This document shows positions 1 to 64,000 of a DNA stretch of 64,000 bases, piece after piece (the first letter of the stretch is position 1; the number at the start of each line of letters is the position of its first letter). This DNA comes from a virus, in IMG/VR virus record IMGVR_UViG_3300046804_000544, positions 1 through 64,000 of that record; one strand, 5' to 3'. The notes under the pieces are model-generated. The model saw nothing but the letters and a program-made list of their open reading frames with translations. It did not search any database and had not been told where the DNA came from. Made by a program: the position numbers and the translations under genes.

Positions 1-1350
1 TTCTTCATCATGTTTTTCTAAGAAACCTTTGATAACATCACGTACATCCATTTCTGGATTTACTTTGCCTAATTCTTTTAATGCGCTAATTAAATCTGAA
101 TCATCAATGATACCCTTTAAACTTTGTATAGCATTGGTACCATCTACGCCTGCTGGCATTTCTTGGGCGATTAGTGTGTTAAGTTTTTGTACAGCCATAC
201 TAGCAGCTTCTTCATCTGTATCTAAAAGATCACTGTTTTCGCTGACTAGTCTGTTTAGATAACCTTCAAAATCTTGAAGTTCTTCAATCTCGTTTTCTAA
301 TACTTCAGTAGCATCAAATGTTTCTGCCTGTATTAGATCTTCAGGACCTAATTCTTTAACTGGTGCTACATTTTCACCAACTAATTTATAGATGTAAGGA
401 AATACATTTTTTAGTTCTTCATTAAAACTGCGAATAGTTAAACGATCAATCCAATCATTAACTATATCTTCAGGAATCATTTGTTCTTCAGACTTAGTAA
501 AAGACTCTGCAAAACTTTCATAATATTTTTGATTCTGTAAACTATGAATTTCTTTCTTTATACTATCGATACGCTCGTATACACGACCGTTAATAGGACC
601 CATTGCTTCGCTAACTACAGGATTGCGATCAACGTAGCCTTTAAACATACGCAATTTGTTTAATTCTTCACTAAGGCTGATAATATGTTGCCCAATATCA
701 TCATAGCTGGTTCCGCCATGCGCTACGTGCATAGCTAGAGCGCGAGCACCGTTTAAATGTTTGTAAGGATAACGGAATCTTTCTCCCTCTGCACTTTCAA
801 CATAGATGCTTTCAATATGCATTGTTCGACCTGCAGGTAAATCATAATTGACAGGTTTTGAATGTTTTACAATAAGTTTAGCCTCGCCCATTTCTTGAAA
901 ACTGGTTCTTGAGGTCCCCCATAATTTACTTTCGGTCATACCGGTAACTCCGCTATTATTTGATAATGTTTCGTAATCTCGTTTGTCTAAATTGCTCTTA
1001 GCAATATCTCTCACATTAAAATCCATCATATGCTGACTGGCAAAATCGCTTAGACTTTCTAAAAATCTAAACCATTGACGTTTTACACCTTCTGGTTGTC
1101 CTTCTACAATATCGTTACTAAAGATAACAACTAACCCGTCGTCTTCACCGTCTTCAGCAGCTTTATCACTAATGCTTATAGTAATTGTACCTAAATTTTT
1201 TCCATGTTTAATATAGTCAAACTCAAAATAACGAGCATCTTTAGGTCTATCTGTAACTTTACTGTTTTGGTCGCCCAGCTGAATCTTTGGAAACTGTGTT
1301 CGTAGCTTTCCAAATAAATTTCTGGCGATTATACTAAGATTTTTATCCAT
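1..1350 (-). CDS. Conserved T4-like phage protein of unknown function, C-terminus outside the window
   Basis: An open frame of 450 codons begins with ATG at 1350 and runs off the left edge without a stop, so the protein is longer than 450 residues. It starts MDKNLSIIARNLF and is mixed alpha/beta in composition, with acidic stretches in the last 150 visible residues. A segment around residues 230-265 (GERFRYPYKHLNGARALA, then HVAHGGTSYDDIGQHI) looks strongly conserved in character and resembles a large uncharacterised protein I associate with marine T4-like phages; I cannot assign a function. It lies directly downstream of the terminase gene. A GATAAATA promoter motif ends 5 bases before its ATG and no Shine-Dalgarno is visible. 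Coding status is secure; the role is unknown. Confidence 0.85.
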   Translation of the reverse strand, partial: MDKNLSIIARNLFGKLRTQFPKIQLGDQNSKVTDRPKDARYFEFDYIKHGKNLGTITISISDKAAEDGEDDGLVVIFSNDIVEGQPEGVKRQWFRFLESLSDFASQHMMDFNVRDIAKSNLDKRDYETLSNNSGVTGMTESKLWGTSRTSFQEMGEAKLIVKHSKPVNYDLPAGRTMHIESIYVESAEGERFRYPYKHLNGARALAMHVAHGGTSYDDIGQHIISLSEELNKLRMFKGYVDRNPVVSEAMGPINGRVYERIDSIKKEIHSLQNQKYYESFAESFTKSEEQMIPEDIVNDWIDRLTIRSFNEELKNVFPYIYKLVGENVAPVKELGPEDLIQAETFDATEVLENEIEELQDFEGYLNRLVSENSDLLDTDEEAASMAVQKLNTLIAQEMPAGVDGTNAIQSLKGIIDDSDLISALKELGKVNPEMDVRDVIKGFLEKHDEE

Positions 1351-1355
1351 ATTGA

Positions 1356-1363
1356 TATTTATC
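1356..1363 (-). promoter_or_regulatory. Late-promoter-like octamer GATAAATA
   Basis: The minus strand reads GATAAATA, one base from the T4 late -10 consensus TATAAATA. It overlaps the TGA stop of the terminase gene and leaves only 5 bases to the ATG of the next gene. Transcription from it should start at or near the start codon. Confidence 0.6.
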
Positions 1364-2957
1364 AAAAGGTTGAACTTACAAATATAGGCATAGGAGGCTC
1401 AAAATCTTCCTCATCGTATGTCTCATTACTGCTATAAGTATCAAATACTCTACTGTCCCAATCTGCTAATACCTGACTCATGCGTACAATTAGCAAACAC
1501 GCACTGACTAGATCGTCTTGTTCTTCCATTTTACCTTTAAATGTTATGCCGCTAGCAATAAAGTTTTTTAACTCACTAATTAGTACTTTTGAGTTAATTT
1601 TCATTTTACCTGATTCTATTAAGTATTTTAAGCGAGCACAGGCAGCAATTTTAGTTTTGTGTGTAGTGTTAAATCCTTTACGGAATTTGCGTACATGTCC
1701 TTTGCGTATAGGTTCGCTAACAAATAATCCTGGAAAGTTTTCTTCTCCTATATCTTTAATACAAATTAAGCCAGCTTCACCAATATTGTTGTTTTCTATA
1801 CTCCAGTATATGTTATTAACATTGTCTTCGCCTACACATTCTTTAATGTAATTTAATATTTCACGCAGTACACGTATTTGTCCTTGTATAGGAGTTAAAT
1901 TGTGCTGCCATTCTGCAACCTGATTAAAAGTAGGTAATTCAAATACTTGTATACCTGCACTATTACCACCTGTTCCTAAACTTGGATCTAGTGCAATAGC
2001 ATATATTGCATCTTTGTTTGGTTGTTTATACCAACGTGTTTGCCCCATATTCATTATAGGCTTTGCTCCTTCCATGCCAGCTAAATGAATACTGTTAATC
2101 AGTGTTTCGTCAAATACTAAGAATTCGCAATTATATTCTCGTCGAAAACGCTCTTCACCAATTCGACCTCTTTCGGCAGTAGCCCATGCATCGTCTCTAT
2201 CAGGATGCTCATTCCAGTGACAAGTAAACGGAAAAAATCCATTTACACCAACATCTTGTTCGTTGCCGTATTCGTCAAACTTTTTATTAGCTTCTTTCCA
2301 AATTGTAGCAAATGTATCTTCATCGCTGTTTGGTGTGGATGTCATTATACATTTACCGCCAGTTGCTAATGTTGGTGATATTGATGTCCAAAACTCATCT
2401 GCAATGTTTGGAGGCACAAATGCAAACTCGTCACAGTATAGTAAGGAGATAGACATACCGCGACCTGTATTACCAGTAGTAGTTGTACTAACAATTCTTG
2501 AACCGTTGTCAAATTCTATACTCCCTTTGTTATAGTTAACCACGCCACTGCGAATATGGTCGGGGCATAGTTCATAAGCGTAACGAATACGCTGCATAAT
2601 TTCTTGAGAACCAGTATATTTGTGTGCAGAAATTAGTATGGTTTGATCTGGATGAAACATCGCATACCATAACAGATAGCCGGCCGCACAAGTAGTCTTA
2701 CCCATTTGGCGAGGTAACATATTGATATTAAATCTATGTCCGTGATATGCGTCTAATAATTTTGTTTGATAACCAAATGGCTCAAATAACAACTTGCCTT
2801 TTACAGGATGCTGTATATAAAAGAAATTACTACAAAAATGATGATATCCAGTATCTTCGTCAGAACATTTCAGCAAATCCTCAATTTGCTGTTCTGTAAA
2901 TTTTTCTTTAGTATGTGCCTTTTTGGTTAAAACACCATCTAATGATTTAGTTGCCAT
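1362..2957 (-). CDS. gp17: Terminase large subunit, DNA-packaging ATPase and nuclease (T4 gp17 family)
   Basis: This is the motor that pumps DNA through the portal and cuts the concatemer. The 531 residues show the two expected domains. The N-terminal ATPase has Walker A PRQMGKTT at about 82-89, Walker B LLYCDEFAF with the catalytic Glu at 177, and a coupling motif TSTPN at about 206-210. The C-terminal RNase H-like nuclease has acidic residues at D324 (ALDPSLGTG), E388 (SIENNNIGEAG) and D481/D482 (EQDDLVSA), matching the three-acid centre of T4 gp17. Length is slightly below T4 (610). The ATG at 2957 has no Shine-Dalgarno; a TGTAAATA motif lies 4 bases upstream, just after a terminator, so the gene probably forms its own late unit. 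Small-subunit gp16 lies upstream, separated by two unknown genes. Confidence 0.97.
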   Translation of the reverse strand: MATKSLDGVLTKKAHTKEKFTEQQIEDLLKCSDEDTGYHHFCSNFFYIQHPVKGKLLFEPFGYQTKLLDAYHGHRFNINMLPRQMGKTTCAAGYLLWYAMFHPDQTILISAHKYTGSQEIMQRIRYAYELCPDHIRSGVVNYNKGSIEFDNGSRIVSTTTTGNTGRGMSISLLYCDEFAFVPPNIADEFWTSISPTLATGGKCIMTSTPNSDEDTFATIWKEANKKFDEYGNEQDVGVNGFFPFTCHWNEHPDRDDAWATAERGRIGEERFRREYNCEFLVFDETLINSIHLAGMEGAKPIMNMGQTRWYKQPNKDAIYAIALDPSLGTGGNSAGIQVFELPTFNQVAEWQHNLTPIQGQIRVLREILNYIKECVGEDNVNNIYWSIENNNIGEAGLICIKDIGEENFPGLFVSEPIRKGHVRKFRKGFNTTHKTKIAACARLKYLIESGKMKINSKVLISELKNFIASGITFKGKMEEQDDLVSACLLIVRMSQVLADWDSRVFDTYSSNETYDEEDFEPPMPIFVSSTF

Positions 2958-2961
2958 AATG

Positions 2962-2969
2962 TATTTACA
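2962..2969 (-). promoter_or_regulatory. Late-promoter-like octamer TGTAAATA before the terminase gene
   Basis: The minus strand reads TGTAAATA, ending 4 bases before the terminase ATG and starting just downstream of the terminator at 2972-2994. The same octamer precedes the acidic core gene at 60839-60846. It departs from T4 TATAAATA at two positions, so this is less certain than the GATAAATA sites. Confidence 0.5.
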
Positions 2970-2971
2970 AT

Positions 2972-2994
2972 AAAAAACCGGGCTTATAGCCCGG
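2972..2994 (-). terminator. Rho-independent terminator
   Basis: Read on the minus strand, a perfect 6-bp stem (CCGGGC/GCCCGG) with a 5-base loop is followed by TTTTTTATT. It ends the transcript of the gene at 3015-3590 and the genes upstream of it, just before the terminase gene. Confidence 0.9.
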
Positions 2995-3014
2995 TCCGAG
3001 TAGTGTTTGTTAGG

Positions 3015-3590
3015 TTATCTACCTTTAACTTCTTGATACAAAGATTCTAATCTAGCAACAAGACTTTCCATAGGAGGCGTACCTCTAGGATTGCCACCAC
3101 CGTTAACTTTAGGTGCTTCTGCACCTTTGCTTAATAAATCGTTACCTGTAGCAACCATGCGGCTCATAGGTGCTGTTTGCGGCTCAGGTTCATTTGCGAA
3201 CTCATCAACTGGCATGTCGCTGCCAATAATAGGTTCTTTGTCCATCTTTCCAATTAGACTGCCCAAGTGTCCTTCATCGTCTCCACCATCTTCTAAATTA
3301 CGTAAGATATCTAGTAAATCACGGATTCCACCTTTGCCTGATCCATTCATATTTACACTAACATTTACATTGTCTGGTTGACTGCTAGACATAGAAGGCA
3401 TCATCCCACATTCTTCTACATCATCTTCTCGTACTTTTTCCATATCGCCGTCTCCATCGAGATCAGCTTGATCTTTTCCAGCAGCACGGGCAGCAGCTAG
3501 ATTGCCAGTAAAAAGATTGCCTTCATTTGGTTCTTCAGATACGGGTCTATCTAATGCTTCAATTTTTCTGTATAGTTCTTGAAAATTCAT
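3015..3590 (-). CDS. Unknown acidic protein of the terminase region
   Basis: 191 residues with no family I can name. The N-terminal 20 residues (MNFQELYRKIEALDRP) look helical. The middle is Asp/Gly-rich (DLDGDGDME at about 43-51). A predicted amphipathic helix RDLLDILRNLEDGG lies near 90-103, and the C-terminal 25 residues again look helical (ESLVARLESLYQEV). The rest is low-complexity and probably disordered. The start overlaps the stop of the upstream gene by 4 bases (ATGA), so translation is likely coupled to it, and a strong terminator follows. Its position between gp16 and gp17 suggests a role in packaging or head assembly, but that is inference. Confidence 0.85.
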   Translation of the reverse strand: MNFQELYRKIEALDRPVSEEPNEGNLFTGNLAAARAAGKDQADLDGDGDMEKVREDDVEECGMMPSMSSSQPDNVNVSVNMNGSGKGGIRDLLDILRNLEDGGDDEGHLGSLIGKMDKEPIIGSDMPVDEFANEPEPQTAPMSRMVATGNDLLSKGAEAPKVNGGGNPRGTPPMESLVARLESLYQEVKGR

Positions 3591-4195
3591 TTTGTTTTTC
3601 CTTTGCCGCTGATTGGGCTTTTTGATGCTGCTGTTTTAACAGTTTCAGCGGCTTTTTCTTTAGGTGCCTTTTTAGCTAGAATAGAATCGTTAACACCTTT
3701 ATATTGTGTAGGCTCAGTTTCTTTTCTAGTCTTTGCCAGTTCTTTTAAGAAGTTAGCAACGCCTTTGTCACCAACTCGATCTTGATGACTTTCTTTTTGA
3801 TAGTCTTGTGTTAGTAATGCTTTTCCGTCTTCTTTATCTACATTTTCAGCATTTAATTCTGCTTCAGCATCTTCACCTAATGTTCTAACTTTTAGGCAAC
3901 AAGCATCTAATCCAGTATGTTCAGATAGGTAACTAGATAAAACTAAACTTGTTGTAGGATAGTTTAATTCAACGTCAAATACATGTACTGGTGCATTTTC
4001 CATAGTTGGAAAATCACGTAACTTTGCCTGAATAGGTGTAGTTTTAGTTTTAGCAAATTTTGCTACACTATATTTTTGTAACGCAGTTTCCATTACGTCT
4101 TCACAATTTTCTGGAAGATCGCCTGCAATTTTAATTTTGAAAGCGTATTTTTTAGCTTCTTGGCTTTCTATTAGATATTCAACAAAAGATTTCAT
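3587..4195 (-). CDS. Conserved T4-like structural-module protein, unknown function
   Basis: 202 residues. The N-terminal 110 residues form an apparent alpha/beta domain (KKYAFKIKIAGDLPEN, then VHVFDVELNYPTTSLVL). The C-terminal 90 residues are charged and low-complexity, rich in Lys and Ala, with a GKGKTK tail that could contact nucleic acid. An AGGA Shine-Dalgarno lies about 8 bases before the ATG at 4195. It follows gp16 closely and overlaps the next gene by 4 bases, so gp16, this gene and the next form one translation unit upstream of the terminator. I recall similar proteins of unknown function in marine T4-like phages; no function is assigned. Confidence 0.85.
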   Translation of the reverse strand: MKSFVEYLIESQEAKKYAFKIKIAGDLPENCEDVMETALQKYSVAKFAKTKTTPIQAKLRDFPTMENAPVHVFDVELNYPTTSLVLSSYLSEHTGLDACCLKVRTLGEDAEAELNAENVDKEDGKALLTQDYQKESHQDRVGDKGVANFLKELAKTRKETEPTQYKGVNDSILAKKAPKEKAAETVKTAASKSPISGKGKTK

Positions 4196-4213
4196 GCTTA
4201 CAGTCCTAATGTA

Positions 4214-4693
4214 TTATTTATTCATATTTTTAAGTTTTTCTATAAGGCTGTTACGATCTGAAACTATTACGCCAGTACCGCTGACATCAATACTATCATC
4301 TGAGTTAGCATCTTGATCTAATTTTTGTTTTTTAAGCTGTAGTTCTACCATTTTAAGTTTTTTGTCTATTTTAGCTGCTTTTGCATCAATAGCGTTTTTT
4401 AGCATGGCGCTAGCAACTTCAAAAACACGCCCGCTATAACGTGCTTCAACATTCATACCTAAATCCATAAGATCATCAAATGCATCTGTAGCTCGTTGAG
4501 CTAATGCATCAAACTCTGAATCGCTTACATCACCGAGACCTTTTACAGCTGGCAATGCTGCGGCAATTTTATCAAACTCTGAAATATCACGTAGAAGAGG
4601 CTGTGCAGTATTCACAGCTTGTTCCTTTTCTGCTTTTTTAATTGTTTTTTTAGTTTCAGGTAGATTAAGTATTTCTTCAAGTTTTTTTGTCAT
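4214..4693 (-). CDS. gp16: Terminase small subunit (T4 gp16 family)
   Basis: The small terminase recognises viral DNA and regulates the gp17 motor as an oligomeric ring. The 159 residues are almost entirely helical. The central segment DAFDDLMDLGMNVEARYSGR (about 92-111) with the following FEVASAMLKNAIDAKAAKI resembles the conserved core of T4-type gp16. It is followed by a coiled-coil-like stretch (KKLKMVELQLKKQKL) and a short C-terminal tail with VIVSDRNSLIEKL. T4 gp16 is 164 residues, so the length fits. It lies 8 bases after the gp4 stop in a compact operon running gp4, gp16, two unknown genes, terminator. Assignment rests on recalled family pattern and synteny. Confidence 0.78.
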   Translation of the reverse strand: MTKKLEEILNLPETKKTIKKAEKEQAVNTAQPLLRDISEFDKIAAALPAVKGLGDVSDSEFDALAQRATDAFDDLMDLGMNVEARYSGRVFEVASAMLKNAIDAKAAKIDKKLKMVELQLKKQKLDQDANSDDSIDVSGTGVIVSDRNSLIEKLKNMNK

Positions 4694-4701
4694 ACTCTTA
4701 C

Positions 4702-5142
4702 TTATCCTGGGCGTCCATTATGGAATAAATCTTGCTCGTTAAGCACACGGAATCTTATTCCTTGTCTACTGCACCATTCGTAAGCTGCACGCCATTTAAC
4801 TTGATTTTTTGCCCACTGTAGTTGATTGTTACGATTTTTACCAACTTTTTCTAACACAGTTTGATTTTCAGGTTTAACTTCAATTAATTCTGTATTGATC
4901 TTGTTGGTTCGATCTACGTACTGTATGAAAAAATCAGGAACATATATTGTTCCTTTTCCGGTAAATGGATCTTTATAAGGAATTTTTACAGCTTCACTAG
5001 CCCACTTTAATACATTAGGATTAGTATCGCAAAAGCGCATAAAACTCCATTCCCATGAACTTCTATACGTTGGTTGTCTATTGCCTACATATTTTTCAGG
5101 GTTGGCAACTTGATATTTTCCCTGTGCAAATCTTCGAGCCAT
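4702..5142 (-). CDS. gp4: Head completion nuclease-like protein (T4 gp4/gp50 family)
   Basis: gp4 acts after DNA packaging to prepare full heads for tail joining. The 146 residues contain a PD-(D/E)xK nuclease signature: SSWEWSF with Glu at 31, VPDFF with Asp at 70, and ELIEVKP with Glu 88 and Lys 90. This matches the TnsA-like fold assigned to T4 gp4, which has a similar length (150). Tryptophans at 30, 32 and 47 and the PYKDPFTGKGTIYVPDF segment are typical of the family. The start ATG overlaps the stop of the upstream gene by one base, which suggests coupling. Confidence 0.85.
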   Translation of the reverse strand: MARRFAQGKYQVANPEKYVGNRQPTYRSSWEWSFMRFCDTNPNVLKWASEAVKIPYKDPFTGKGTIYVPDFFIQYVDRTNKINTELIEVKPENQTVLEKVGKNRNNQLQWAKNQVKWRAAYEWCSRQGIRFRVLNEQDLFHNGRPG

Positions 5143-5516
5143 TATGCAATAACATTTCTATTTTCAAACGTTTCTTCTGCTGGTTCTGTTTTAAAACCTA
5201 ATACACTAGTTTTATCTCTATAGACGTTTAACACTTCTGCAACTACTTGGCTTAATTGTACATCTGAAACGCCTTTTAGTGTATCAATTAGCTGCAAAGG
5301 ATTTATATTTTCTAATCTTGCTTGATTAAGTAAAACAATAGCAGTACTGCGACTTGCCTGTTCGTCAAATCCTCTCTTAAGAAAATATCCAACTACTGCA
5401 TCAATTTGATTTGTAGGAAAAGTTATTTGATGTAAAAAATATTTGTCAAAAAAATTTCTAACTTCGTCGTCACTTGTTGGTGTTGCAGTTGGTGGTAAAT
5501 TATTTGTAATAGCCAT
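5142..5516 (-). CDS. Small conserved protein of the tail/head-completion operon
   Basis: 124 residues, mostly alpha-helical, with a disordered Pro/Thr-rich N-terminal 15 residues. The body contains DDEVRNFFDKYFLHQ, a segment DAVVGYFLKRGFDEQAS, and a helix with LLNQARLENINPLQLID. I do not recognise a T4 counterpart; it does not resemble gp53 despite sitting next to gp4. It overlaps the upstream gene by one base and the downstream gp4 by one base, so it belongs to the same operon. Probably a virion or assembly protein; function unknown. Confidence 0.82.
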   Translation of the reverse strand: MAITNNLPPTATPTSDDEVRNFFDKYFLHQITFPTNQIDAVVGYFLKRGFDEQASRSTAIVLLNQARLENINPLQLIDTLKGVSDVQLSQVVAEVLNVYRDKTSVLGFKTEPAEETFENRNVIA

Positions 5517-6589
5517 TATGGACCACCTCCGTTTATATTTCTTGGTGTGGCTACAACAATGTTAGCATTTCCTGTATCGTTAACTGGAAAATTAGTATTG
5601 TTTATACTGCCAGCACCAGTTCGTGCTACATTCTGAAGACCTTTAGTAGCTATGTTTTGTAATTCTTGATTTACACCTGACTTAGTTAATGCTTTGGCAT
5701 TTTGATATGTATTAACAGTTTTGATAGCTGTATTGAGAAAATCCAACGGGCTGTCAAATGCTCTGCCTGATGCGATTGCACCAAACACTTGTTCAGCGCC
5801 TGCAAGAACGCCACCAGGTCCAAATACTGTACGTGTTCCGCCGCCAGCAACGCTTAATGGACTGGGTGTTGTATCATAGTGTTCAACTCCAAATCCTGGA
5901 GGATTATTTGGCTCTACTTGTCCGTAGTCATAATTAACTGCTTCGTATGCTAGCGTCATAGAATTTTCACTAGGGCTACTATTACTATAATCTAGAGTAT
6001 CGTGATTCCAAGCAGTAATAACAGGATTAATTAATTTTGCACTGGTAAAAGTTCTACGGGCAAATTGATAGATAGTAATATTATTAAAAAACGGAATACT
6101 GCTGCCATTGTCTAATCCGTAAGGTGTTCTAATAAATCCAGAACCTAACATAGCGGTTCTGTTGTAGTTTCCGTAAGTTTTACTAGCATCATGATCTGCA
6201 TAATAATAACTGTAATAATTTTGCCATAATTGTCTTACTACACCAAAATTATCTTCATGAAATTTAATGTTTACTGGGCTGTAAGTTATAGAATTTTGAA
6301 CTACTTTTTTTCTATTGTACTGGTTAAGTGTTTCTGTAGACACTGAAAATTTTGGTAAGTCTGCACTTTTTACCAACATATTAATTTCATTTTGATGTTG
6401 ATATTTAAAGTTGATGCTTTTTAATGCCTGAGGATTTATACTAAAAACAACATGGTATTGAAATTTTAATTTAGGGGCTAATCTAAAATCATCGTCAACA
6501 AATGTTCTAGCTGCATGGGCAAAGTCTCCCATGTAACCTTTTGCATGTGTTAAATTATTTACAAATTGTTTTACTGATTTACTAGCCAT
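5516..6589 (-). CDS. Tail-tube-fold baseplate/tube-initiation protein (gp48/gp54-like, tentative)
   Basis: 357 residues. The region LVKSADLPKFSVSTETLNQ (about 92-110) followed by NSITYSPVNIKFHEDN matches the strand order of the tail-tube fold found in T4 gp19, gp48 and gp54 (a P-x-F-x-x-x-T/E element, then a strand before an acidic F-x-D/E turn). A second beta region follows with SMTLAYEAVNYDYGQVEP. The C-terminal 110 residues are Gly/Asn/Thr-rich. T4 gp54 is 320 and gp48 364 residues. It is encoded immediately downstream of gp19 beyond a terminator, from its own GATAAATA motif that ends 5 bases before the ATG with no Shine-Dalgarno. The tube-fold call is a motif reading; which baseplate protein it equals is uncertain. 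Confidence 0.6.
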   Translation of the reverse strand: MASKSVKQFVNNLTHAKGYMGDFAHAARTFVDDDFRLAPKLKFQYHVVFSINPQALKSINFKYQHQNEINMLVKSADLPKFSVSTETLNQYNRKKVVQNSITYSPVNIKFHEDNFGVVRQLWQNYYSYYYADHDASKTYGNYNRTAMLGSGFIRTPYGLDNGSSIPFFNNITIYQFARRTFTSAKLINPVITAWNHDTLDYSNSSPSENSMTLAYEAVNYDYGQVEPNNPPGFGVEHYDTTPSPLSVAGGGTRTVFGPGGVLAGAEQVFGAIASGRAFDSPLDFLNTAIKTVNTYQNAKALTKSGVNQELQNIATKGLQNVARTGAGSINNTNFPVNDTGNANIVVATPRNINGGGP

Positions 6590-6594
6590 ACAAA

Positions 6595-6602
6595 TATTTA
6601 TC
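6595..6602 (-). promoter_or_regulatory. Late-promoter-like octamer GATAAATA
   Basis: The minus strand reads GATAAATA ending exactly 5 bases before the ATG of the tube-fold gene, about 35 bases downstream of the terminator at 6638-6664. No Shine-Dalgarno lies between it and the start. Confidence 0.65.
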
Positions 6603-6637
6603 TAACGTTATTATATACGTAGATAATGAGCAGGCAT

Positions 6638-6664
6638 AAAAAAGCCCCAATTAAGGGGCTTTTT
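6638..6664 (-). terminator. Rho-independent terminator after gp19 (symmetrical)
   Basis: A-tract, GCCCC, 6-base loop, GGGGC, T-tract. On the minus strand the stem is followed by a run of T, directly after the gp19 stop. The symmetry of A- and T-tracts would let it work in both directions. Confidence 0.9.
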
Positions 6665-6665
6665 A

Positions 6666-7298
6666 TTAACCTCTTGTACCAGGGCCTGTTGCCAGTGTAC
6701 CTATTGTACGAGCGATTGCTTTTCCTATACCAGAGCCATCTGGAACTTGTAAGCAGTTATCTGGCTGGATTGTTAAATCAATCTGCATTGGTGTTTGTTC
6801 ACCGTATGCCATGTTTTGATAGTTAACTGCTTGCAGATAACAACCATAGCACTCCCATGTTTCTAAAACATTTGGTGTGCTTGCGCCGTTGCCACCGTCT
6901 AGTACTTCGATACGAGTTGTAAACTTGTAGTCGATAGCACTGGCAGCACTGGCTTGTTCCATAAAGTCAAATTGTTTCTGTAGTTGCTCACCTACTAGCT
7001 TAGAAACGTTGCCTGTTACATCGTCTCTTAAGCTAACAGCCATTGTTTGCCATGTATGCTTACCAGCATAATTGATTTTACTGTTATAAATTTCAATTGT
7101 TTGGTTTGCAAATTGTAAATTTGGTCTAACTGCTGAAATAACTTGTTTTGTTAGCTCAGTTGTTGGTGTTGATACTCCAAAGTTTTCAAACATCACTCTA
7201 AAACGATATTTTAACTTTGGCATCAACATACCCTGGGCACTAGCACTTTGGTCGCTAGCTAAGGGTACTGTGAATCTTGATAGTGTTGCGATTGCCAT
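6666..7298 (-). CDS. gp19: Tail tube protein (T4 gp19 family)
   Basis: gp19 forms the inner tube of the contractile tail through which DNA is delivered. The 210 residues fit the family (T4 gp19 is 163; marine relatives are longer). Typical features are MPKLKYRFRVMFENFGV near the N-terminus, QVISAVRPNLQFANQTIEIY with the P-x-x-x-F element, and a hydrophobic beta-rich second half ending QMQIDLTIQPDN-like (here PMQIDLTIQPDN). A strong Shine-Dalgarno (AGGAG) lies before the ATG at 7298. It follows gp18 by 14 bases as in T4, and a terminator follows directly, so gp18 and gp19 form a sheath-tube unit. Confidence 0.95.
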   Translation of the reverse strand: MAIATLSRFTVPLASDQSASAQGMLMPKLKYRFRVMFENFGVSTPTTELTKQVISAVRPNLQFANQTIEIYNSKINYAGKHTWQTMAVSLRDDVTGNVSKLVGEQLQKQFDFMEQASAASAIDYKFTTRIEVLDGGNGASTPNVLETWECYGCYLQAVNYQNMAYGEQTPMQIDLTIQPDNCLQVPDGSGIGKAIARTIGTLATGPGTRG

Positions 7299-7312
7299 TA
7301 TATTCTCCTATT

Positions 7313-10300
7313 TTAGCCTAGCGCCTTGATTTCACCAGTGTTCTTCAAGCGTAGTGGAATGTAGATAAATTCAACTGCTTTAACTGGCTCAATAGCAATG
7401 TCAATCCACAATTCGTTACGGTCGATTCTGTTTGGTGTATTATTAGATTCGTCGCAAACTACTAGGTAGTCATAAATTGCTCGCTGACCTACTAACTCTA
7501 ACATCAATGCCTCTACCGCTGCTTTAACTTCGTCTCTAGTGATTTTATCATTAGGTTCAAAGATATAAGGTTTAGCTAGAGCATTTAATTGTCTACGTAG
7601 ATAGCAAACAAGTCTAGCTACGTTAATACGATCTAGCGCACTGGCTGCACGAGCACGAGTTTTCTGACCGTAGTTAACTAAACCTGTTCCTGTTAAGAAT
7701 GTAATTGGGTTAACTTTTTGTTCGTATAGTGTGTCACGTTGTCCAACGTTTAGCGCAACTGATTTAAATTCGCCTTCTGAACTAATATACCCAACTGCTG
7801 TTGCATTTGTAATACCACCACGACGCACACCAGCTGGTGCAAACCATGGATAACTTACTGCGTCACTTAGTGCAATTGTTCTTAAAATCATATGGCTTGG
7901 CGGAACAACAACATTGTTACCAAAGTTGTCACTTGTAAAGCCCCATGGATAGAACATGCCCATGTACTCGTCAAAGCTAACAGCGCCAATATCATTGTCT
8001 TCGTTGGCACCGTTTTCGTTGCTAGCCCATGCTAGTAAACTTGTAGCATCTGGTGTTAGACGTGCAGGTGTATCACCTACTACAAATGCTGTTAAACCAC
8101 GATCGTAGTTTAAGCTGATCATTTCGCCAATTAATTCTGGGTAACCTGGACATGCAATTAAATTAAACACTCTGCGCTCTTCGTCACGAATAGCATCATT
8201 GCTGTTAACTACTGCTTGTAGTGCTTTAACAATAACTTTACGTTGTGCTTTATGTCCAAAACTACCAGAACCGTCGTCTTGATTTGAACTTACTGTAATC
8301 CAACGGTTAACATAGTAGTCTTCCATCGCTTCGTTGTTATTACGCTCGTTATCATCAGCTGGATTAATATAACCACGCTTAAATTGTTTTACATTATAAC
8401 CGCTACGACGTAAGTTCCATAACAGCATACCACGTGGGTATAGTGCAGGATCCGGAGCATCAGGATCTAAGTAATCGCTTTCTAGCAGGTCAACAATATC
8501 ACCAGCTACATCGCTATTGGCGCCTGCTGTATTATAACGTGCGTCTGCAAATAGTACACCATCTTGTGTAGTTTGATCTGTTTTGTCAACTTCTACCCAA
8601 CGACTAGCTACAGGAACATTAGCGAGACTTGCGTTGTACTTGTAAATTGTTGGGAAATTTTCTAGGTCTGCTGTGCTAATCCATAAGTCACCAGTTACCA
8701 AATCTGTGCCGTCACTTTGTGTTTCTGGAGCAGTTGCGCTAACTTGTGGACCCATTGGATCTGTAGTTGGCAATTGATTTTTGTATCCTACCCATGTGTC
8801 ACCGTCGTGAACTAAGATATCAACTTCGTCAATAACAGAGCTGTACCAAAGTTGGCCGTCTTCAGGTATTCTAGAAGGTGCTATGCTGCTAGCCACATAT
8901 ACTAAAGGTTCCCAATTACTAACAATATAATTGTTTGCCTGTGGTGCATCAAAGAAATAACGTGTACCTGTTGCAAAGTTTGCACTAGACGGCTCATAGT
9001 CATATGGAATGAAACCATAGCTAGCCAATACTCCACTAGCGTCGCCTATTCTAATTTCACCACCAGCAGTATGTGTAATTGTAACCTTATCATTATCTAC
9101 GCTGGCTACGACATTGGTAAAACCGGCAGCATTAATTGCAGCAGCTAATGCATCAGCATCTGACGATGTGCCAGCAGCAGTCCAATTAACTGATACAGCT
9201 GAATTTAAAGCTGCTTGATTAGCAATACTTTCTTGAATTGTAATAGTCTTGGCACCGGCTGCTACAGATCCTGCGCTAATCTTTGTTCCGGTTACAGTTG
9301 TTTCGCCAGCTGCGCCACGACGCCAGGCTTTCCATTTAGCCAATGCTGGACGAACTATTGTAGTACTAGTTACATCGGTCCAGGTAGTATTTGTTTCGGA
9401 ATAGTTAGTTTGCACATAAAGTGTACCAACTGGAACGTTCTTACCTCCGCCGGCTTTATCTAAATTATAGATAGCTTGATGGCCGGTAGTGTAAAGATAT
9501 CCGTTTAAGCTGTCCCAAGATACTGTACTTGAATTCCAACGATTGAATCTGTAACGTGAACCTAAATTAGGCTCAGTTGTTTTTAACCATAGACTACCTG
9601 TAGAGTAAACATTTGTAGATGTTGATCCCCATACAGGAACATCAGTGTGTTTGCTAATGTACAATTGAGGACAGTGATATTGTAAACTTGATCCGCCAGT
9701 AATTCCTAAACTGGCTAGTATTGATCCAGTTCCTGTAATTACTAGTCCTGCATACTGAGCAGAAGCATTGGCATAAAGTTCTAATTTACCATTTACCCTT
9801 GCTGCTTTAACTCCGGTAATATTTGCACCGTTAATTGCTGTTACTAGTGCTGTTACTGATGTATTACCAGTTATAGCAGTTCCGTTAATTGTAATTGTAT
9901 CTGCACCAATTAACGATCCAGGTGCTGCTGTACCTGCAACTGTTGGAAATGCATAAGCATAATCATTAGTTCCAACTTCAACCCATTGTCCTGGGCTTTG
10001 TCCAGGTGCAGTGCCTTTGCTCTTATACCATAATTTGTTTGGATGACTAGTAGTTAAAGAAGGAGTGTTAACATCAGTATCAACTACTACCCATGCATAA
10101 TCACCAATTGCACCTACAGATGCTTTTGGTGCACCGTTTAAGGTGTTAACTTTTGTAGAATCTGTAACAACTAAAGGAACTTTATTACTAAATGTTTGTC
10201 CTCCAGTGGAAGTAATTGGTGCTGAATTCCATTGGAAAAGACCATATGCACTTGTTCCACTGTTAAACCAATGTGTTCCATTAGCAGGATTACTAGTTGG

Positions 10301-10675
10301 TTCGTCAGCTACTGGGGTTAATTGATCTAAATTAATATCAGCACGTACTACAAATGCACGATTGCTTACACCTAATAAGCTATAGGCTGCTTGTAAACCG
10401 TATTCGTTTTGTTCTCCAGCATGTACTGGATTGCCGCTAGCATCAGTTTTGAAAATTGGATCTCCAAAATTGTCTGCTAGATCTCTTTGACTTGTTAGAA
10501 GATAAACTTCTCCAGCGTTGGCCTTAAGTGTTCCCGGGGCGGTTCCGGTGCCTCCGCCGTTTGCTTTGTTTTCCGCTGACGCTACAATAATTAAAGGTAC
10601 TGTACCTGGCTCAGCTGGTGTGTAAAATGATTCGTCAATTACCTTGACTTCTACGCCTGGTGAACTTAATGCCAT
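7313..10675 (-). CDS. gp18: Tail sheath protein, oversized (T4 gp18 family)
   Basis: gp18 is the contractile sheath. The start chosen is ATG at 10675 (MALSSPGVEVKVIDES), preceded by AGGAG; an in-frame ATG at 10771 would add 32 atypical residues and lacks such a site. The product is 1120 residues against 659 in T4. The N-terminal (SPGVEVKVID) and C-terminal assembly regions (ACPGYPELIGEM, YPWFAPAGVRRGG, FEPNDKITRDEVK, AVEFIYIPLRL) are conserved. The extra length is in the middle and contains at least two repeats like the flagellin_IN motif (ADTITINGTAITGNTS followed by TALVTAINGANITGV; and AKTITIQESIAN followed by DALAAAINAAGFTNV). These would sit on the sheath surface. gp19 follows. Confidence 0.95.
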   Translation of the reverse strand: MALSSPGVEVKVIDESFYTPAEPGTVPLIIVASAENKANGGGTGTAPGTLKANAGEVYLLTSQRDLADNFGDPIFKTDASGNPVHAGEQNEYGLQAAYSLLGVSNRAFVVRADINLDQLTPVADEPTSNPANGTHWFNSGTSAYGLFQWNSAPITSTGGQTFSNKVPLVVTDSTKVNTLNGAPKASVGAIGDYAWVVVDTDVNTPSLTTSHPNKLWYKSKGTAPGQSPGQWVEVGTNDYAYAFPTVAGTAAPGSLIGADTITINGTAITGNTSVTALVTAINGANITGVKAARVNGKLELYANASAQYAGLVITGTGSILASLGITGGSSLQYHCPQLYISKHTDVPVWGSTSTNVYSTGSLWLKTTEPNLGSRYRFNRWNSSTVSWDSLNGYLYTTGHQAIYNLDKAGGGKNVPVGTLYVQTNYSETNTTWTDVTSTTIVRPALAKWKAWRRGAAGETTVTGTKISAGSVAAGAKTITIQESIANQAALNSAVSVNWTAAGTSSDADALAAAINAAGFTNVVASVDNDKVTITHTAGGEIRIGDASGVLASYGFIPYDYEPSSANFATGTRYFFDAPQANNYIVSNWEPLVYVASSIAPSRIPEDGQLWYSSVIDEVDILVHDGDTWVGYKNQLPTTDPMGPQVSATAPETQSDGTDLVTGDLWISTADLENFPTIYKYNASLANVPVASRWVEVDKTDQTTQDGVLFADARYNTAGANSDVAGDIVDLLESDYLDPDAPDPALYPRGMLLWNLRRSGYNVKQFKRGYINPADDNERNNNEAMEDYYVNRWITVSSNQDDGSGSFGHKAQRKVIVKALQAVVNSNDAIRDEERRVFNLIACPGYPELIGEMISLNYDRGLTAFVVGDTPARLTPDATSLLAWASNENGANEDNDIGAVSFDEYMGMFYPWGFTSDNFGNNVVVPPSHMILRTIALSDAVSYPWFAPAGVRRGGITNATAVGYISSEGEFKSVALNVGQRDTLYEQKVNPITFLTGTGLVNYGQKTRARAASALDRINVARLVCYLRRQLNALAKPYIFEPNDKITRDEVKAAVEALMLELVGQRAIYDYLVVCDESNNTPNRIDRNELWIDIAIEPVKAVEFIYIPLRLKNTGEIKALG

Positions 10676-10707
10676 CTTGGAGTCTCCTAAGGTTTCTGTT
10701 CTAATAA

Positions 10708-10715
10708 TATTTAGT
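10708..10715 (-). promoter_or_regulatory. Late-promoter-like octamer ACTAAATA before the sheath gene
   Basis: The minus strand reads ACTAAATATT, 32 bases before the sheath ATG at 10675. The leader carries a normal AGGAG ribosome-binding site. It is a weaker match to TATAAATA. Confidence 0.45.
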
Positions 10716-10772
10716 GCAAAAACATAAAATTGGCTAGTTACAGCCTGCCAAAAAGGGGACAAAAAGGGCAAT

Positions 10773-10780
10773 TATAAATA
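10773..10780 (+). promoter_or_regulatory. Perfect T4-type late promoter TATAAATA
   Basis: An exact TATAAATA on the plus strand ends 5 bases before the ATG of the HNH-like gene, in a gap between divergent genes. No Shine-Dalgarno lies at a usable distance (an AAGGG is about 20 bases away). Confidence 0.7.
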
Positions 10781-10785
10781 GCTAT

Positions 10786-11127
10786 ATGACTAGACCTTTA
10801 TGTATTTGTGGCCAAAGACCAGCGGCTCTTAACTATTATAAGAATGGTAGGGCTTATTATAGAAAAAAATGTGAAGTTTGTTTACGCTACGGGGGCGTAG
10901 GTAAAGGATTACCTAAATGGTATCAGGATGGATACCGTATGAAAAGTCAATGTGATAAGTGTGGATACAAAAGCAAGTTTAAGGAACAATTTAATGTGTT
11001 TCACATTGACGGAAATTTAAACAACAGTAGACACACTAATCTCAAGACGGTATGTGCTAATTGTCAACGCATATTGCACAAAGAAGGTGTTACGTGGAGA
11101 CAGGGTGATCTTCGACCAGATTTTTAA
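10786..11127 (+). CDS. HNH-endonuclease-like zinc protein
   Basis: 113 residues with two zinc-ribbon-like Cys pairs and an HNH-type core. CICG at 6-9 pairs with CEVC at 29-32, and CDKCG at 56-60 pairs with CANC at 90-93. The core reads VFHIDGNLNNSRHTNLKTVC, the usual H-x-D-G-x-x-N-N then N-L pattern. The last His of the HNH triad is Gln here (CANCQ), so nuclease activity is uncertain; it may be a DNA-binding relative or a free-standing homing enzyme. It is the only plus-strand gene between gp18 and gp13 and its end overlaps the convergent dNMP kinase gene by 38 bases. The start sits 5 bases after a TATAAATA motif, suggesting a leaderless late transcript. Confidence 0.78.
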   Translation: MTRPLCICGQRPAALNYYKNGRAYYRKKCEVCLRYGGVGKGLPKWYQDGYRMKSQCDKCGYKSKFKEQFNVFHIDGNLNNSRHTNLKTVCANCQRILHKEGVTWRQGDLRPDF

Positions 11128-11737
11128 TCTGGCTAAACAGATCGTCAATAGTGCCGTCATTTGACACAATGTGATCAATTGCGCCGCCTACCCATGCAGT
11201 TTCGCTGGCGTGTATCTTACGCTGTTCCATACGCATTTTACTAATAGCCCAGCTCATATTTTGAGGACCAGCATTCATGTTAAGAGCATCTTGATACCAT
11301 TCAGGATCATCACCACGCTTAATACGAACAACACGACCTCCTGCATTGTGAATTGCTTTAATTTCGTTTGGAAAACGTACATCTGAGATAACAATGTTAT
11401 CTGTAGTTTTACGCATTTTGTTTTCAAGGCTTGCAATCCAAATATCATCGTGAAATCCGCTACGGCAAACTTCAGTACCCCAGTACTGTAGGATCCAACG
11501 AGGCGTTAGATTAGGTTTGCCAAGACGTTCCGCCCACCATGAGTCAACTTGTTCACGCCATTCACGAGCTTCTTTTGTACGTCCTTCCAAGAGGACGCGG
11601 TCCCAACCAAATACGGCTGCAACCGCGTCTTTAAGTGTGTTAGCAAATGAATCTCTGCGAAATCCGTGAAAGTTAACTAGGTAATCTGCGGCAGTATCTT
11701 TGCCCGAGCCAATAAATCCAACAAACCCAATGATCAT
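11090..11737 (-). CDS. gp1: Deoxynucleoside monophosphate kinase (T4 gp1 family)
   Basis: The enzyme phosphorylates dNMPs for phage DNA synthesis. The 215 residues start MIIGFVGFIGSGKDTAAD, with the P-loop GFIGSGKD at 7-14. They continue with the base-binding region FRRDSFANTLKDAVAAVFGW and a segment with the RWILQYWGTEVCR pattern found in phage dNMP kinases, then VISDVRFPNE and a C-terminal lid-like helix. T4 gp1 is 241 residues. It is an early-function gene sitting within structural genes. The start has GAGGGG as ribosome site, displayed in the loop of a 7-bp inverted repeat. The 3' end overlaps the convergent HNH-like gene by 38 bases. Confidence 0.92.
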   Translation of the reverse strand: MIIGFVGFIGSGKDTAADYLVNFHGFRRDSFANTLKDAVAAVFGWDRVLLEGRTKEAREWREQVDSWWAERLGKPNLTPRWILQYWGTEVCRSGFHDDIWIASLENKMRKTTDNIVISDVRFPNEIKAIHNAGGRVVRIKRGDDPEWYQDALNMNAGPQNMSWAISKMRMEQRKIHASETAWVGGAIDHIVSNDGTIDDLFSQIKNLVEDHPVST

Positions 11738-11757
11738 AGTATCCCCTCGTGATACTA
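11737..11757 (-). promoter_or_regulatory. Hairpin presenting the ribosome-binding site of gp1
   Basis: A perfect 7-bp inverted repeat (TAGTATC/GATACTA) encloses a 7-base loop. On the minus strand the loop reads ACGAGGG, which holds the gp1 Shine-Dalgarno, and the 3' arm abuts the ATG. The structure could control translation. Confidence 0.5.
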
Positions 11758-11793
11758 TATATTACTATATTTTTATCTTGCTGTCAAGAGTGA

Positions 11794-12198
11794 TTATACG
11801 CCATATTTGTTGCGTTTTGGTTTAGCAACAGGGCTAGTTTTGTTAACATCAGCAACTTCTTTTGAACGGTCGCCAGTCCAGTTTTCTATAGTTCCGCCAC
11901 CTACTTGGCGTGCGGCAGCTTTTACCATTTCAAATTCTTCTTTTGTATAGGGATTTAATAACGGGTCGCCGCCTAACCAGCTATCGCCGGGCATTTGTGT
12001 TGGAAAAGTTGGTGCACCTGCTAAGGCTAAACCCATCCTATATCCTAGGTAAGCAGATCCTGAACTCATATTTTGATCTGGCATGGTAATTGTTCTACGC
12101 ATACTAGCTTTTTGTTCTTTAGAAGGTTTTTGCATAGGGCCAGCAGTTTTGTTACCTTGGCCGTTCGTGTTTTCTGTTATGACTTCGTATATCTTCAT
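11794..12198 (-). CDS. Small conserved protein next to gp13
   Basis: 134 residues, Gly/Pro-rich, starting MKIYEVITENTNGQGN. The start resembles those of other small phage proteins in which the first helix MKxxEVI is followed by a disordered tail. The middle has YLGYRMGLALAGAPTFP and PYTKEEFEMVKAAARQ; the end is basic (AKPKRNKYGV). It follows gp13 by two bases, so it is co-transcribed with that neck protein. No function can be assigned; likely a virion or assembly factor. Confidence 0.82.
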   Translation of the reverse strand: MKIYEVITENTNGQGNKTAGPMQKPSKEQKASMRRTITMPDQNMSSGSAYLGYRMGLALAGAPTFPTQMPGDSWLGGDPLLNPYTKEEFEMVKAAARQVGGGTIENWTGDRSKEVADVNKTSPVAKPKRNKYGV

Positions 12199-12200
12199 AA

Positions 12201-12962
12201 TTAACCTATAATAAACGTATAGCCAGTGCCGCCTGGAACATAAGTTTCTAATTCTTTATCTAATTTATCTAATTCTTCTTTACCGGCTGCTTTTAGATCT
12301 GTACCATTAAGTGCTCCGCCACCTTGTGGACCGGCAATGCTGGCAAATTTACTACGTGCTTCGCCTAGCATAATTTTACAAGTAGCTAGAGTATAATCTT
12401 TAACCCACTGAGCAGCATATAAATCGTTCATCAAGGCAAAATCTGGACGATAATTTTGACAGCGCAACATTATAACTTCACCTTCTGCAAAAGGACGTTG
12501 TAATATTCTTAATGTGCGACTGTAGGGAATCCATTGAAATTCAATATAGCTACCAAAAATTTTACCAACCATTTCTTGATAGCTGGCAAATAAGAAGTAA
12601 GTAGCAATGCCACCTAGCATCGTTGAATTTAACAAATATGTGTTAGTATAAGCTAGGTTAAAAGGTTCAAAGTTTGTGCCAGTTCCTCCGCCTGTTCTAG
12701 ATCCTAATGTACGTCTAAAAACACTTTGTACATTGATAATTTCTTGACTTAAAATGTAATCATTTTGATCTTTCTTAAGTTCTAAAAATGCATAACTTTC
12801 TTCTACTGCATTACTGCTACGCTGTCTAAAACGTGCTAGTGTACGATTTAGTGCTGTTTCGTAATGTACAGGATCTAATTCAACATCAATCATCCCGTCA
12901 CCTAGCATAGTGCGGCAATAATCGTAAATTTCTTGGCGTGCTTGTTGCGTGTTTTCTGACAT
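12201..12962 (-). CDS. gp13: Neck protein (T4 gp13 family)
   Basis: gp13 helps complete the head and join it to the tail. The 253 residues share the family layout: an N-terminal helix ending MLGDGMIDVELDPVHYETAL (compare the VELTP element of T4 gp13), the helix ALNRTLARFRQRSSNAVEES, a beta region, then QWVKDYTLATCKIMLGEARS and a C-terminal LDKELETYVPGG with a hydrophobic end, close to the T4 pattern WVKDWATALAK and its hydrophobic tail. T4 gp13 is 309 residues. The ATG at 12962 has GGGAG in a 15-base leader downstream of GATAAATA. In T4 gp13, gp14 and gp15 are co-directional; here gp14 and gp15 are divergent. Confidence 0.88.
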   Translation of the reverse strand: MSENTQQARQEIYDYCRTMLGDGMIDVELDPVHYETALNRTLARFRQRSSNAVEESYAFLELKKDQNDYILSQEIINVQSVFRRTLGSRTGGGTGTNFEPFNLAYTNTYLLNSTMLGGIATYFLFASYQEMVGKIFGSYIEFQWIPYSRTLRILQRPFAEGEVIMLRCQNYRPDFALMNDLYAAQWVKDYTLATCKIMLGEARSKFASIAGPQGGGALNGTDLKAAGKEELDKLDKELETYVPGGTGYTFIIG

Positions 12963-12977
12963 TACTATCTCCCATAG

Positions 12978-12985
12978 TATTTATC
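12978..12985 (-). promoter_or_regulatory. Late-promoter-like octamer GATAAATA for gp13
   Basis: The minus strand reads GATAAATA 15 bases before the gp13 start; the short leader contains GGGAG. It directly abuts the opposite-strand motif at 12986-12993. Confidence 0.6.
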
Positions 12986-12993
12986 GCTAAATA
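12986..12993 (+). promoter_or_regulatory. Late-promoter-like octamer GCTAAATA for gp14-gp15
   Basis: The plus strand reads GCTAAATATT ending 7 bases before the gp14 ATG at 13001, with no Shine-Dalgarno between. The same octamer occurs before the gene at 16367-19561. Confidence 0.5.
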
Positions 12994-13000
12994 TTGTACT

Positions 13001-14305
13001 ATGCCACGTTTATCACTTTACCGTCCAGAAAAAGGTAATGACTACAAATTCCTAGATCGAAGCATTAGCGAAATGTTTCAAGTTGGGGGTACAGATGTTT
13101 ATTATCACAAATATTTAGGTCCAAAAGATCCTCTTCCTGGAGAGGCTACTGCGACCACTCCACAATATAATACTACCAGTGTAACAAATATACAGGATTT
13201 GCTATTTTTAGAAAATCGTGATAGAAAGTATGATACTAGCATTTACATAATCCGTGGTGTTTATAACGTAGCAGACTTAGATTTTAATTTGAGCCAATTT
13301 GGATTGTTTATTGATAATGATACTATGTTTATGACTGTACATATTAACGACACAGTAACTAGTATAGGACGTAAACCGGTAGCAGGCGACGTTATTGAAT
13401 TGCCGCATATTAAAGATGAATTTGCGTTAAATGTTGGGGATAAGTCGCTGCCCGCATTTTTCTCAATTGAAGAAGTGGGTCGTGCAGCAGAAGGATTTAG
13501 TCGCACATGGTATCCGCATTTATATAGATTAAAACTTAAAAAATTAGTAGGTGCTCAACAGTATGCAGACATTCTTAATAGACCCACTGATCAAGATGCT
13601 AATTTTGTAGGCGATTGGGACATTAACACTGTATACTTACCTGGGCAAATTGTACGCTATCAAGGTACTTTATATACTGTAACTGCACAAACAACAGCAG
13701 GTACACTGCCAACTAATACTAGTTTCTTTGCACCGTATGGTGGTACTAATTTACAAAATATATTAACAACACAGGCACGTAATTTAGAAATTAATGATGC
13801 TATCATTGCACAAGCAGAAGCCGATGCACCATTAAGCGGATACGAAACACAACAATTTTATACACTATCCGTAGATGAACAAGGAAAAGCGTCGTTAATT
13901 ACAGCAGACGATACAGTACTTCCGCCAGATGCTAGTGCTACAAACTTAGATGCCAGTAGAGAAGCTAATACTCCTATTCGTCCTGGATACAGTGGTTACT
14001 TATTAGGTGATGGTATTGCCCCTAATGGTGCAAGTTTTGGACACGGGTTATCATTTCCTTCTGGCGCTTACGAAGGAGATTTTTATTTGAGAACTGATTA
14101 TATGCCTAACAGATTGTTTAGATATGATGGCCGTCATTGGGTTCGTCATGAAGATGCTGTACGTCATACTCTTACTAACACTGACACTAGACATACTCTT
14201 AAAACTGGATTTATTAACAATACTAATACCAGTACAATTAATAATGAAACAGTTGAAGAACGTCAACCTCTTAGCAAAGCACTTAAACCTAGGGCAGATT
14301 TCTAA
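13001..14305 (+). CDS. gp14: Neck protein with added carbohydrate-binding-like module (T4 gp14 family)
   Basis: gp14 works with gp13 in the neck. The start taken is ATG at 13001 (MPRLSLYRPEKGNDY); an upstream in-frame ATG at 12938 would run through gp13 and is unlikely. The 434 residues begin with the family pattern: a helix followed by GGTDVYYHKYLG, a FLSQFGL-like element (here NLSQFGLFIDNDTMFMTV), and RKPVAGDVIELPHIKDEF, which matches the R-P-x-x-GD-L-I-x-P element of T4-like gp14. T4 gp14 is 256 residues; the extra length includes a module WDINTVYLPGQIVRYQGTLY near 205-224 that resembles the CBM5/12-like repeats in the giant fibres of this phage. It overlaps gp15 by one base. Confidence 0.8.
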   Translation: MPRLSLYRPEKGNDYKFLDRSISEMFQVGGTDVYYHKYLGPKDPLPGEATATTPQYNTTSVTNIQDLLFLENRDRKYDTSIYIIRGVYNVADLDFNLSQFGLFIDNDTMFMTVHINDTVTSIGRKPVAGDVIELPHIKDEFALNVGDKSLPAFFSIEEVGRAAEGFSRTWYPHLYRLKLKKLVGAQQYADILNRPTDQDANFVGDWDINTVYLPGQIVRYQGTLYTVTAQTTAGTLPTNTSFFAPYGGTNLQNILTTQARNLEINDAIIAQAEADAPLSGYETQQFYTLSVDEQGKASLITADDTVLPPDASATNLDASREANTPIRPGYSGYLLGDGIAPNGASFGHGLSFPSGAYEGDFYLRTDYMPNRLFRYDGRHWVRHEDAVRHTLTNTDTRHTLKTGFINNTNTSTINNETVEERQPLSKALKPRADF

Positions 14306-15942
14306 TGCAATATTTTTATGATGGACAAATAAGACGTTACCTTACACAGGTCGTTAGGTTATTAAGTAACTTTGTAGTGCGATACGGTGACGGTACTCTA
14401 GTTAGAGTACCAGTTATGTACGGTGATGCAGATAGGCAAGCTGCTACAATAATAAATCAAAACTCAGCAAATACGATTCAAAGTACTCCCCGTATTGCTG
14501 TTTATGTTACAGATTTAGATTTAGATCGTACTAGATTAGGTGATTCAACTCACGTTAGTAAAGTACACATTCGTGAACGTGATATTGAAGATGGTTACTA
14601 TACTGGTGCTCAAGGTGCAAACTATACTGTAGAAAGGTTAATGCCAACACCTTTTAATTTGTCTATGAAGGCAGATATTTGGTCGTCAAGCACTGAACAA
14701 AAATTACAAATATTAGAACAAATACTAGTGTTGTTTAATCCTAGTTTAGAAATACAAACAACTGATAATTTTGTAGATTGGACCAGTCTCAGTGTTGTAG
14801 AGCTAGAAGATATAGCATTTAGTTCTAGATCAGTGCCTGTGGGAACAAATACAGCAATTGATATTGCCACACTTACTCTTAAAACTCCAATTTATCTTAC
14901 ACCTCCTGCTAAGGTTAAAAAGTTAGGTATAATTACCAGCATTATTGCTAACTTATATGGAAACATAGGTAACGGTCCAGGTGATTATATTGAAGGATTA
15001 GGCACTTTTGAGTTTGCTAATGACAAAACCATTGATGAGTTGTTAGCTACTTTCACTGTTACTAATGGTGATTTTGATATTTTTGTTGAAGGCAATAATA
15101 TTACAATATCAAATAATGCAATAGGAGCAGCAGTTGAATTAAATTGGCCTAATGTATTTGCACAAATTCCAGGCAAATTAATTGCAGGTCTAAGTAAAAT
15201 TTTCTTAACACAAGCAAATGGTACAGAAGTTGTTGGTACTATCAGTGTAAATCCAATTGACGGACATATTTTAAATGCTGAATGGGATCCTGATACATTT
15301 CCAAGTAATAACTATATTGATGAAGACGGTAATATTCAACTCATAGATCCTGCATACGATAACAATACTGGTAAAAATTATTTCAACGCAGTAATTGATC
15401 CAACACAATTTAATCCCAAGCGTCCAAACAAAGAAAATGTAGATCAACCTATTACTACAGGTATTCGATACTTAATCATAGACAGTATTGGTGGAGGCAT
15501 GAAAGAGACATTTACCAGCACCAGTAAGATTTGGCGCATAAACACTGGTGCAGAATTTGATCGTGTACAAGATTGTACAGTAATAGTTGACGGTGTTACG
15601 GTTTCTTTAGACACTCCTTATAATAAAGATGGCGTATATGTTATAGTGTTATCAAATCCTATTCCGTCTGGCAGTACCGTAACTTATATCCTTAACTATA
15701 ATACTGACGGTCCAGATTGCTGGAAAAATAGTGACAACAGTGATGTCGTTGCCAATGCTAATGATATTATCATGTGGGATGGGTCTAATTGGCGCATAAT
15801 CTTTGACGGTCAAAAACGTTCAGATATTATAATTCATCAAACTAATTTATATACAACTACTCAGTATAAATGGAACGGCGTGTCCTGGGTTAAGAGTTTT
15901 GAGGGCGAATACAGGAGAGGTCAGTGGAGACTAGCCCTTTAA
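14305..15942 (+). CDS. gp15: Tail sheath terminator protein with long C-terminal extension (T4 gp15 family)
   Basis: gp15 caps the finished tail and connects it to the neck. The 545 residues start MQYFYDGQIRRYLTQVVRLL, which matches T4 gp15 (FYNSSFRRYATLMGDLFSN). Shared elements follow: VRVPVMYGDADRQ, TPRIAVYVTDLDLDR, and KLQILEQILVLFNPSLEI, ending the core near residue 210. T4 gp15 is 272 residues; the remaining 330 residues here are a beta-rich Asn/Asp-rich extension ending IIMWDGSNWRIIFD and SWVKSFEGEYRRGQWRLAL. I associate such extensions with marine T4-like phages. ATG overlaps the gp14 stop by one base (TAATG), so translation is coupled. Confidence 0.9.
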   Translation: MQYFYDGQIRRYLTQVVRLLSNFVVRYGDGTLVRVPVMYGDADRQAATIINQNSANTIQSTPRIAVYVTDLDLDRTRLGDSTHVSKVHIRERDIEDGYYTGAQGANYTVERLMPTPFNLSMKADIWSSSTEQKLQILEQILVLFNPSLEIQTTDNFVDWTSLSVVELEDIAFSSRSVPVGTNTAIDIATLTLKTPIYLTPPAKVKKLGIITSIIANLYGNIGNGPGDYIEGLGTFEFANDKTIDELLATFTVTNGDFDIFVEGNNITISNNAIGAAVELNWPNVFAQIPGKLIAGLSKIFLTQANGTEVVGTISVNPIDGHILNAEWDPDTFPSNNYIDEDGNIQLIDPAYDNNTGKNYFNAVIDPTQFNPKRPNKENVDQPITTGIRYLIIDSIGGGMKETFTSTSKIWRINTGAEFDRVQDCTVIVDGVTVSLDTPYNKDGVYVIVLSNPIPSGSTVTYILNYNTDGPDCWKNSDNSDVVANANDIIMWDGSNWRIIFDGQKRSDIIIHQTNLYTTTQYKWNGVSWVKSFEGEYRRGQWRLAL

Positions 15943-16370
15943 AAGAAATTGATTGTAGCGGAGCACTCATATGCTCTCGTAAAACTAAAAGATTTTTGTT
16001 ATTACAAAAAACACAAGGCAAACATGCAGGTCGATGGGGTCTAGCTGGCGGCACTAACAATGCTGGCGAAAGTGCGTGGCAGGGATTGCTACGTGAAATT
16101 CAAGAAGAGTTAGGCTTATTACCTGAAATTAAAAAGACCATACCCTTAGAACGTTTTGTCAGCAACGACAGCTTATTTCACTTTCAAACTTATTTTTGCC
16201 TAGTTGAAAATGAATTTATACCGGTGCTAAGTGACGAACACACTGCATGGGGATGGTTTGACATCAATAACCTACCTAAACCTGTACATAAGGGATTGGA
16301 CCTTAGTCTGCGTAACCGCGTCATACAAACTAAGATCCAAACAGTTATTGATATAATTGACAGTCTTTAG
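15924..16370 (+). CDS. Nudix hydrolase
   Basis: 148 residues with a perfect Nudix box, G-x5-E-x7-REUxEExGU, at 43-65 (GGTNNAGES... REIQEELGL). The family hydrolyses nucleoside diphosphates linked to other groups, such as oxidised dNTPs, ADP-ribose, NADH or capped RNA. The residues outside the box do not identify the substrate. The start is GTG at 15924 inside the end of gp15, with AGGAGAGG a few bases upstream, so it is translated from the gp15 message. Its 3' end overlaps the convergent structural gene by 4 bases. Confidence 0.92.
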   Translation: METSPLKEIDCSGALICSRKTKRFLLLQKTQGKHAGRWGLAGGTNNAGESAWQGLLREIQEELGLLPEIKKTIPLERFVSNDSLFHFQTYFCLVENEFIPVLSDEHTAWGWFDINNLPKPVHKGLDLSLRNRVIQTKIQTVIDIIDSL

Positions 16371-19300
16371 GCTTGAGCTTCGCCCCAACGTAGAATTAGG
16401 TTACAAAGAATTGGGGTACCTTGTGTTAGATACACATTAAAGAATAGCACGTCTGGACCGTTTGGAAAAGTACCCCTGCCACCAATTGGCGTATTGGTTA
16501 ATTCTTTCAAGTCTTCTAGGTTAAGTGCATCAGTTCCGTTAGGGCTGTTAATGAAAGAGAAAATTGTCTCTCCTGGTGTAGCATAGGTATTACGTGTAAT
16601 ACGAATGTTGTTAGTAGCACTCAACGCAGTAATTAGACCGCTGCTGACTGTAATGCTAGTGTTAGCAATAAAACTTATAATTTTTGTATTACCAGCAAAA
16701 GCGTTAGTAACTGATGTAGAGAATACGTCATCACCTACTCTAATACCGCTAGTTGAAGCTACTGGAATAGTTGTGGCGCCAACAATGGCGCCTGTTGTAG
16801 TTGTGTTTAGTGTAAACGATTGATCAAATGTAGTTGTTGAACCTAAAGCAATTTGACTAAAACTAGGCTGTCCAGAAACTGAACTAGGTTGCAAGCTAAA
16901 CCATGTAATGTTGGCCAAGTTAGTTGGATAGTTACTTGGGTTTAGAATAGCTTCAATAACGATAGCTGAGTTAACGTTTGTTGATCCGCCTGCAGAAACA
17001 GCAAGAGCTTTTAGTAGCAACTGCGCTCTGTTGATTAAGTCTCTAGTTCCTAAGTCGCCAATGATAGCGTTAGATACACTAGGTGCTAATCGAATAGCAA
17101 AGGCTGTAGTCTTTTGTGTGCTGATACTAATGTTTGTAGCTTGATAGTTAAACAAATATCCGCGGTCTTCGTCAAAACCGCCGTCTGATAAGAAAGCTGA
17201 ACCCCAGTGACTAATGCTTGGTGTTGCAGTTTGGCCAATCAAAATACAGCTAGTTCCAACTGGGTGCGCGGCGGCGGCGGCGGCTGAAAATGTTCTTGTT
17301 GATCCTGCGGCAAATGTTGTAAAATTAGCTGCTCTAGTACAACCTGTAAAGCTAGTTGCAGTTTTGCCGGTATAGGTAATAATTTCATTGTCTACATATA
17401 ATGTTCCTGCCGGAGGATAAAATGTAGTATCAACAACACTAAGAGTAGTGCCAGCTATTAGAGGATCTGCGGTTAATGTAGTTGTATTTGAAGTTTCATT
17501 TAATACTTCATAGCGTACTGGCATGTTACCAGAACGCATATAAGCTTCTCTGTTTAAGTTGTTGCCGCGTAGTCTATGTACAAATATATACTTGCCTTCT
17601 GGACCACGTAACATCCAGTCAACGAAACCAGCACCATACCATGTCCATTGCAGGCCAATCATCTGCATCATTGTAGGATTGATCAAATAGCCGCTTTGAT
17701 TAAATGGTCCGTTAGTCCCATCAAGTCTATCACCGTTCCACTGACTTTGTGGAATAATATAGTCAACGGTCTTGACCATTTTAACACCAGTTACTGTAGT
17801 AGCACCACGATAATCTGGAGTTACAAATAATTGTGTATCACTAACAACCTGACTAATAATATGTGTCATTCCTCGAATAACAACTCTATCACTTGCTTTG
17901 AGTTGTGTAGTAAATCTAGTATTAGATCCTGTAATTGAATTACTGTCTGGAATAGCTGTAACAGTTCCCGCCAACTGGAATGTCGACGATCTACGCCCAA
18001 TGGCCAGTGTTTGACCATCGTACTGCCAAAACATACCGTTTTGATCGTCAAATGTTCCAGCACGTACTGTAGCTCCGTACCAATTTCTAACTGTTATATA
18101 ACAAGGAGCCCCTAACCCGGCTACAGTGCTGCCTAAAGTAGTTGCTGCTTGTACAGTCAAACTACGTTCGTCTGTAATACCGGTAACAGTGTAAGTACCG
18201 TCATAGCCGCTGGTAGTGCAACCAATTAATTGAATTACTGCACCAACTTGACAGCCGTGGTCAATATCGTCTGTAGTAATTGTAATTGTACTACCAGGAA
18301 AGGTACCAGTTGATGTTACAGCACGTACATCATAATTTGGTGCAAATAGTGCACCGGTGTTATAATTAACAGCTTTACCTGACTGATAACGAATGTATTT
18401 TTTACTTTGTCGAACTGCCATTGCACCGTGTGATGGTCCACTAGTGCCTAAAACAACACCACCGTCAAATGGTCTATGAACATAGAAACAGTCTGGTCTT
18501 GAATATACTAGTCCAGTAATAGTTCCAGTAATAGTACCGTTTGCTCTAGCGGTAAAGGTTAATGAAGTAAGCGTAGGAACTGTTTCAACAAAGAATGGCC
18601 CTTGAGCCAGTGTATGATTGTTAACACCGTTGTCAGTACTTACTGTTGTAGTAATAGTATCCCCTGGCACGAACCCGTGAGGTCCAACAAATGTAACTGT
18701 AACGGTAGTTGGGCTAGTACCGTTATTATAACTGAACACCGGACTGCCTACACTCGAACCGGTATAATATGCAGCTTTACGTAGTTGAGTATAGGTTGTT
18801 GAAATAATGTCTCCGTTACTGATACCAACTTTGGCCTGTGCATAGTAGGTAAATGTAGTAGGTGCTCCAGTAATATCAGTAGGAGATACTGGAACTGTGT
18901 TGATAACAAATGTTCCTTCTGCACGAGCAAAACCAGTAATTGTGTTCAAATAACCAGAAATAGTAATTGGCTGGCCTGCGGTTAAGCCGTGGCCGCTTTG
19001 CGTAGTCACTGTGATTAAACTGTGTCCAGTTCCGCCTGGGTTAAGTGTTGAGGCATCTGTAGTCACTGTACTAACTAAAATATCTGTTCCAGGCACTTCA
19101 TAAACGCTAGGATAGCCGCGCATCATACTAACAGTCTGCCACTTAGTAGGTTGTAGTCCATATTCAAAGTCAGCGTCAAGCATGGATTTAGGAGCAGCAA
19201 CTCGTTGTCGTTCAAATGCATCTGTGCCCAGTTCATAAGGGCGCATTACTAGTTCGCGTTCTTCAACAAAGATTTGAATTTGATCAGTTGACAAGTTACT

Positions 19301-19561
19301 AACTGTACTTACTGCCAGTGTCAGTGTAGTAAAACCGTCTCTATGATCTAACAGTGTAGGGTAACTAGCGTTAGAAGTTCTTGAAAAACTTACTGTTGTA
19401 CCAGTATAAGTAACATCTGCAAAATTATACAGAATAGTGTTACGAGTTGTGTTAGTTATTATTAAAAATTGACTAAGATCATACTTACCCGGCATGGTAA
19501 TTGTGCCGGCAAGGGCAGCTCCCGGAGTAAAAACGTATGTGCGTACTTGACTTTTTGCCAT
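16367..19561 (-). CDS. Large virion structural protein with FCCH-like repeats (tail fibre or baseplate)
   Basis: 1064 residues, beta-rich, Thr/Ser/Gly-rich. The N-terminal 110 residues end with a charged helix-turn region IQIFVEERELVMRPYELGTD, followed by FEYGLQPTKWQTVSMMRGYP, a motif I associate with large virion proteins of marine T4-like phages. Several repeats of the FCCH-like type follow (VTTQSGHGLTAGQPITISGY; VTFVGPHGFVPGDTITTTV; ITTDDIDHGCQVGAVIQL). The centre (QNGMFWQYDGQTLAIGRRSS to GAGFVDWMLRGPEG) is aromatic-rich. A (CGG)n run at 17266-17284 encodes an Ala tract. Start ATG at 19561 has GAGG about 11 bases upstream; GCTAAATA lies at 19590-19597. The role in the tail is inferred from composition and position. 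Confidence 0.85.
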   Translation of the reverse strand: MAKSQVRTYVFTPGAALAGTITMPGKYDLSQFLIITNTTRNTILYNFADVTYTGTTVSFSRTSNASYPTLLDHRDGFTTLTLAVSTVSNLSTDQIQIFVEERELVMRPYELGTDAFERQRVAAPKSMLDADFEYGLQPTKWQTVSMMRGYPSVYEVPGTDILVSTVTTDASTLNPGGTGHSLITVTTQSGHGLTAGQPITISGYLNTITGFARAEGTFVINTVPVSPTDITGAPTTFTYYAQAKVGISNGDIISTTYTQLRKAAYYTGSSVGSPVFSYNNGTSPTTVTVTFVGPHGFVPGDTITTTVSTDNGVNNHTLAQGPFFVETVPTLTSLTFTARANGTITGTITGLVYSRPDCFYVHRPFDGGVVLGTSGPSHGAMAVRQSKKYIRYQSGKAVNYNTGALFAPNYDVRAVTSTGTFPGSTITITTDDIDHGCQVGAVIQLIGCTTSGYDGTYTVTGITDERSLTVQAATTLGSTVAGLGAPCYITVRNWYGATVRAGTFDDQNGMFWQYDGQTLAIGRRSSTFQLAGTVTAIPDSNSITGSNTRFTTQLKASDRVVIRGMTHIISQVVSDTQLFVTPDYRGATTVTGVKMVKTVDYIIPQSQWNGDRLDGTNGPFNQSGYLINPTMMQMIGLQWTWYGAGFVDWMLRGPEGKYIFVHRLRGNNLNREAYMRSGNMPVRYEVLNETSNTTTLTADPLIAGTTLSVVDTTFYPPAGTLYVDNEIITYTGKTATSFTGCTRAANFTTFAAGSTRTFSAAAAAAHPVGTSCILIGQTATPSISHWGSAFLSDGGFDEDRGYLFNYQATNISISTQKTTAFAIRLAPSVSNAIIGDLGTRDLINRAQLLLKALAVSAGGSTNVNSAIVIEAILNPSNYPTNLANITWFSLQPSSVSGQPSFSQIALGSTTTFDQSFTLNTTTTGAIVGATTIPVASTSGIRVGDDVFSTSVTNAFAGNTKIISFIANTSITVSSGLITALSATNNIRITRNTYATPGETIFSFINSPNGTDALNLEDLKELTNTPIGGRGTFPNGPDVLFFNVYLTQGTPILCNLILRWGEAQA

Positions 19562-19589
19562 TTATTTGATTCCTCAAACCTTTATTGTT

Positions 19590-19597
19590 TATTTAGC
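19590..19597 (-). promoter_or_regulatory. Late-promoter-like octamer GCTAAATA
   Basis: The minus strand reads GCTAAATA 28 bases before the ATG at 19561, and its leader holds GAGG. It matches the plus-strand site before gp14. Confidence 0.45.
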
Positions 19598-19619
19598 GTA
19601 TATTTAACAGCCCTAACAT

Positions 19620-21356
19620 TTACACAATTGAGCTCATACCAAAGTACATTAAGGCTAGGCCGCTAAGTTCTGCGTAGCGTTTTGTACTGGCTTGACTTCG
19701 ATTGCTATTCCAACGTTCGTCGGACGTGGTTAAAGTTGCATTTGTAAAGCGGCCTGTTACTGCTGTTGTAGCACCAATTGTTACATTATCAATACTGCCT
19801 GTTGCTGCTGGATTGATTGTTAACACACCGCTAGTCGGACTAAAGTTAATGCTTTGATTAGTAACAGCAGTAATATTTCCTACAAAATTAGTAGTTTGCC
19901 CGTTTGTGCCAAGGGTAAGGGTTCCGTTAGGAGCAACAGTAACAGTTCCGCCAGCTATTGTTGTAGGGCCAACGCCGCCTCCACTGCCGGCTGTTCCTAC
20001 ATTTCCGTAAAAATTTGTACCTATACAATAAGGATAAGCTGGGTTTCCACTACTGTCAACCGTCATAAAATATGCATAAGTACCGTTAGGATAATCTGGA
20101 GTTACACAGTAACGTCCATTTCTGTAGTCTAGATCGCCGCCACCGGTAAACGAATAATCTTGTGTAAAAATACCTAATGGATATGTTGAATTAACTGGCT
20201 GTGCATTAAATCCAGTTCTAGTGGTATTAAGTGTATAACCAGTTAGCATTCTACGAACTGGACTATATCTGTTAGTGGCTGTTCCGTACCCAAACGGCCC
20301 GTATATAGGATATCCGTCTAGTGCATATCCTAAGATTTTACTATGTCCGTCGCTATGAGTTAAACTACCGCCTAGATAAAGTATAAAGTTAGCATCTGCA
20401 ACACCAGTAGTGGCTGTTGCACCAGTTGTATGGCCAACTCCAGAAGTCCATGCAGTAGCAAAACTGTAGTCTGTATAAATGTATTGTCCTGATACAGTTC
20501 GGCCTCCTGCTAGATCGTGATAATAATTGTATCCTAATACAGTAGCAGATCTGTAACTGGCATTATAATTCCATCCTGACAACGGAATACTATAACTTGC
20601 CGGGGCATCATTAGTGGCTGCTGCAAAAATAGCTACACCATTTAGCGCATATCCAATTATTCCTGGAGTTACTAATTGATTTGATCCTGCTACGTTAGTA
20701 CCAGCTCTAAGAATAAAATTAGTATTGTAATTTTGTACTGTTGGAAGATTCAGAGTTGCGCCATAACTGTGATATGGAAATCCTGATGCTTGCAGTGTGT
20801 AACGACCTGTAGCTGCTGTCCAAAAAGATGATTGAGATGGTCTACTACCGCCCAATTGAAAATTAGCAGCGCCTGTATTAAGGTCTACACTACTAACAGT
20901 ACCGCTAGATCCAATCAGCACAGGACCTGTTGGATTAATTCTCATCAATCCCGTAGGAACCATATCAACACTAGCTATACCATTTGATGTAAGTGTTGTA
21001 AATGTTCCCGGCTTTGGTGTAGTTGCACCTATAGCAATATTGTCAAGGGTGCCTGTTGTAGTAGGATTAATGACTGCACTGGTTCCGCCGGTTAAGCTAA
21101 AATTTCCAGTTAAGTTTACAGGACCATTAACAGTTAAACTAGTTAACGTTCCAGGTATGTTAGTAACAGTTGAAGCTAAACTAGTTGCTGTTAGTAACGG
21201 TTGTCCATTATAACTAATGTACGAATTTGCTGTTAGCTCAATACGGTTACCCATAACGGTAACCGTTTTACTCATAAGGTTGCCTTCAACGTCTACAATA
21301 AAATATGGACTGATAAATCCTGTTGACGATCGAAATAATTTAGCAGACGTTCCCAT
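19620..21356 (-). CDS. Fibre-like protein with a YHYH domain
   Basis: 578 residues. The N-terminal and C-terminal thirds carry copies of a repeat with I-D-N-x-x-I-G-x-T-T-P/A-x-x-G-R/T-F-T (DNIAIGATTPKPGTFTTL; DNVTIGATTAVTGRFTNA). The centre holds a YHYH domain, recognised by GYNYYHDLAGG and HSKILGYALDGYPIYGPFGY, a domain known in marine and environmental proteins of unclear function. The repeats are shared with the two genes downstream. The start is preceded by AAGAAG, and the ATG follows the stop of the neighbouring gene by 9 bases, so the three are co-transcribed. Likely a tail fibre or fibre-associated virion protein. Confidence 0.85.
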   Translation of the reverse strand: MGTSAKLFRSSTGFISPYFIVDVEGNLMSKTVTVMGNRIELTANSYISYNGQPLLTATSLASTVTNIPGTLTSLTVNGPVNLTGNFSLTGGTSAVINPTTTGTLDNIAIGATTPKPGTFTTLTSNGIASVDMVPTGLMRINPTGPVLIGSSGTVSSVDLNTGAANFQLGGSRPSQSSFWTAATGRYTLQASGFPYHSYGATLNLPTVQNYNTNFILRAGTNVAGSNQLVTPGIIGYALNGVAIFAAATNDAPASYSIPLSGWNYNASYRSATVLGYNYYHDLAGGRTVSGQYIYTDYSFATAWTSGVGHTTGATATTGVADANFILYLGGSLTHSDGHSKILGYALDGYPIYGPFGYGTATNRYSPVRRMLTGYTLNTTRTGFNAQPVNSTYPLGIFTQDYSFTGGGDLDYRNGRYCVTPDYPNGTYAYFMTVDSSGNPAYPYCIGTNFYGNVGTAGSGGGVGPTTIAGGTVTVAPNGTLTLGTNGQTTNFVGNITAVTNQSINFSPTSGVLTINPAATGSIDNVTIGATTAVTGRFTNATLTTSDERWNSNRSQASTKRYAELSGLALMYFGMSSIV

Positions 21357-21365
21357 ATCTTCTTA

Positions 21366-21893
21366 TTAGCTTAAAGCTACTCCGTATGCAGCAGATAGTG
21401 CAACAGCATATCCTTTAGTTATAGCACTAGAATTGTTAGTTTGTTGTAGGCTAGTAATAGTAACGTTAGTAAATCTACCAGTACTTGGTGTTGTAACGCC
21501 CACAGAAGTATTATCAATAGATCCTGTTGTATTTGGCGATATTGTTACTGTACCACTTCCGCTAGGACTTATTGTTACACTGGCATTATTTGGACTCAGT
21601 GTAACTGTAGAACTATTAGCCGTTAGTGTTGTAAATGTTCCTTGACGTGGGGTAGTTTGTCCTATTAAAGTATTATCCAATGTTCCTGGAGTAGTAGGAT
21701 TTAGTACTGCAAAATTTGTAACATTTAAATTTGCAACAGTAAAACTACTGTTGGTATTGATAGTCAATGTATTTGTAGTTGAGTTAGTTACTAAACTAAT
21801 GCCTCCAGAGCTGGTTAAATTTAGTGTATTACTATTAGAATTTAAATTAATTGTACTTTGTCCAGGTACTGCTATGTAAGTATATCCGTTCAT
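21366..21893 (-). CDS. Small fibre-like repeat protein
   Basis: 175 residues, rich in Asn, Thr and Ser, beta-type. Two copies of the I-D-N-T-x-x-G-x-T-T-P repeat are visible (DNTLIGQTTPRQGTFTTL and DNTSVGVTTPSTGRFTNV), linked by a VTLSPNNASVTISPSGSG segment. No enzymatic motif is present. An AAGGAG ribosome site precedes the ATG at 21893, which overlaps the upstream gene by one base. With its neighbours it may form one fibre, each gene encoding a segment, or it may be a product of duplication. Function inferred from repeats only. Confidence 0.82.
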   Translation of the reverse strand: MNGYTYIAVPGQSTINLNSNSNTLNLTSSGGISLVTNSTTNTLTINTNSSFTVANLNVTNFAVLNPTTPGTLDNTLIGQTTPRQGTFTTLTANSSTVTLSPNNASVTISPSGSGTVTISPNTTGSIDNTSVGVTTPSTGRFTNVTITSLQQTNNSSAITKGYAVALSAAYGVALS

Positions 21894-22930
21894 TAAATTG
21901 CTCCTTGCAATGCTACCGCTCTGTATTCGCTTGTCCTCAGTAATTGATTATTGTTAGATGAGTTATTATCTAAAGTTAGTGAGGTAAATCTACCAGCTGC
22001 CGGTGTAGTTTGTCCTATTATTACATTGTTAATAGTTCCAGTAACAGTTGGACTTGATGTAAATGTTCCTGTGCCGGTTGGTGAAATAATTACATTTGCG
22101 TTAGTAGGGGTAAAAGTAACAACATTAAGAGCTGTTAATTGTAAAAATCTGCCGGCAGCTGGTGTAGTTTGTCCTATATTGATATTGTCAATTGTATTAC
22201 CTACAGAAGAATTAATTACAATAGAATTAGTAACTGTTAGATAGGGTGTAGCAGTTAAGGCTAGATTTACAGTTTTTGTTGTATTATTGGTAGTAACGGT
22301 AATAGAATTATCAGTGTTTTGAACATTAAGAGTATCCATAATATAGCCAGCTGCTAAATTAGTTTGGGCTGTTGCCGTGATTGTCTTAATATTTGAAACT
22401 ACTATGCCGCCGTCATCGTTAATGTTTAAAAATCCGTCGGGTAAATTTGTATTTTTTAAATTTAATAGTATGCCGTCTTCGCCGCCAGCACTAGAGCTTT
22501 CCCCGTTGACTGTAGGAATTTTAACAGGTTCTATTCTCTCAGCATAGTTTGCTCTGTAAATTAATTTTATACCAGTTAGTAATGTAACACCATCTGACTG
22601 ATATAGTGGGTTTGCAATGAGAGATACTTTTGAGTTATCTACAACTGCTGTAAATCTAACTAGATCTTTACCTAAGTTACTACGCCCGTAAATCTGTATC
22701 GACGCTTGCCCCACCCGAGCAGTTAGTAATATCTTTAAATGCTCGACGTCATTAACACCGTATTCTATAGCCACTTCATAATCTGCACTGGTAAATTCGC
22801 CAACTGGCCATGTATCTACTACAGTATTAGGTGTAATATATACAACAGTGCCGCGATAAGAAAGTCCAGCAGTACTGATAAATTTTATAGTATTGTGGAA
22901 TCCAGTTTTAAAGTAGTCAGAAAAATTCAT
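21893..22930 (-). CDS. Fibre-like protein with unique N-terminal domain and C-terminal repeats
   Basis: 345 residues. The first 165 residues form a distinct alpha/beta domain (MNFSDYFKTGFHNTIKFIST; VAIEYGVNDVEHLKILLTAR; RSNLGKDLVRFTAVVD), probably the attachment part. The rest carries two copies of the IDNINIGQTTPAAGRF-type repeat plus VTFTPTNANVIISPTGTG, so it shares repeat type with the next two genes. It is the first gene of this three-gene unit. The leader from an AATAAATA motif at 22951-22958 has no strong Shine-Dalgarno. Confidence 0.82.
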   Translation of the reverse strand: MNFSDYFKTGFHNTIKFISTAGLSYRGTVVYITPNTVVDTWPVGEFTSADYEVAIEYGVNDVEHLKILLTARVGQASIQIYGRSNLGKDLVRFTAVVDNSKVSLIANPLYQSDGVTLLTGIKLIYRANYAERIEPVKIPTVNGESSSAGGEDGILLNLKNTNLPDGFLNINDDGGIVVSNIKTITATAQTNLAAGYIMDTLNVQNTDNSITVTTNNTTKTVNLALTATPYLTVTNSIVINSSVGNTIDNINIGQTTPAAGRFLQLTALNVVTFTPTNANVIISPTGTGTFTSSPTVTGTINNVIIGQTTPAAGRFTSLTLDNNSSNNNQLLRTSEYRAVALQGAI

Positions 22931-22950
22931 GAGTTTTAGCCGTTATTCTT

Positions 22951-22958
22951 TATTTATT
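22951..22958 (-). promoter_or_regulatory. Possible late-promoter-like octamer AATAAATA
   Basis: The minus strand reads AATAAATA 20 bases before the ATG at 22930. It is AT-rich and imperfect, so a chance match is possible. Confidence 0.35.
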
Positions 22959-22990
22959 CTAACCAAATGTATTGCTATTTTTGAAAAAAA

Positions 22991-23635
22991 ATGCTAAATT
23001 ACAGTATGAACCTACGCAAACTTTTAGACGAAGAATTAGATCTTTCAGAACTGCAAAAAATACCATTAACTGCTAGTAGCTATACAAAGCCAGTAGTTGG
23101 AATCAGCAGAGATGGTATTATAAATGTTACTAAAATAGATCATGTTAAACATCCTGACGAATTTGAGCCTATTCAGGGGGCCGCTGAAGCTGTAGCTGAA
23201 ATTAGAAAAAAAGGCTACAGAATTATTATTTTATCTAATCAATTTGGCATTAGTGAACAGCGTATGACTCCTGTGCAAGTAGACACAGTAAATCAACGAA
23301 TGTTAGACCTTTTTGGTCAAGCAGGTTGTCCTAGCATTGACGGCATGTACTATAGTACAACTAAAATGAAGGAAGATATTTACGCATTGCCCAACATTGG
23401 CATGTTTCAACGAGCAGAAAGAGAACATAATCTACGATTTAAAGAAGGCTGGTTTGTTGGTGATAAAATCAGCGACATGAAAGGCGCCGAAAACATTGGA
23501 GCAAAACCAATACTAATTAAAACTGGTGCTTGGGAGGAAACTGCTAAAAAGTTAGAAACTTTTGCCAATAGAGATTTGCGTAAAAAAACTAAGATATTTG
23601 ATACGTTGATGGATTTTGCAAAGAGTCTAGAGTAA
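22991..23635 (+). CDS. HAD-superfamily (GmhB-like) protein lacking the catalytic nucleophile
   Basis: 214 residues aligning by eye over most of their length with D-glycero-D-manno-heptose 1,7-bisphosphate phosphatase (GmhB). Motif I, normally LDRDGTIN, reads ISRDGIIN: the nucleophilic Asp is Ser39 (codon 23105-23107) while the second Asp (41) is kept. Motif II is ILSNQFGI, motif IV VGDKISDMKGAENIGAKP with its acidic residues. The Cys-rich zinc loop and the motif III R-K-P sequence of GmhB are absent (ALPNIGMF). It is therefore probably not a phosphatase by the usual mechanism. ATG at 22991 or at 23006 (MNLRKLL) may be the start; neither has a clear ribosome site. The 3' end overlaps the convergent nitrilase by 47 bases. 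Confidence 0.82.
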   Translation: MLNYSMNLRKLLDEELDLSELQKIPLTASSYTKPVVGISRDGIINVTKIDHVKHPDEFEPIQGAAEAVAEIRKKGYRIIILSNQFGISEQRMTPVQVDTVNQRMLDLFGQAGCPSIDGMYYSTTKMKEDIYALPNIGMFQRAEREHNLRFKEGWFVGDKISDMKGAENIGAKPILIKTGAWEETAKKLETFANRDLRKKTKIFDTLMDFAKSLE

Positions 23636-24431
23636 CTGCTATTTCATCAAGATCAAAATCATAATAAAAATACTCTGTACCAAATCGATTACATTTGACT
23701 TCCCAAATGCCTTTAATACAAACACCGCTTTGCGTTAATGTCGGCCCAGTATAGCTTTCATTGCCTTCCATATCTAAGCAGTTATCTACAACAAAAAAAG
23801 GTAACAATTGCCTAGAGCCTCTTCGAATCCATGATTCTACCCACATAGATTCGATTTCATCATCGGTTGAACTTTTTCCTCTAAGGGCATTAGTTGGGTG
23901 AATAAAAACTTTGGCACCAGCGTGCCAAAGTTTTTCACATAAACCCCCTTGAGAGCTGTTATGCCCATATAGGTCTGCACAAATTACACCCCCTATAGGT
24001 ATAACGTAATTGTCATATGGTAAAAGCACACCAGTTACTGTTTCCCATTCTTTAACTCCTATTTTTACGTCGTACGGAGTTAAGACACATTTATCTATAT
24101 CCCCTATAAATTTACCTTTTTTATCATAACAGCGTATTTGATTATGTATTGTACTTCTATGTTTATTATTGTTAAACCATAAGGTACCTAGGCATAATCC
24201 AACACTTTTTGATCCAGCATACTTAACTACATCTTCTAAACAATTAGATAATTTTTCAGGATCGTCTGCAAATTCTTTTGTGTATCCGCTCAATGCTGCT
24301 TCTGGTGTTACTAGATAATCTACACAATTTTCACTTGCCCAATCTATGGCTTTTTTAATTGTGTTAGTATTCTTTAGAGCATCTGTTGTTACAGGAATTT
24401 GTGCTCCGCCAAATCGTATTGTGCCACTCAT
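23589..24431 (-). CDS. Carbon-nitrogen hydrolase (nitrilase superfamily)
   Basis: 280 residues with the complete Glu-Lys-Cys triad of the superfamily: Glu44 in TPEAALSGY, Lys114 in DIDKCVLTPYD, and Cys151 in GGVICADLYG. Length fits single-domain amidases of this class, which cleave C-N bonds of amides, N-carbamoyl compounds or nitriles. The residues around the Cys (ICADLYGHN) do not let me pick a branch. It is the last gene of an operon after the glycosyltransferase and carbamoyltransferase; its ATG lies one base after the carbamoyltransferase stop, so translation is coupled. It may release or recycle an amide or carbamoyl group connected with that pathway (inference). Confidence 0.88.
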   Translation of the reverse strand: MSGTIRFGGAQIPVTTDALKNTNTIKKAIDWASENCVDYLVTPEAALSGYTKEFADDPEKLSNCLEDVVKYAGSKSVGLCLGTLWFNNNKHRSTIHNQIRCYDKKGKFIGDIDKCVLTPYDVKIGVKEWETVTGVLLPYDNYVIPIGGVICADLYGHNSSQGGLCEKLWHAGAKVFIHPTNALRGKSSTDDEIESMWVESWIRRGSRQLLPFFVVDNCLDMEGNESYTGPTLTQSGVCIKGIWEVKCNRFGTEYFYYDFDLDEIAVTLDSLQNPSTYQIS

Positions 24432-24432
24432 A

Positions 24433-26232
24433 TTAATCTTCGTTTAGTTTTCTAATTAGTTTACCGTATTCAGGAAGATACAAATATTCTATTTCACTTC
24501 TAGCTATAGTTTCTACTGCATCAGCTAGTGTTTCAACTAACGGATCTCCGCCTAAGTTAAAACTGGTATTAAACAACACTGGAACATTGGTCTGCTTGTA
24601 AAACTCTTGAATTAAATTGTAAAAATGTTTATTCTGTTCTGCTGTAACTGTTTGAATTCTGCATGTACCGTCAACATGAATAATACTAGGTATTTTTTCT
24701 GCTACACCAGATTGACAATTAACAGCATACATCATACTAGGACTTTCTTCCATGCCTCTAAGATCAAACCATTCATGCACATGCTCTTTTAGAATTGATC
24801 CTGCAAAAGGTCGGAAATATTCACGTCTTTTAACAGTATTGACAAAATCTTTACCGTCTTCGAAAGTAGGATCAAATAAAATACTACGATTGCCTAACGC
24901 TCTTGGGCCGTTTTCACTGCCGCCTTGATACATTGCTACAATATTTTTATTTCGTAATAGGTCTACAATATCTTCATAAGTAGCATCAGCATACTCAGCA
25001 TCATATAAAGCACAAACTTCTTCAATTTGTTCTAATGTGTAGGTATATGTAGGTCCTAAATATAAATTATGTTTAAAGTCAGTGACAGTTGTGTCTTGAG
25101 TTAGGGATCTATGTAGTATCATGGCTGCACCCATAGCTGTACCGGCATCATTACTAATTGGTTCTACATAAAAATTAATGCCTCTCTTGTTTAATTCAGT
25201 GAGATAATAATAATTAGCTACACAATTAAGTCCGTAACCCCCGCTCATAACTACATTGTTGCAACCTGACAATTCTACAGCTTTAATAATTAAATTAAGA
25301 ACTTGTTCTTGAGTTTGAGTTTGTACAGCATACGCTAAATCTCTTCTATTATCGAGCGAAGTTAAATCTTCTGCATTTCGATCTGCTAGATATTCATATA
25401 GCTGTTCGTTAATAACGGCACCATTGGGATATCGTGGAACAATTAAGTTTCTATTTGTTGCTGGTTCGATGCCAGTAGTGTCAAATAGTTTAGGTATACG
25501 ATCATTTGATTTTCCGTAGGGAAATAATCCCATAGTTTTTCCTGCTTCGATAGCAGGAAATCCACAATATTCAGTTACTGCCTCATATGCCTTAACGATG
25601 CCCGCTGTATCAGTAATTCTAGCTATATGAAACCCGTTTTCGCCGTACATATCACTAGGTGTTTTTTTAGCTATTCCGCCTGGCCTTGCTTCTCTAATAC
25701 CAATGTGTTTATATAGCGTTGTAAAATTATCGGGATAGCTGCATTTAAAAATTGTTTCAGTTTCCCAACCTGTTACAGACTCGCCTGCAAAGTTTAAATT
25801 TAAAAATGTACCGGCGCCGTCTACAATTACAGATACTGCTTCTTGGAAACCGCTACGATAAAATGCACAGGCAGCATGTAACTTATGATGAAAATGGCTA
25901 AAATCAATTACTTGAGGATGATTTCTTAAATCAGCTTTGTGATTAATCAACCCAAATTTTCTTGCTAGACCTGTGTAAATATCTTCGCCACTAAAATCAA
26001 CACCACCGCTGGTGTCTTTTGGAGTAGTGTGTGCTATAACAAGATAATCAATCTTTTTAGTATATTCTAAAATTTTAGCAATGCTGGCATAGGGTCCGCC
26101 GTCGTATTTTCGACGAGTAATTCGTTCTTCTTCTATACTAAAGACAATATCACCGTCTTTTAATAAACAAACACCTGCATTGTGTCCTCGGGTAATTCCT
26201 GCAATCCATCCGCTTTTCTTTACGTCAGTCAT
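24433..26232 (-). CDS. NodU/CmcH/TobZ-family carbamoyltransferase
   Basis: The family transfers a carbamoyl group from carbamoyl phosphate, via carbamoyl-AMP, to a hydroxyl, usually on a sugar. The 599 residues match the full two-domain length. The N-terminal Kae1-like domain has GHNAG at 16-20, EEERITRRK near 34-42, a metal-site HFHHKLHAA with HxxxH at 115/119, and DGAG at 138-141. Further on are MSGGYGLNCVAN and the C-terminal YQGGSENGPRALGNRSI, both family hallmarks. The start overlaps the glycosyltransferase stop by 4 bases (ATGA). The acceptor is unknown; a phage fibre glycan, a host surface sugar or a modified base are all possible. No residue change suggests inactivation. Confidence 0.93.
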   Translation of the reverse strand: MTDVKKSGWIAGITRGHNAGVCLLKDGDIVFSIEEERITRRKYDGGPYASIAKILEYTKKIDYLVIAHTTPKDTSGGVDFSGEDIYTGLARKFGLINHKADLRNHPQVIDFSHFHHKLHAACAFYRSGFQEAVSVIVDGAGTFLNLNFAGESVTGWETETIFKCSYPDNFTTLYKHIGIREARPGGIAKKTPSDMYGENGFHIARITDTAGIVKAYEAVTEYCGFPAIEAGKTMGLFPYGKSNDRIPKLFDTTGIEPATNRNLIVPRYPNGAVINEQLYEYLADRNAEDLTSLDNRRDLAYAVQTQTQEQVLNLIIKAVELSGCNNVVMSGGYGLNCVANYYYLTELNKRGINFYVEPISNDAGTAMGAAMILHRSLTQDTTVTDFKHNLYLGPTYTYTLEQIEEVCALYDAEYADATYEDIVDLLRNKNIVAMYQGGSENGPRALGNRSILFDPTFEDGKDFVNTVKRREYFRPFAGSILKEHVHEWFDLRGMEESPSMMYAVNCQSGVAEKIPSIIHVDGTCRIQTVTAEQNKHFYNLIQEFYKQTNVPVLFNTSFNLGGDPLVETLADAVETIARSEIEYLYLPEYGKLIRKLNED

Positions 26233-27191
26233 TTGAGATCCTTATTTTTTACAAAATTTGTATACAGTTCGGTAATTGAATCTACAATTACATTTTCTAT
26301 TTTATCATTCATGGCCATAATGCCATCATTATTCATATCTGCATATTCGTCTGGGGCTATTCTAATAGGGCTATAAATTCTTACACCTTCTCCCATATCT
26401 AAAACTTTGAAATTTTCACAGCTGGGGTAAGAAACATTAATAGGAAAGGTTGAGCCCATTACAGCTACGGTTGGTTTATTTAGAGCATAAGCAATATGTT
26501 GAGCAACACTATCACAGGTTAAAACAATGTCTACTGATTTAATCAGTCCAGCCCATTGTCTAATAGGAACATTTGGAGGTATTGCCACTGGGTCTTTACA
26601 GCCCAGTGCTTGAAAGTTTAAAGGCAATTCAGTCATAACAATAACTGCAAATTCTTTTTGCAACTTGTTAATCAAACTAATCACGTTTCCAATTTCAAAA
26701 CTACGACCAGATGGATCAGTTACAATGTCGCCTTTCATAGAAACACCACGACCAAATGGTTGAAACAGTAAAGTTTTATTTTTTCCTGTTTTAGATACAA
26801 CATCTTTAATACCAATTTTTCCGTTGGTAATTTCGTCTTGGGTTAATTTAATCGTTGGTCTAGGTAATTCTCTAACACCTTTATTATTAATTTCAATATC
26901 AAAGGCCTGACTTAATGAACATTTTTGATTATAGTATTCCCAGACTCTATACGGTTCAGGAGTGACAATATCCATGTGTACTAATCTATCATGAAATAAA
27001 TTTTTGTGCCAATTATCGTAAGTTTTGTGATGTAGTTTAGGATGTGCTTTAAAAAAATCTGTGCCGCCTTCGCAAATTATAAGAAAATTTTCATCTGGAT
27101 TTTCTTCTTGGTACAGTTCAAGGGCAGGTACTGAGCAAATAACTCTGCCAGCTCCTCCATTGATAAAAAATGCTTTTGCTCGTTTGGTCAT
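26229..27191 (-). CDS. Glycosyltransferase, family 9 (heptosyltransferase)-like
   Basis: 320 residues with the GT-B layout of ADP-heptose:LPS heptosyltransferases. The N-terminal NGGAGRVICSVPALELYQE (about 11-29) replaces the usual G-x-G-D-x-x-x-x-x-P-A element, and the C-terminal nucleotide-sugar site reads CDSVAQHIAYALNKPTVAVMG. A middle segment LLFQPFGRG is at the usual interdomain position. The donor cannot be fixed from sequence. It heads the operon with the carbamoyltransferase and nitrilase. Its ribosome site (GAGGC) is held in the base of a long imperfect hairpin at 27198-27250. It may glycosylate virion proteins or a host-surface glycan that is then carbamoylated (inference). Confidence 0.82.
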   Translation of the reverse strand: MTKRAKAFFINGGAGRVICSVPALELYQEENPDENFLIICEGGTDFFKAHPKLHHKTYDNWHKNLFHDRLVHMDIVTPEPYRVWEYYNQKCSLSQAFDIEINNKGVRELPRPTIKLTQDEITNGKIGIKDVVSKTGKNKTLLFQPFGRGVSMKGDIVTDPSGRSFEIGNVISLINKLQKEFAVIVMTELPLNFQALGCKDPVAIPPNVPIRQWAGLIKSVDIVLTCDSVAQHIAYALNKPTVAVMGSTFPINVSYPSCENFKVLDMGEGVRIYSPIRIAPDEYADMNNDGIMAMNDKIENVIVDSITELYTNFVKNKDLK

Positions 27192-27197
27192 GAAAAC

Positions 27198-27250
27198 GCC
27201 TCAACTAATTGTTTACGCATTATATATGCGTTTTATCAATTAGTCAAGGC
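27198..27250 (-). promoter_or_regulatory. Long imperfect hairpin in the leader of the glycosyltransferase operon
   Basis: Outer arms GCCTCAACTAATTG and CAATTAGTCAAGGC pair at 12 of 14 positions. Inside, ACGCAT and ATGCGT form a second stem with loop TATAT. On the minus strand the outer arm nearest the gene contains GAGGC, the likely ribosome site 6 bases before the ATG. No long T-run follows, so it is less likely a simple terminator. Confidence 0.6.
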
Positions 27251-27271
27251 ATTTATTGAGCAAACTTGTAA

Positions 27272-28297
27272 TTAATGTGCGTGGTAGTTTTCGCTATCTG
27301 GATCGTCGTGATCTGGAATTCCGTCACCGTCTGAGTCTTCTGGGTGGCTGTATCCACATTCTTCACACCATTTAGCGTGGTGTGCATCGTGTACAGCAGG
27401 ATCATTTAGATCAACATCTGGATCTGCTTCTTTGCATTGCTCACAGTGCTCTAAATAGTGTGAAACCTTATGAGCATGTGTGCATGGGTTGATTTGCATG
27501 ACAGGCCATGGCTCTATTGCTTCAGTTTCTGCAACAGTGTTTGGGCAAACTGCTTCGATTACATCCGGATGATCAGCACATTCATGTTCAACTGCACCCC
27601 ACTTGTATGTGCGTTCTACACTTTTTGGAGGATTAGGTACACCATCTGGTAAACCAATTGGATGTGTATTATCTAACGTAACTGTATCTGGACTTGGCCA
27701 AGTTAACTTCCAAGGATGATTTTTACATACTTCGTTGTCTAATAACTCTTGAACAATCTGTATACAATACTCAATTTTTGCTTCTTCTCTAGTAGTTAAT
27801 AGATCAGTTCTTAAGCGTCTTTTTAAATCAGCAATATGTGCCTTACCACTTCTTACCAGTTGATCCCATTGACTGTCTAATTTAAACCAGGGATAAGTTA
27901 CTCGTCCAAAACGATCAATGGTAACATCTTGCATACTGTAAGTATGATCCAATGTTGGATGCTCAAATCTTTGATATACAACATTGTATTTTTCATAAAC
28001 TGTTTCAACTATAGTATCTGTTGCATGATCTTCATGATTACAAATCATAGCCATTAATGCAATATGGTTAGGATTGTGTGAGTGTAGATAAATCCATTGC
28101 ACTTCGTCGTTGCTGTTATTAGTACCGCCATGACAAGCATATCCGTCGTGATCAAATTCTACTCCACGATTTGGTTTGCGTGTCTGTCGATCTACTCCGA
28201 CTTTAATATCGTGCGGCCCTCTATATTCACTTTCAACCCATTTCCAACCACTGGTTAAATCGTTATATTCTACTGGGGCTTTATACTTAAATTTCAT
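27272..28297 (-). CDS. His/Cys-rich protein with calcium-repeat-like C-terminus, unknown function
   Basis: 341 residues, no family recognised. The first 250 residues appear globular and contain many His, Trp and Tyr (AMICNHEDHATDT, PWKLTWPSPDTVTLD). The C-terminal 90 residues carry paired Cys and His typical of zinc binding (INPCTHAHKVSHYLEHCEQC; AKWCEECGYSHPED), followed by DSDGDGIPDHDDPDS, the Asp-rich signature of thrombospondin type 3 calcium repeats, and end HAH. An AGGAG site lies before the ATG at 28297. It sits between the Cys-rich fibre-like genes and the glycosyltransferase operon. It may be a metal-binding virion protein; this rests on composition alone. Confidence 0.85.
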   Translation of the reverse strand: MKFKYKAPVEYNDLTSGWKWVESEYRGPHDIKVGVDRQTRKPNRGVEFDHDGYACHGGTNNSNDEVQWIYLHSHNPNHIALMAMICNHEDHATDTIVETVYEKYNVVYQRFEHPTLDHTYSMQDVTIDRFGRVTYPWFKLDSQWDQLVRSGKAHIADLKRRLRTDLLTTREEAKIEYCIQIVQELLDNEVCKNHPWKLTWPSPDTVTLDNTHPIGLPDGVPNPPKSVERTYKWGAVEHECADHPDVIEAVCPNTVAETEAIEPWPVMQINPCTHAHKVSHYLEHCEQCKEADPDVDLNDPAVHDAHHAKWCEECGYSHPEDSDGDGIPDHDDPDSENYHAH

Positions 28298-28317
28298 TTA
28301 ATTCTCCTGAACCTTTA

Positions 28318-29355
28318 TTATGAGTAACTAATCAATACTAATCCTCTGCCGCCGCAACTACCCAAACAGCAGCCGCCTCCAAGTCCGCTACCGCCAGCAC
28401 TTTTGCCGCCACCGCCGGGTGTATTTCCATTAACACCACCGTAGTTCCAGCACATAATCATACAGTTACAGCAGTTATTACAGCTACCCTGCGCTGCAAA
28501 CATGCCGCAATCACAACACTGTGCGCCACCGCCAGCATAGGCCATGCCGCCGTTGCCAAATGCAGCATGACAGTAGGCAGCACCAGCATTTCCATAACCA
28601 TTACCTGCTGTAGTCTTGTTGTCTTTTCCGCCACCACGGGGGTGATCAACACCAAATGCTACAAATTGTGCCGGATTACTAAATCCGCAGGCGCCTTTAA
28701 CAAAGAAATTAAAGCATTGGCAACAATTATATGTGCATCCAGTGTAACTAGTACCTTGTCTGAAACAAAATGCTGTATTTCTTTCAAAATAATTTCGGCA
28801 ATCCGGTCTATCATGACACCATTGACGTTGGCAATCAAATAGACCATTGTAAAAACAATCCCAGCAGCAAGCAAAAGACAGTGGGCTGTATTGAGAATTC
28901 CAATCCCAAGGCCATACACAGGCGTTTTGGTCAAACCAGCAACAAGTACTGCCTCCGCAGGCATTATCAGTTTGCCATAGCCAACCTGTTGTACAATTAC
29001 AGACTCTTGATATTTGTCCGCCGCTGCCTGCAAACCAACCCATGCCGCCTGAATTACAGCAATCGCAACTGCAAACACAAACACACAGTATATGATTAGT
29101 GCCCGATGTTGTACACACTGCCCATCCGTAGCTGCCTCCTTGCCCTCCAAATGGCGAGCCGCTACAGCAGCAACCACCAGCACCGCCACCACCTTGTCCC
29201 CACATTTCAATTACGAAACAGGTAGCAGTAGAAGGTATACAAACACAACATGCGTTAGTACCTTGAATTGCAAAGCAGGCAGTAGCACGGTGTGTAGGTC
29301 TACACCATATTCTTGATCCACCTCCAGCAGTAAATAGATTTGTAATTAATCCCAT
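28318..29355 (-). CDS. Extremely cysteine- and glycine-rich fibre-like protein A
   Basis: 345 residues with about 46 Cys (13 percent) and many Gly and Trp. It starts MGLITNLFTAGGGSRIWCRP. A conserved segment TATCFVIEMWGQGGGGAGG at about 44-62 is shared with its neighbour, the C-terminal half is Gly-rich (GNTPGGGGKSAGGSGLGGG) and ends GRGLVLISYS. Clusters such as CVCVCSCDCC are striking. The IEMWGQGGGGAGG type is seen in glycine-rich fibre tip and fibre-like proteins, where polyglycine strands pack as helices, so a fibre-tip role is plausible. The density of Cys suggests disulfides or metal. Two overlapping frames are open here, but this frame has the paralogue match. The ribosome site is weak. 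Confidence 0.82.
   Translation of the reverse strand: MGLITNLFTAGGGSRIWCRPTHRATACFAIQGTNACCVCIPSTATCFVIEMWGQGGGGAGGCCCSGSPFGGQGGSYGWAVCTTSGTNHILCVCVCSCDCCNSGGMGWFAGSGGQISRVCNCTTGWLWQTDNACGGSTCCWFDQNACVWPWDWNSQYSPLSFACCWDCFYNGLFDCQRQWCHDRPDCRNYFERNTAFCFRQGTSYTGCTYNCCQCFNFFVKGACGFSNPAQFVAFGVDHPRGGGKDNKTTAGNGYGNAGAAYCHAAFGNGGMAYAGGGAQCCDCGMFAAQGSCNNCCNCMIMCWNYGGVNGNTPGGGGKSAGGSGLGGGCCLGSCGGRGLVLISYS
29168..29229 (-). repeat. 62-bp perfect direct repeat, copy 1
   Basis: Bases 29168-29229 are identical to 30183-30244. The copies lie about 1 kb apart in the two Cys-rich paralogues and encode the TATCFVIEMWGQGGGGAGG region, while the surrounding sequences have diverged. Confidence 0.95.
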
Positions 29356-29356
29356 C

Positions 29357-30382
29357 TTAACACCAACTTATTAAAATTAATCCAGAACCACCTTGTCCTG
29401 GTTGTGTCCATGCAGTGCCGCCACCAGATGTTTTGCCACCACCGCCGGGGAAATATCCTCCAATGGCCCAACACTGAAAACAGCACCAGCCGCAGTTGTT
29501 GTACCATGATTGATCACCGCCAGCATAGGCTGCACCACCTACACCCATTCCGCCACCGCACTGACTGTTTGGTATTTGGCACATGCCGGTACTGCCTGAT
29601 ATAAAATTAAATGATCCCATAGGAGTAGCCGTTGGATCAGGATCTGACCAGCCGCAAGCGCCTAACCATACATAAGGACTTGAGAAGCAGGTACAGCAGC
29701 AACGATCAAACGGTGCATCATGCCTAATCCATTTCTTAACTGGTTCGCTGGTATTATTTCCGCCAAATATTGCTGCATTTACACAAACGCAACCACATTG
29801 TGCTAGCTGATCGCAACACAATACTGGCTGTTGATCATCAGTGGCTACTACTGAACCTTGACTTGACTGTGCTAGTTCTTTGGAGTAATCCATATAGAAT
29901 CTCCAAACATTAGAAACATATTTTCCTGCACAGCAACAGCAGCTTCCGCCCCAGAAACAGCACCACACGCCCGTTGCGCCGCCGCACACGCACCAGGTCG
30001 ATAATCCACCGCCTTGGCATTGGACTACTCTTGAAAATTGTCCGTGGTATGCCTGACAAATTGAACATTGAGAGCAGATACAGTAGCAGTTACATGCACA
30101 TAGTATATGATTAACACCTGATGTTGTACAGGTCACCCAACCATATGCGCCGCCTTGGCCGCCGTAAGGGCCGTTACCACAACAGCAACCACCAGCACCG
30201 CCACCACCTTGTCCCCACATTTCAATTACGAAACAGGTAGCAGTCGAAGGGACGCATACGCAACAGGCTCCGCCGCAGGCAATCCACATACAACAGGTAG
30301 GCTTGTGTGCAGGTCTACACCAATAGGTATTAGGCCTACCGCCGCCTGCTTTACCTCCAATATATCCAAATACTGATGCCAT
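29357..30382 (-). CDS. Extremely cysteine- and glycine-rich fibre-like protein B, paralogue of A
   Basis: 341 residues with about 45 Cys. It shares with protein A the start region (YWCRPAHKPTCCMWI), the CVCVPSTATCFVIEMWGQGG core, the GPYGGQGGAYGWVTCTTSGV segment, the ACGWSDPDP region in place of ACGFSNPAQ, and a Gly-rich end (GQGGSGLILISWC). Internal regions are diverged, with Cys clusters at different spacings (ACNCYCICSQC; GGSCCCCAG). An AAAGGA ribosome site precedes the ATG at 30382. It is one base from protein A, so the two are co-translated. A tandem duplication followed by divergence is the simplest explanation. Confidence 0.82.
   Translation of the reverse strand: MASVFGYIGGKAGGGRPNTYWCRPAHKPTCCMWIACGGACCVCVPSTATCFVIEMWGQGGGGAGGCCCGNGPYGGQGGAYGWVTCTTSGVNHILCACNCYCICSQCSICQAYHGQFSRVVQCQGGGLSTWCVCGGATGVWCCFWGGSCCCCAGKYVSNVWRFYMDYSKELAQSSQGSVVATDDQQPVLCCDQLAQCGCVCVNAAIFGGNNTSEPVKKWIRHDAPFDRCCCTCFSSPYVWLGACGWSDPDPTATPMGSFNFISGSTGMCQIPNSQCGGGMGVGGAAYAGGDQSWYNNCGWCCFQCWAIGGYFPGGGGKTSGGGTAWTQPGQGGSGLILISWC
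30183..30244 (-). repeat. 62-bp perfect direct repeat, copy 2
   Basis: Identical to 29168-29229 and within the paralogous gene; see copy 1. Confidence 0.95.
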
Positions 30383-30396
30383 TTATTTCTTATCCT

Positions 30397-30747
30397 TTAG
30401 GTTATCTGTGCCACTACCCAGTCATTTCGTCCAGCAGAATATTGTAATCTTATTAACGCTCTAGCTAAATTAATTGTTAAATTATCATTAAATCCGCCTA
30501 CTGTAGATCCATCACCGCTGGGATTTACAATACATAGATTACTATCAAATGTTCCAGCTACATCAAAAATGTCTACAAAATTTCCAGCAGATGGATTAGA
30601 AGGGAGAGTCAATGTTACTGCGCCACTAGTAGTGTTAACATAGTTTACGCTGTTAAAAGTCAATGTGGTATTTGAAGTGATATCTTGTACAGTACCAGCA
30701 GCGGTTGGAACGTATCTAAATTGCCCTTGACCGATAAATCTTCCCAT
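30397..30747 (-). CDS. Small beta-rich virion-like protein
   Basis: 116 residues with an N-terminal MGRFIGQGQFRYVPTAAG and a beta-sandwich-like body containing SGAVTLTLPSNPSAGNFVDI, which resembles domains at the ends of phage fibre proteins, and ends SAGRNDWVVAQIT. AAGGA lies before the ATG. It is one of several small proteins placed between the large fibre genes, so an adaptor or fibre-associated role is suggested by position. No enzyme motif. Confidence 0.8.
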   Translation of the reverse strand: MGRFIGQGQFRYVPTAAGTVQDITSNTTLTFNSVNYVNTTSGAVTLTLPSNPSAGNFVDIFDVAGTFDSNLCIVNPSGDGSTVGGFNDNLTINLARALIRLQYSAGRNDWVVAQIT

Positions 30748-30758
30748 TTCTTTAATCC

Positions 30759-31079
30759 TTAGACTGTGCTAGTTTCAATACCATATGCAACAGCATTTAC
30801 ACCAGTTGCACTTGAATACACTACAATTAATTTTCCTGCATCTACAACAATACCTGTTCTTTCAAGAACACCTCTTCCTGGAATTGTAGTATCAAATTCT
30901 AAATAGCTGTTATCTGTAACGCCTGCACTGGTAGTAAGACCTAATCTTACTGTAACAGATGTAGCGTTTCTATTACAAATAGTAACAGATGCCACAGCAA
31001 ATGTATTAGTTGGGCAGGTATACAAGGTCGTGTTTGTTGTTGCTGCTAAATCTTGTATTCCTAATCTTCCTGTTGGCAT
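30759..31079 (-). CDS. Small beta-rich protein of the fibre cluster (type 1)
   Basis: 106 residues, almost all strand, with ASVTICNRNATSVTVRLGL then GKLIVVYSSATGVNAVAYG. The pattern of an N-terminal threonine-rich segment, a hydrophobic strand ending in N-x-x, and a GD/AGKLIV-like strand is shared with the proteins at 41775-42104 and 55056-55361, also next to giant fibres. GGAG precedes the start. Possibly a capping or attachment protein of the giant fibre encoded just downstream; no direct evidence of function. Confidence 0.8.
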   Translation of the reverse strand: MPTGRLGIQDLAATTNTTLYTCPTNTFAVASVTICNRNATSVTVRLGLTTSAGVTDNSYLEFDTTIPGRGVLERTGIVVDAGKLIVVYSSATGVNAVAYGIETSTV

Positions 31080-31093
31080 TCTTTAATCTCCGT

Positions 31094-34000
31094 TTATGGC
31101 TTTAAATAATAGTTTAACGCTAGCGGACTACCATCTACACCATTTTTAAAATACACTTTGTTTTTAAAATTAATCTGCGTATTGGCTGTATTGCTAATGT
31201 TAGCTCCACTAATATTTATCAATCCTGCTGTTAGACTATTTACGTTCAATGTACTAGTTCCGCCGCCAATTTGGCTATTAATATAAGTTCTAATAGCTTT
31301 TTGTGTAGGCACAATACTGTCGCTATTTGCTGCAAAAGTACCATCTGTACTAAATTGTGTAATTGTAGTATTTGAACTACCTAAGCTGATAGCACCTAGT
31401 GTCAAGCTCTGTAAGCCTGTTAAGTTAAATGCGTTAGCATTTAGTGTAGCAACACCTGTACTTTGTTGAACGCTGAACAAGTTACCAACGTTAAAGTTAC
31501 CGTCTTGGTCGGTACTGGTAAAGAATACTCGTCCACCACCAAATTCTTTAGTCTGTTTTGTAACGTCTGCCGCCTGTGTTGGCTGATTTGGATAGTTAGT
31601 TGTTGTGGTATTACCAGTACCAATACTTAAGAAATCATGACCGGTTAGACGCACTTGGCTGTAGTTGATTCTTATAGTAATGCCTGCGGCGTGTGCAGGA
31701 GCCAGTGCTATGGTCATGCTAGGACTAATTTGTAGTGTAGCTGTTAAAGCACCACTGTAGAATGTTGTATTAGCAGCAATTGTTTGGCTATTATTAATGG
31801 TCCAACTTAGTCCTGAACCTCCAGTAATTTGTGTGCCGTTAGTTACATACGTACCACTGATATACTGTCCTATAGCAATAGTACCCGATGTAACTGAAGC
31901 AACAGTTAATGTAGTTCCACTAATTGACCCTACAAATACAGCACTGGATCCAACTTGATTGCTAACAGATACCAGTTTATAAACAGTACTGTCGCCAGCA
32001 AATACTACGTTTGCACCTGCTGTAGGTGGATTAGTTAAATTATTAATATTGAGATATTGACCAGTTTGGAACTGATCCATATACCCGCCACTGGTTGTGG
32101 TAATTGTTGTTGTCGCTGAACTATAACCAGTACCTTTATTGCTAAAGTTAGGCTGTGCCAATGCACCGTTACCGGTACGCACAGTCCAGGTAGCTGCTAC
32201 TGTTACATTAGGATCAGTAATAGTCATTGTTGGGGCAACGGTATATCCTGATCCTGATTCAGTTAGTCTAAATGCTGCTACTTGGTTGCTGGCTATAACT
32301 GCTCGGGCCTGCGCTCTTTCAAAGTTAGGAACGCTAGCTGAAGTAGTAGTGCTAGTATGGAACATCCATATTGGAGTGTTACTTGGATTACCAAATTGTA
32401 CTGTGGTCCAGGTTGACGATGCTGATAAGTTAGCACTTACCCAGTTTTCACCGTCGTAACTCCATGTTACAGCCTGTGTTGTTGCACCACCAAATCCCTG
32501 TATGGCTATAAACACACCTTGACCGTAGCGCACTTCTTTCCACGAACCTGCACTTGGTAAACCCACATCACTGTAAGCTACTGCCGGACCTCTTGCTACC
32601 CAATTAATACCGTCTGTTGATAGTGCATAAGTTGCAGAACCGTTGGCTACTGCAACAAATAAATTATTACCGTAAGTTATACTGGTCCATGCTTGGCTAA
32701 CTGGTAATGTAGCAGCCGACCAAGTAGTGCCGTTATCTGTTGAGTATGCAGCAGCAGTGCCTGGTGTTCCAGCACCGGCAATGGCTACCCATTTGCCTCC
32801 GCCGTATGCTATACTTGTCCAGGTGTTACTGCTAGGCAATGCGCCGCCTGCTGCCCATGTTGATCCATTAGTACTGATCATTGTTGCGGTAGCGCCTGAT
32901 GATACTGCAATAAATCTGCTGTTTCCGTAAGCTACACCAGTCCAGTTTTGGTTTGTTGTTGTACCAGTATTCCATGTTGTACCATTACTACTCCATGCTG
33001 ATGTAGTACCGTTACCAACTGCTACATAATAAGTTGTTCCACTAATTGCACCAGCAGCGGCTGCTTGTACTGTAAATGTTGGGAAACCTGTAGCTAGTGT
33101 AGTTGTTGTTCCGTTTGTACTGTAGTTTGCTACACCACCAGTTCCTACCGTAACAAAATAACCGTTGGCGTATGCACTGGCTACGGTGTTTCCGTTATTT
33201 GTTCTAGCAGTTGCACTAAATGCGGTAGTACTAAAACTAATTCTAGGTTCAACAATATAAGCTGTTGTTCCATCTAATGCCGCAGCCCTAGTGGTGCCTG
33301 GAACTGCATGATCCCATCCAGCTGCATTTACACTCATTGGGCCGCCACCGGTGTTAGATCCCACTGTAAATGTTCCGCCGCCTTGTGCTGAACTAATACT
33401 GAATTGTGTTCCGCTGAATCCAGCTACAACATAATATATAGTACCAATAACAATGTTACTACCAGTTAATGTTGTGCCAGAAAATACAACAGGCATACCT
33501 GTATAGAATCCAGTTGTACTACTAACTGTAATTAAGTTTGATCCTGTTGCTGTTACTGATAGTGCAGTAAAACTTTCTTTAGCAACACTAGCTACTTTTA
33601 GTGTAGGATTGTATGCAGCAATGTATCCAAACTGACCGGCACCTGCACCGCTTTGAATTGTAACTCTAACACCTTGGTAACTGGCTGCTGTACCTGTAGT
33701 ATCAGAAGCAGCCAGTGTGATTTGTGTTGTATTTCCGCTTTGTGCATTGCTACCGGCAAAAACATACCCAGAGCCTGCTGTTAGCAATCTAACTTCAAAA
33801 ACTGCTTGATCTCTAGTGTCAATAATTGCATCGTGTGCTGCACCGGCGCCACCGCTAAACGTATATGTAGTGCCAGAGCCTGTGTAGTTTGTACCGGCAT
33901 TACTGTATTCTAATCTTAAAATTGCACTACCGTTGGTTAAAGTGTATCCAACTTGTGCCTGACCGGCACGATTATTCACAGCAGCATAAATTGGTGATTC

Positions 34001-36265
34001 TAAGAAACGTACACCTTCACTTACAGAACCATACAAACCATAACTGTTATTTCCGTTAGTAGCACGAATCTTACCGCCATTTTCTGCTAGGTAACCAATG
34101 TGGTTATAGTATGTAAAGATAGAAACTAATTCTGCTAGTCCCATGTTAGTGACCCATGCGCCGATACCGTCACTTAAAATATTTGTAAAGTCGTTAGCAA
34201 CAATAGATTTATTACCACCGTTGTGTATATTGCCGTCTACCTTCATTCCGACACAACCAGTGCCAAATGTAGTCACGTTTTGTATGTACGGTGATTTTGA
34301 AGTAATCCAAACAGTAGAATCAGCTGGGCCGGAGCCAGGATCTAAACTAACATACGCACCAGCACTTGGACGTAGTGTACCAAAAGGTGTTACTAAAGTA
34401 TATGTTGTAGTTGAGATAGCTGCTGTTGACAATGTAACATAAATGCCGTTAAGTGCATTAGCATAGGTGGTAGCTACTGTAAATTGAGTGGTGCTAGTAA
34501 CTAGACCAACATAATAAGTACCTGCACTAAGTCCGCCGCCGCCTGTACCAGAAACAGTAAATGTAAAACCAGTAACAAAATTAGCTGTACTAGCAACTGT
34601 TACTAATCCACCAGCACCAGTATTACCTTGTGTAGATGCGGTAGTATTTGTAATACTACCTGAAGCTACTGTAGAAGACAGTGTACCACTTAGTCCCTGC
34701 AGTGTCATATTACGAATAGTAGATGCATTTCGTACATAGAACATGTTTGCTGTTGCTACTGTAGGTTGAACGATTACTGTACGTAATTCGTCTCCGACTA
34801 AGCTAACGTTAGCAGGAACTGTTATAGGACAAACTTCAGTGTAAGTACCAGTTTTGATAAAAATAGTAGATCCGCTAATTGCCTGACCGCAGGCATATTT
34901 AATTGTAGCAAAAGGTTTATCTAATGTGTTACCGTAACCGGCAGCATCTGTACCACTAGGTGCAACATAGTAAACTTTACTGATAGCACCAAAAGTTGCC
35001 CATGCCGGTGCTGTTCCGCTGACTTTTAAAATTTGGCCGTCTGTGCCGATACCTAATCGTGTTGGTCCACCGCCGCCATAATAGAAAATATCACCTTGTG
35101 TAGTCAATACGTTTGATTCTGTACCAGCTACCAATTGATTCCAGTATGTACCTGCAACATCTGTTGCTGGATCATTAACTCCAGTTGAAGATGTATGTGC
35201 TAATATACAAACATAACTGTTACTGTTCTGTTTGACCGAATCACCTGCTACATAGGCAGTAGCGGTAGCCCAGTTACCTCTCCAACGGAATCCAGGATTT
35301 AATAAAGACCAGTAGGTTGCATTGGGAGGTGTAAAGTTTGTATGATCTAAAATGCATAGATATGTATAACCACCTAGGGTTACAACATTACCTACTTTAT
35401 AAGCAGTAGCTCCACTCCAAGCACCTTGAAAACTAAACCCGGTACTTAATAGTGCCCAGTCAGATGGGTTTGTAGTAGGAGTTTTATTAGTGTTATTTGT
35501 CTTAGCAGAATAAGCATAGCCGCCATAAGTTACTACATCGCCTAATTGATAAATTCCAACAGATGTCCATGTGCTTTCAAATTGTAAACCTTCTACAAAT
35601 GCTACCCAATAACCTGAAGTTACTTGATCAGTAATGAAACTGGCTGTTGAAACGTGTATTGTTACGCAGATCCATAAACCTGCACCATATTTTACAACAT
35701 CGTTAATTTTGTATCTAGTACCGCTGGCGGTCCATGTTCCTTTGTAGTCAAAACTTTGATTTACAATGTCCCATTTTGCCTGATCTGCTTCTAGGCCACC
35801 GCCTACCAGTGTAGCACTGGCGTTACTAGTGTGTGCTGTATTACAACGATAAACAGTTCCACCATATTTTACAACATCTGCAACTTTGTAAACTGTGCTA
35901 GTTGCCCAATTTCCCAACCAGTTAAATGCCGTAGCAAACTGATCCCATTTAGATTGATCTAATTCTAATGTGCCTTGACTAGTGTGCCCAGTATTACAAA
36001 CATAAACAGTTCCGCCATATTTTACAGTGTCACCTACTTTATAAAATGTAGTAGCTGCCCAGTTACCGAGCCAAGCCTGACCATCTGAAGCTAGATTCCA
36101 ATATGTTGCTAGATCTGTATAAAAATTTGAAGTGCTGGTATGCCCTGCTGTACATATATAAGTTTTTCCGCCGTAACGAATTACGTCGTCTTTAATATAG
36201 GTTGTTGCTGCTGCCCAGGTGCTTTTCCAGACAAATCTAATTCTACCTAGCTTAAACTCTGCCAT
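31094..36265 (-). CDS. Giant tail fibre-like protein with CBM5/12-like repeats, beta-helix and propeller-like region (1723 aa)
   Basis: 1723 residues. Residues about 1-395 contain seven repeats of about 55 residues of the form W-x-x-x-x-Y-x-x-G-D-V-V-x-Y-G-G-x-x-Y-x-C-x-x-x-H-T-S, resembling chitin-binding CBM5/12 modules ([19 protein letters not shown]). At about 429 a right-handed beta-helix begins ([16 protein letters not shown], then [18 protein letters not shown]). Around 1050-1290 is a series of repeats like sialidase BNR/propeller blades ([16 protein letters not shown]). The C-terminal 180 residues ([19 protein letters not shown], then [17 protein letters not shown]) are shared with its neighbour. 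Two FCCH-like segments are inserted in the beta-helix compared with the paralogue. It probably recognises host surface glycans. Confidence 0.88.
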
Positions 36266-36294
36266 TCCTTACTCCAAATCTTTTGCTATTCAAG

Positions 36295-36302
36295 TATTTA
36301 TG
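36295..36302 (-). promoter_or_regulatory. Late-promoter-like octamer CATAAATA
   Basis: The minus strand reads ACATAAATACTT 29 bases before the ATG at 36265. A GGAG lies in the leader. Confidence 0.45.
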
Positions 36303-36317
36303 TAATTGGCAAATTAG

Positions 36318-39300
36318 TTAAATTTGACCAAAAGTTGGTGCTGCTGCTATAAAATAAGTTTGGCCGGCTAATGCTCCGTCAATGCCTCCGGTAAAATTTG
36401 ATTTATTTTGCACATTAATTTGAGTTGCACCAATATTTTCTATAGTACCTGTAGAAATTTTAATGTTTCCTGCTAGTGCAGTGTTTACAGCTGGGCTTGA
36501 ACCACCCCCACCAATTCTACTAGAAATATAAGTGGCTACAGCTCGCTGAGTGCTAATTACACTGTCGCTATTTGCACTAAAAGTACCGTCTGTACTGATA
36601 GTATTGATAATAGCACTGGTACTACCAACAATAATTGCACCTAAACTTAACTGACTCAATCCTGTCAAATTAAACAAACTAGCACTTAAGGTAACAATAC
36701 CGGTAGCTTGACTTACTCCAAATAGACTACCTACTAAGAAATTACCGTCTTGATCGGTACTTGTATAGAATACACGACCTCCACCGTTTTCTATAACTTG
36801 ATAAGTTGATAGTGCTGCCTGAGTTGGAGTACCAGGATAGTTAGTAGTTGTAGTATTTCCTGTTCCAATGCTTAAAAAGTCATGTCCTGTTAACCTGCAT
36901 TGACTGTAATTAATTCTAATTGACAAAGTGCTAGCATGAGCAGGGCTTCTAAAAGTAGTCATACTAGTATCAATTTGTAATAATGCAGAAAAGTTTCCTA
37001 CGCTGCCAGTTAAGTTTGTAATAGCTAACAGTTTATAAACAACAGTATTACCAACAAATACAATATTTGATCCAACTGTTGGTATATTTGTCATTCCAGT
37101 TACTTGAATATAGAATCCAGTTTGAAAATTATCAGCGAATCCTGATGCATCTGTGACTGTGGCGCTTTCTCTAATCCAGCCTGTTCCTCTAGAAGTAAAA
37201 TCTGGTTGTCCTAATACATTATTAGAGGTTCTTACACTGTTTTGGGCAGCACTAGAACTATTAGGATCTACAATTGTTACAGTTGGCGTGCTTGAATAAT
37301 TAGATCCAGGATCTATAATTCTATAAGATCTAATCGATCCTGATACCACAATAGGTCTAGCAAATGCAGTAGCACCGGCTGTGACTTGGCCAACTAAATT
37401 AGTACCGGTAGCAAGTAGTATAAATGATCCGGGGCTAGTAGGATTACCGTAAGCTATATCAGTATATGCCACAGCCGCAGGTAAAGTTCTAGCTGTCCAA
37501 ATTATACCGTCTTGGCTAGTTGCGCCTGTGCTTGTTCCCGCCGCTACAGCATAAAATATACCTTCACCATATCGAACAACGTTCCAGCTTGTGCTAGCGG
37601 GCAATGTAAATGCTGTCCAGGTTGTTCCGTCTAAACTATAAGCACCTTGGTTTGTAGCAGCAGCTACAGCAACGAATCTGTCATAACCATAAGTTACACT
37701 CTGCCACTGTGCGGTGGTAGGTAAAGTAGTATTGGTCCAGGTTACACCATTGACACTTACGCTAGCTATATTGCTAGTACCTGTAGATAGTGTTACAAAT
37801 TTACCTTGACCGTAAGCCCATGCTCCTCCTACTACAGACGGAGTACCCAATGTATACCATGTTACTCCATCATTGGTAATCATTAATTCGTTAGTTGAAC
37901 TGGCTGTGCTGCCGCTAGTTGGAATATATCCAGTCATACGTGTACCGGTTTCAACTTGAGCACCGTAAATATAAATTCCTGACGATCCGTTACCTGAATA
38001 AGTTTGGGCGCCACCTGAGATTACATCTATATAAGGATTATTAGTTGAATTAACAGCATTTTTAAATGCTGTAATAGACAATCTATACCAACCTTCTATA
38101 CCTATCGGAGTAATTGATGAACTAACACTGGTATAATCTGCTCCGCTAGCACTTGCAGCTGACACAACAGAACCGTTTGTTAAACTGTAAGTCACTCCAC
38201 AAGAGGAGTTAAGAAAATTACTAAATCCAATTCTTATCTGTGTTCGTTCTGCTGCTCTAGCAAATATACTTAAAGTTACATTAACATTTGTTTCAGATCT
38301 TGTTGTATAGATAACATGTTCAGCATTGGCCGTGTCTTCAACTAATTTTGTTGCACTTGTTGATCTAGCAGGATCTAAAACTGCTGTTGTAAGTGACCTT
38401 GAATTAATATTGCTTGCTGTCCAAAAAACATTAGTAAAATCTGTAGAGAATGAAACTGCATTAGTTCTACTTGTACCTGCGCTGGTAATTAAACCAATAT
38501 TATCTCTAGGTAATTGTAAAAATCTAGAATTTGTAGCAGTTGCTCCAGGTCTGTTTGACGTGCTCCAGTTGACTCCGTTATTTGTGCTGGTACTTAATAG
38601 TGTGCCAGTTCCACCTATAGCTACAAATCGCCCTGGCACAAATCCAACACTGGTATTAGATCCTAAATTACTAAATCCTGTCCCAGCACCCCATGTAATG
38701 CCATCTGTACTATAAACTGCAATAGTGGCTACACCATCAACAGCAACAAAATAGCCGTTACCATAAGTTACACTGTTCCAGTTTGCAGACACTGGCATAT
38801 TACGCAGGTTACTTACGTATGCTGGTGCTGATACAGTAACTCTAGGTTCAACAATATATTGACTAGTAGGATCCGGATCAATTAAAGTAGTTCCTGGAAT
38901 CAAATGATCCCACCCTGGCGTGCCTGTTGATTCTTTATTGAGGTTTGCTATTTTTGTAGTGTTATTATAAGCACTAATTACACCATATTGTCCGGCACCT
39001 TTGCCGTCAAATATTAAAACTCTGAGTCCAATATATTGAGAACTGGTGTTTGTGTCAGATCCTGCAAAAGTTATAGTACCGCTGCTAGCACTACCACCTT
39101 GAGCAAAGTTAGTAGTTGATAAGTAAGAGGTTCCTCCAGGAAACCCGGTATTTGTAGGATCGGTTGATCTAATCTGAAATACTGCGGCAGTTCTACGCTC
39201 ATAATTGTCAATTACAATACCTGTTCCAGTTCCAGTAATTGATATTGTAGGACTAGAACTATAATTTTGGCCAGCATTATCGTATTCTAAACGTAATATT

Positions 39301-41384
39301 CTTACATTATCATCAGAAATGTAACCAACGGTTGCTTGATTGGCTCTGTTATTAACTGTTGCGGTAATAGGTGATTCTGTTGTGTCGACACCTTCACTAA
39401 CTGATCCAAACTTACCGTAGCTGTTATTACCGTTAGTAGCACGTAGTCTTCCACCGTCTTCAGTTAGATAACCAATATGACAGAAATATGTAAACACTGA
39501 CACGCACTCAGATCGAGCAACACCTTTAATCCAAACACCAATACCGTCACTTAATATCTGTGTAAAGTCGTTGGCAACAATTGACTTGTTTCCGCCATTG
39601 TGTAAACTGGCGTCTACTTTTAATCCTACACATCCAGTACCAAATGTAGTTACGTTTTGTATATACGGTGATTTTGAAGTGATCCAAACAGTAGAATCTG
39701 CGGCGCCAGCACCTGGGTCCAAACTAACATAAGCACCGGCGGTAGGACGCTGTGTTCCATAAGCATTAGCAGTGCCTAATGTTCCAGTTAATCCTTGTAA
39801 AGTTACGTTTCGTATGTTAGATCCGTTTCTAACATAAAACATATTTGATGCTTCAAAACCGGTAGCTGGCTGAATTATAACTGTACGTAGTTCGTCTCCA
39901 ACTAAGCTAACGTTAGCAGGAATGCTAATAGGTAGCTGTTCTGAATATACTCCGCTTTTAACAAAAATAACAGCAGGGCCAGTTATCTGTGAGCAAGCGT
40001 ATTTAATTGTAAGCCAGGGATTATTAAGTGTAGTTCCACTACCTGCTGTATCTGCCCCGTTTGGTGCTACATAGTAAACTTTAGTAACAATACCAAAACT
40101 TGCCCATGTTAAGTTGGTGCCGCTTACTTTTAACACCTGTCCATCAGTACCTATTGGAAGCCTTGCCTTAGCGGCACTATTATACCATACAATATCACCT
40201 TGAGTAGTTAATACGTTATTAGTATTACCTTCAATATAGACCATCCAATTTGTGCCGGCACCGGCTACATCTGTATCTGGCCTATTTCCTACGTTGGAAG
40301 TATGTGCTAATTTAGCTTCATAACTAGTAGCTTTGTAAGTTACAATATCTCCTAACTTATAATTTGTAGATGTTTGCCAGGCAGCACGCCATTGTCGTCC
40401 GCTGTTTACTACAGACCAATAGGTAGCATTAGGTGGCTCTATATTTGTTACGTCTAAAATACAAACATAAACATATCCGTTTACTCTTACAGTATCGCCA
40501 ACAAGATAACTAGTTGCAGAACTATAGTTGCCTAAGAATCTATAATTTGTAGTAACAATTTCCCAGTAGCTAGTTGCAGTACTAGGAGTTTGGCTTTGGT
40601 TATTTTGAATGGCTCTATATGCGTAACCACCGTAGGTAACTATATCGCCCTGTTTATAAGCTACACCTGTTTGGTATGCAGTATAGGTAAATTCTAAACC
40701 ATCTAGGTATATTGTCCAATAAGAACTTAAATCTGCCAATACACTAGCAGTAGAAGTGTGCCCTGCTGTGCAGCGCCACAAACTACCGTCAATTCTAACT
40801 ACATCATTTACTTTATATCTTGTTGAACTGCCATTCCACACACCTTTAAAATCTGCTTGTTGTAACTCAATATCCCATTTAGCTTGATCAGCTTCTAAGC
40901 CTAAAGATGTTGTTCCTGCACTTATATGACTGGTATTACAACGATAGACTGTTGCTCCGTATCTAACAACATCATTAACTTTATATCTAGTTGAGAGAGC
41001 CCAATCTGCTTTCCAGTCTTCTGTTCTAGCAACAGATGTCCAATATGCTGAATCATTTTCTTGGCCGAGAAATAAAGGTGATGTATAGGTAGAACTGGTA
41101 TGACTGGTTATGCAACGGAAAATAATTGCGCCCCACTTAACTGTATCTCCTACATTGTACAGTGTAGAAGCGGTCCATGTTCCTCTCCAAACATATCCAT
41201 CAAACATCAACACCCAATTAGCGGCTGCTAAATCAGTAGCAAATGCTGTAGTTGAGGTATGTGTTATTAAACATACATAAGTTTTACCACCGTAGCTGAC
41301 TACGTCATCTTTAATAAAGCTGGTAGTCTGTGCCCATGCACCTTTCCATGTATATCTAATTTTGGAGATTTTAAAATTTGCCAT
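36318..41384 (-). CDS. Giant tail fibre-like protein, paralogue of the 1723-residue fibre (1688 aa)
   Basis: 1688 residues with the same plan: seven CBM5/12-like repeats (KDDVVSYGGKTYVC and others), a beta-helix from about 434 (KVYYVAPNGADTAG, then LRTVIIQP), propeller-like repeats from about 866 (NWNSVTYGNGYFVAVDG) to 1321, and the shared end ([19 protein letters not shown]). It differs by an insertion at about 948-1161 in the propeller region, a jelly-roll-like domain with GWYRLSITAFKNAV and GIYIYGAQVETG. Such domains occur as carbohydrate-binding modules in phage fibre proteins. The start has AAGAG before ATG. The neighbour at 31094 is the next gene downstream, so this is a tandem duplication with divergence. 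Confidence 0.88.
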   Translation of the reverse strand: MANFKISKIRYTWKGAWAQTTSFIKDDVVSYGGKTYVCLITHTSTTAFATDLAAANWVLMFDGYVWRGTWTASTLYNVGDTVKWGAIIFRCITSHTSSTYTSPLFLGQENDSAYWTSVARTEDWKADWALSTRYKVNDVVRYGATVYRCNTSHISAGTTSLGLEADQAKWDIELQQADFKGVWNGSSTRYKVNDVVRIDGSLWRCTAGHTSTASVLADLSSYWTIYLDGLEFTYTAYQTGVAYKQGDIVTYGGYAYRAIQNNQSQTPSTATSYWEIVTTNYRFLGNYSSATSYLVGDTVRVNGYVYVCILDVTNIEPPNATYWSVVNSGRQWRAAWQTSTNYKLGDIVTYKATSYEAKLAHTSNVGNRPDTDVAGAGTNWMVYIEGNTNNVLTTQGDIVWYNSAAKARLPIGTDGQVLKVSGTNLTWASFGIVTKVYYVAPNGADTAGSGTTLNNPWLTIKYACSQITGPAVIFVKSGVYSEQLPISIPANVSLVGDELRTVIIQPATGFEASNMFYVRNGSNIRNVTLQGLTGTLGTANAYGTQRPTAGAYVSLDPGAGAADSTVWITSKSPYIQNVTTFGTGCVGLKVDASLHNGGNKSIVANDFTQILSDGIGVWIKGVARSECVSVFTYFCHIGYLTEDGGRLRATNGNNSYGKFGSVSEGVDTTESPITATVNNRANQATVGYISDDNVRILRLEYDNAGQNYSSSPTISITGTGTGIVIDNYERRTAAVFQIRSTDPTNTGFPGGTSYLSTTNFAQGGSASSGTITFAGSDTNTSSQYIGLRVLIFDGKGAGQYGVISAYNNTTKIANLNKESTGTPGWDHLIPGTTLIDPDPTSQYIVEPRVTVSAPAYVSNLRNMPVSANWNSVTYGNGYFVAVDGVATIAVYSTDGITWGAGTGFSNLGSNTSVGFVPGRFVAIGGTGTLLSTSTNNGVNWSTSNRPGATATNSRFLQLPRDNIGLITSAGTSRTNAVSFSTDFTNVFWTASNINSRSLTTAVLDPARSTSATKLVEDTANAEHVIYTTRSETNVNVTLSIFARAAERTQIRIGFSNFLNSSCGVTYSLTNGSVVSAASASGADYTSVSSSITPIGIEGWYRLSITAFKNAVNSTNNPYIDVISGGAQTYSGNGSSGIYIYGAQVETGTRMTGYIPTSGSTASSTNELMITNDGVTWYTLGTPSVVGGAWAYGQGKFVTLSTGTSNIASVSVNGVTWTNTTLPTTAQWQSVTYGYDRFVAVAAATNQGAYSLDGTTWTAFTLPASTSWNVVRYGEGIFYAVAAGTSTGATSQDGIIWTARTLPAAVAYTDIAYGNPTSPGSFILLATGTNLVGQVTAGATAFARPIVVSGSIRSYRIIDPGSNYSSTPTVTIVDPNSSSAAQNSVRTSNNVLGQPDFTSRGTGWIRESATVTDASGFADNFQTGFYIQVTGMTNIPTVGSNIVFVGNTVVYKLLAITNLTGSVGNFSALLQIDTSMTTFRSPAHASTLSIRINYSQCRLTGHDFLSIGTGNTTTTNYPGTPTQAALSTYQVIENGGGRVFYTSTDQDGNFLVGSLFGVSQATGIVTLSASLFNLTGLSQLSLGAIIVGSTSAIINTISTDGTFSANSDSVISTQRAVATYISSRIGGGGSSPAVNTALAGNIKISTGTIENIGATQINVQNKSNFTGGIDGALAGQTYFIAAAPTFGQI

Positions 41385-41399
41385 ATTTTGCTCTTATTT

Positions 41400-41765
41400 T
41401 TACGAACTAATTCCAGTAGGATAAGTGTATTTTGTATTTATTCTGGCTACTAATTGCCCATCTGTGTCAACATAATAGTAGATACTGCGATCGTCCCAAT
41501 GATACTGTTCGTATAATAAATTAGCATAGACAATATTGTGATAAACATCACGCCCTTCAAAGAAGTCTACATCAATTTCAAATTGATCATAGTTATTGTT
41601 AATATCACCAACGTCATTAATATTAATTGCATCTGTACGACTAAGCTGATTTACACGAGTAAAAGTCAACTCTCCGTTGTCATTTCTTTTAAGTCCGTAA
41701 AAATACTTTGATTGATTTCCTATTAGATCTTGTTGTTCTCTACCAAATAAGTAATTTGTTGCCAT
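41400..41765 (-). CDS. Conserved small virion-like protein
   Basis: 121 residues from ATG at 41765 (MATNYLFGREQQ), which has AAGGAG 5 bases upstream; a GTG two codons earlier is less likely. The product has NYLFGREQQDLIGNQSKYFY, then an acidic middle (INDVGDINNNYDQFEIDVDF) and NLLYEQYHWDDRSIYYYVDT. I associate similar sequences with unannotated structural proteins of marine T4-like phages. It sits between the two giant fibre pairs and next to a small beta protein, so it may be a fibre-connecting protein; function unknown. Confidence 0.83.
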   Translation of the reverse strand: MATNYLFGREQQDLIGNQSKYFYGLKRNDNGELTFTRVNQLSRTDAININDVGDINNNYDQFEIDVDFFEGRDVYHNIVYANLLYEQYHWDDRSIYYYVDTDGQLVARINTKYTYPTGISS

Positions 41766-41774
41766 AATCACTCC

Positions 41775-42104
41775 TTAAATAATTTCAGCATAACTGATTA
41801 CAGCATCTATACTGCTGTCTGTATCAGCAGTTATGCGAATTCCGCAATTTTCTGCTAGAATAATTTTTTCACCGTTGGTTACAACTTTAGCACTGTTGTA
41901 AGGTGGAATAATTAAACCTTTAATATAGTAAACTACTGTACTGTCAGATCCGTATACCTGTATATCAATGCTGACGTCATTGTCAGTGGTATTTGCTAAA
42001 TTCATACCAATGATAGTAAATCTATTATTGTCTACTGTTTGCAGAACATCTGCAGGTGTAGTTCCTATGTTTTTACGTACTCTTGTTCTAAAATAGGTTG
42101 CCAT
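41775..42104 (-). CDS. Small beta-rich protein of the fibre cluster (type 1)
   Basis: 109 residues of beta type: ATYFRTRVRKNIGTTPADVL, RFTIIGMNLANTTDNDVSI, then SAKVVTNGEKIILAENCGI. It shares the strand pattern and length with 30759-31079 and 55056-55361 (hydrophobic strand ending in N-x-T, then a polar strand before a G-D/E-x-I-I-L/V element). Each of the three lies beside a giant fibre gene. Only a weak ribosome site (GGAT) precedes the ATG and the gene starts within 4 bases of the giant fibre stop. Role unknown. Confidence 0.8.
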   Translation of the reverse strand: MATYFRTRVRKNIGTTPADVLQTVDNNRFTIIGMNLANTTDNDVSIDIQVYGSDSTVVYYIKGLIIPPYNSAKVVTNGEKIILAENCGIRITADTDSSIDAVISYAEII

Positions 42105-42107
42105 TTT

Positions 42108-45100
42108 TTATCCAAATATTAGTGAGAATGTAGCAGCAATTTCTTCAGCTTGTGCTTGATTAATACCGCTGCTTGCACCAGCTACACTTACCCAGGTAGT
42201 TCCGTCCCAAACTTCACTAATTCCTAGTTCTGTATTGTAACGAATCATACCGGTAGCTACTACTGCTGGTCTAGAACTGCTAGGTCCACTAGGAATAACA
42301 ACACCGTTAGTTCCGGGGAATTTCCAATAACCGGTTCCAGTAGCATAAAGTTCAGTAACGCTACCACTTACACTATTAGTTATCGTATTATTAATAAATC
42401 TAAAGTTATCAACAACTACTGCACCTGTTCCGTTTGGATTCAGTGTTAAATCTGCATTTGTAGCAGTAGTACTAATAGTATTATTGTCAATTCTAATGTC
42501 ATCAACTTGCAGTGCGTTTACATTAAAAGATGTACTAGTTAATGTAGCAGCAGGATAATTGTTAGTTACAAATCTAATAGTGTTATCGTTTGTACCTGGT
42601 GTTGCTTCTGGTGTAATATAAGTTTTACGATCAACGCTGACAACACCACCTAACTGTATCCAATAGCTACCGTTGTATCCTTCATATACACTGGCTGTAG
42701 TATTGTATCGAATCATACCTGCTGACGGTGTAGCAGGACGTTGTGCATCTGTACCAGCTGGTAATACTACACTTTGGTCAGTGTTAAATCTAACAACACC
42801 TGTGCCGGTTGGTGTTAATGTAATATCTTGATTAGGTTGTGTTGAGCTGATTACGTTTTGATTGATCAACAAATCTTCAACTAAAATACCACCAGTGCCG
42901 TTTGCTCGCAATTCTAAGTTGGCATTTGAAACCGTTGTGGTAATATAATTGTCATTGATTTCTAAGCTGTCTAAGAAAATTCTACCAGCATATAGATCTC
43001 TCCATGCTAGACTAGAACTACCTAAGTCATATGTATAGGCACTAGCAGGTAGTATATTACTCTGTACCTGTGCTGCAAAATTAACAGTGTCGACCGTTTG
43101 ATCACCAATTGTAATATTGCCGCCTAAGATAAAGTTACCTGTAACAGTTAAGTTGCCTGTAATGTCTGTATCTTTTAATAATTGGATCTTACCTAGTCCG
43201 TTAGGTGTTATTTGTATATCAGTATTTGTTGCGTTGCTAATAATACTGTTTGTTTTAAAACTTAATTGATCAATGACTACGCTGCCGGTGCCGTTACTAC
43301 GTAATTCTAAATTACTATTAGATACAGTGGTACGAACATAGTTGTCATTGACTTCAATGTTATCTGTTAAGAATTGTCCTGCATAGACATTACGCCAGTA
43401 ACTGGTGCTTGAACCAATATCAAAATTGTTATTAAGGTTAGGTATCAAACTGCCGTTTATACTGGCATTGATATTTAAAGTGCTGTTTAATACTACAGGG
43501 CCGTTGAATGTTGTTGTTCCACTTACTGATAAGTTACCAGTAATTGCTGTATTTTTTAGTAGCTGGATAGTGCCAGTACCGTTAGGATTAATCTGTATAT
43601 CAGTGTTGGTAGTGTTGCTGCTAATTAAATTAGATTTAAAACTTAATTGATCAACAGTTACAGATCCAGTTCCATTAGCACGTAGATCTAAATTAGCGTT
43701 TGAAACAGTTGATGTAATGTAATTGTCATTTAGCTCTAAACTGTCTAAAACAATTCTACCTATGTACAAATTATTCCACGCTAAACTAGCACTGCCTAAA
43801 TTGTAAGCATAACTAGTAGCAGGCAATACGTTGCTGACAATTGGGGCTACAAAATTAACAGTATCTGTGGTTTGATCACCAAAAGTTAAATTACCAGCAA
43901 TAACCATATTACCAGTGACATTTAAGTTACCGGTTACTACTGTATCTTTTAATAATTGTACTTTTCCAGTTCCGTTAGGATTGATTTGTATATCGGTATT
44001 TGTTGCATTACTGATAATTGTATTAGATTTAAAATTCAATTGGTCAACAACTACTGATCCTGTTCCATTTGATCTTAGTTCTAAATTACTATTTGATACG
44101 GTAGTGCGAATATAGTTGTCATTGATTTCAATGTTGTCAGTTAGATACTGTCCAGCATAAATGTTACGCCAATAGTTGGTACTTGAACCAATGTCGTAAC
44201 TATTATTATAAAAAGGTATTAAACTACTATTAATGCCGGCGTTAAACACTGGCGTATTATTAAATGTAAAGTTGCCGCCAACAGTTACATTACCTGACAC
44301 ATCTAAATTGCCAGTAACTACAGTGTCTTTTAACAGTTGAATTTTTCCAGTACCGTTAGGGTTAATCTGTATATCGGTATTGGTAGTATTTGAAGTTATT
44401 GTATTGGACTTGAAATTCAACTGATCAACTACAACTGAACCTGTGCCATTTGAACGTAACTCTAAATTAGCATTAGATACTGTAGTGCGAATATAGTTGT
44501 CATTAATTTCCATTGAATCAAGTAGTACTTGACCTGCATAGATATTGCGCCAGTAATTAGTGCTTGACCCTAGATCGTAGCTGTTATTATAGAACGGAAC
44601 AATGTTGCTGTTAATTGTACTGACAAATGCAGCAATATTATTGAAACTAAAATTGCCGCCAACAGTCATGTTACCACTGATATCTAAATTACCAGTGACC
44701 GCAGTATCTTTTAGTAGCTGTACTTTGCCTGTTCCATTAGGATTAATCTGTATATCAGTGTTGGTGGTATTGCTAATAATTGAGTTTGATTTAAAATTCA
44801 ACTGATCGACAACCACTGATCCTGTACCATTTGATCTTAGTTCTAGGCTAGCATTTGAAACTGTAGTACGGATATAGTTGTCATTAATTTCCATTGTGTC
44901 AGTTAAAAACTGACCTGCATACACATTACGCCAATAACTGGTACTAGAACCTAAATCATAACTGTTATTAAATGTTGGAAGAAAGTTACCAGTAACAGTA
45001 GAATTTAATGTGGTTATGCCTGCAACTGTAGTATTACCATTAACTGTAACATTGCCAGTAACGTCTAAATTACCTGTAACTACAGTATCTTTTAGTAACT

Positions 45101-48100
45101 GTATTTTACCTGTGCCGTTAGGATTAATCTGTATATCAGTATTGGTAGTATTGCTAGTTACGCTGTTATTTTTAAAATTAAGTTGATCAACTACAACAGA
45201 CCCTGTTCCACTGGCACGTAGTTCTAAATTTGAATTTGATACTGTGGTACGAATATAGTTGTCATTAATTTCAATATTGTCTGTTAAGAACTGTCCAGCG
45301 TAGACGTTACGCCAGTAGTTGGCAGTTGATCCTAAATCATTGCTGTTGTTATTAGTAGGTACTACGTTGCCGGTAATAGTAGAATTTAATGTAGTAACAC
45401 CGTTGACTGTTAAGTTGCTAGACAGCGTAGTATTTCCTGTAACAGCTAGTGTTCCAGAGACGTTAGTATTGGCATTTAAGTTTAAGTTAGTGCTAGCAGG
45501 TGTTATGTTAATGTCACCTGACAGGCTAATTATGTCATTGCCGCTAATTCTAATCTTACCAGTTTCTACTCTAGTAGCATCAATAATTGTAGTATTGGTG
45601 CCGTCTGTAAAAGTAATGCCTGTTAAGCTGGTAATGTTAAATGATTGAGCACTAAATTCAATTGCACCAGTTTTTTGACTTACATAAAAAAGTTCACCAA
45701 CTCTAAAATCACCTTGGTGGTCGACGCTGGTGTAATAAATTTTAGCACCGCTAGTGGCGTCAATTTCGTTGGCCTGAATAACTGCGGTAGGGTCATTGTT
45801 AGATTCTTTACCTGAACCAATATAGCCAAAGTTTTGACTGATTAGATATAGTGTATTACCGACACCTGTAGCTACTGCACCATAGTTACCGTAAACGCAA
45901 GCAGAAGCAATTGAACGCATTTCTGCGCCAAAGTCTGAATAGTCTGCAAAGTTAATAACTGATGCTGTGCCGCCTGCACTGGTTCTAATGTCTTGGAATG
46001 TTAATCCGTTGTCGGTGAATATTGTAGAACCGTTGGTGCCGTTAAAGTTTAATAATAGAACGGTGTCAACATCGCCTTTTAATTGTGCAGCTGGCGCTGT
46101 AAATGATGCAGTATATTTTGCAACACCTTTGCTAATTCTTAAATCATCGATGTAACCATTGAAGCCGTTTGTTCCGGTCGATGTTGCACCGATATAAACT
46201 CCAGCTTGTCCATAATTATTAGTGTCAGCGTAAGTAGTTGCGGTTACTGTGCCGTTTACAAACAATCTAGTAGTACCACTGGCTCTAGTTAATGCAATAT
46301 GTGTCCAGGTTGTAGCTGCTAATGTAGCACCTGTGATTTGTGTAACACCAGATACACTAAATCGAATTGGGTTCGTTGTTCCTAATGTGAGTTGAAAATA
46401 AGCACCTGATGAAGGTCTAATATCTATAAGAGTTTGAATAACCCCTGTGCCAACTCTGTATGCCCAAAATTCAATTGTAAAATCACCGGTACCAAAATTA
46501 AAATCAGGTTGGCTATCTACTCTAGCATAGTCGCCTGTTCCGTCTAACGCTAAACTAGCAGTACCGTATTTAAAAACAGATGTTGATAATTTTGCATCAC
46601 CGAGCGCATAAACAGTTTTGCCTGCACGATCTGTTAGGCTTTCAAAGCCTAAAACTTTTCCGTTGATATTGTAAAAACTGCCGTCAATGCTGGCAATAAC
46701 TCCAGATGCTAGAACTGTAACACCATCTGTGTCATAATACGTAAGTGTATTGCCTACATTAAATGTACCAGTAACACTACTAATTTTTAATCTAGTTTGG
46801 CCTGCGCCTGCAAATCCTGTGGTACCCTGGTAAGCATAGATACCCCTGTTGGCAAAATAAGTAAATGAGTTTAGCCACTCACAACGAACGCCGTTGGTTA
46901 GTGTAATAGCATCTACACCCGGTGTAATAAATGTTACACTGTGGAAAAGAATAGTAGCTTCTTTACTGGCAGCGTTGACTACGCTACCGTCTAGTAGCGC
47001 ACCTTTACCTGCATTACCTGCGGCAAAACCTCTTGGGTCTGTGCCGCTAGTTGGTGTACCTGTTGTGATAACAGAAACGTTTCTAACATAAGGACTGCGT
47101 GTAGTAACTGTAAAGTTGTTGGCAAAACGGAATGCGTAACCTCTGTTGTTTACTGAATCAAAACTGTGTCCGCTAACAGTAAGGTCTTCAACTGTAGTTT
47201 CGCCGTTGAGTAAAAATACGTCATAGCCTGTAGCACTGTCTGGTCTAATAGTAACCGAACGAATGCCTGCTCCACGAACAGTAACACCTGTTGGCACTGT
47301 TAGTGGAATTGTTTCGCTGTATGTACCTGGATAGATATAAATCATATCTCCAGATGTAGCACGTATCAGTGCTTGACCTAAGCTAGACAGCGGATCGTTT
47401 TGATGTGTACCGCTGGCTCCGTCATTACCATTTGTGGCTACATAATAAATTTTACCTTGACGTTTAGTAAGATCAATACCATTAATAATGGCACTGCCTG
47501 TACTGACCGTGCCAGCAGTTACAGTATTAGCCCATAAGTTTGACCAACGCTGACTAGCAGTACCTATATTGTAAACTTGATCTAAGTCTGGAGTAATATT
47601 ACTGTTGATATCAGCAGCAAAAACAATATTATCGGTATTAGCATCGCCTAGTTGTAAGTTTCCATCTGCGGTAATCGTACCAGTTGCATGTAAATTACCC
47701 GTTACTCTAGTATTGCCGTTAAGATTAATTACGCCAGTTCCGTTAGGAGTAAAGTTAATATCTGTGTTTGCAGATATTGTTCTAATAACATTGCCTTCTA
47801 ATTCTAAACTAGTACCAATGTCAACACGAGCATTATAAACTGTAGCATTTATTCCGCTAGGCAGTAAATTAATTGTAGAGCTGCTAGAACTAATTGTATT
47901 ACCGTTAATGGTAAAATTACCAATGTTAGCAGTAGTTGGTACTTCTAAATTAGTCGATCGTGTAGTTCCATTAACATCTAATGTATATGCAGGGGTGTTG
48001 GTATTAATACCAACCCTAGTATTTGTAACGTCTAAATAGACTAAGTTTGTTTCAAAAGCTAGATCTACACCTGATCTTGTCAGGTTGTTTTCCAGCATTT

Positions 48101-48125
48101 GTCCAGATATTTTTCCTACAGGCAT
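42108..48125 (-). CDS. Giant tail fibre-like protein with beta-helix, LamG-like domain and NGTG repeats (2005 aa)
   Basis: 2005 residues. The N-terminus (MPVGKISGQMLENNLTRSGV, then RVGINTNTPAYTLDVNGT) is a typical fibre start. A right-handed beta-helix begins near 222 (GKIYYVATNGNDGASG, IYPGTYSETIPLTVPTGV). At about 515-682 is a concanavalin-like/LamG domain (ALDGTGDYARVDSQPDF, FTIEFWAYRVGTG, WTHIALTRASGTTRLFVNG, GYIDDLRISKGV). Then follow seven units of about 125 residues (DLGSSTNYWRNVYAGQFLTD, DIQINPNGTGKIQLLKDT). The C-terminus ends EVWDGTTWVSVAGASSG and SLIFG. The LamG domain is absent from the neighbouring paralogue. Probably a fibre binding host glycans. Confidence 0.88.
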   Translation of the reverse strand: MPVGKISGQMLENNLTRSGVDLAFETNLVYLDVTNTRVGINTNTPAYTLDVNGTTRSTNLEVPTTANIGNFTINGNTISSSSSTINLLPSGINATVYNARVDIGTSLELEGNVIRTISANTDINFTPNGTGVINLNGNTRVTGNLHATGTITADGNLQLGDANTDNIVFAADINSNITPDLDQVYNIGTASQRWSNLWANTVTAGTVSTGSAIINGIDLTKRQGKIYYVATNGNDGASGTHQNDPLSSLGQALIRATSGDMIYIYPGTYSETIPLTVPTGVTVRGAGIRSVTIRPDSATGYDVFLLNGETTVEDLTVSGHSFDSVNNRGYAFRFANNFTVTTRSPYVRNVSVITTGTPTSGTDPRGFAAGNAGKGALLDGSVVNAASKEATILFHSVTFITPGVDAITLTNGVRCEWLNSFTYFANRGIYAYQGTTGFAGAGQTRLKISSVTGTFNVGNTLTYYDTDGVTVLASGVIASIDGSFYNINGKVLGFESLTDRAGKTVYALGDAKLSTSVFKYGTASLALDGTGDYARVDSQPDFNFGTGDFTIEFWAYRVGTGVIQTLIDIRPSSGAYFQLTLGTTNPIRFSVSGVTQITGATLAATTWTHIALTRASGTTRLFVNGTVTATTYADTNNYGQAGVYIGATSTGTNGFNGYIDDLRISKGVAKYTASFTAPAAQLKGDVDTVLLLNFNGTNGSTIFTDNGLTFQDIRTSAGGTASVINFADYSDFGAEMRSIASACVYGNYGAVATGVGNTLYLISQNFGYIGSGKESNNDPTAVIQANEIDATSGAKIYYTSVDHQGDFRVGELFYVSQKTGAIEFSAQSFNITSLTGITFTDGTNTTIIDATRVETGKIRISGNDIISLSGDINITPASTNLNLNANTNVSGTLAVTGNTTLSSNLTVNGVTTLNSTITGNVVPTNNNSNDLGSTANYWRNVYAGQFLTDNIEINDNYIRTTVSNSNLELRASGTGSVVVDQLNFKNNSVTSNTTNTDIQINPNGTGKIQLLKDTVVTGNLDVTGNVTVNGNTTVAGITTLNSTVTGNFLPTFNNSYDLGSSTSYWRNVYAGQFLTDTMEINDNYIRTTVSNASLELRSNGTGSVVVDQLNFKSNSIISNTTNTDIQINPNGTGKVQLLKDTAVTGNLDISGNMTVGGNFSFNNIAAFVSTINSNIVPFYNNSYDLGSSTNYWRNIYAGQVLLDSMEINDNYIRTTVSNANLELRSNGTGSVVVDQLNFKSNTITSNTTNTDIQINPNGTGKIQLLKDTVVTGNLDVSGNVTVGGNFTFNNTPVFNAGINSSLIPFYNNSYDIGSSTNYWRNIYAGQYLTDNIEINDNYIRTTVSNSNLELRSNGTGSVVVDQLNFKSNTIISNATNTDIQINPNGTGKVQLLKDTVVTGNLNVTGNMVIAGNLTFGDQTTDTVNFVAPIVSNVLPATSYAYNLGSASLAWNNLYIGRIVLDSLELNDNYITSTVSNANLDLRANGTGSVTVDQLSFKSNLISSNTTNTDIQINPNGTGTIQLLKNTAITGNLSVSGTTTFNGPVVLNSTLNINASINGSLIPNLNNNFDIGSSTSYWRNVYAGQFLTDNIEVNDNYVRTTVSNSNLELRSNGTGSVVIDQLSFKTNSIISNATNTDIQITPNGLGKIQLLKDTDITGNLTVTGNFILGGNITIGDQTVDTVNFAAQVQSNILPASAYTYDLGSSSLAWRDLYAGRIFLDSLEINDNYITTTVSNANLELRANGTGGILVEDLLINQNVISSTQPNQDITLTPTGTGVVRFNTDQSVVLPAGTDAQRPATPSAGMIRYNTTASVYEGYNGSYWIQLGGVVSVDRKTYITPEATPGTNDNTIRFVTNNYPAATLTSTSFNVNALQVDDIRIDNNTISTTATNADLTLNPNGTGAVVVDNFRFINNTITNSVSGSVTELYATGTGYWKFPGTNGVVIPSGPSSSRPAVVATGMIRYNTELGISEVWDGTTWVSVAGASSGINQAQAEEIAATFSLIFG
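42940..45330 (-). repeat. Seven-unit in-frame tandem repeat in the 2005-residue fibre gene
   Basis: Units of about 380 bases; the near-identical TTGTCATTGA/AATTTC-type segment recurs near 42949, 43340, 43720, 44116, 44499, 44878 and 45260. Each encodes an Y-W-R-N-x-Y-A-G-Q module followed by D-I-Q-I-N-P-N-G-T-G-K. Confidence 0.9.
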
Positions 48126-48144
48126 AGTTTTCGCTCGGTTTTAA

Positions 48145-48152
48145 TATTTATC
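48145..48152 (-). promoter_or_regulatory. Late-promoter-like octamer GATAAATA
   Basis: The minus strand reads GATAAATATT 19 bases before the ATG of the 2005-residue fibre gene, directly after the stop of the upstream giant fibre. Confidence 0.6.
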
Positions 48153-48153
48153 G

Positions 48154-51100
48154 TTAGCCAAATATCAGAGCAAACACGTCAGTAATATCTCCCATTAGAT
48201 CAGCACTAACACCACTAGCGGTTCCAATCGCACTAACCCAGTTAGTGCCGTCGTATACTTCCAATCTTGCTAGGTCTGTGTTCCAACGATGCATGCCTAA
48301 TTCTGCCGCGGCTCCTGTAGGCTGTTGTGCCGTTGTACCCGAAGGAATAGCAACTGCTCCTTGACCCATAAAGCGTACATAACCAGTGCCTGTACTGGTA
48401 ATAGTTCTTGCACCAGAGCTATTTGTATCGGTCATTCTGTTTGATCTAACTGCTAGATCTTTTAAATTAACACTACCTGTTCCATTTGGATCAAACGTTA
48501 GATCGGCATTAGAATTAACTGTTGCTATTTCTCTTAAACTTAATCGAATATCGTCTACAACTACAGGGCTTGTAGTTACTTGGCTGCTGTTAATAGTAAC
48601 TTTTTGTGTACCATTAATGTACATTCTAATAGTACCATCACTTGCTCCTATGGTGTTTTCTGGAGTAATTGTAGTATTTTGATCAATGTCACTTAGGCCG
48701 TAAAGATTGCGTAAATTTGTACCATTAGTTACGTTTACAGGCTGACCAATACCAAAATACGCAACACTTACTATGTCGTTGGTTAATGCCCAAGTATTGC
48801 TAGGTATTCCCACTTTACTGTTATATGTAACAGTATAAATGTAGCCAGTTCCAACATTAAATGCGCCTGTAACATCGTACACAGCATAATCAGTTAAATT
48901 GCTATACTGTCCTTTAAATAACACAATCTTAAAACCTGTTGTAATAAGAGAAAGGAAAGACGATGAGTTTTGACCAGAATATGTAATGTTATGAAATTCT
49001 AACTGTGACACACTAGATACTGTAGATGTATCTGGAGACCATGTGCCAGTTGGATTAGGAGAAGCAGCACTTGACCAGTAGCCTATTGTTGCTGCGTTTC
49101 CTCCAGGTAACAGTCCTTCAAACTGATTCGTGCTGTTATTGAATCGAACTTCACCTGTATTCAATAAACGTGTGGCATTAGATCCCAAAGGAAGAACCGC
49201 AGCATTAGTACCTGTTATTCTAGTTTGATTATTAAACTGTATATCTGTATTTGTAGTTTTTGGGGTTACAGTAGCGGAATTTACTCGTAAGGTTTCTAAT
49301 TCTACTGCGCCTGTACCGTTGGCACGTAGTTCTAAGTTGGCGTTTGATATTGTAGTACGGATATAATTGTCATTAATTTCAATACCGTCAACAACCGCAC
49401 GTCCTATGTAAATGTCGTTCCATTGTAGTGTACTTGAACCTAAATCATATGTATGATTAGCGGCAGGTATTAAGTTACTGTTTACACGACCAACAAAGTT
49501 TACTGTGTCAACTACTGTGTCACCTAAAATTAAATTACTGTTAATTTGAGTATTACCTGAAACAAATAGGTTACCAGTAATAACAGTATCTTTGTTTAAT
49601 TTTACCTTGCCTGTGCCATTAGGATTAATTTGTATATCTGTATTTGTGCTGTTAGAAACAATTGTGTTAGATTTAAAATTTAATTGATCTACAACTACTG
49701 ACCCTGTTCCATTAGCACGTAATTCTAAATCGCTGTTTGAAACTGTTGTACGAACATAATTGTCGTTTATTTCTATATTGTCGGTGAGGTATTGTCCAGC
49801 ATAAATGTTGCGCCAGTAATTATACGGTGATTGTATTACAACTTCTGAATAAGTAATTGGGTCTGAAAGTATAACTGGTATGATAACATTTATAATCCAA
49901 TCATATCCAGATGCTGTAAGGGTAGCGTCAAATGTTGGAGTGGCTGCTTTTAGTATGGCTAATCCATCGTTAGCAGTAACATTTCCGTCATTATTAACAT
50001 CACCGTATCGGTAAATACTACCCGGTACTGTAGAATTTAGTAATACTTTTGTTGGAGTATCTACGGTTCCAACAGCTACCGCAAGATCAGCCTGGGCCAA
50101 TGCAGTAAAATCAATATTATATGTCACGCCAACGGGCGATCCTATATCAGCAAAATTATTTGTCGTTGGTATTAAGCTGCCGTTGACTGTTGTCAAATAC
50201 AGTCTATCACCGTTTGTATCTCCGAATGTTGTAAGACTGTTATTTGTAGTACTACCAGAGACTGAAATTCTTCCAGTGACCGCTGTATTTTTTAATAATT
50301 GTATTGTGCCTGTGCCATTAGGGTTAATCTGTAAATCAGTATTGGCAGCAATTGTTGAAATTAAATTTGATTTAAATCCTAACTGGTCAACTGAAACAAC
50401 ACCAGTACCGTTAGCACGCAAATCTAAGTTGGCATTTGATACTGTTGTTCTAATATAGTTGTCGTTAATTTCTAAACTGTCTAGTAATATTTGTCCTAAG
50501 TAAGTGTCATTCCATACTTGAGTAGTACTACCTAGATCATATGTATAACTAGCTGCCGGTGATAAATCGCTGGCAATTTTTCCAACGACATTGATACTGT
50601 CAATTATTTGATCGCCTAATTGTACGTTGCCAGTTACTAGCGTGTTCCCAGACACATCTAGATTGCCTGTAACTACAGTATCTTTTAGTAGTTGTACTTT
50701 TCCAGTTCCGTTGGGATTGATCTGTATATCAGTGTTGGTACTTGTTGAGCTAACAGTGTTAGATTTTAAACCTAATTGATCTATATTAATCAGTCCCGTA
50801 CCATTAGCACGCAGTTCTAAATTGCTATTTGAAACAGTAGTACGAACATAGTTGTCATTGACTTCTATGTTGTCAGTTAAAAACTGCCCGGCATAAACAT
50901 TGCGCCAATAATTAGTAGTAATACCAACGTCATAACTGTTATTGTAAAGAGGTATTAAATTTGAATTAATGGCATTGTTAAAGGTAACACTGTCTGTAAT
51001 TGCATCACCAAATGTCATGGTACCAGTGACATTAAATGCACTAGAAATATCAAGGTTACCGGTAACTGCTGTATTTTTTAATAATTGAACTTTACCTGTG

Positions 51101-54100
51101 CCATTAGGATTGATCTGTATATCTGTATTTGTAGCTGTGCTGGTAATAGCGTTAGATTTAATTCCCAGTTGATCAATAGAGACTACGCCAGTACCATTAG
51201 GACGTAGTTCTAAATTAGAGTTGGATACGGTAGTTCTAACATAGTTGTCATTAAGTTCTATGTTGTCAGTTAATACTTGACCAGCGTAGATATTACGCCA
51301 ATAATTTGTACTTAATCCTAAATCATAACTGTTATTATTTGTAGGAATTAAACTGCTGTTTACAGAAAAATTAAAAGTAACACTGTCACTAAGTGCATCG
51401 CCAAATGTCACTGTTCCAATAACGGCAACAGAACCGCTAACATCTAAATTTCCTGTAACTGCTGTATTTTTTAATAATTGAACTTTACCGGTACCATTAG
51501 GATTGATTTGTAAATCAGTATTGGTAGCAGTTGTACTAATTACATTTGATTTTATTCCTAATTGATCAATAGCTACTATTCCGGTGCCATTTGGTCTTAG
51601 TTCTAAATTACTGTTAGAAGCAGTAGTTCTAATATAATTGTCATTAATTTCTAAACTGTCTAATAGTAATTGTCCGGCATAAACATTCTGCCAGTAATTT
51701 GTAGTTGAACCTATGTCGGCACTGTTGTTAAAAGTAGGAACTAGATTATTTGATAGAGTAGAATTAAAATTAACAACATCTGTTGCGTCACTACCAATTG
51801 TTATTGTTGGAGCTGTTAAATTGCCTGATGTAGATAAGTTAGTGTTTGCTACTGTATTTTTTTGTAGCTGTATTTTGCCAGTACCGTTAGGCGTAATTTG
51901 TAAGTCGCTGTTGGTTGTAATTGTGCTTATAGTATTTGACTTAATACCAATTTGATCAACATTAACTACACCAGTACCGTTGGCACGTAGTTCTAAATTA
52001 CTATTTGAAACTGTAGTTCTAATATAGTTGTCATTAATTTCAATATTGTCTAGTAAGTACTGCCCTGCGTAGATATTATTCCAGTAGTTGGTGCTCGATC
52101 CTATGTCAAATCCATTATTATTTGTAGGAACTAGGCTAGCAGATATTGTAGAATTAATAGTAAATGTATCTGTATTTTGATCACCAATTGTAACTGTACT
52201 GAAGGTTGCACTTTGAGTTACTGCTAAATCTGTTGAGTTTGCTATATTAGCATTTAGATTTAATATTCCAGATACAGGTGTAAAATTAATTGCACCGCTA
52301 ATGCTCAAGATAGATCTATCTTGAATTAAAATATTATTCTGTCTAGTAGACGCAGCATTAATAATAGTGGTATTGCTACCAGAAGTAAATTCAAACCCGG
52401 TTAATCCAGTTACATTAAAACTAGTTGGGCTAAAAGCTATTTTACCGGTATCGCCGTCGACGCTAAAAACGCTACCAACTTCAAACAGTCCCTTGTGATC
52501 TAAATTTTGATAATAAATTTTACCAGTGTTGGCCTGAATAACTTGATTGGCCTGAATGCTAGCAGTCTTATCATTATTAGTATCTTTGCCTACTCCAATG
52601 TAGGCAAAATTATGACCAATCAAATACATTAAGGTACCGGGGCCGTCGGCCCATGCACCGTAGTTTCCATAAACATTAGCCGATGCAATAGATCGAATTT
52701 CTGCACCAAAGTCACTATAGTCAACATTGACTAGATAACTGGCAGTTTGTCCTCCGGGAGCAAAATTAATACGCTGTTGATTAGCAGTTTCTACTGGAAA
52801 AGATTTTGAAGTTTCCCATCCAGTAACTTTACCTGCAATAGTAATATAAGCATAACCGCCTGAATAAGTTATGCTTTGTATTGTAGCTGTGGTATAGGTA
52901 TTGGCCTGACTGACATTTTCTACGCTGATAGTATTACCTGCTACAACGGTGTTAGCACTCATGCCGTATACTTTTAGTCTAGTCTTACCTGCGCTGGCTA
53001 GACCAGTAGTGCCGCTTTGGGCATAAAGCCCTCGGTTGGCATAATAGATAAAACTGTTGAGCCATTCTACTCTGGCTCCGTTTTTCATTATGATACAGTC
53101 AACGCCTGGGGTGATAAATGTTGCACTGTGAAATAACATTGATGCACTTGTGGTAGCTACGTTTGCTACACTGCCATCAATTAAGGCGCCACGGCCAGCG
53201 TCGCCGGTGTTAAATCCTCTAGGATCTGTACCAGACGTTACGCTACCTTGAGTTATCACTGTAACGTTTCTAATGTAAGGGCTGCGTGAAGTTGTATTAA
53301 AATTATTGGCAAAACGGAAAGCATAACCAGTATCTGCTATTGAATTGTAATAAAAATTTCTAATAGTTACATCTTCAATTGTACACTGTCCGTTAACTAA
53401 AAATACGTCTTTGTTTGTAGAACTGGTATCAGGCTGAATTATTACACTGCGCAGACTATGGCCTTTAACAGTTACTCCTGCTGGAACTGTTAACGGTAGC
53501 AGTTCTGTATATGTACCAGGATAGATAAAAACAGTGTCCCCGTTGGTTGCATTAGCTAAGGCACGTTCAATAGTGTCAAAAGGTGCATTTTGATGATTAC
53601 CAACATAGTTGTAACTACCGAGGGTAGCTACATACCAAATTTTTCCCTGTCTTTTAGTAAGATCAACTCCTCCTGCACTAAATCCAGAAGTTGAAATATC
53701 AACACCGTTTAAATTTCTTGTATAAACAGTTCCCCAACGTTTAGTATTTGATCCTAAACTGTAGGTATTATCAATGTTTGGGATTATATCACTAGAAACA
53801 TCAGCACCAAAACTTACATTGTCTGTATCAGCGTTACCAAAAGTTATGCTGCCGTCAAAGGTTACATTGCCAGTAACACGTAAATCACCGTATAGCTCAG
53901 TGTTGGCGTTGAGTTTAATTAATCCAGTGCCCGTAGCATTGATATCAATGTTTTCATTTGACCTTGTGGTAGTGATATAATTGCTGTATAATTTAAGGCC
54001 GTCAGTAGTCAACTGTGGCATTGTTACTGTAGCAGTTGGACCGGTTGGTGTGAATACAATACTACCGTTAGTGTTTTGAATTTGAGTGCCAGTAATGTCT

Positions 54101-54321
54101 AGGGCACTGCTAGAAAATCTAGTAGGAACAATAAGACTGTTGCCAGCTGTTACTCTAGTAGTTCCACTAACTGTTAAGTCTCTAAAAGGTGTTGATGTGT
54201 TGATACCAACATATTTGCTGGCTACATTTAGATATATTTTACTAGTGTCAAACGCTAGGTCTACATTGTTACGCAGGAGATTATTCTCCAGCATTTCACC
54301 TTTTATTTTACCAACTGGCAT
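48154..54321 (-). CDS. Giant tail fibre-like protein with beta-helix, NGTG repeats and a dockerin-like insertion (2055 aa)
   Basis: 2055 residues, a paralogue of the next giant fibre: MPVGKIKGEMLENNLLRNNV, beta-helix from about 224 (GKIWYVATLGSYNYVG), seven NGTG repeat units, and a matching C-terminus (EVYDGTNWVSAIGTASG, then FALIFG). In the sixth unit the sequence is interrupted between DIGSP and NYWRNIYAGQ by about 105 residues containing YGDVNNDGNVTANDGLAILK, a dockerin-like calcium-binding repeat (about 1435-1459). A second different insert lies near the C-terminus (WSSAASPNPTGTWSPDTST). It starts 20 bases after GATAAATA with a GGAG leader. Likely host-binding fibre. Confidence 0.88.
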   Translation of the reverse strand: MPVGKIKGEMLENNLLRNNVDLAFDTSKIYLNVASKYVGINTSTPFRDLTVSGTTRVTAGNSLIVPTRFSSSALDITGTQIQNTNGSIVFTPTGPTATVTMPQLTTDGLKLYSNYITTTRSNENIDINATGTGLIKLNANTELYGDLRVTGNVTFDGSITFGNADTDNVSFGADVSSDIIPNIDNTYSLGSNTKRWGTVYTRNLNGVDISTSGFSAGGVDLTKRQGKIWYVATLGSYNYVGNHQNAPFDTIERALANATNGDTVFIYPGTYTELLPLTVPAGVTVKGHSLRSVIIQPDTSSTNKDVFLVNGQCTIEDVTIRNFYYNSIADTGYAFRFANNFNTTSRSPYIRNVTVITQGSVTSGTDPRGFNTGDAGRGALIDGSVANVATTSASMLFHSATFITPGVDCIIMKNGARVEWLNSFIYYANRGLYAQSGTTGLASAGKTRLKVYGMSANTVVAGNTISVENVSQANTYTTATIQSITYSGGYAYITIAGKVTGWETSKSFPVETANQQRINFAPGGQTASYLVNVDYSDFGAEIRSIASANVYGNYGAWADGPGTLMYLIGHNFAYIGVGKDTNNDKTASIQANQVIQANTGKIYYQNLDHKGLFEVGSVFSVDGDTGKIAFSPTSFNVTGLTGFEFTSGSNTTIINAASTRQNNILIQDRSILSISGAINFTPVSGILNLNANIANSTDLAVTQSATFSTVTIGDQNTDTFTINSTISASLVPTNNNGFDIGSSTNYWNNIYAGQYLLDNIEINDNYIRTTVSNSNLELRANGTGVVNVDQIGIKSNTISTITTNSDLQITPNGTGKIQLQKNTVANTNLSTSGNLTAPTITIGSDATDVVNFNSTLSNNLVPTFNNSADIGSTTNYWQNVYAGQLLLDSLEINDNYIRTTASNSNLELRPNGTGIVAIDQLGIKSNVISTTATNTDLQINPNGTGKVQLLKNTAVTGNLDVSGSVAVIGTVTFGDALSDSVTFNFSVNSSLIPTNNNSYDLGLSTNYWRNIYAGQVLTDNIELNDNYVRTTVSNSNLELRPNGTGVVSIDQLGIKSNAITSTATNTDIQINPNGTGKVQLLKNTAVTGNLDISSAFNVTGTMTFGDAITDSVTFNNAINSNLIPLYNNSYDVGITTNYWRNVYAGQFLTDNIEVNDNYVRTTVSNSNLELRANGTGLINIDQLGLKSNTVSSTSTNTDIQINPNGTGKVQLLKDTVVTGNLDVSGNTLVTGNVQLGDQIIDSINVVGKIASDLSPAASYTYDLGSTTQVWNDTYLGQILLDSLEINDNYIRTTVSNANLDLRANGTGVVSVDQLGFKSNLISTIAANTDLQINPNGTGTIQLLKNTAVTGRISVSGSTTNNSLTTFGDTNGDRLYLTTVNGSLIPTTNNFADIGSPVGVTYNIDFTALAQADLAVAVGTVDTPTKVLLNSTVPGSIYRYGDVNNDGNVTANDGLAILKAATPTFDATLTASGYDWIINVIIPVILSDPITYSEVVIQSPYNYWRNIYAGQYLTDNIEINDNYVRTTVSNSDLELRANGTGSVVVDQLNFKSNTIVSNSTNTDIQINPNGTGKVKLNKDTVITGNLFVSGNTQINSNLILGDTVVDTVNFVGRVNSNLIPAANHTYDLGSSTLQWNDIYIGRAVVDGIEINDNYIRTTISNANLELRANGTGAVELETLRVNSATVTPKTTNTDIQFNNQTRITGTNAAVLPLGSNATRLLNTGEVRFNNSTNQFEGLLPGGNAATIGYWSSAASPNPTGTWSPDTSTVSSVSQLEFHNITYSGQNSSSFLSLITTGFKIVLFKGQYSNLTDYAVYDVTGAFNVGTGYIYTVTYNSKVGIPSNTWALTNDIVSVAYFGIGQPVNVTNGTNLRNLYGLSDIDQNTTITPENTIGASDGTIRMYINGTQKVTINSSQVTTSPVVVDDIRLSLREIATVNSNADLTFDPNGTGSVNLKDLAVRSNRMTDTNSSGARTITSTGTGYVRFMGQGAVAIPSGTTAQQPTGAAAELGMHRWNTDLARLEVYDGTNWVSAIGTASGVSADLMGDITDVFALIFG
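49320..52110 (-). repeat. Seven-unit in-frame tandem repeat in the 2055-residue fibre gene
   Basis: Units of about 390 bases with the conserved segment near 49368, 49760, 50458, 50850, 51246, 51640 and 52030. The wide gap between 49760 and 50458 (about 700) is the dockerin-like insertion. The unit is of the same type as in the other giant fibre. Confidence 0.9.
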
Positions 54322-54341
54322 ATTGTATTGCTCCGATACAA

Positions 54342-54349
54342 TATTTATC
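54342..54349 (-). promoter_or_regulatory. Late-promoter-like octamer GATAAATA
   Basis: The minus strand reads GATAAATATT 20 bases before the ATG of the 2055-residue fibre gene, with GGAG in the leader. Confidence 0.6.
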
Positions 54350-54357
54350 GGTAACTA

Positions 54358-55056
54358 TTATTGGTCGTATCCTTGGTAAACGTAAACTACTTGTGCGTTA
54401 GGTACAGGAGTTGTAAATGACAAATAAGTTCCTACTAGACGAACTTGGCCTGTACCTGTAGGTGTGCCGCCTGATTTAGTAAACACTGTACCTACTGTGT
54501 TTGCAGCAGCTCCAAAACTGGTAAATGTTGTAGTACCAACAAATGTAATAACATATTGTGTACCGTTATTACCAGAACTTAGGCTAGTTGCTGCAATTTC
54601 TGCGCCTATTCCTGTGGCGCTAGGATTCTGTACAATAGTAAAATTAACAGTTCCGACTTGTGGAACTTGTCCTGCAATAACTACTAAATTTTTTGCTATC
54701 TGTGTAGCATCCCATGTTACACCACTTTGATAAGTCAATGTAAATGGATCCGGACTTAATGGACCAAATATTGTATATGTGGCATTGCCTGTGCCTGCGT
54801 TTTGTAAACTTACTCCGGCTGCTTCTTTAAATCTAAAAGCACGCCAGGCACCACTTTGATAACCTTCAAATTGATTTGTAGTACTGTTGTAACGTATCAT
54901 TCCTGTTACAGGACTACCTGGTTGTTGTGCTGTTGTACCTTTTGGAATCAATAAGTTATTAGTTGTAACCATACTGACTTGGTCGCTAGAATCTAGTTGG
55001 AGACGTTCGTCTGGAAACTGTCTACGATTTAAATGTATAGTTTTTAAAAATCTCAT
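54358..55056 (-). CDS. Short fibre-like protein related to the giant fibre N-termini/C-termini
   Basis: 232 residues. The N-terminal 50 residues (MRFLKTIHLNRRQFPDERLQ) carry LLIPKGTTAQQPGSPVTGMI and RYNSTTNQFEGYQSGAWR, the same segment found near the ends of the giant fibres (GTTAQQP, MIRYNT). The remainder is beta-rich with an odd insert-like stretch (SSGNNGTQYVITFVGTTTFT) and ends VVYVYQGYDQ. The start overlaps the stop of the small protein upstream by one base. It may be a fibre segment or adaptor; function inferred from shared segments only. Confidence 0.8.
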   Translation of the reverse strand: MRFLKTIHLNRRQFPDERLQLDSSDQVSMVTTNNLLIPKGTTAQQPGSPVTGMIRYNSTTNQFEGYQSGAWRAFRFKEAAGVSLQNAGTGNATYTIFGPLSPDPFTLTYQSGVTWDATQIAKNLVVIAGQVPQVGTVNFTIVQNPSATGIGAEIAATSLSSGNNGTQYVITFVGTTTFTSFGAAANTVGTVFTKSGGTPTGTGQVRLVGTYLSFTTPVPNAQVVYVYQGYDQ

Positions 55057-55361
55057 TATACGCTCAATATACTAACTGTTGCTGTTAATCCAGTACTAGA
55101 TCCAACTGCTACCACTGTGTCTCCAGTGGTTAATACTAATTTTTCTGTATCAAAATTAAAAGTGTCTCCTGCTGGCACGCTAACAGCATTAACAATCATA
55201 GTTCCTGTTCCAGCACTGTTACCATTAGCTACTGCATACAGCGTACATGTAAGAGCACCAGCAGTTGTATTGCAAACAATCAAAGAAGTAATGGCACGAT
55301 CACCTGATCCAGTTGCTAGTGTTGTATTTGTTGCCAATATCGCTGTGTTATAAATTGCCAT
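55056..55361 (-). CDS. Small beta-rich protein of the fibre cluster (type 1)
   Basis: 101 residues, beta-rich, starting MAIYNTAILATNTTLATG. It contains ITSLIVCNTTAGALTCTLY then FNFDTEKLVLTTGDTVVAVG, the pattern shared with 30759-31079 and 41775-42104. AAGGA precedes the ATG. It lies next to the giant fibres at 48154 and downstream short fibre gene, like its relatives. Role unknown. Confidence 0.8.
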   Translation of the reverse strand: MAIYNTAILATNTTLATGSGDRAITSLIVCNTTAGALTCTLYAVANGNSAGTGTMIVNAVSVPAGDTFNFDTEKLVLTTGDTVVAVGSSTGLTATVSILSV

Positions 55362-55370
55362 TCTTTTTCC

Positions 55371-56438
55371 TTAAAATAATACGCTAAACAATAACGCTCT
55401 ATTTTTTGCTACTAATTCGTCTGAAGTTAAGCTATTTACAAAATATATTCCGCTCTTTCCAGGTGTTCCGGCTCCAGTACCCGGTGCTTTAGGATATATT
55501 TTACTATAACTGGCTGTGCTAGTAGGATTGCTAGCTTGTTCAATCATTTGTATAATACCTTCAACTTGTATAACGCCTGTTCCATTTGGATCTAAAACTA
55601 AATTAGCATTAGATACATTAGTACTAATTGTATTGTCGTTAATTCTTACGCTATCTACAGTTAACGTAGAAGCAGTAAGTCCGTCATAATTAAATAATCC
55701 TTGTTGAACGCCGTCTACTTTAAAAACTATTCTACTAGGTGCGTTTCCAGCAGATGTATCATAGGTATAAACTGATGTGTCGCCTTCTGCAATATGATTT
55801 TGATTAAACCATATAAATGCTGAATTTACATAATCATATATAGATTGTGTATTTGGTATAGCGTTAGGATCACTGGTTAGTGTAATTGGGCCTGTGCCTA
55901 GATCATAATTTGTATAATTAAAAACATGACGCTCATAATTATTTGTTTGAGCAACGGTTACCCAACCTTGAGAACCGTTACTTAATAAAAACAAATTATT
56001 ATTACCGCTTGTTCTTACAGCACTAGTTTGGATGCCTACTAAAGAACCAGATGTAGTTGAAAAGGTAAATGTACCGTATTTGTTAGTTGCCTGTCCTGTT
56101 GAACTTAATACACTTTCGTCAAATAATATTTGTGCATCACCAGTTAACCAGTTGCCGCCAGCAGCACCTCTAGAAATTGAAATTCCAGATTGCCCTCCTA
56201 GTGAAGCACTTATACCTTGACCGTTTACTGTTCCAACTTCGCCGTAGTTTAAGTAAATGGTGTTGTCTTTAATAGTTACAACGGTAGATTCTACTGTAGT
56301 AGTAGTACCTTTAACATCAAGGTTACCAGTTATGTATACTGTACCTTGAAGGACACCTGTGTCTAACCAAATTTCTCCGTTAGACTTGGTAATTATTTTA
56401 TAGTCGCCGTTGACTACATTGACAACTTTTGTACCCAT
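55371..56438 (-). CDS. Fibre-like virion protein
   Basis: 355 residues. Starts MGTKVVNVVNGDYKIITKSN followed by TVYITGNLDVKGTTTTVEST, a fibre signature related to the TGNLDVSGN elements of the giant fibres. The middle contains SQGWVTVAQTNNYERHVFNY and NQNHIAEGDTSVYTYD; towards the end is NANLVLDPNGTGVIQVEGI, the NGTG module again. The C-terminus is TSDELVAKNRALLFSVLF. AAGAGA precedes the ATG. Probably a short tail fibre or fibre anchor; position downstream of the capsid block and upstream of the giant fibres agrees with this. Confidence 0.82.
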   Translation of the reverse strand: MGTKVVNVVNGDYKIITKSNGEIWLDTGVLQGTVYITGNLDVKGTTTTVESTVVTIKDNTIYLNYGEVGTVNGQGISASLGGQSGISISRGAAGGNWLTGDAQILFDESVLSSTGQATNKYGTFTFSTTSGSLVGIQTSAVRTSGNNNLFLLSNGSQGWVTVAQTNNYERHVFNYTNYDLGTGPITLTSDPNAIPNTQSIYDYVNSAFIWFNQNHIAEGDTSVYTYDTSAGNAPSRIVFKVDGVQQGLFNYDGLTASTLTVDSVRINDNTISTNVSNANLVLDPNGTGVIQVEGIIQMIEQASNPTSTASYSKIYPKAPGTGAGTPGKSGIYFVNSLTSDELVAKNRALLFSVLF

Positions 56439-56448
56439 TTACTATCTC

Positions 56449-56835
56449 TTAGATTTCTGTTAATTGCATGTAGTTAGAAGAACTATCGTCAACAATAGTC
56501 CACTTATAACGCTTACCGTTAAACCCGTGGGCAGTTCTGTTGTACAATCTTTTGATAAAAACAACTTGTCCTGCACCGTTGAAACCAGGAATGCTCATTT
56601 CATTGTCAGACAATGCCGCTGGTGCTTTGTTTACTAGTGTGCAAATACCTTCTGAGCCAGTACCGTCTCTAGCAGTGTCAATTTTAAATTTAACACTACT
56701 ACGCTGGCGTAGAATAATTGCTACTTGCGATACTGCTACTGAAGGAAGTTTTGCATTAACTGTGATGTTGTTGCCTTCAATGCCTGTGCTACCTTGTGTA
56801 ACACCAAAATATTTTTTATTAACTGGACGTCCCAT
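56449..56835 (-). CDS. Conserved small virion protein next to the major capsid gene
   Basis: 128 residues starting MGRPVNKKYFGVTQG, beta-rich in the second half (IPGFNGAGQVVFIKRLYNRT, then YKWTIVDDSSSNYMQL). I associate MGRPxNKxYFG proteins with marine T4-like phages as unannotated structural proteins. A strong AAGGAG site lies before the ATG. It is transcribed from its own GATAAATA region after the capsid terminator. A decoration or fibre-associated role is possible but not shown. Confidence 0.83.
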   Translation of the reverse strand: MGRPVNKKYFGVTQGSTGIEGNNITVNAKLPSVAVSQVAIILRQRSSVKFKIDTARDGTGSEGICTLVNKAPAALSDNEMSIPGFNGAGQVVFIKRLYNRTAHGFNGKRYKWTIVDDSSSNYMQLTEI

Positions 56836-56904
56836 TTGTTTTCTCCTTAAATTTGACGTTTTAGGTCTACGCAGAGGGATTCTGCATAAATCATTTAGAC
56901 TAAT

Positions 56905-56912
56905 TATTTATC
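56905..56912 (-). promoter_or_regulatory. Late-promoter-like octamer GATAAATA after the capsid terminator
   Basis: The minus strand reads GGATAAATAATTAG, 9 bases after the terminator hairpin and 69 bases before the ATG at 56835. A 5-bp hairpin (GCAGA/TCTGC) at 56871-56885 lies in the leader. Confidence 0.6.
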
Positions 56913-56920
56913 CGCAAAAG

Positions 56921-56944
56921 AAAAAGGGCTCCGAAGAGCCCTTT
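56921..56944 (-). terminator. Rho-independent terminator after the major capsid gene
   Basis: On the minus strand, AAAGGGCTC, loop TTCG, GAGCCCTTT and a T-run follow the gp23 stop by about 18 bases. The stable UUCG-type tetraloop makes this a strong terminator. Confidence 0.93.
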
Positions 56945-56962
56945 AACCACGGTGAGTTGTGA

Positions 56963-58138
56963 TTACTTGAAGCTTACGCCAGTAATAGATACTGTGCCCA
57001 AGTAGTCAGCAGCGTTACCTAGAGAACTTGCTGCGTTGCTTAGTTCAACATAACCATAACGTGTCATGAATGATACGACTGGTTCGAATGTTGATGGATC
57101 TAGAACAACACCAGAGCTCATTAGAGGAATGTATGGGCAGTAGAATGCTGCTGCATCGCTCTCTGAAGAACCCTTATAACCAACAAGTACTACTGTACCG
57201 TCTGCGCTATATGTGTTAACATAGATCTTCATAGCACTGTTCAATGTACCAACAAACTTAGTGTTTGTAGGTGCTTCGAATGTACCTTCTGTTGTACGTG
57301 CAAATGCACTTGTTGTTGCGCTCTGTAGAATTGTTAGAGCTTCTGGACTTACAACAGCCCAGTTACCAGCGCCACGACGTGTGCGCTGAGCGATTGTGTT
57401 AGCAACACGGTTGATTAGAACAGCAAGAGCTGCGTGCTCGTCACCAACAAATGTAGCTGTACCAGAAACTTGAGTTTGGTCATATGCCTGTGTATTACCG
57501 TTGTTTGTAGCTAGAGTTGTCAAGCTACCGATAATTTCTTGGTCAATTTCTGCTGTGATTTCTTGTGCTAGAGCAGCCATGATTTCTGCTTCAACGTCAA
57601 TACCTTGTTGGGCTTGTGCGTCTTGAGCAGCTTCAAATGTCCAACGAGCTGACAACTTACGTGTCTTAGCTTCGACGGTTTGCTTTAGAATCTGGATGCT
57701 TAAACGCTTACCAGCAGCACCTTCTAGAGTTGCTGTAGAAGTAGCAGTTCTAGCAGATCCGTTGTTTGCAGAATAACCTTCTGCAATCTTGAACGGACTT
57801 AGAGCTTCTTCACCAGCGGTAGCACCATATGTACCACTTACGGTGTCGCTATAACGAACACGTAGCGTATGGATTTGACCAACTGGGCCAGTCATTGGTT
57901 GTACACCGACCAACTCGTTAGCGATAACTGTTGGCATAACACGACGGATTACTGGAAGAATCACGCGGTTTAATGTTGCGACGTTGCCGGCAGAAGTAGC
58001 ACCAGTAGTAGCACTCTCAGCTAGATACTTACGTGTGTTCTCTAGTGTGGATGCCATTACAGTTTTCTTGGTGCCTTGAAGGCCTTCAAGAAGAGCGTCT
58101 TTTGTTTCTGCCCAACGGCTTGTTAGTAGTTCTGACAT
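56963..58138 (-). CDS. gp23: Major capsid protein (T4 gp23 family)
   Basis: gp23 forms the icosahedral head lattice. The 391 residues start MSELLTSRWAETKDALLEGL. A prohead protease site (Y-L-A-E followed by S) ends the propeptide at about residue 41. The HK97-like core is recognisable in VILPVIRRVMPTVIANELVG, VQPMTGPVGQIHTLRVRYSD, ARWTFEAAQDAQAQQGIDVE and VGYKGSSESDAAAFYCPYIP. The length is below T4 gp23 (521), so the surface insertion domain of T4 is probably missing. AGGAG precedes the ATG and a strong terminator follows. gp22 and gp21 lie upstream as in T4. Confidence 0.97.
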   Translation of the reverse strand: MSELLTSRWAETKDALLEGLQGTKKTVMASTLENTRKYLAESATTGATSAGNVATLNRVILPVIRRVMPTVIANELVGVQPMTGPVGQIHTLRVRYSDTVSGTYGATAGEEALSPFKIAEGYSANNGSARTATSTATLEGAAGKRLSIQILKQTVEAKTRKLSARWTFEAAQDAQAQQGIDVEAEIMAALAQEITAEIDQEIIGSLTTLATNNGNTQAYDQTQVSGTATFVGDEHAALAVLINRVANTIAQRTRRGAGNWAVVSPEALTILQSATTSAFARTTEGTFEAPTNTKFVGTLNSAMKIYVNTYSADGTVVLVGYKGSSESDAAAFYCPYIPLMSSGVVLDPSTFEPVVSFMTRYGYVELSNAASSLGNAADYLGTVSITGVSFK

Positions 58139-58158
58139 TATTTTTCTCCTGATTAATG

Positions 58159-59244
58159 TTAAATTCCAGCTAGACGTCTGATATCAACGATGTTATGGTC
58201 TGCTGGGCTACTTACGCTGTTGGTTTCTTTATTGCCTGTTACTTCTTTTGCCTCTACTAATGCCTGTTTCTTCTTTGGAGCTTCGCCAGCAATTACAGCT
58301 GGTAGGTACTTGTCAAAGCTAGAACGTAGCTTTGTTGTCTGTACACTTTCAAGCAATTCTGACATAATTTTCTTTTGACCGCCATTTAAAGGTGCTGTCA
58401 ATTCTGTCATAATTTCTTGACGTTCTTTGCTCTCCATAAGAGCTTTAACTTCTGCTTCTTTGCTTTCTGCGACTAGTCTTGCTTCTGCTACAGCGTTTTT
58501 AGCGGCTGCAAGTTCTAATTCTTTCACGTCTATGACTTTGAGCAATTTAGCTGTTTCTGATTTTTCGCTAAGATAGCTAGATTGATACTCTGTAGCAAAT
58601 GCTTCAAATAGTTTACGACCAAAGTCGTTACGGCGAGCACTTTCAATATCTTCTTTTAGTTGGCCAATTTCTTTGGTAAGAGTTTTTTCAACTGTAGATT
58701 CTACTAACTGTGCGGCACGCTTGATAAACTTTTCTTTCATTTGTGCTAGAGCTTCGCGACCTTCGCGTACTAGCTTAACCTTAGTTTGTGCAAGGTCTTG
58801 CTTGTCTGTATGGAACTCTGCGATTTCTTGAGCTAGAGCCTCAACTACGAACTTCTCAAGTGTTTTAAACTTAGAAGCCATTTGAACTTGATCTTCGTGT
58901 AATTCTTTTACTTCTGTTGCTAATTGACGAGTAATAAATTCATGCATTAGGCGAGCTGTACGCTTACCTTCTACAACTACTCGTGCCTTAGCTTCAGCTA
59001 GTTGATTACGATCTTCAATAAATTGAGCAATTTCCTCTTTTAATTGATCGCCTAACATGCGATCAATTGCTTCTACCATAACTTGTTTGTCATGCTCGTA
59101 GCGTTGAGCAAATTCTTCACGTAGTTGTTGAGTTACTTGGTTACGATTCTCGACGATGCGAGCTTCCCAAGCTGTCTCAATTGACTGCTTGATCTCTTCA
59201 GAAATCACGTTGTTTTCAAACAGAGTTTTTAATGCGTCCAACAT
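58159..59244 (-). CDS. gp22: Prohead core scaffolding protein (T4 gp22 family)
   Basis: gp22 is the main scaffold around which the head assembles before being degraded by gp21. The 361 residues are almost wholly charged helix and coiled coil (EARIVENRNQVTQQLREEFA; LGDQLKEEIAQFIEDRNQLA), with a short non-helical C-terminal tail (NIVDIRRLAGI). T4 gp22 is 269 residues; the longer coil is normal for marine relatives as I recall. AGGAG lies before the ATG. The order gp21, gp22, gp23 is that of T4, which with the scaffold-like composition supports the call. Confidence 0.9.
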   Translation of the reverse strand: MLDALKTLFENNVISEEIKQSIETAWEARIVENRNQVTQQLREEFAQRYEHDKQVMVEAIDRMLGDQLKEEIAQFIEDRNQLAEAKARVVVEGKRTARLMHEFITRQLATEVKELHEDQVQMASKFKTLEKFVVEALAQEIAEFHTDKQDLAQTKVKLVREGREALAQMKEKFIKRAAQLVESTVEKTLTKEIGQLKEDIESARRNDFGRKLFEAFATEYQSSYLSEKSETAKLLKVIDVKELELAAAKNAVAEARLVAESKEAEVKALMESKERQEIMTELTAPLNGGQKKIMSELLESVQTTKLRSSFDKYLPAVIAGEAPKKKQALVEAKEVTGNKETNSVSSPADHNIVDIRRLAGI

Positions 59245-59259
59245 GTGATTCTCCTTTTG

Positions 59260-59889
59260 TTATCGGAGCCTGCTTATTATACCTAATAAGCTCTCTTTGA
59301 GATATTTTTGTGCCTTGGGATCGCCCTTAACCTCTTGCGCTATACGCAATGCGCTATAACCACCACGATTGTTCATCAGGTGTTCATAAATCGGTGTAGG
59401 ATACGCTCCAGGAGCACTGGGTTGAGCTACCACATCTACAGTGATAATCTCAAAATCAGACACTTCACCGGTACCGTCATCTCTAACGTTACCGGATCCG
59501 CGCGAACTAACACCTAGCTTAACTCCGTTTTGCAACATTGTCTTAACTAGTTCCCCCATCGGTGTAGGGATAATTTTTAATTTACCAAAACCGTCTGCGC
59601 CATCCATCCACATTTCTGTGATCATATGGCTCACACGGTCAAGGTTGATTCTTAGGTCGTCTGGATGATCTACTTCGCCTAAAACTGAATAGCCACCTGC
59701 GATTTGATCGTTCAGGGTTTTGACAGCCCTGGCAATCTCTCTTGCAGGATAAACACGCTGATTCTGATTCCTTTTATCGCCTTGGATGAAAATTCCCTTC
59801 ATGTAAAGGTTTTTTCCACCCGTAGCTTCATCGGACTCAACGACCACTTTCGCTTGGTCGAAACTCAGGTTTTCGCGTAGATAGTTCAT
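59260..59889 (-). CDS. gp21: Prohead maturation protease (T4 gp21 family)
   Basis: gp21 cleaves the scaffold and capsid propeptides. ATG at 59889 (MNYLRENLSFDQ) has an AGG about 8 bases upstream; a TTG one codon earlier is less likely. The 209 residues have the catalytic His in GEVDHPDD (about 75), Ser in GVSSRGSG (about 128), and a conserved DFEIITVDVVAQPSAPGAYP. All match the S78-like serine protease family of T4 gp21 (212 residues). It sits between the acidic core protein and gp22, as in T4 (68, 21, 22). Confidence 0.96.
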   Translation of the reverse strand: MNYLRENLSFDQAKVVVESDEATGGKNLYMKGIFIQGDKRNQNQRVYPAREIARAVKTLNDQIAGGYSVLGEVDHPDDLRINLDRVSHMITEMWMDGADGFGKLKIIPTPMGELVKTMLQNGVKLGVSSRGSGNVRDDGTGEVSDFEIITVDVVAQPSAPGAYPTPIYEHLMNNRGGYSALRIAQEVKGDPKAQKYLKESLLGIISRLR

Positions 59890-59902
59890 CAATTAAACCT
59901 GC

Positions 59903-60802
59903 TTACTTAGCACGGCTTTTTACGCCGTTAATTGGGCTATCTGCACCTTTGTCATCCTGGGGTGCTGCGCCTTTCTTCTCGGCACCGTGTCCTGGCTCTT
60001 TCTTCTTGAATGCTGTCTTACCAGCATTGCCGCCTGGAACGTTTACATTACCAAAGTTTTCTTCTTTGGTTGTTGGGTTCAGCAAACCGCCTTTTGTACC
60101 GCCAGTTGTGCTTTCACCGCCTTTTACAATATTTGCGGTTGTACCGCCCATATCATTCTTACCAGCAACTACGCTTTTTGCGTTAGCGCCATTGTCGCCA
60201 CCTTTTGGAGCAGAAACTTTTTCTACATACTCACGCATGAAGTTATCCATGCTGGCTTCAAGTTCCATACCTGCGTCCATAGGCATTTCTCCGTCCTCAC
60301 TTTCGTCGTCGCCCATGTCCATATCCATGTCGTCGCCGTGGCCTTCACCTTCTTCACCGGCCATTAGTTGTTCAAATTCTGCTTTGAGTTCGTCTAGTGC
60401 ATCTTCTAGGTCAACTACGCGATCTTCTAGATCACCTTCGCCGCCCATGTCATCACCGCCTTCTTCATCGTCTCCAGCTTCGATGTCGTCGATCATGTCG
60501 TCTGATGGATCACCGCCAATTTCATCTTCGCCTTCGGCAAAACCAAAACTCTCGTCCATTTCATCTTCTTCGTCTTCCTCAGAAGCTTCATCGACTTGTT
60601 CTTCATCGTCTTCTTCTGCGGCTTCGTCCATTTCATCTTCTTCATCTTCTTCTTTGGCTTCATTGAAGTCATCAGCTAAGATGTTTTCGTAGATTTCACG
60701 GGATTTTTCAACTACTAGTTGATGGAAAAGCTCTTTGGCTTTGTCACTCTCGTCATTAATGAGATGTTCGAGCATCTGCTCGAATTTATTTCGATCAGTC
60801 AT
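59903..60802 (-). CDS. Acidic prohead core protein at the gp68 position
   Basis: 299 residues from ATG at 60802 (MTDRNKFEQMLEHLINDES), which has TAGGAG 9 bases upstream; the longer frame starting 11 codons earlier lacks one. The first 55 residues are a helical domain, then come about 130 residues of Glu/Asp-rich low complexity with a coiled-coil segment (DLEDRVVDLEDALDELKAEF), and a Gly/Asn/Lys-rich tail. The opposite strand shows a long serine-rich frame that is only its shadow. Its place between gp67-position and gp21 matches T4 gene 68, an acidic core protein, so a prohead-core role is likely; sequence identity is not established. Confidence 0.85.
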   Translation of the reverse strand: MTDRNKFEQMLEHLINDESDKAKELFHQLVVEKSREIYENILADDFNEAKEEDEEDEMDEAAEEDDEEQVDEASEEDEEDEMDESFGFAEGEDEIGGDPSDDMIDDIEAGDDEEGGDDMGGEGDLEDRVVDLEDALDELKAEFEQLMAGEEGEGHGDDMDMDMGDDESEDGEMPMDAGMELEASMDNFMREYVEKVSAPKGGDNGANAKSVVAGKNDMGGTTANIVKGGESTTGGTKGGLLNPTTKEENFGNVNVPGGNAGKTAFKKKEPGHGAEKKGAAPQDDKGADSPINGVKSRAK

Positions 60803-60838
60803 GTTTTTGTCTCCTATAGGTTGCAAGGCTGTCAAATA

Positions 60839-60846
60839 TATTTACA
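60839..60846 (-). promoter_or_regulatory. Late-promoter-like octamer TGTAAATA
   Basis: The minus strand reads TGTAAATA 36 bases before the acidic core gene at 60802; AGGAG lies in the leader. It is the same octamer as before the terminase gene. Confidence 0.45.
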
Positions 60847-60881
60847 ATATTGTCAAAAAATAGTGCTTAAATGGTAGTTTT

Positions 60882-61472
60882 TTAGTCAGTTTTAGACCAG
60901 GTTTCTATAATTTTGCGGAAATTTTCATAACTCAAGTGTCTAAAGTTAAAATAATTCCAATTGGGGTCGTAAAAACTTTCTTCAACTACTCGGTAAAATT
61001 TTATATGAGGATTATCAATAATAACCTGCTCTGTTTGTTTTTCCCAATTTCCATGGTAAGTAGCTAGGTCCTGGCTTTGTCTATAGTTTTGTGTATCAGC
61101 ATACACATTGTTTAATAATCCGTTAATACCGGTAAAATCAAAACCTAAGATGTAAATTTCATTTGTAGGCGGTTTGTGTTTAGCAGCTAGATGTAAAGCA
61201 GTAGGTCCACTGCTCCAACCTAGTACAGGATTAAAATAGTTAAAACCTTTAAACTTTTTGTATCTATCATTATCATTAGTCCATACAGAATGTGTCAATT
61301 GATAACCATTGGCTTCAATTTCAAAGATCATTTTAGGATCTACAGCCACAAGATAATCCGGCTCAAACTCTCTGTAGAGAGCATTACAGCCGTAAATTTT
61401 TCCGTATCCTACTAGTTCTTTGGGGTTTATTGCGAGCCGGCTTTTACCGTTTCCTAGCACAAAACTACGCAT
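60882..61472 (-). CDS. DUF115/GT42-like protein inside the head operon
   Basis: 196 residues. MRSFVLGNGKSRLAINPKEL has the glycine-loop G-N-G-x-S of DUF115/MAF and GT42 sialyltransferase-like Rossmann domains; it is followed by YGCNALYREFEPDYLVAVDP, compare the C-N-Q/A-x-Y and V-D-P elements. GWSSGPTALHLAAKHKPPTN then EIYILGFDFTG matches the EIYLSGIDF element of GT42. The sequence is weakly charged at the C-terminus. An AAAGGA lies before the ATG. Position between gp67-position and gp68-position genes is unexpected for a glycosyltransferase. The fold assignment is from motif memory; activity unknown. Confidence 0.82.
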   Translation of the reverse strand: MRSFVLGNGKSRLAINPKELVGYGKIYGCNALYREFEPDYLVAVDPKMIFEIEANGYQLTHSVWTNDNDRYKKFKGFNYFNPVLGWSSGPTALHLAAKHKPPTNEIYILGFDFTGINGLLNNVYADTQNYRQSQDLATYHGNWEKQTEQVIIDNPHIKFYRVVEESFYDPNWNYFNFRHLSYENFRKIIETWSKTD

Positions 61473-61493
61473 AGATTATCCTTTTAAGAATAA

Positions 61494-61733
61494 TTATGCA
61501 GCAGGTGCTGGTGGTGCCTTGTACATTTGAGTAACAAATTCTAAATCTTTTTCTTGTTCTAGAATATGTTGTTCACTAGCTTTACGCAGTTCATTTACTT
61601 GACGCAGAGTTAACCTAGTTTTACGTGTATCATCTCTTTTTAACTGTGTGAAATCACGGCTAGGCGAATAACGCATGTCGTTTGACATACTAGACAAATC
61701 TTTATCTGCGTAAAATAATTCTCGAAGTATCAT
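61494..61733 (-). CDS. Small protein at the gp67 position
   Basis: 79 residues, MILRELFYADKDLSSMSNDM then a charged helix LTLRQVNELRKASEQHILEQ and an Ala/Pro tail. It follows gp20 directly, the place of the prohead core protein gp67 in T4 (80 residues, similar size). The sequence cannot be matched by eye. A TATAAATA motif, which contains the gp20 TAA stop, ends 5 bases before the ATG and no Shine-Dalgarno lies between. Confidence 0.75.
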   Translation of the reverse strand: MILRELFYADKDLSSMSNDMRYSPSRDFTQLKRDDTRKTRLTLRQVNELRKASEQHILEQEKDLEFVTQMYKAPPAPAA

Positions 61734-61738
61734 GTTAA

Positions 61739-61746
61739 TATTTATA
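61739..61746 (-). promoter_or_regulatory. Perfect T4-type late promoter TATAAATA overlapping the gp20 stop
   Basis: The minus strand reads TATAAATATT ending 5 bases before the ATG at 61733 and spanning the gp20 TAA stop codon. Confidence 0.7.
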
Positions 61747-63472
61747 CTGCGGTCGGTGTTGTTGCTGGTGCAGCCTGCGCTCCAGGAGCAGCGCCAGGTA
61801 CAGGTGCTGCACCAGGTTGGCCAGCAACTTCTGGCGGTGCTTCTTCGTCAGCAAGGTCACCTAAATCACTTTCAATACCAGCTTGACTAATACCAGCGCC
61901 GCGCATTTCTCCACTACTGTCTGTAGGTATAGCTTCAGCTTTGCCGTTTTCTTCTGCCCATAAGCGTTCGTTTTCTGCAATTTCTTCATCACTCAAACCT
62001 AAGTAACGTTTAAGAGCAAAACGTTTTGATACATAAGGTTGCTGTACAATTTGAGCAAATGTATTAATACGTTGACCATCAACTTCACTTTGACGATAAG
62101 CAGCAAAGTTTAACGGAGGCTGTAACTGTACTTCAAATAAACTACTATCAATGTTGATACCTCTATCATAAAGATAAAGTTTAAATTCTTGATCAAAAGT
62201 TTCTTGTAATAGACTTTGTAGTCGTTCGCAATACTTGTTAAAACGCAATTCTTGAATATATGCTGTGCCAACTCGCCCGTCGTTATACTGCGCTTGACTG
62301 TCATCTGCACCAGTTGGCAGATAGCTACTTGGAATTCTCAAACCACGGAATAGTTTGTTAGTAAAGTACTTTAAATCGTCAATCTCACCAAGATTCGTTC
62401 CTCCTGGTAAAGTTTCAACTTTGGATCCACGTCCTTCAGCAGTTTGTGGGAAGAAGTAATCTTCGTTGATAGATAGCGGGTTGTATGCTGAATCAATAAC
62501 GTTAGTGCCACCGCCAGTAGCACTTGGTATTCTTCTTTGATGAATTTCATTTTTAACCCTTTCAACAAAGCTCATAGCTAGGTGACTTGGCATATTACCT
62601 ACGTCAACATAGAACACACGTCGTTCTGGAGCACGTTGTACACGATAGATAATAATAGCATCTTCTAACAATTCTTTCTGCTTATAAACTTTAAAAACTT
62701 GCTCTAATAAGCTGTTACCAAAAGGATAATTGTTGTCTAAACCTTCACTTAGACTTAGATGAATCATGTGTTTTGCTTCAATAGAAACTTCATTTTGATT
62801 ATTGCTAAAACGTGTTCCTGGACTGACTGGATATGCACTAGCTTGTCCTCTTGCTGCGGCACCTCCTGCAATATAAGCAGTGCCGCGATTGTTAGTGTTT
62901 ATAGTGTTAGGATTAATTGTTGTAACAACTAAATCTTGAAAGTTTGGATTCAAATCTCTAATTACATACTGTTCAGGAAGTTTGCCTTCACTTTCATTTA
63001 CAATAATTTTAGTAATCTTGCCTGGATCAATGTAAAACCATTTTTTAGTTTCAGGATCACGAATAAAAAATGCATCGCCATACTTAAAAGCGTTGCGTAC
63101 AATTCTAAAAATACGTGTACCAAACTTTTGCATTTTGCACCATTGTTGCAGGTACTCACGTAGAATAGCAATTTCACTGTTAGTGGCCTTACTTCTAAAT
63201 TTTAAATGGAATGGTGTGTTGTTTTCTTCGTTTGGTTGACTGCAAAATTCTGCTAGGATATCTAGTGCAGCATTAACTTCACTGTCGTTATCCATAGTAT
63301 CATACTGCAAATAACGTTCGATACGATTAGGTGCACCTGTATAAACATCGGGCAAATAGCTAGAGTAGTTGGCTCGGGCTGGCCCAGGTCGTGATGACCC
63401 GTTACCTACAGGACTATATGTCCCTGGTTGTGTACCTGTTGAAACAGGATTGAAATATTTTTTCCAGCTCAT
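61742..63472 (-). CDS. gp20: Portal protein (T4 gp20 family)
   Basis: gp20 forms the 12-subunit vertex through which DNA enters. The 576 residues (T4 524) contain NRIERYLQYDTMDNDSEVNA, RIFRIVRNAFKYGDAFFIRD, EDAIIIYRVQRAPERRVFYV, DVGNMPSHLAMSFVERVKNE, YNPLSINEDYFFPQTAEGRG, and DLKYFTNKLFRGLRIPSSYL, all in the order of the T4 portal family. The C-terminal 90 residues are Ala/Pro-rich. The ATG overlaps the stop of the upstream gene. The absence of gp19 next to it differs from T4. Confidence 0.96.
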   Translation of the reverse strand: MSWKKYFNPVSTGTQPGTYSPVGNGSSRPGPARANYSSYLPDVYTGAPNRIERYLQYDTMDNDSEVNAALDILAEFCSQPNEENNTPFHLKFRSKATNSEIAILREYLQQWCKMQKFGTRIFRIVRNAFKYGDAFFIRDPETKKWFYIDPGKITKIIVNESEGKLPEQYVIRDLNPNFQDLVVTTINPNTINTNNRGTAYIAGGAAARGQASAYPVSPGTRFSNNQNEVSIEAKHMIHLSLSEGLDNNYPFGNSLLEQVFKVYKQKELLEDAIIIYRVQRAPERRVFYVDVGNMPSHLAMSFVERVKNEIHQRRIPSATGGGTNVIDSAYNPLSINEDYFFPQTAEGRGSKVETLPGGTNLGEIDDLKYFTNKLFRGLRIPSSYLPTGADDSQAQYNDGRVGTAYIQELRFNKYCERLQSLLQETFDQEFKLYLYDRGINIDSSLFEVQLQPPLNFAAYRQSEVDGQRINTFAQIVQQPYVSKRFALKRYLGLSDEEIAENERLWAEENGKAEAIPTDSSGEMRGAGISQAGIESDLGDLADEEAPPEVAGQPGAAPVPGAAPGAQAAPATTPTAV

Positions 63473-64000
63473 TAACTTGCCTTATATAAATTTGAACTAT
63501 TGCTCTTAGTTGCACTAATTTGTTTATTGAATAAATCTTCAGTTTTGGTAATTAGCTGACCCATCTTAGTATTTAATTGATTTAAACTGGTTACTACGTC
63601 AGATAAGGTAGCTTCTTTAGCGCCGGCGGCGCTTGGCTTGCTATCAGACTTCTTATCGTCTCCTGTCTTTTTAGCAGCATCTCCTTTTTTTGCAGCAGCT
63701 TCATCAACTGGTGTATATTCTTCCCCAGTCTCTGGATTGATTTTTTTACCAGGGCTTGGTGTTTTTTCAGGAATAGTAGCAGCAGCAGCCTTAGTTTGTT
63801 TCATTATAGGCATGCCATTTGGTCCAAGAGAGAAACTATCTAAATTTAGTTTTCCTTCATTGAACACTGGACTAGTACCTGCTGCAAGATCTGCCATTGC
63901 TTGTGCTTTTTTACTCAATTTTCCTGCAGGCTCAGCTGATGCACGTTTCATTGCACCTTCTAAATCACCAAACTCAGTGTCAACATATTGTTGTTCAGGA
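63472..64000 (-). CDS. Unknown protein upstream of the portal gene, N-terminus outside the window
   Basis: The frame is open from the right edge (beginning P-E-Q-Q-Y-V-D-T-E-F-G-D-L-E-G-A) to TAA at 63472, so the ATG at 63951 is internal rather than the real start. The visible 175 residues contain GKLSKKAQAMADLAAG, then a Lys/Ala/Asp-rich disordered middle (KKGDAAKKTGDDKKSD) and a C-terminal helix ending DLFNKQISATKSNSS. It overlaps the portal start by a few bases, so translation is coupled. Function unknown; a head protein by position. Confidence 0.7.
   Translation of the reverse strand, partial: PEQQYVDTEFGDLEGAMKRASAEPAGKLSKKAQAMADLAAGTSPVFNEGKLNLDSFSLGPNGMPIMKQTKAAAATIPEKTPSPGKKINPETGEEYTPVDEAAAKKGDAAKKTGDDKKSDSKPSAAGAKEATLSDVVTSLNQLNTKMGQLITKTEDLFNKQISATKSNSSNLYKAS

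Follow-up and report, generated by a model that had tools for sequence, protein, structure and literature searches.

A conserved glycosyltransferase and O-carbamoyltransferase gene pair beside Cys/Gly-rich fibre-like genes of phages, with a possible role in carbamoyl-sugar decoration

Results

Our results show that a GT9-fold glycosyltransferase (GT) and a NodU/TobZ-type O-carbamoyltransferase (CT), encoded side by side in the fibre region of a viral genome, form an old and conserved unit found in numerous aquatic phages, and that the nitrilase gene that follows them is a recent add-on in the lineage studied here. The best reading of the pair, held tentatively and with somewhat less than even confidence, is that it decorates fibres with a carbamoyl-sugar, the sugar being likely a heptose; the donor, the order of steps, the acceptor and the role of the nitrilase are what we infer. 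Modification of the host surface is a close rival.

The window, meaning the whole 64,000-nucleotide stretch analysed, covers positions 1-64,000 of IMG/VR record IMGVR_UViG_3300046804_000544, which is 132.9 kb in full. Its source is a virus of bacteria, and a megablast search of the window against phages returned no match. The record is probably partial, since its terminase is nearest to those of PA5oct-like phages (about 285 kb). The operon occupies positions 23589-27191, all on the minus strand, and contains GT (26229..27191, 320 aa), CT (24433..26232, 599 aa) and the nitrilase (23589..24431, 280 aa); the GT and CT reading frames overlap by 4 bases and 1 base separates CT from the nitrilase gene, exactly the three-gene arrangement claimed in the original prediction. 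The GT9-like, NodU-type and nitrilase identities that it proposed were likewise borne out, with all Pfam scores above their curated cut-offs.

The GT scored 30.4 bits against Glyco_transf_9 (PF01075; cut-off 22) and belongs to phrog_8954 (E=2.6e-147), a family listed as of "unknown function". Its AlphaFold2 model (mean pLDDT 94.4) begins straight at a strand-helix Rossmann-type unit, and its best 30 Foldseek matches in the PDB are all GT9 enzymes, including WaaF, WaaC, TibC and a Veillonella GT9. A GT profile found nothing at E<=0.01 among PDB sequences, and the best score against the LPS heptosyltransferase equivalogs TIGR02193/02195/02201 was 22.3 bits, with a cut-off of 185.3. The motifs GG.GR and CDS..QH are invariant across aligned relatives, and C226 is the sole invariant Cys of the family. 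In WaaC, the catalytic base is D13, an Asp in the N-terminal GxGD loop. The corresponding residue of TibC is D110 (PMC4358343). At the motif-aligned site where this Asp is expected, R16 is invariant in the phage family (85/85 sequences), so that, judging from the alignment, the catalytic-base Asp appears to be replaced by Arg; E41, E79, D98 and E120 are candidate acidic residues that might stand in for it. Taken together, the GT is a probable heptosyltransferase-like enzyme. A scan for a cellular origin gave matches in three MAG contigs only.

The CT matches both Carbam_trans_N (PF02543; 96.8 bits, cut-off 24) and Carbam_trans_C (PF16861; 191.6 bits, cut-off 27), as well as phrog_1601 (E=2.4e-170), and its relatives in the PDB are 7xb6, 9s2t, GdmN and TobZ. 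It retains H17, H115/H116, H119, D138 and D362 together with GPRALGNRS (R444/R449), KRREYFRPFA, HVDGTCRIQT and NTSFN, which we take to be the metal, carbamoyl-phosphate and ATP motifs known from TobZ. As read from its sequence, the enzyme is complete with its active-site motifs intact. It is not a NodU nodulation equivalog by NF041651, scoring 136.5 bits where the cut-off is 1000.

The nitrilase (phrog_36475) scored 30 bits against CN_hydrolase (PF00795; cut-off 23.2), and the predicted intact E-K-C triad is present as E44-K114-C151, invariant in 10 aligned family members. The nearest folds of its model (pLDDT 88.6) found by Foldseek are carbamoylases, with amidases and the glutaminase domains of NAD synthetase ranked almost level, all at 14-18% identity. 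The best NCBIfam model was NAD+ synthase, far under its cut-off; the single sequence matched nothing in the PDB at E<=0.01, and a profile gave weak matches only, some of them spurious. The protein is probably an amidase, carbamoylase or glutaminase.

Convergent to the nitrilase gene and overlapping it by 47 bases, a feature that the original prediction had missed, lies a plus-strand gene (22991..23635) for a GmhB-like HAD protein. It matches NCBIfam GmhB-type models with E=1.8e-32, below their cut-off, and has the GmhB structures 4pnh and 2gmw as PDB relatives. Motif I reads SRDG in all homologues of the nitrilase lineage (5 non-redundant) and DRDG in the 8 others, so the nucleophilic Asp is Ser throughout that lineage. 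An active GmhB phosphatase is ruled out because the nucleophilic Asp of motif I (DxD) is gone. Its dN is low against a saturated dS, and the nucleophile-less protein remains under purifying selection.

A search for the trio in other phage genomes supported the GT and CT pair and not the three genes as a unit. All untruncated IMG/VR loci retrieved have both GT and CT, 78/82 loci carry both, and every retrieved CT locus with its GT side intact has a GT relative; the pair was also found in P-SSM2, S-SSM7, S-CAM1, S-CAM3 and Sf-FS3. The trio as a conserved unit was ruled out because the nitrilase stands at this locus in only six related loci, all of the window's close lineage, in 1-3 tandem copies; P-SSM2 and Sf-FS3 carry distant nitrilases elsewhere in the genome and none at the GT-CT locus. 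In this lineage GT is 80-83% and CT 74-78% identical to the window copies, with low dN and intact motifs.

In P-SSM2 the pair is T4-GC 302/303, its GT left annotated as hypothetical. In cyanophage isolates GT and CT are adjacent, and behind them lie a HAD gene, a gene for an HldD-like epimerase and an HldE-like function split into separate adenylyltransferase and kinase genes; one contig (L066) holds GT, CT and these same four types of gene in a single run. Relatives with ADP-heptose-type genes thus include isolated cyanophages and several contigs, and, among the matches listed, those cyanophage and single-cell marine records that are GT-positive also match the HldE-like adenylyltransferase. 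Genes for ADP-heptose synthesis were found neither in the window's partial 132.9 kb record nor in three nitrilase-lineage contigs, all of them partial.

The Cys-rich and His/Cys-rich neighbours mentioned in the original prediction are present upstream of the operon, all on the minus strand. They comprise a His-rich acidic protein with CxxC clusters (27272..28297; 7.6% His, 3.2% Cys), a Cys/Gly-rich fibre-like protein with a WGxGG...CCC motif (28318..29355; 13.3% Cys, 19.1% Gly) and its tandem paralogue (29357..30382; 13.2% Cys, 18.8% Gly). Homologues of the His-rich protein adjoin GT in L013-L015, L093 and L094, with weaker ones in L024, L025, L052 and L053. The Cys/Gly-rich family is common to the relatives, being found in 66/81 loci; 9 of the 15 loci that lack it are cut near GT. 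The WGxGG motif is present in 144/180 of these proteins, and in P-SSM2-type cyanophage loci they lie upstream of the pair.

The original prediction also overlooked a sigma70-type promoter belonging to the operon itself, TTGACT-17-TATAAT (27219..27247, minus strand), and the inverted repeat in which it lies, at 27194-27254 (minus strand) between the late fibre operon and GT. The hairpin has an outer stem of 18 bp and an inner stem of 6 bp (MFE -28.1), and a clear terminator-type stem with a T-run occupies its position in L016, L044 and L063. Within 18 kb there are 51 promoter-like sites, no more than in shuffled sequence, and this promoter is the best of them; it is also one of four strict sigma70-type matches in the 132.9 kb record; L013, L014 and L093 have the same site (11/12). 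Sigma70-like sites of at least 10/12 precede 15/52 GT starts and 18/503 control ORFs (Fisher p=1.5e-8). The window's fibre genes have T4-like late promoters (ATAAATA); in its lineage this motif precedes virion genes but not GT, and it lies upstream of GT in 5/57 relatives. A single late operon of fibres and GT is therefore unsupported in the window lineage, where GT has a sigma70-type site and no ATAAATA.

Discussion

Under the fibre-decoration reading, the GT9-fold enzyme would move a sugar, most likely heptose from ADP-heptose, onto an acceptor, and the NodU-type enzyme would O-carbamoylate the transferred sugar using carbamoyl phosphate and ATP; alternatively, the sugar may be carbamoylated ahead of transfer. 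The end product would be a carbamoyl-sugar cap, and the most likely acceptor would be the tandem Cys/Gly-rich fibre proteins encoded beside the pair. The HAD without its nucleophile may be a lineage-specific accessory, as may the nitrilase, which would trim or feed the same chemistry. This reading is favoured because the best 30 PDB matches of the GT are all GT9 enzymes and include the protein heptosyltransferase TibC, because the CT is complete and its linkage to GT conserved, because ADP-heptose-type genes are linked to the pair in relatives and because Cys/Gly-rich proteins accompany it in most loci. On these grounds carbamoyl-sugar decoration is the best-supported reading of the GT and CT pair. 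Weighing against it are R16 at the expected position of the catalytic base, the loss of the HAD nucleophile in the nitrilase lineage and the lack of ADP-heptose genes in the partial records of that lineage. No virion glycoproteomics of these phages was found in the literature.

Either of the two targets named in the original prediction, fibre or host surface, may be the right one, since the operon's sigma70-type promoter sets it apart from the late fibre genes and suits host modification at least equally. The pair may possibly remodel the surface of the infected host, a weaker candidate in our estimate, by placing a sugar or carbamoyl-sugar on an envelope glycan such as LPS or capsule, so as to exclude superinfection or release progeny; the fibre neighbourhood would then be a host-recognition cassette and not the substrate. 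The promoter and hairpin that insulate the operon, and the enrichment of sigma70-like sites at GT starts, are consistent with such a role, the core of LPS is known to carry carbamoyl-heptose (PMC8005017) and glycosyltransferases in the host-recognition cluster of pelagimyophages have been read likewise (PMC7029224). However, diverse phages keep the pair in near-constant linkage with tandem Cys/Gly-rich fibre-like proteins, which argues against it, as does the late motif upstream of GT in a minority of relatives. Moreover, cyanobacterial LPS is without heptose (PMC4515613), therefore the heptose pathway of cyanophages would not simply feed the host LPS core and their enzymes cannot copy a host core step. 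A broader form of fibre decoration, which we consider rather unlikely, would be virion glycosylation that is self-contained and common to many aquatic phages, in which divergent GT9 enzymes heptosylate the tandem Cys/Gly-rich receptor-binding fibres and NodU-type enzymes cap the heptose with carbamoyl. The enzymes would be made early from a host-type promoter and await their late-made fibre substrates, and cyanophages would import ADP-heptose synthesis, supplying it to hosts with heptose-free LPS.

It is improbable that the pair, nitrilase included, makes or modifies a soluble metabolite, perhaps a nucleotide sugar or small molecule, or a glycan with no connection to fibres or surface. NodU-type enzymes of antibiotic pathways (TobZ, GdmN, the novobiocin enzyme) do use small molecules and nitrilases are metabolic enzymes, but the position in the fibre region is conserved, the pair is linked to ADP-heptose-type and fibre genes, and its surroundings hold no other biosynthetic cluster. 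Loss of the original, heptose-related role in the nitrilase lineage, with the pathway being repurposed and the nitrilases expanding, is very unlikely. The SRDG motif confined to that lineage, the missing heptose genes and the varying nitrilase copy number would agree with it, whereas GT and CT are strongly conserved with motifs intact, the records are incomplete and ADP-heptose might be available from a host. Least credible of all is DNA hypermodification, with CT making 5-carbamoyloxymethylcytosine (as in eLife 2021 e70021). Phage NodU-family enzymes are capable of DNA carbamoylation (PMC8670742), but the window pair is not linked to thymidylate synthase/dCMP hydroxymethylase, deaminase or ligase, and the thymidylate synthase-linked CT of Acinetobacter phage MD-2021a is remote from it (about 25%). 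That enzyme has lost KRREYFRPFA and has T in place of R449, whose inferred counterpart, TobZ R423, belongs to the residues (inferred TobZ 408/421/423) associated with DNA modification. In the same study, the CTs of unmodified contigs adjoin glycosyltransferases (PMC8670742). DNA carbamoylation was rejected on gene context and residues.

Known systems resemble the pair in part. In the inner core of Pseudomonas LPS (WaaC/WaaF and WapO, 7-O-carbamoyl-heptose), a GT9 enzyme and a carbamoyltransferase likewise act on one glycan, WapO being the putative enzyme that adds carbamoyl to core heptose (PMC8005017), and the ADP-heptose-type genes linked to the pair in phage relatives extend the likeness. 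The phage pair differs in sitting as a two-gene operon in a fibre region, in its linkage to Cys/Gly-rich proteins and in the Arg at the presumed catalytic-base position of its GT; WapO is likened by description, and the phage product is predicted. The TibC/AAH autotransporter heptosyltransferases share the GT9 fold and, by placing sugar on a repetitive surface protein, catalyse an analogous reaction, TibC heptosylating a surface adhesin (PMC4358343). The phage GT model lacks their N-terminal beta-barrel (about 97 residues) and four-Cys iron finger, and the Foldseek similarity is moderate (TM about 0.55, about 11% identity). TobZ, GdmN and the novobiocin O-carbamoyltransferase share the sequence family and the metal-ligand and carbamoyl-phosphate/ATP motifs of the CT, but their substrates are antibiotics and they match mainly over its C-terminal two thirds. 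The 5hmC carbamoyltransferase from MetaGPA (eLife 2021), again a member of the NodU family and found in phage-like contigs, has thymidylate synthase and deaminase as its linked genes, whereas the window CT is linked to GT and fibre genes.

The closest counterpart is the homologous GT and CT of cyanophages (T4-GC 302/303 of P-SSM2, S-SSM7, S-CAM1 and others), alike in order and fibre neighbourhood, but followed by split HldE-like, HAD, cupin and HldD-like genes with no nitrilase. Our reading would give a testable function to phrog_8954, a widespread family filed as unknown, and to the cyanophage carbamoyltransferase and "LPS" genes (T4-GC 302-308), long annotated but unexplained, and would link both with fibre-like proteins very rich in Cys, a family that has been overlooked. 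With the fibre as acceptor, receptor-binding proteins would undergo a heptosyl-carbamoyl modification encoded by the phage; a host-surface acceptor would instead mean a new route to altered phage receptors. The pair has cultured carriers in P-SSM2, S-SSM7 and S-CAM1.

Results and discussion

The glycosyltransferase (GT; 26229-27191), NodU/TobZ-type O-carbamoyltransferase (CT; 24433-26232) and nitrilase (23589-24431) reading frames, all on the minus strand among fibre genes, were found on rechecking their coordinates just as originally predicted, with a 4-base overlap followed by a 1-base gap. PHROG searches placed the CT in phrog_1601 (Nol-like carbamoyltransferase) and the GT and nitrilase in phrog_8954 and phrog_36475, both annotated as of unknown function. 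The virus record holding the window has 132,916 bases, and since its large terminase is closest (57% identity) to that of PA5oct-like Pseudomonas phages, which are ~285 kb, the record is probably incomplete and a gene missing from it is little proof of absence. The GT and CT genes themselves are not new, having been in databases for years; no description of a phage GT9-carbamoyltransferase pathway was found in open-access full-text literature.

Sequence similarity of the GT to GT9 was weak in the Pfam search, and the predicted GT9 placement is supported by a confident structural model (pLDDT 94.4), whose first 30 PDB matches were without exception GT9 enzymes, WaaF, WaaC and TibC among them. 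The GT reached no heptosyltransferase equivalog cut-off among the NCBIfam models, and an Arg is invariant across the phage family at the position that motif alignment matches to the catalytic-base Asp of WaaC and TibC. These two features set the GT apart from characterised heptosyltransferases, among which TibC is a protein heptosyltransferase with D110 as its catalytic base (PMC4358343). The CT is full-length and of NodU type, as had been proposed, with both Pfam domains, sequence kinship to O-carbamoyltransferases of solved structure and all motifs compared (RGHN, HHxxH, VDG, SNDAG, GPRALGNRS, KRREYFRPFA, HVDGTCRIQT and NTSFN). Of the carbamoyl-sugar decoration suggested for this operon, sugar transfer plus O-carbamoylation by the GT and CT is likely; as acceptor the fibre is placed somewhat ahead of the host surface.

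IMG/VR was scanned with the CT and the best 80 matching loci were kept. Once three nitrilase loci were included, a GT relative was present in 78 of 82 CT-bearing loci; the four without it (L018, L028, L029 and L062) each end within ~1.2 kb upstream of the CT. As the 80 loci are best matches, these counts describe the close clade of the window CT. The cultured cyanophages S-SSM7, S-CAM1, P-SSM2 and Sf-FS3 carry the GT adjacent to and ahead of the CT, followed by HldE-like genes for an adenylyltransferase and a kinase and by genes for a small HAD protein, a cupin protein and an HldD-like epimerase, the types being taken from NCBIfam models with all scores below equivalog cut-offs. In S-SSM7, S-CAM1 and Sf-FS3 the whole cluster lies between fibre genes and the neck gene gp13. 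Among the records listed, the GT-positive ones from cyanophages and marine single cells also match the HldE-like adenylyltransferase, and some metagenomic loci (L066 and L065) combine CT, GT, HAD, epimerase, adenylyltransferase and kinase. Cyanophage gene clusters T4-GC 304, 305, 307 and 308 co-occur, with a possible functional link (Sullivan et al. 2010, PMC3037559); the GT (T4-GC 302) and CT (303) are directly ahead of these. Heptose has about an even chance of being the transferred sugar. Since heptose is reported absent from cyanobacterial LPS (PMC4515613), cyanophages seem to bring heptose chemistry to hosts without heptose in their LPS.

The nitrilase has the predicted E-K-C triad (E44, K114 and C151) and a modelled nitrilase fold, and in fold searches carbamoylases, amidases and NAD-synthetase glutaminase domains scored nearly equal, so that no substrate class is singled out. 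The three genes do not form a shared unit: the nitrilase follows the CT in only six loci (L013-L015 and L093-L095, in 1-3 tandem copies), was absent from the other loci compared, and is an add-on to the GT-CT pair. Exactly in this lineage, including L013, L014, L015 and L093, the neighbouring GmhB-like HAD protein (22991-23635, plus strand) has Ser in place of the nucleophilic Asp (SRDG); eight other homologues, several clustered with heptose-type genes, have DRDG. Pairwise dN of 0.13-0.23 against high or saturated dS indicates purifying selection on the Ser form and no decay, and this protein is probably a repurposed, phosphatase-dead, conserved pseudo-phosphatase. The window's record and three nitrilase-lineage contigs, all partial, showed no heptose genes; here the donor would be either host-supplied or changed. 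The coding ends of nitrilase and HAD overlap convergently by 47 bases (23589-23635). Distant nitrilase relatives occur elsewhere in P-SSM2 and P-SSM5 and, in Sf-FS3, near a NadE-like gene. A NadE-like gene beside UDP-glucose dehydrogenase and a CT or nitrilase in Pelagibacter phage HTVC008M (L102, 3995-7417) and Sf-FS3 (L011, 5232-8864) suggests a split glutamine amidotransferase, with nitrilase glutaminase and NadE-like ligase, for sugar amidation.

The obvious candidate substrates of the GT-CT pair are tandem Cys/Gly-rich, fibre-like proteins, putatively located in the virion (~250-400 aa, mostly 9-13% Cys and 15-20% Gly). They lie within 6 kb upstream of the GT in 57 of 70 loci and anywhere in 66 of 81, 9 of the 15 loci without them ending close to the GT. 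The two window copies (28318-30382, minus strand) belong to a family found upstream of the GT in the majority of related loci, for example L013, L024, L047, L081 and L088, and had no match in Pfam or PHROG. Of 180 such proteins, 144 share WGxGG, often with CCC after it. Their Cys content is odd for a virion protein made in the cytosol, and raises the question of metal, post-release disulfides or S-modification. In Sf-FS3 (L005, 13141-13773) a 2OG-Fe(II) oxygenase gene immediately precedes the GT, and S-SSM7 (L002, 18062-18721) has a hypothetical gene in a similar position; fibre hydroxylation preceding glycosylation is conceivable.

Transcription bears on fibre and host surface alike. The T4-type late promoter core ATAAATA occurs at 21 sites in the 132.9 kb record, 15 of them preceding an ORF start by 10-100 bases, against 0.7 expected, mostly in the structural region, including fibre genes at 21893, 31094, 36318, 42108 and 48154. 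Because the operon has no ATAAATA site in that record and has a sigma70-type promoter, TTGACT-17-TATAAT (27247-27219, minus strand), inside a hairpin directly before the GT (27254-27194, minus strand), we predict that in the window lineage the enzymes are made from a host-type promoter, apart from the fibres. L013, L014 and L093 have this promoter before the GT, and P-SSM2 has a similar one; sites of at least 10/12 precede 15 of 52 GT starts versus 18 of 503 other ORFs of the same loci (Fisher p=1.5e-8, which overstates independence, the loci being related). Stems of at least 9 bp are enriched before the GT (23/57 versus 3% of shuffles), and L063, L016 and L044 have a terminator-like stem and T-run with a TATAAT-like box on the loop side. 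The hairpin and promoter may form a compact terminator-promoter element dividing late and host-type transcription units. Host-type expression is compatible with early modification of the host surface, and also with stocking enzymes ahead of fibres.

Modification of DNA by the window CT is unlikely, its context and residues differing from those of 5hmC-type and thymidylate synthase-linked CTs. A MetaGPA study found thymidylate synthase and deaminase genes with the 5hmC carbamoyltransferase and glycosyltransferases adjoining the CTs of unmodified contigs, and named TobZ W408, G421 and R423 as discriminating residues (eLife 2021, PMC8670742). By alignment, the residues inferred to match G421 and R423 are kept in the window CT as G447 and R449; the CT of Acinetobacter phage MD-2021a, linked to thymidylate synthase, deaminase and ligase, has T at the inferred R423 position and is without KRREYFRPFA. 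The MD-2021a genes (L104, 3701-9227), encoding carbamoyltransferase, thymidylate synthase, deaminase and DNA ligase, look like a cluster for 5-carbamoyloxymethylcytosine DNA modification. Elsewhere, L008 holds about seven consecutive ORFs (6808-14986; genome 108808-116986, plus strand), several with radical-SAM-like CxxxCxxC or SPASM-like Cys motifs by eye.
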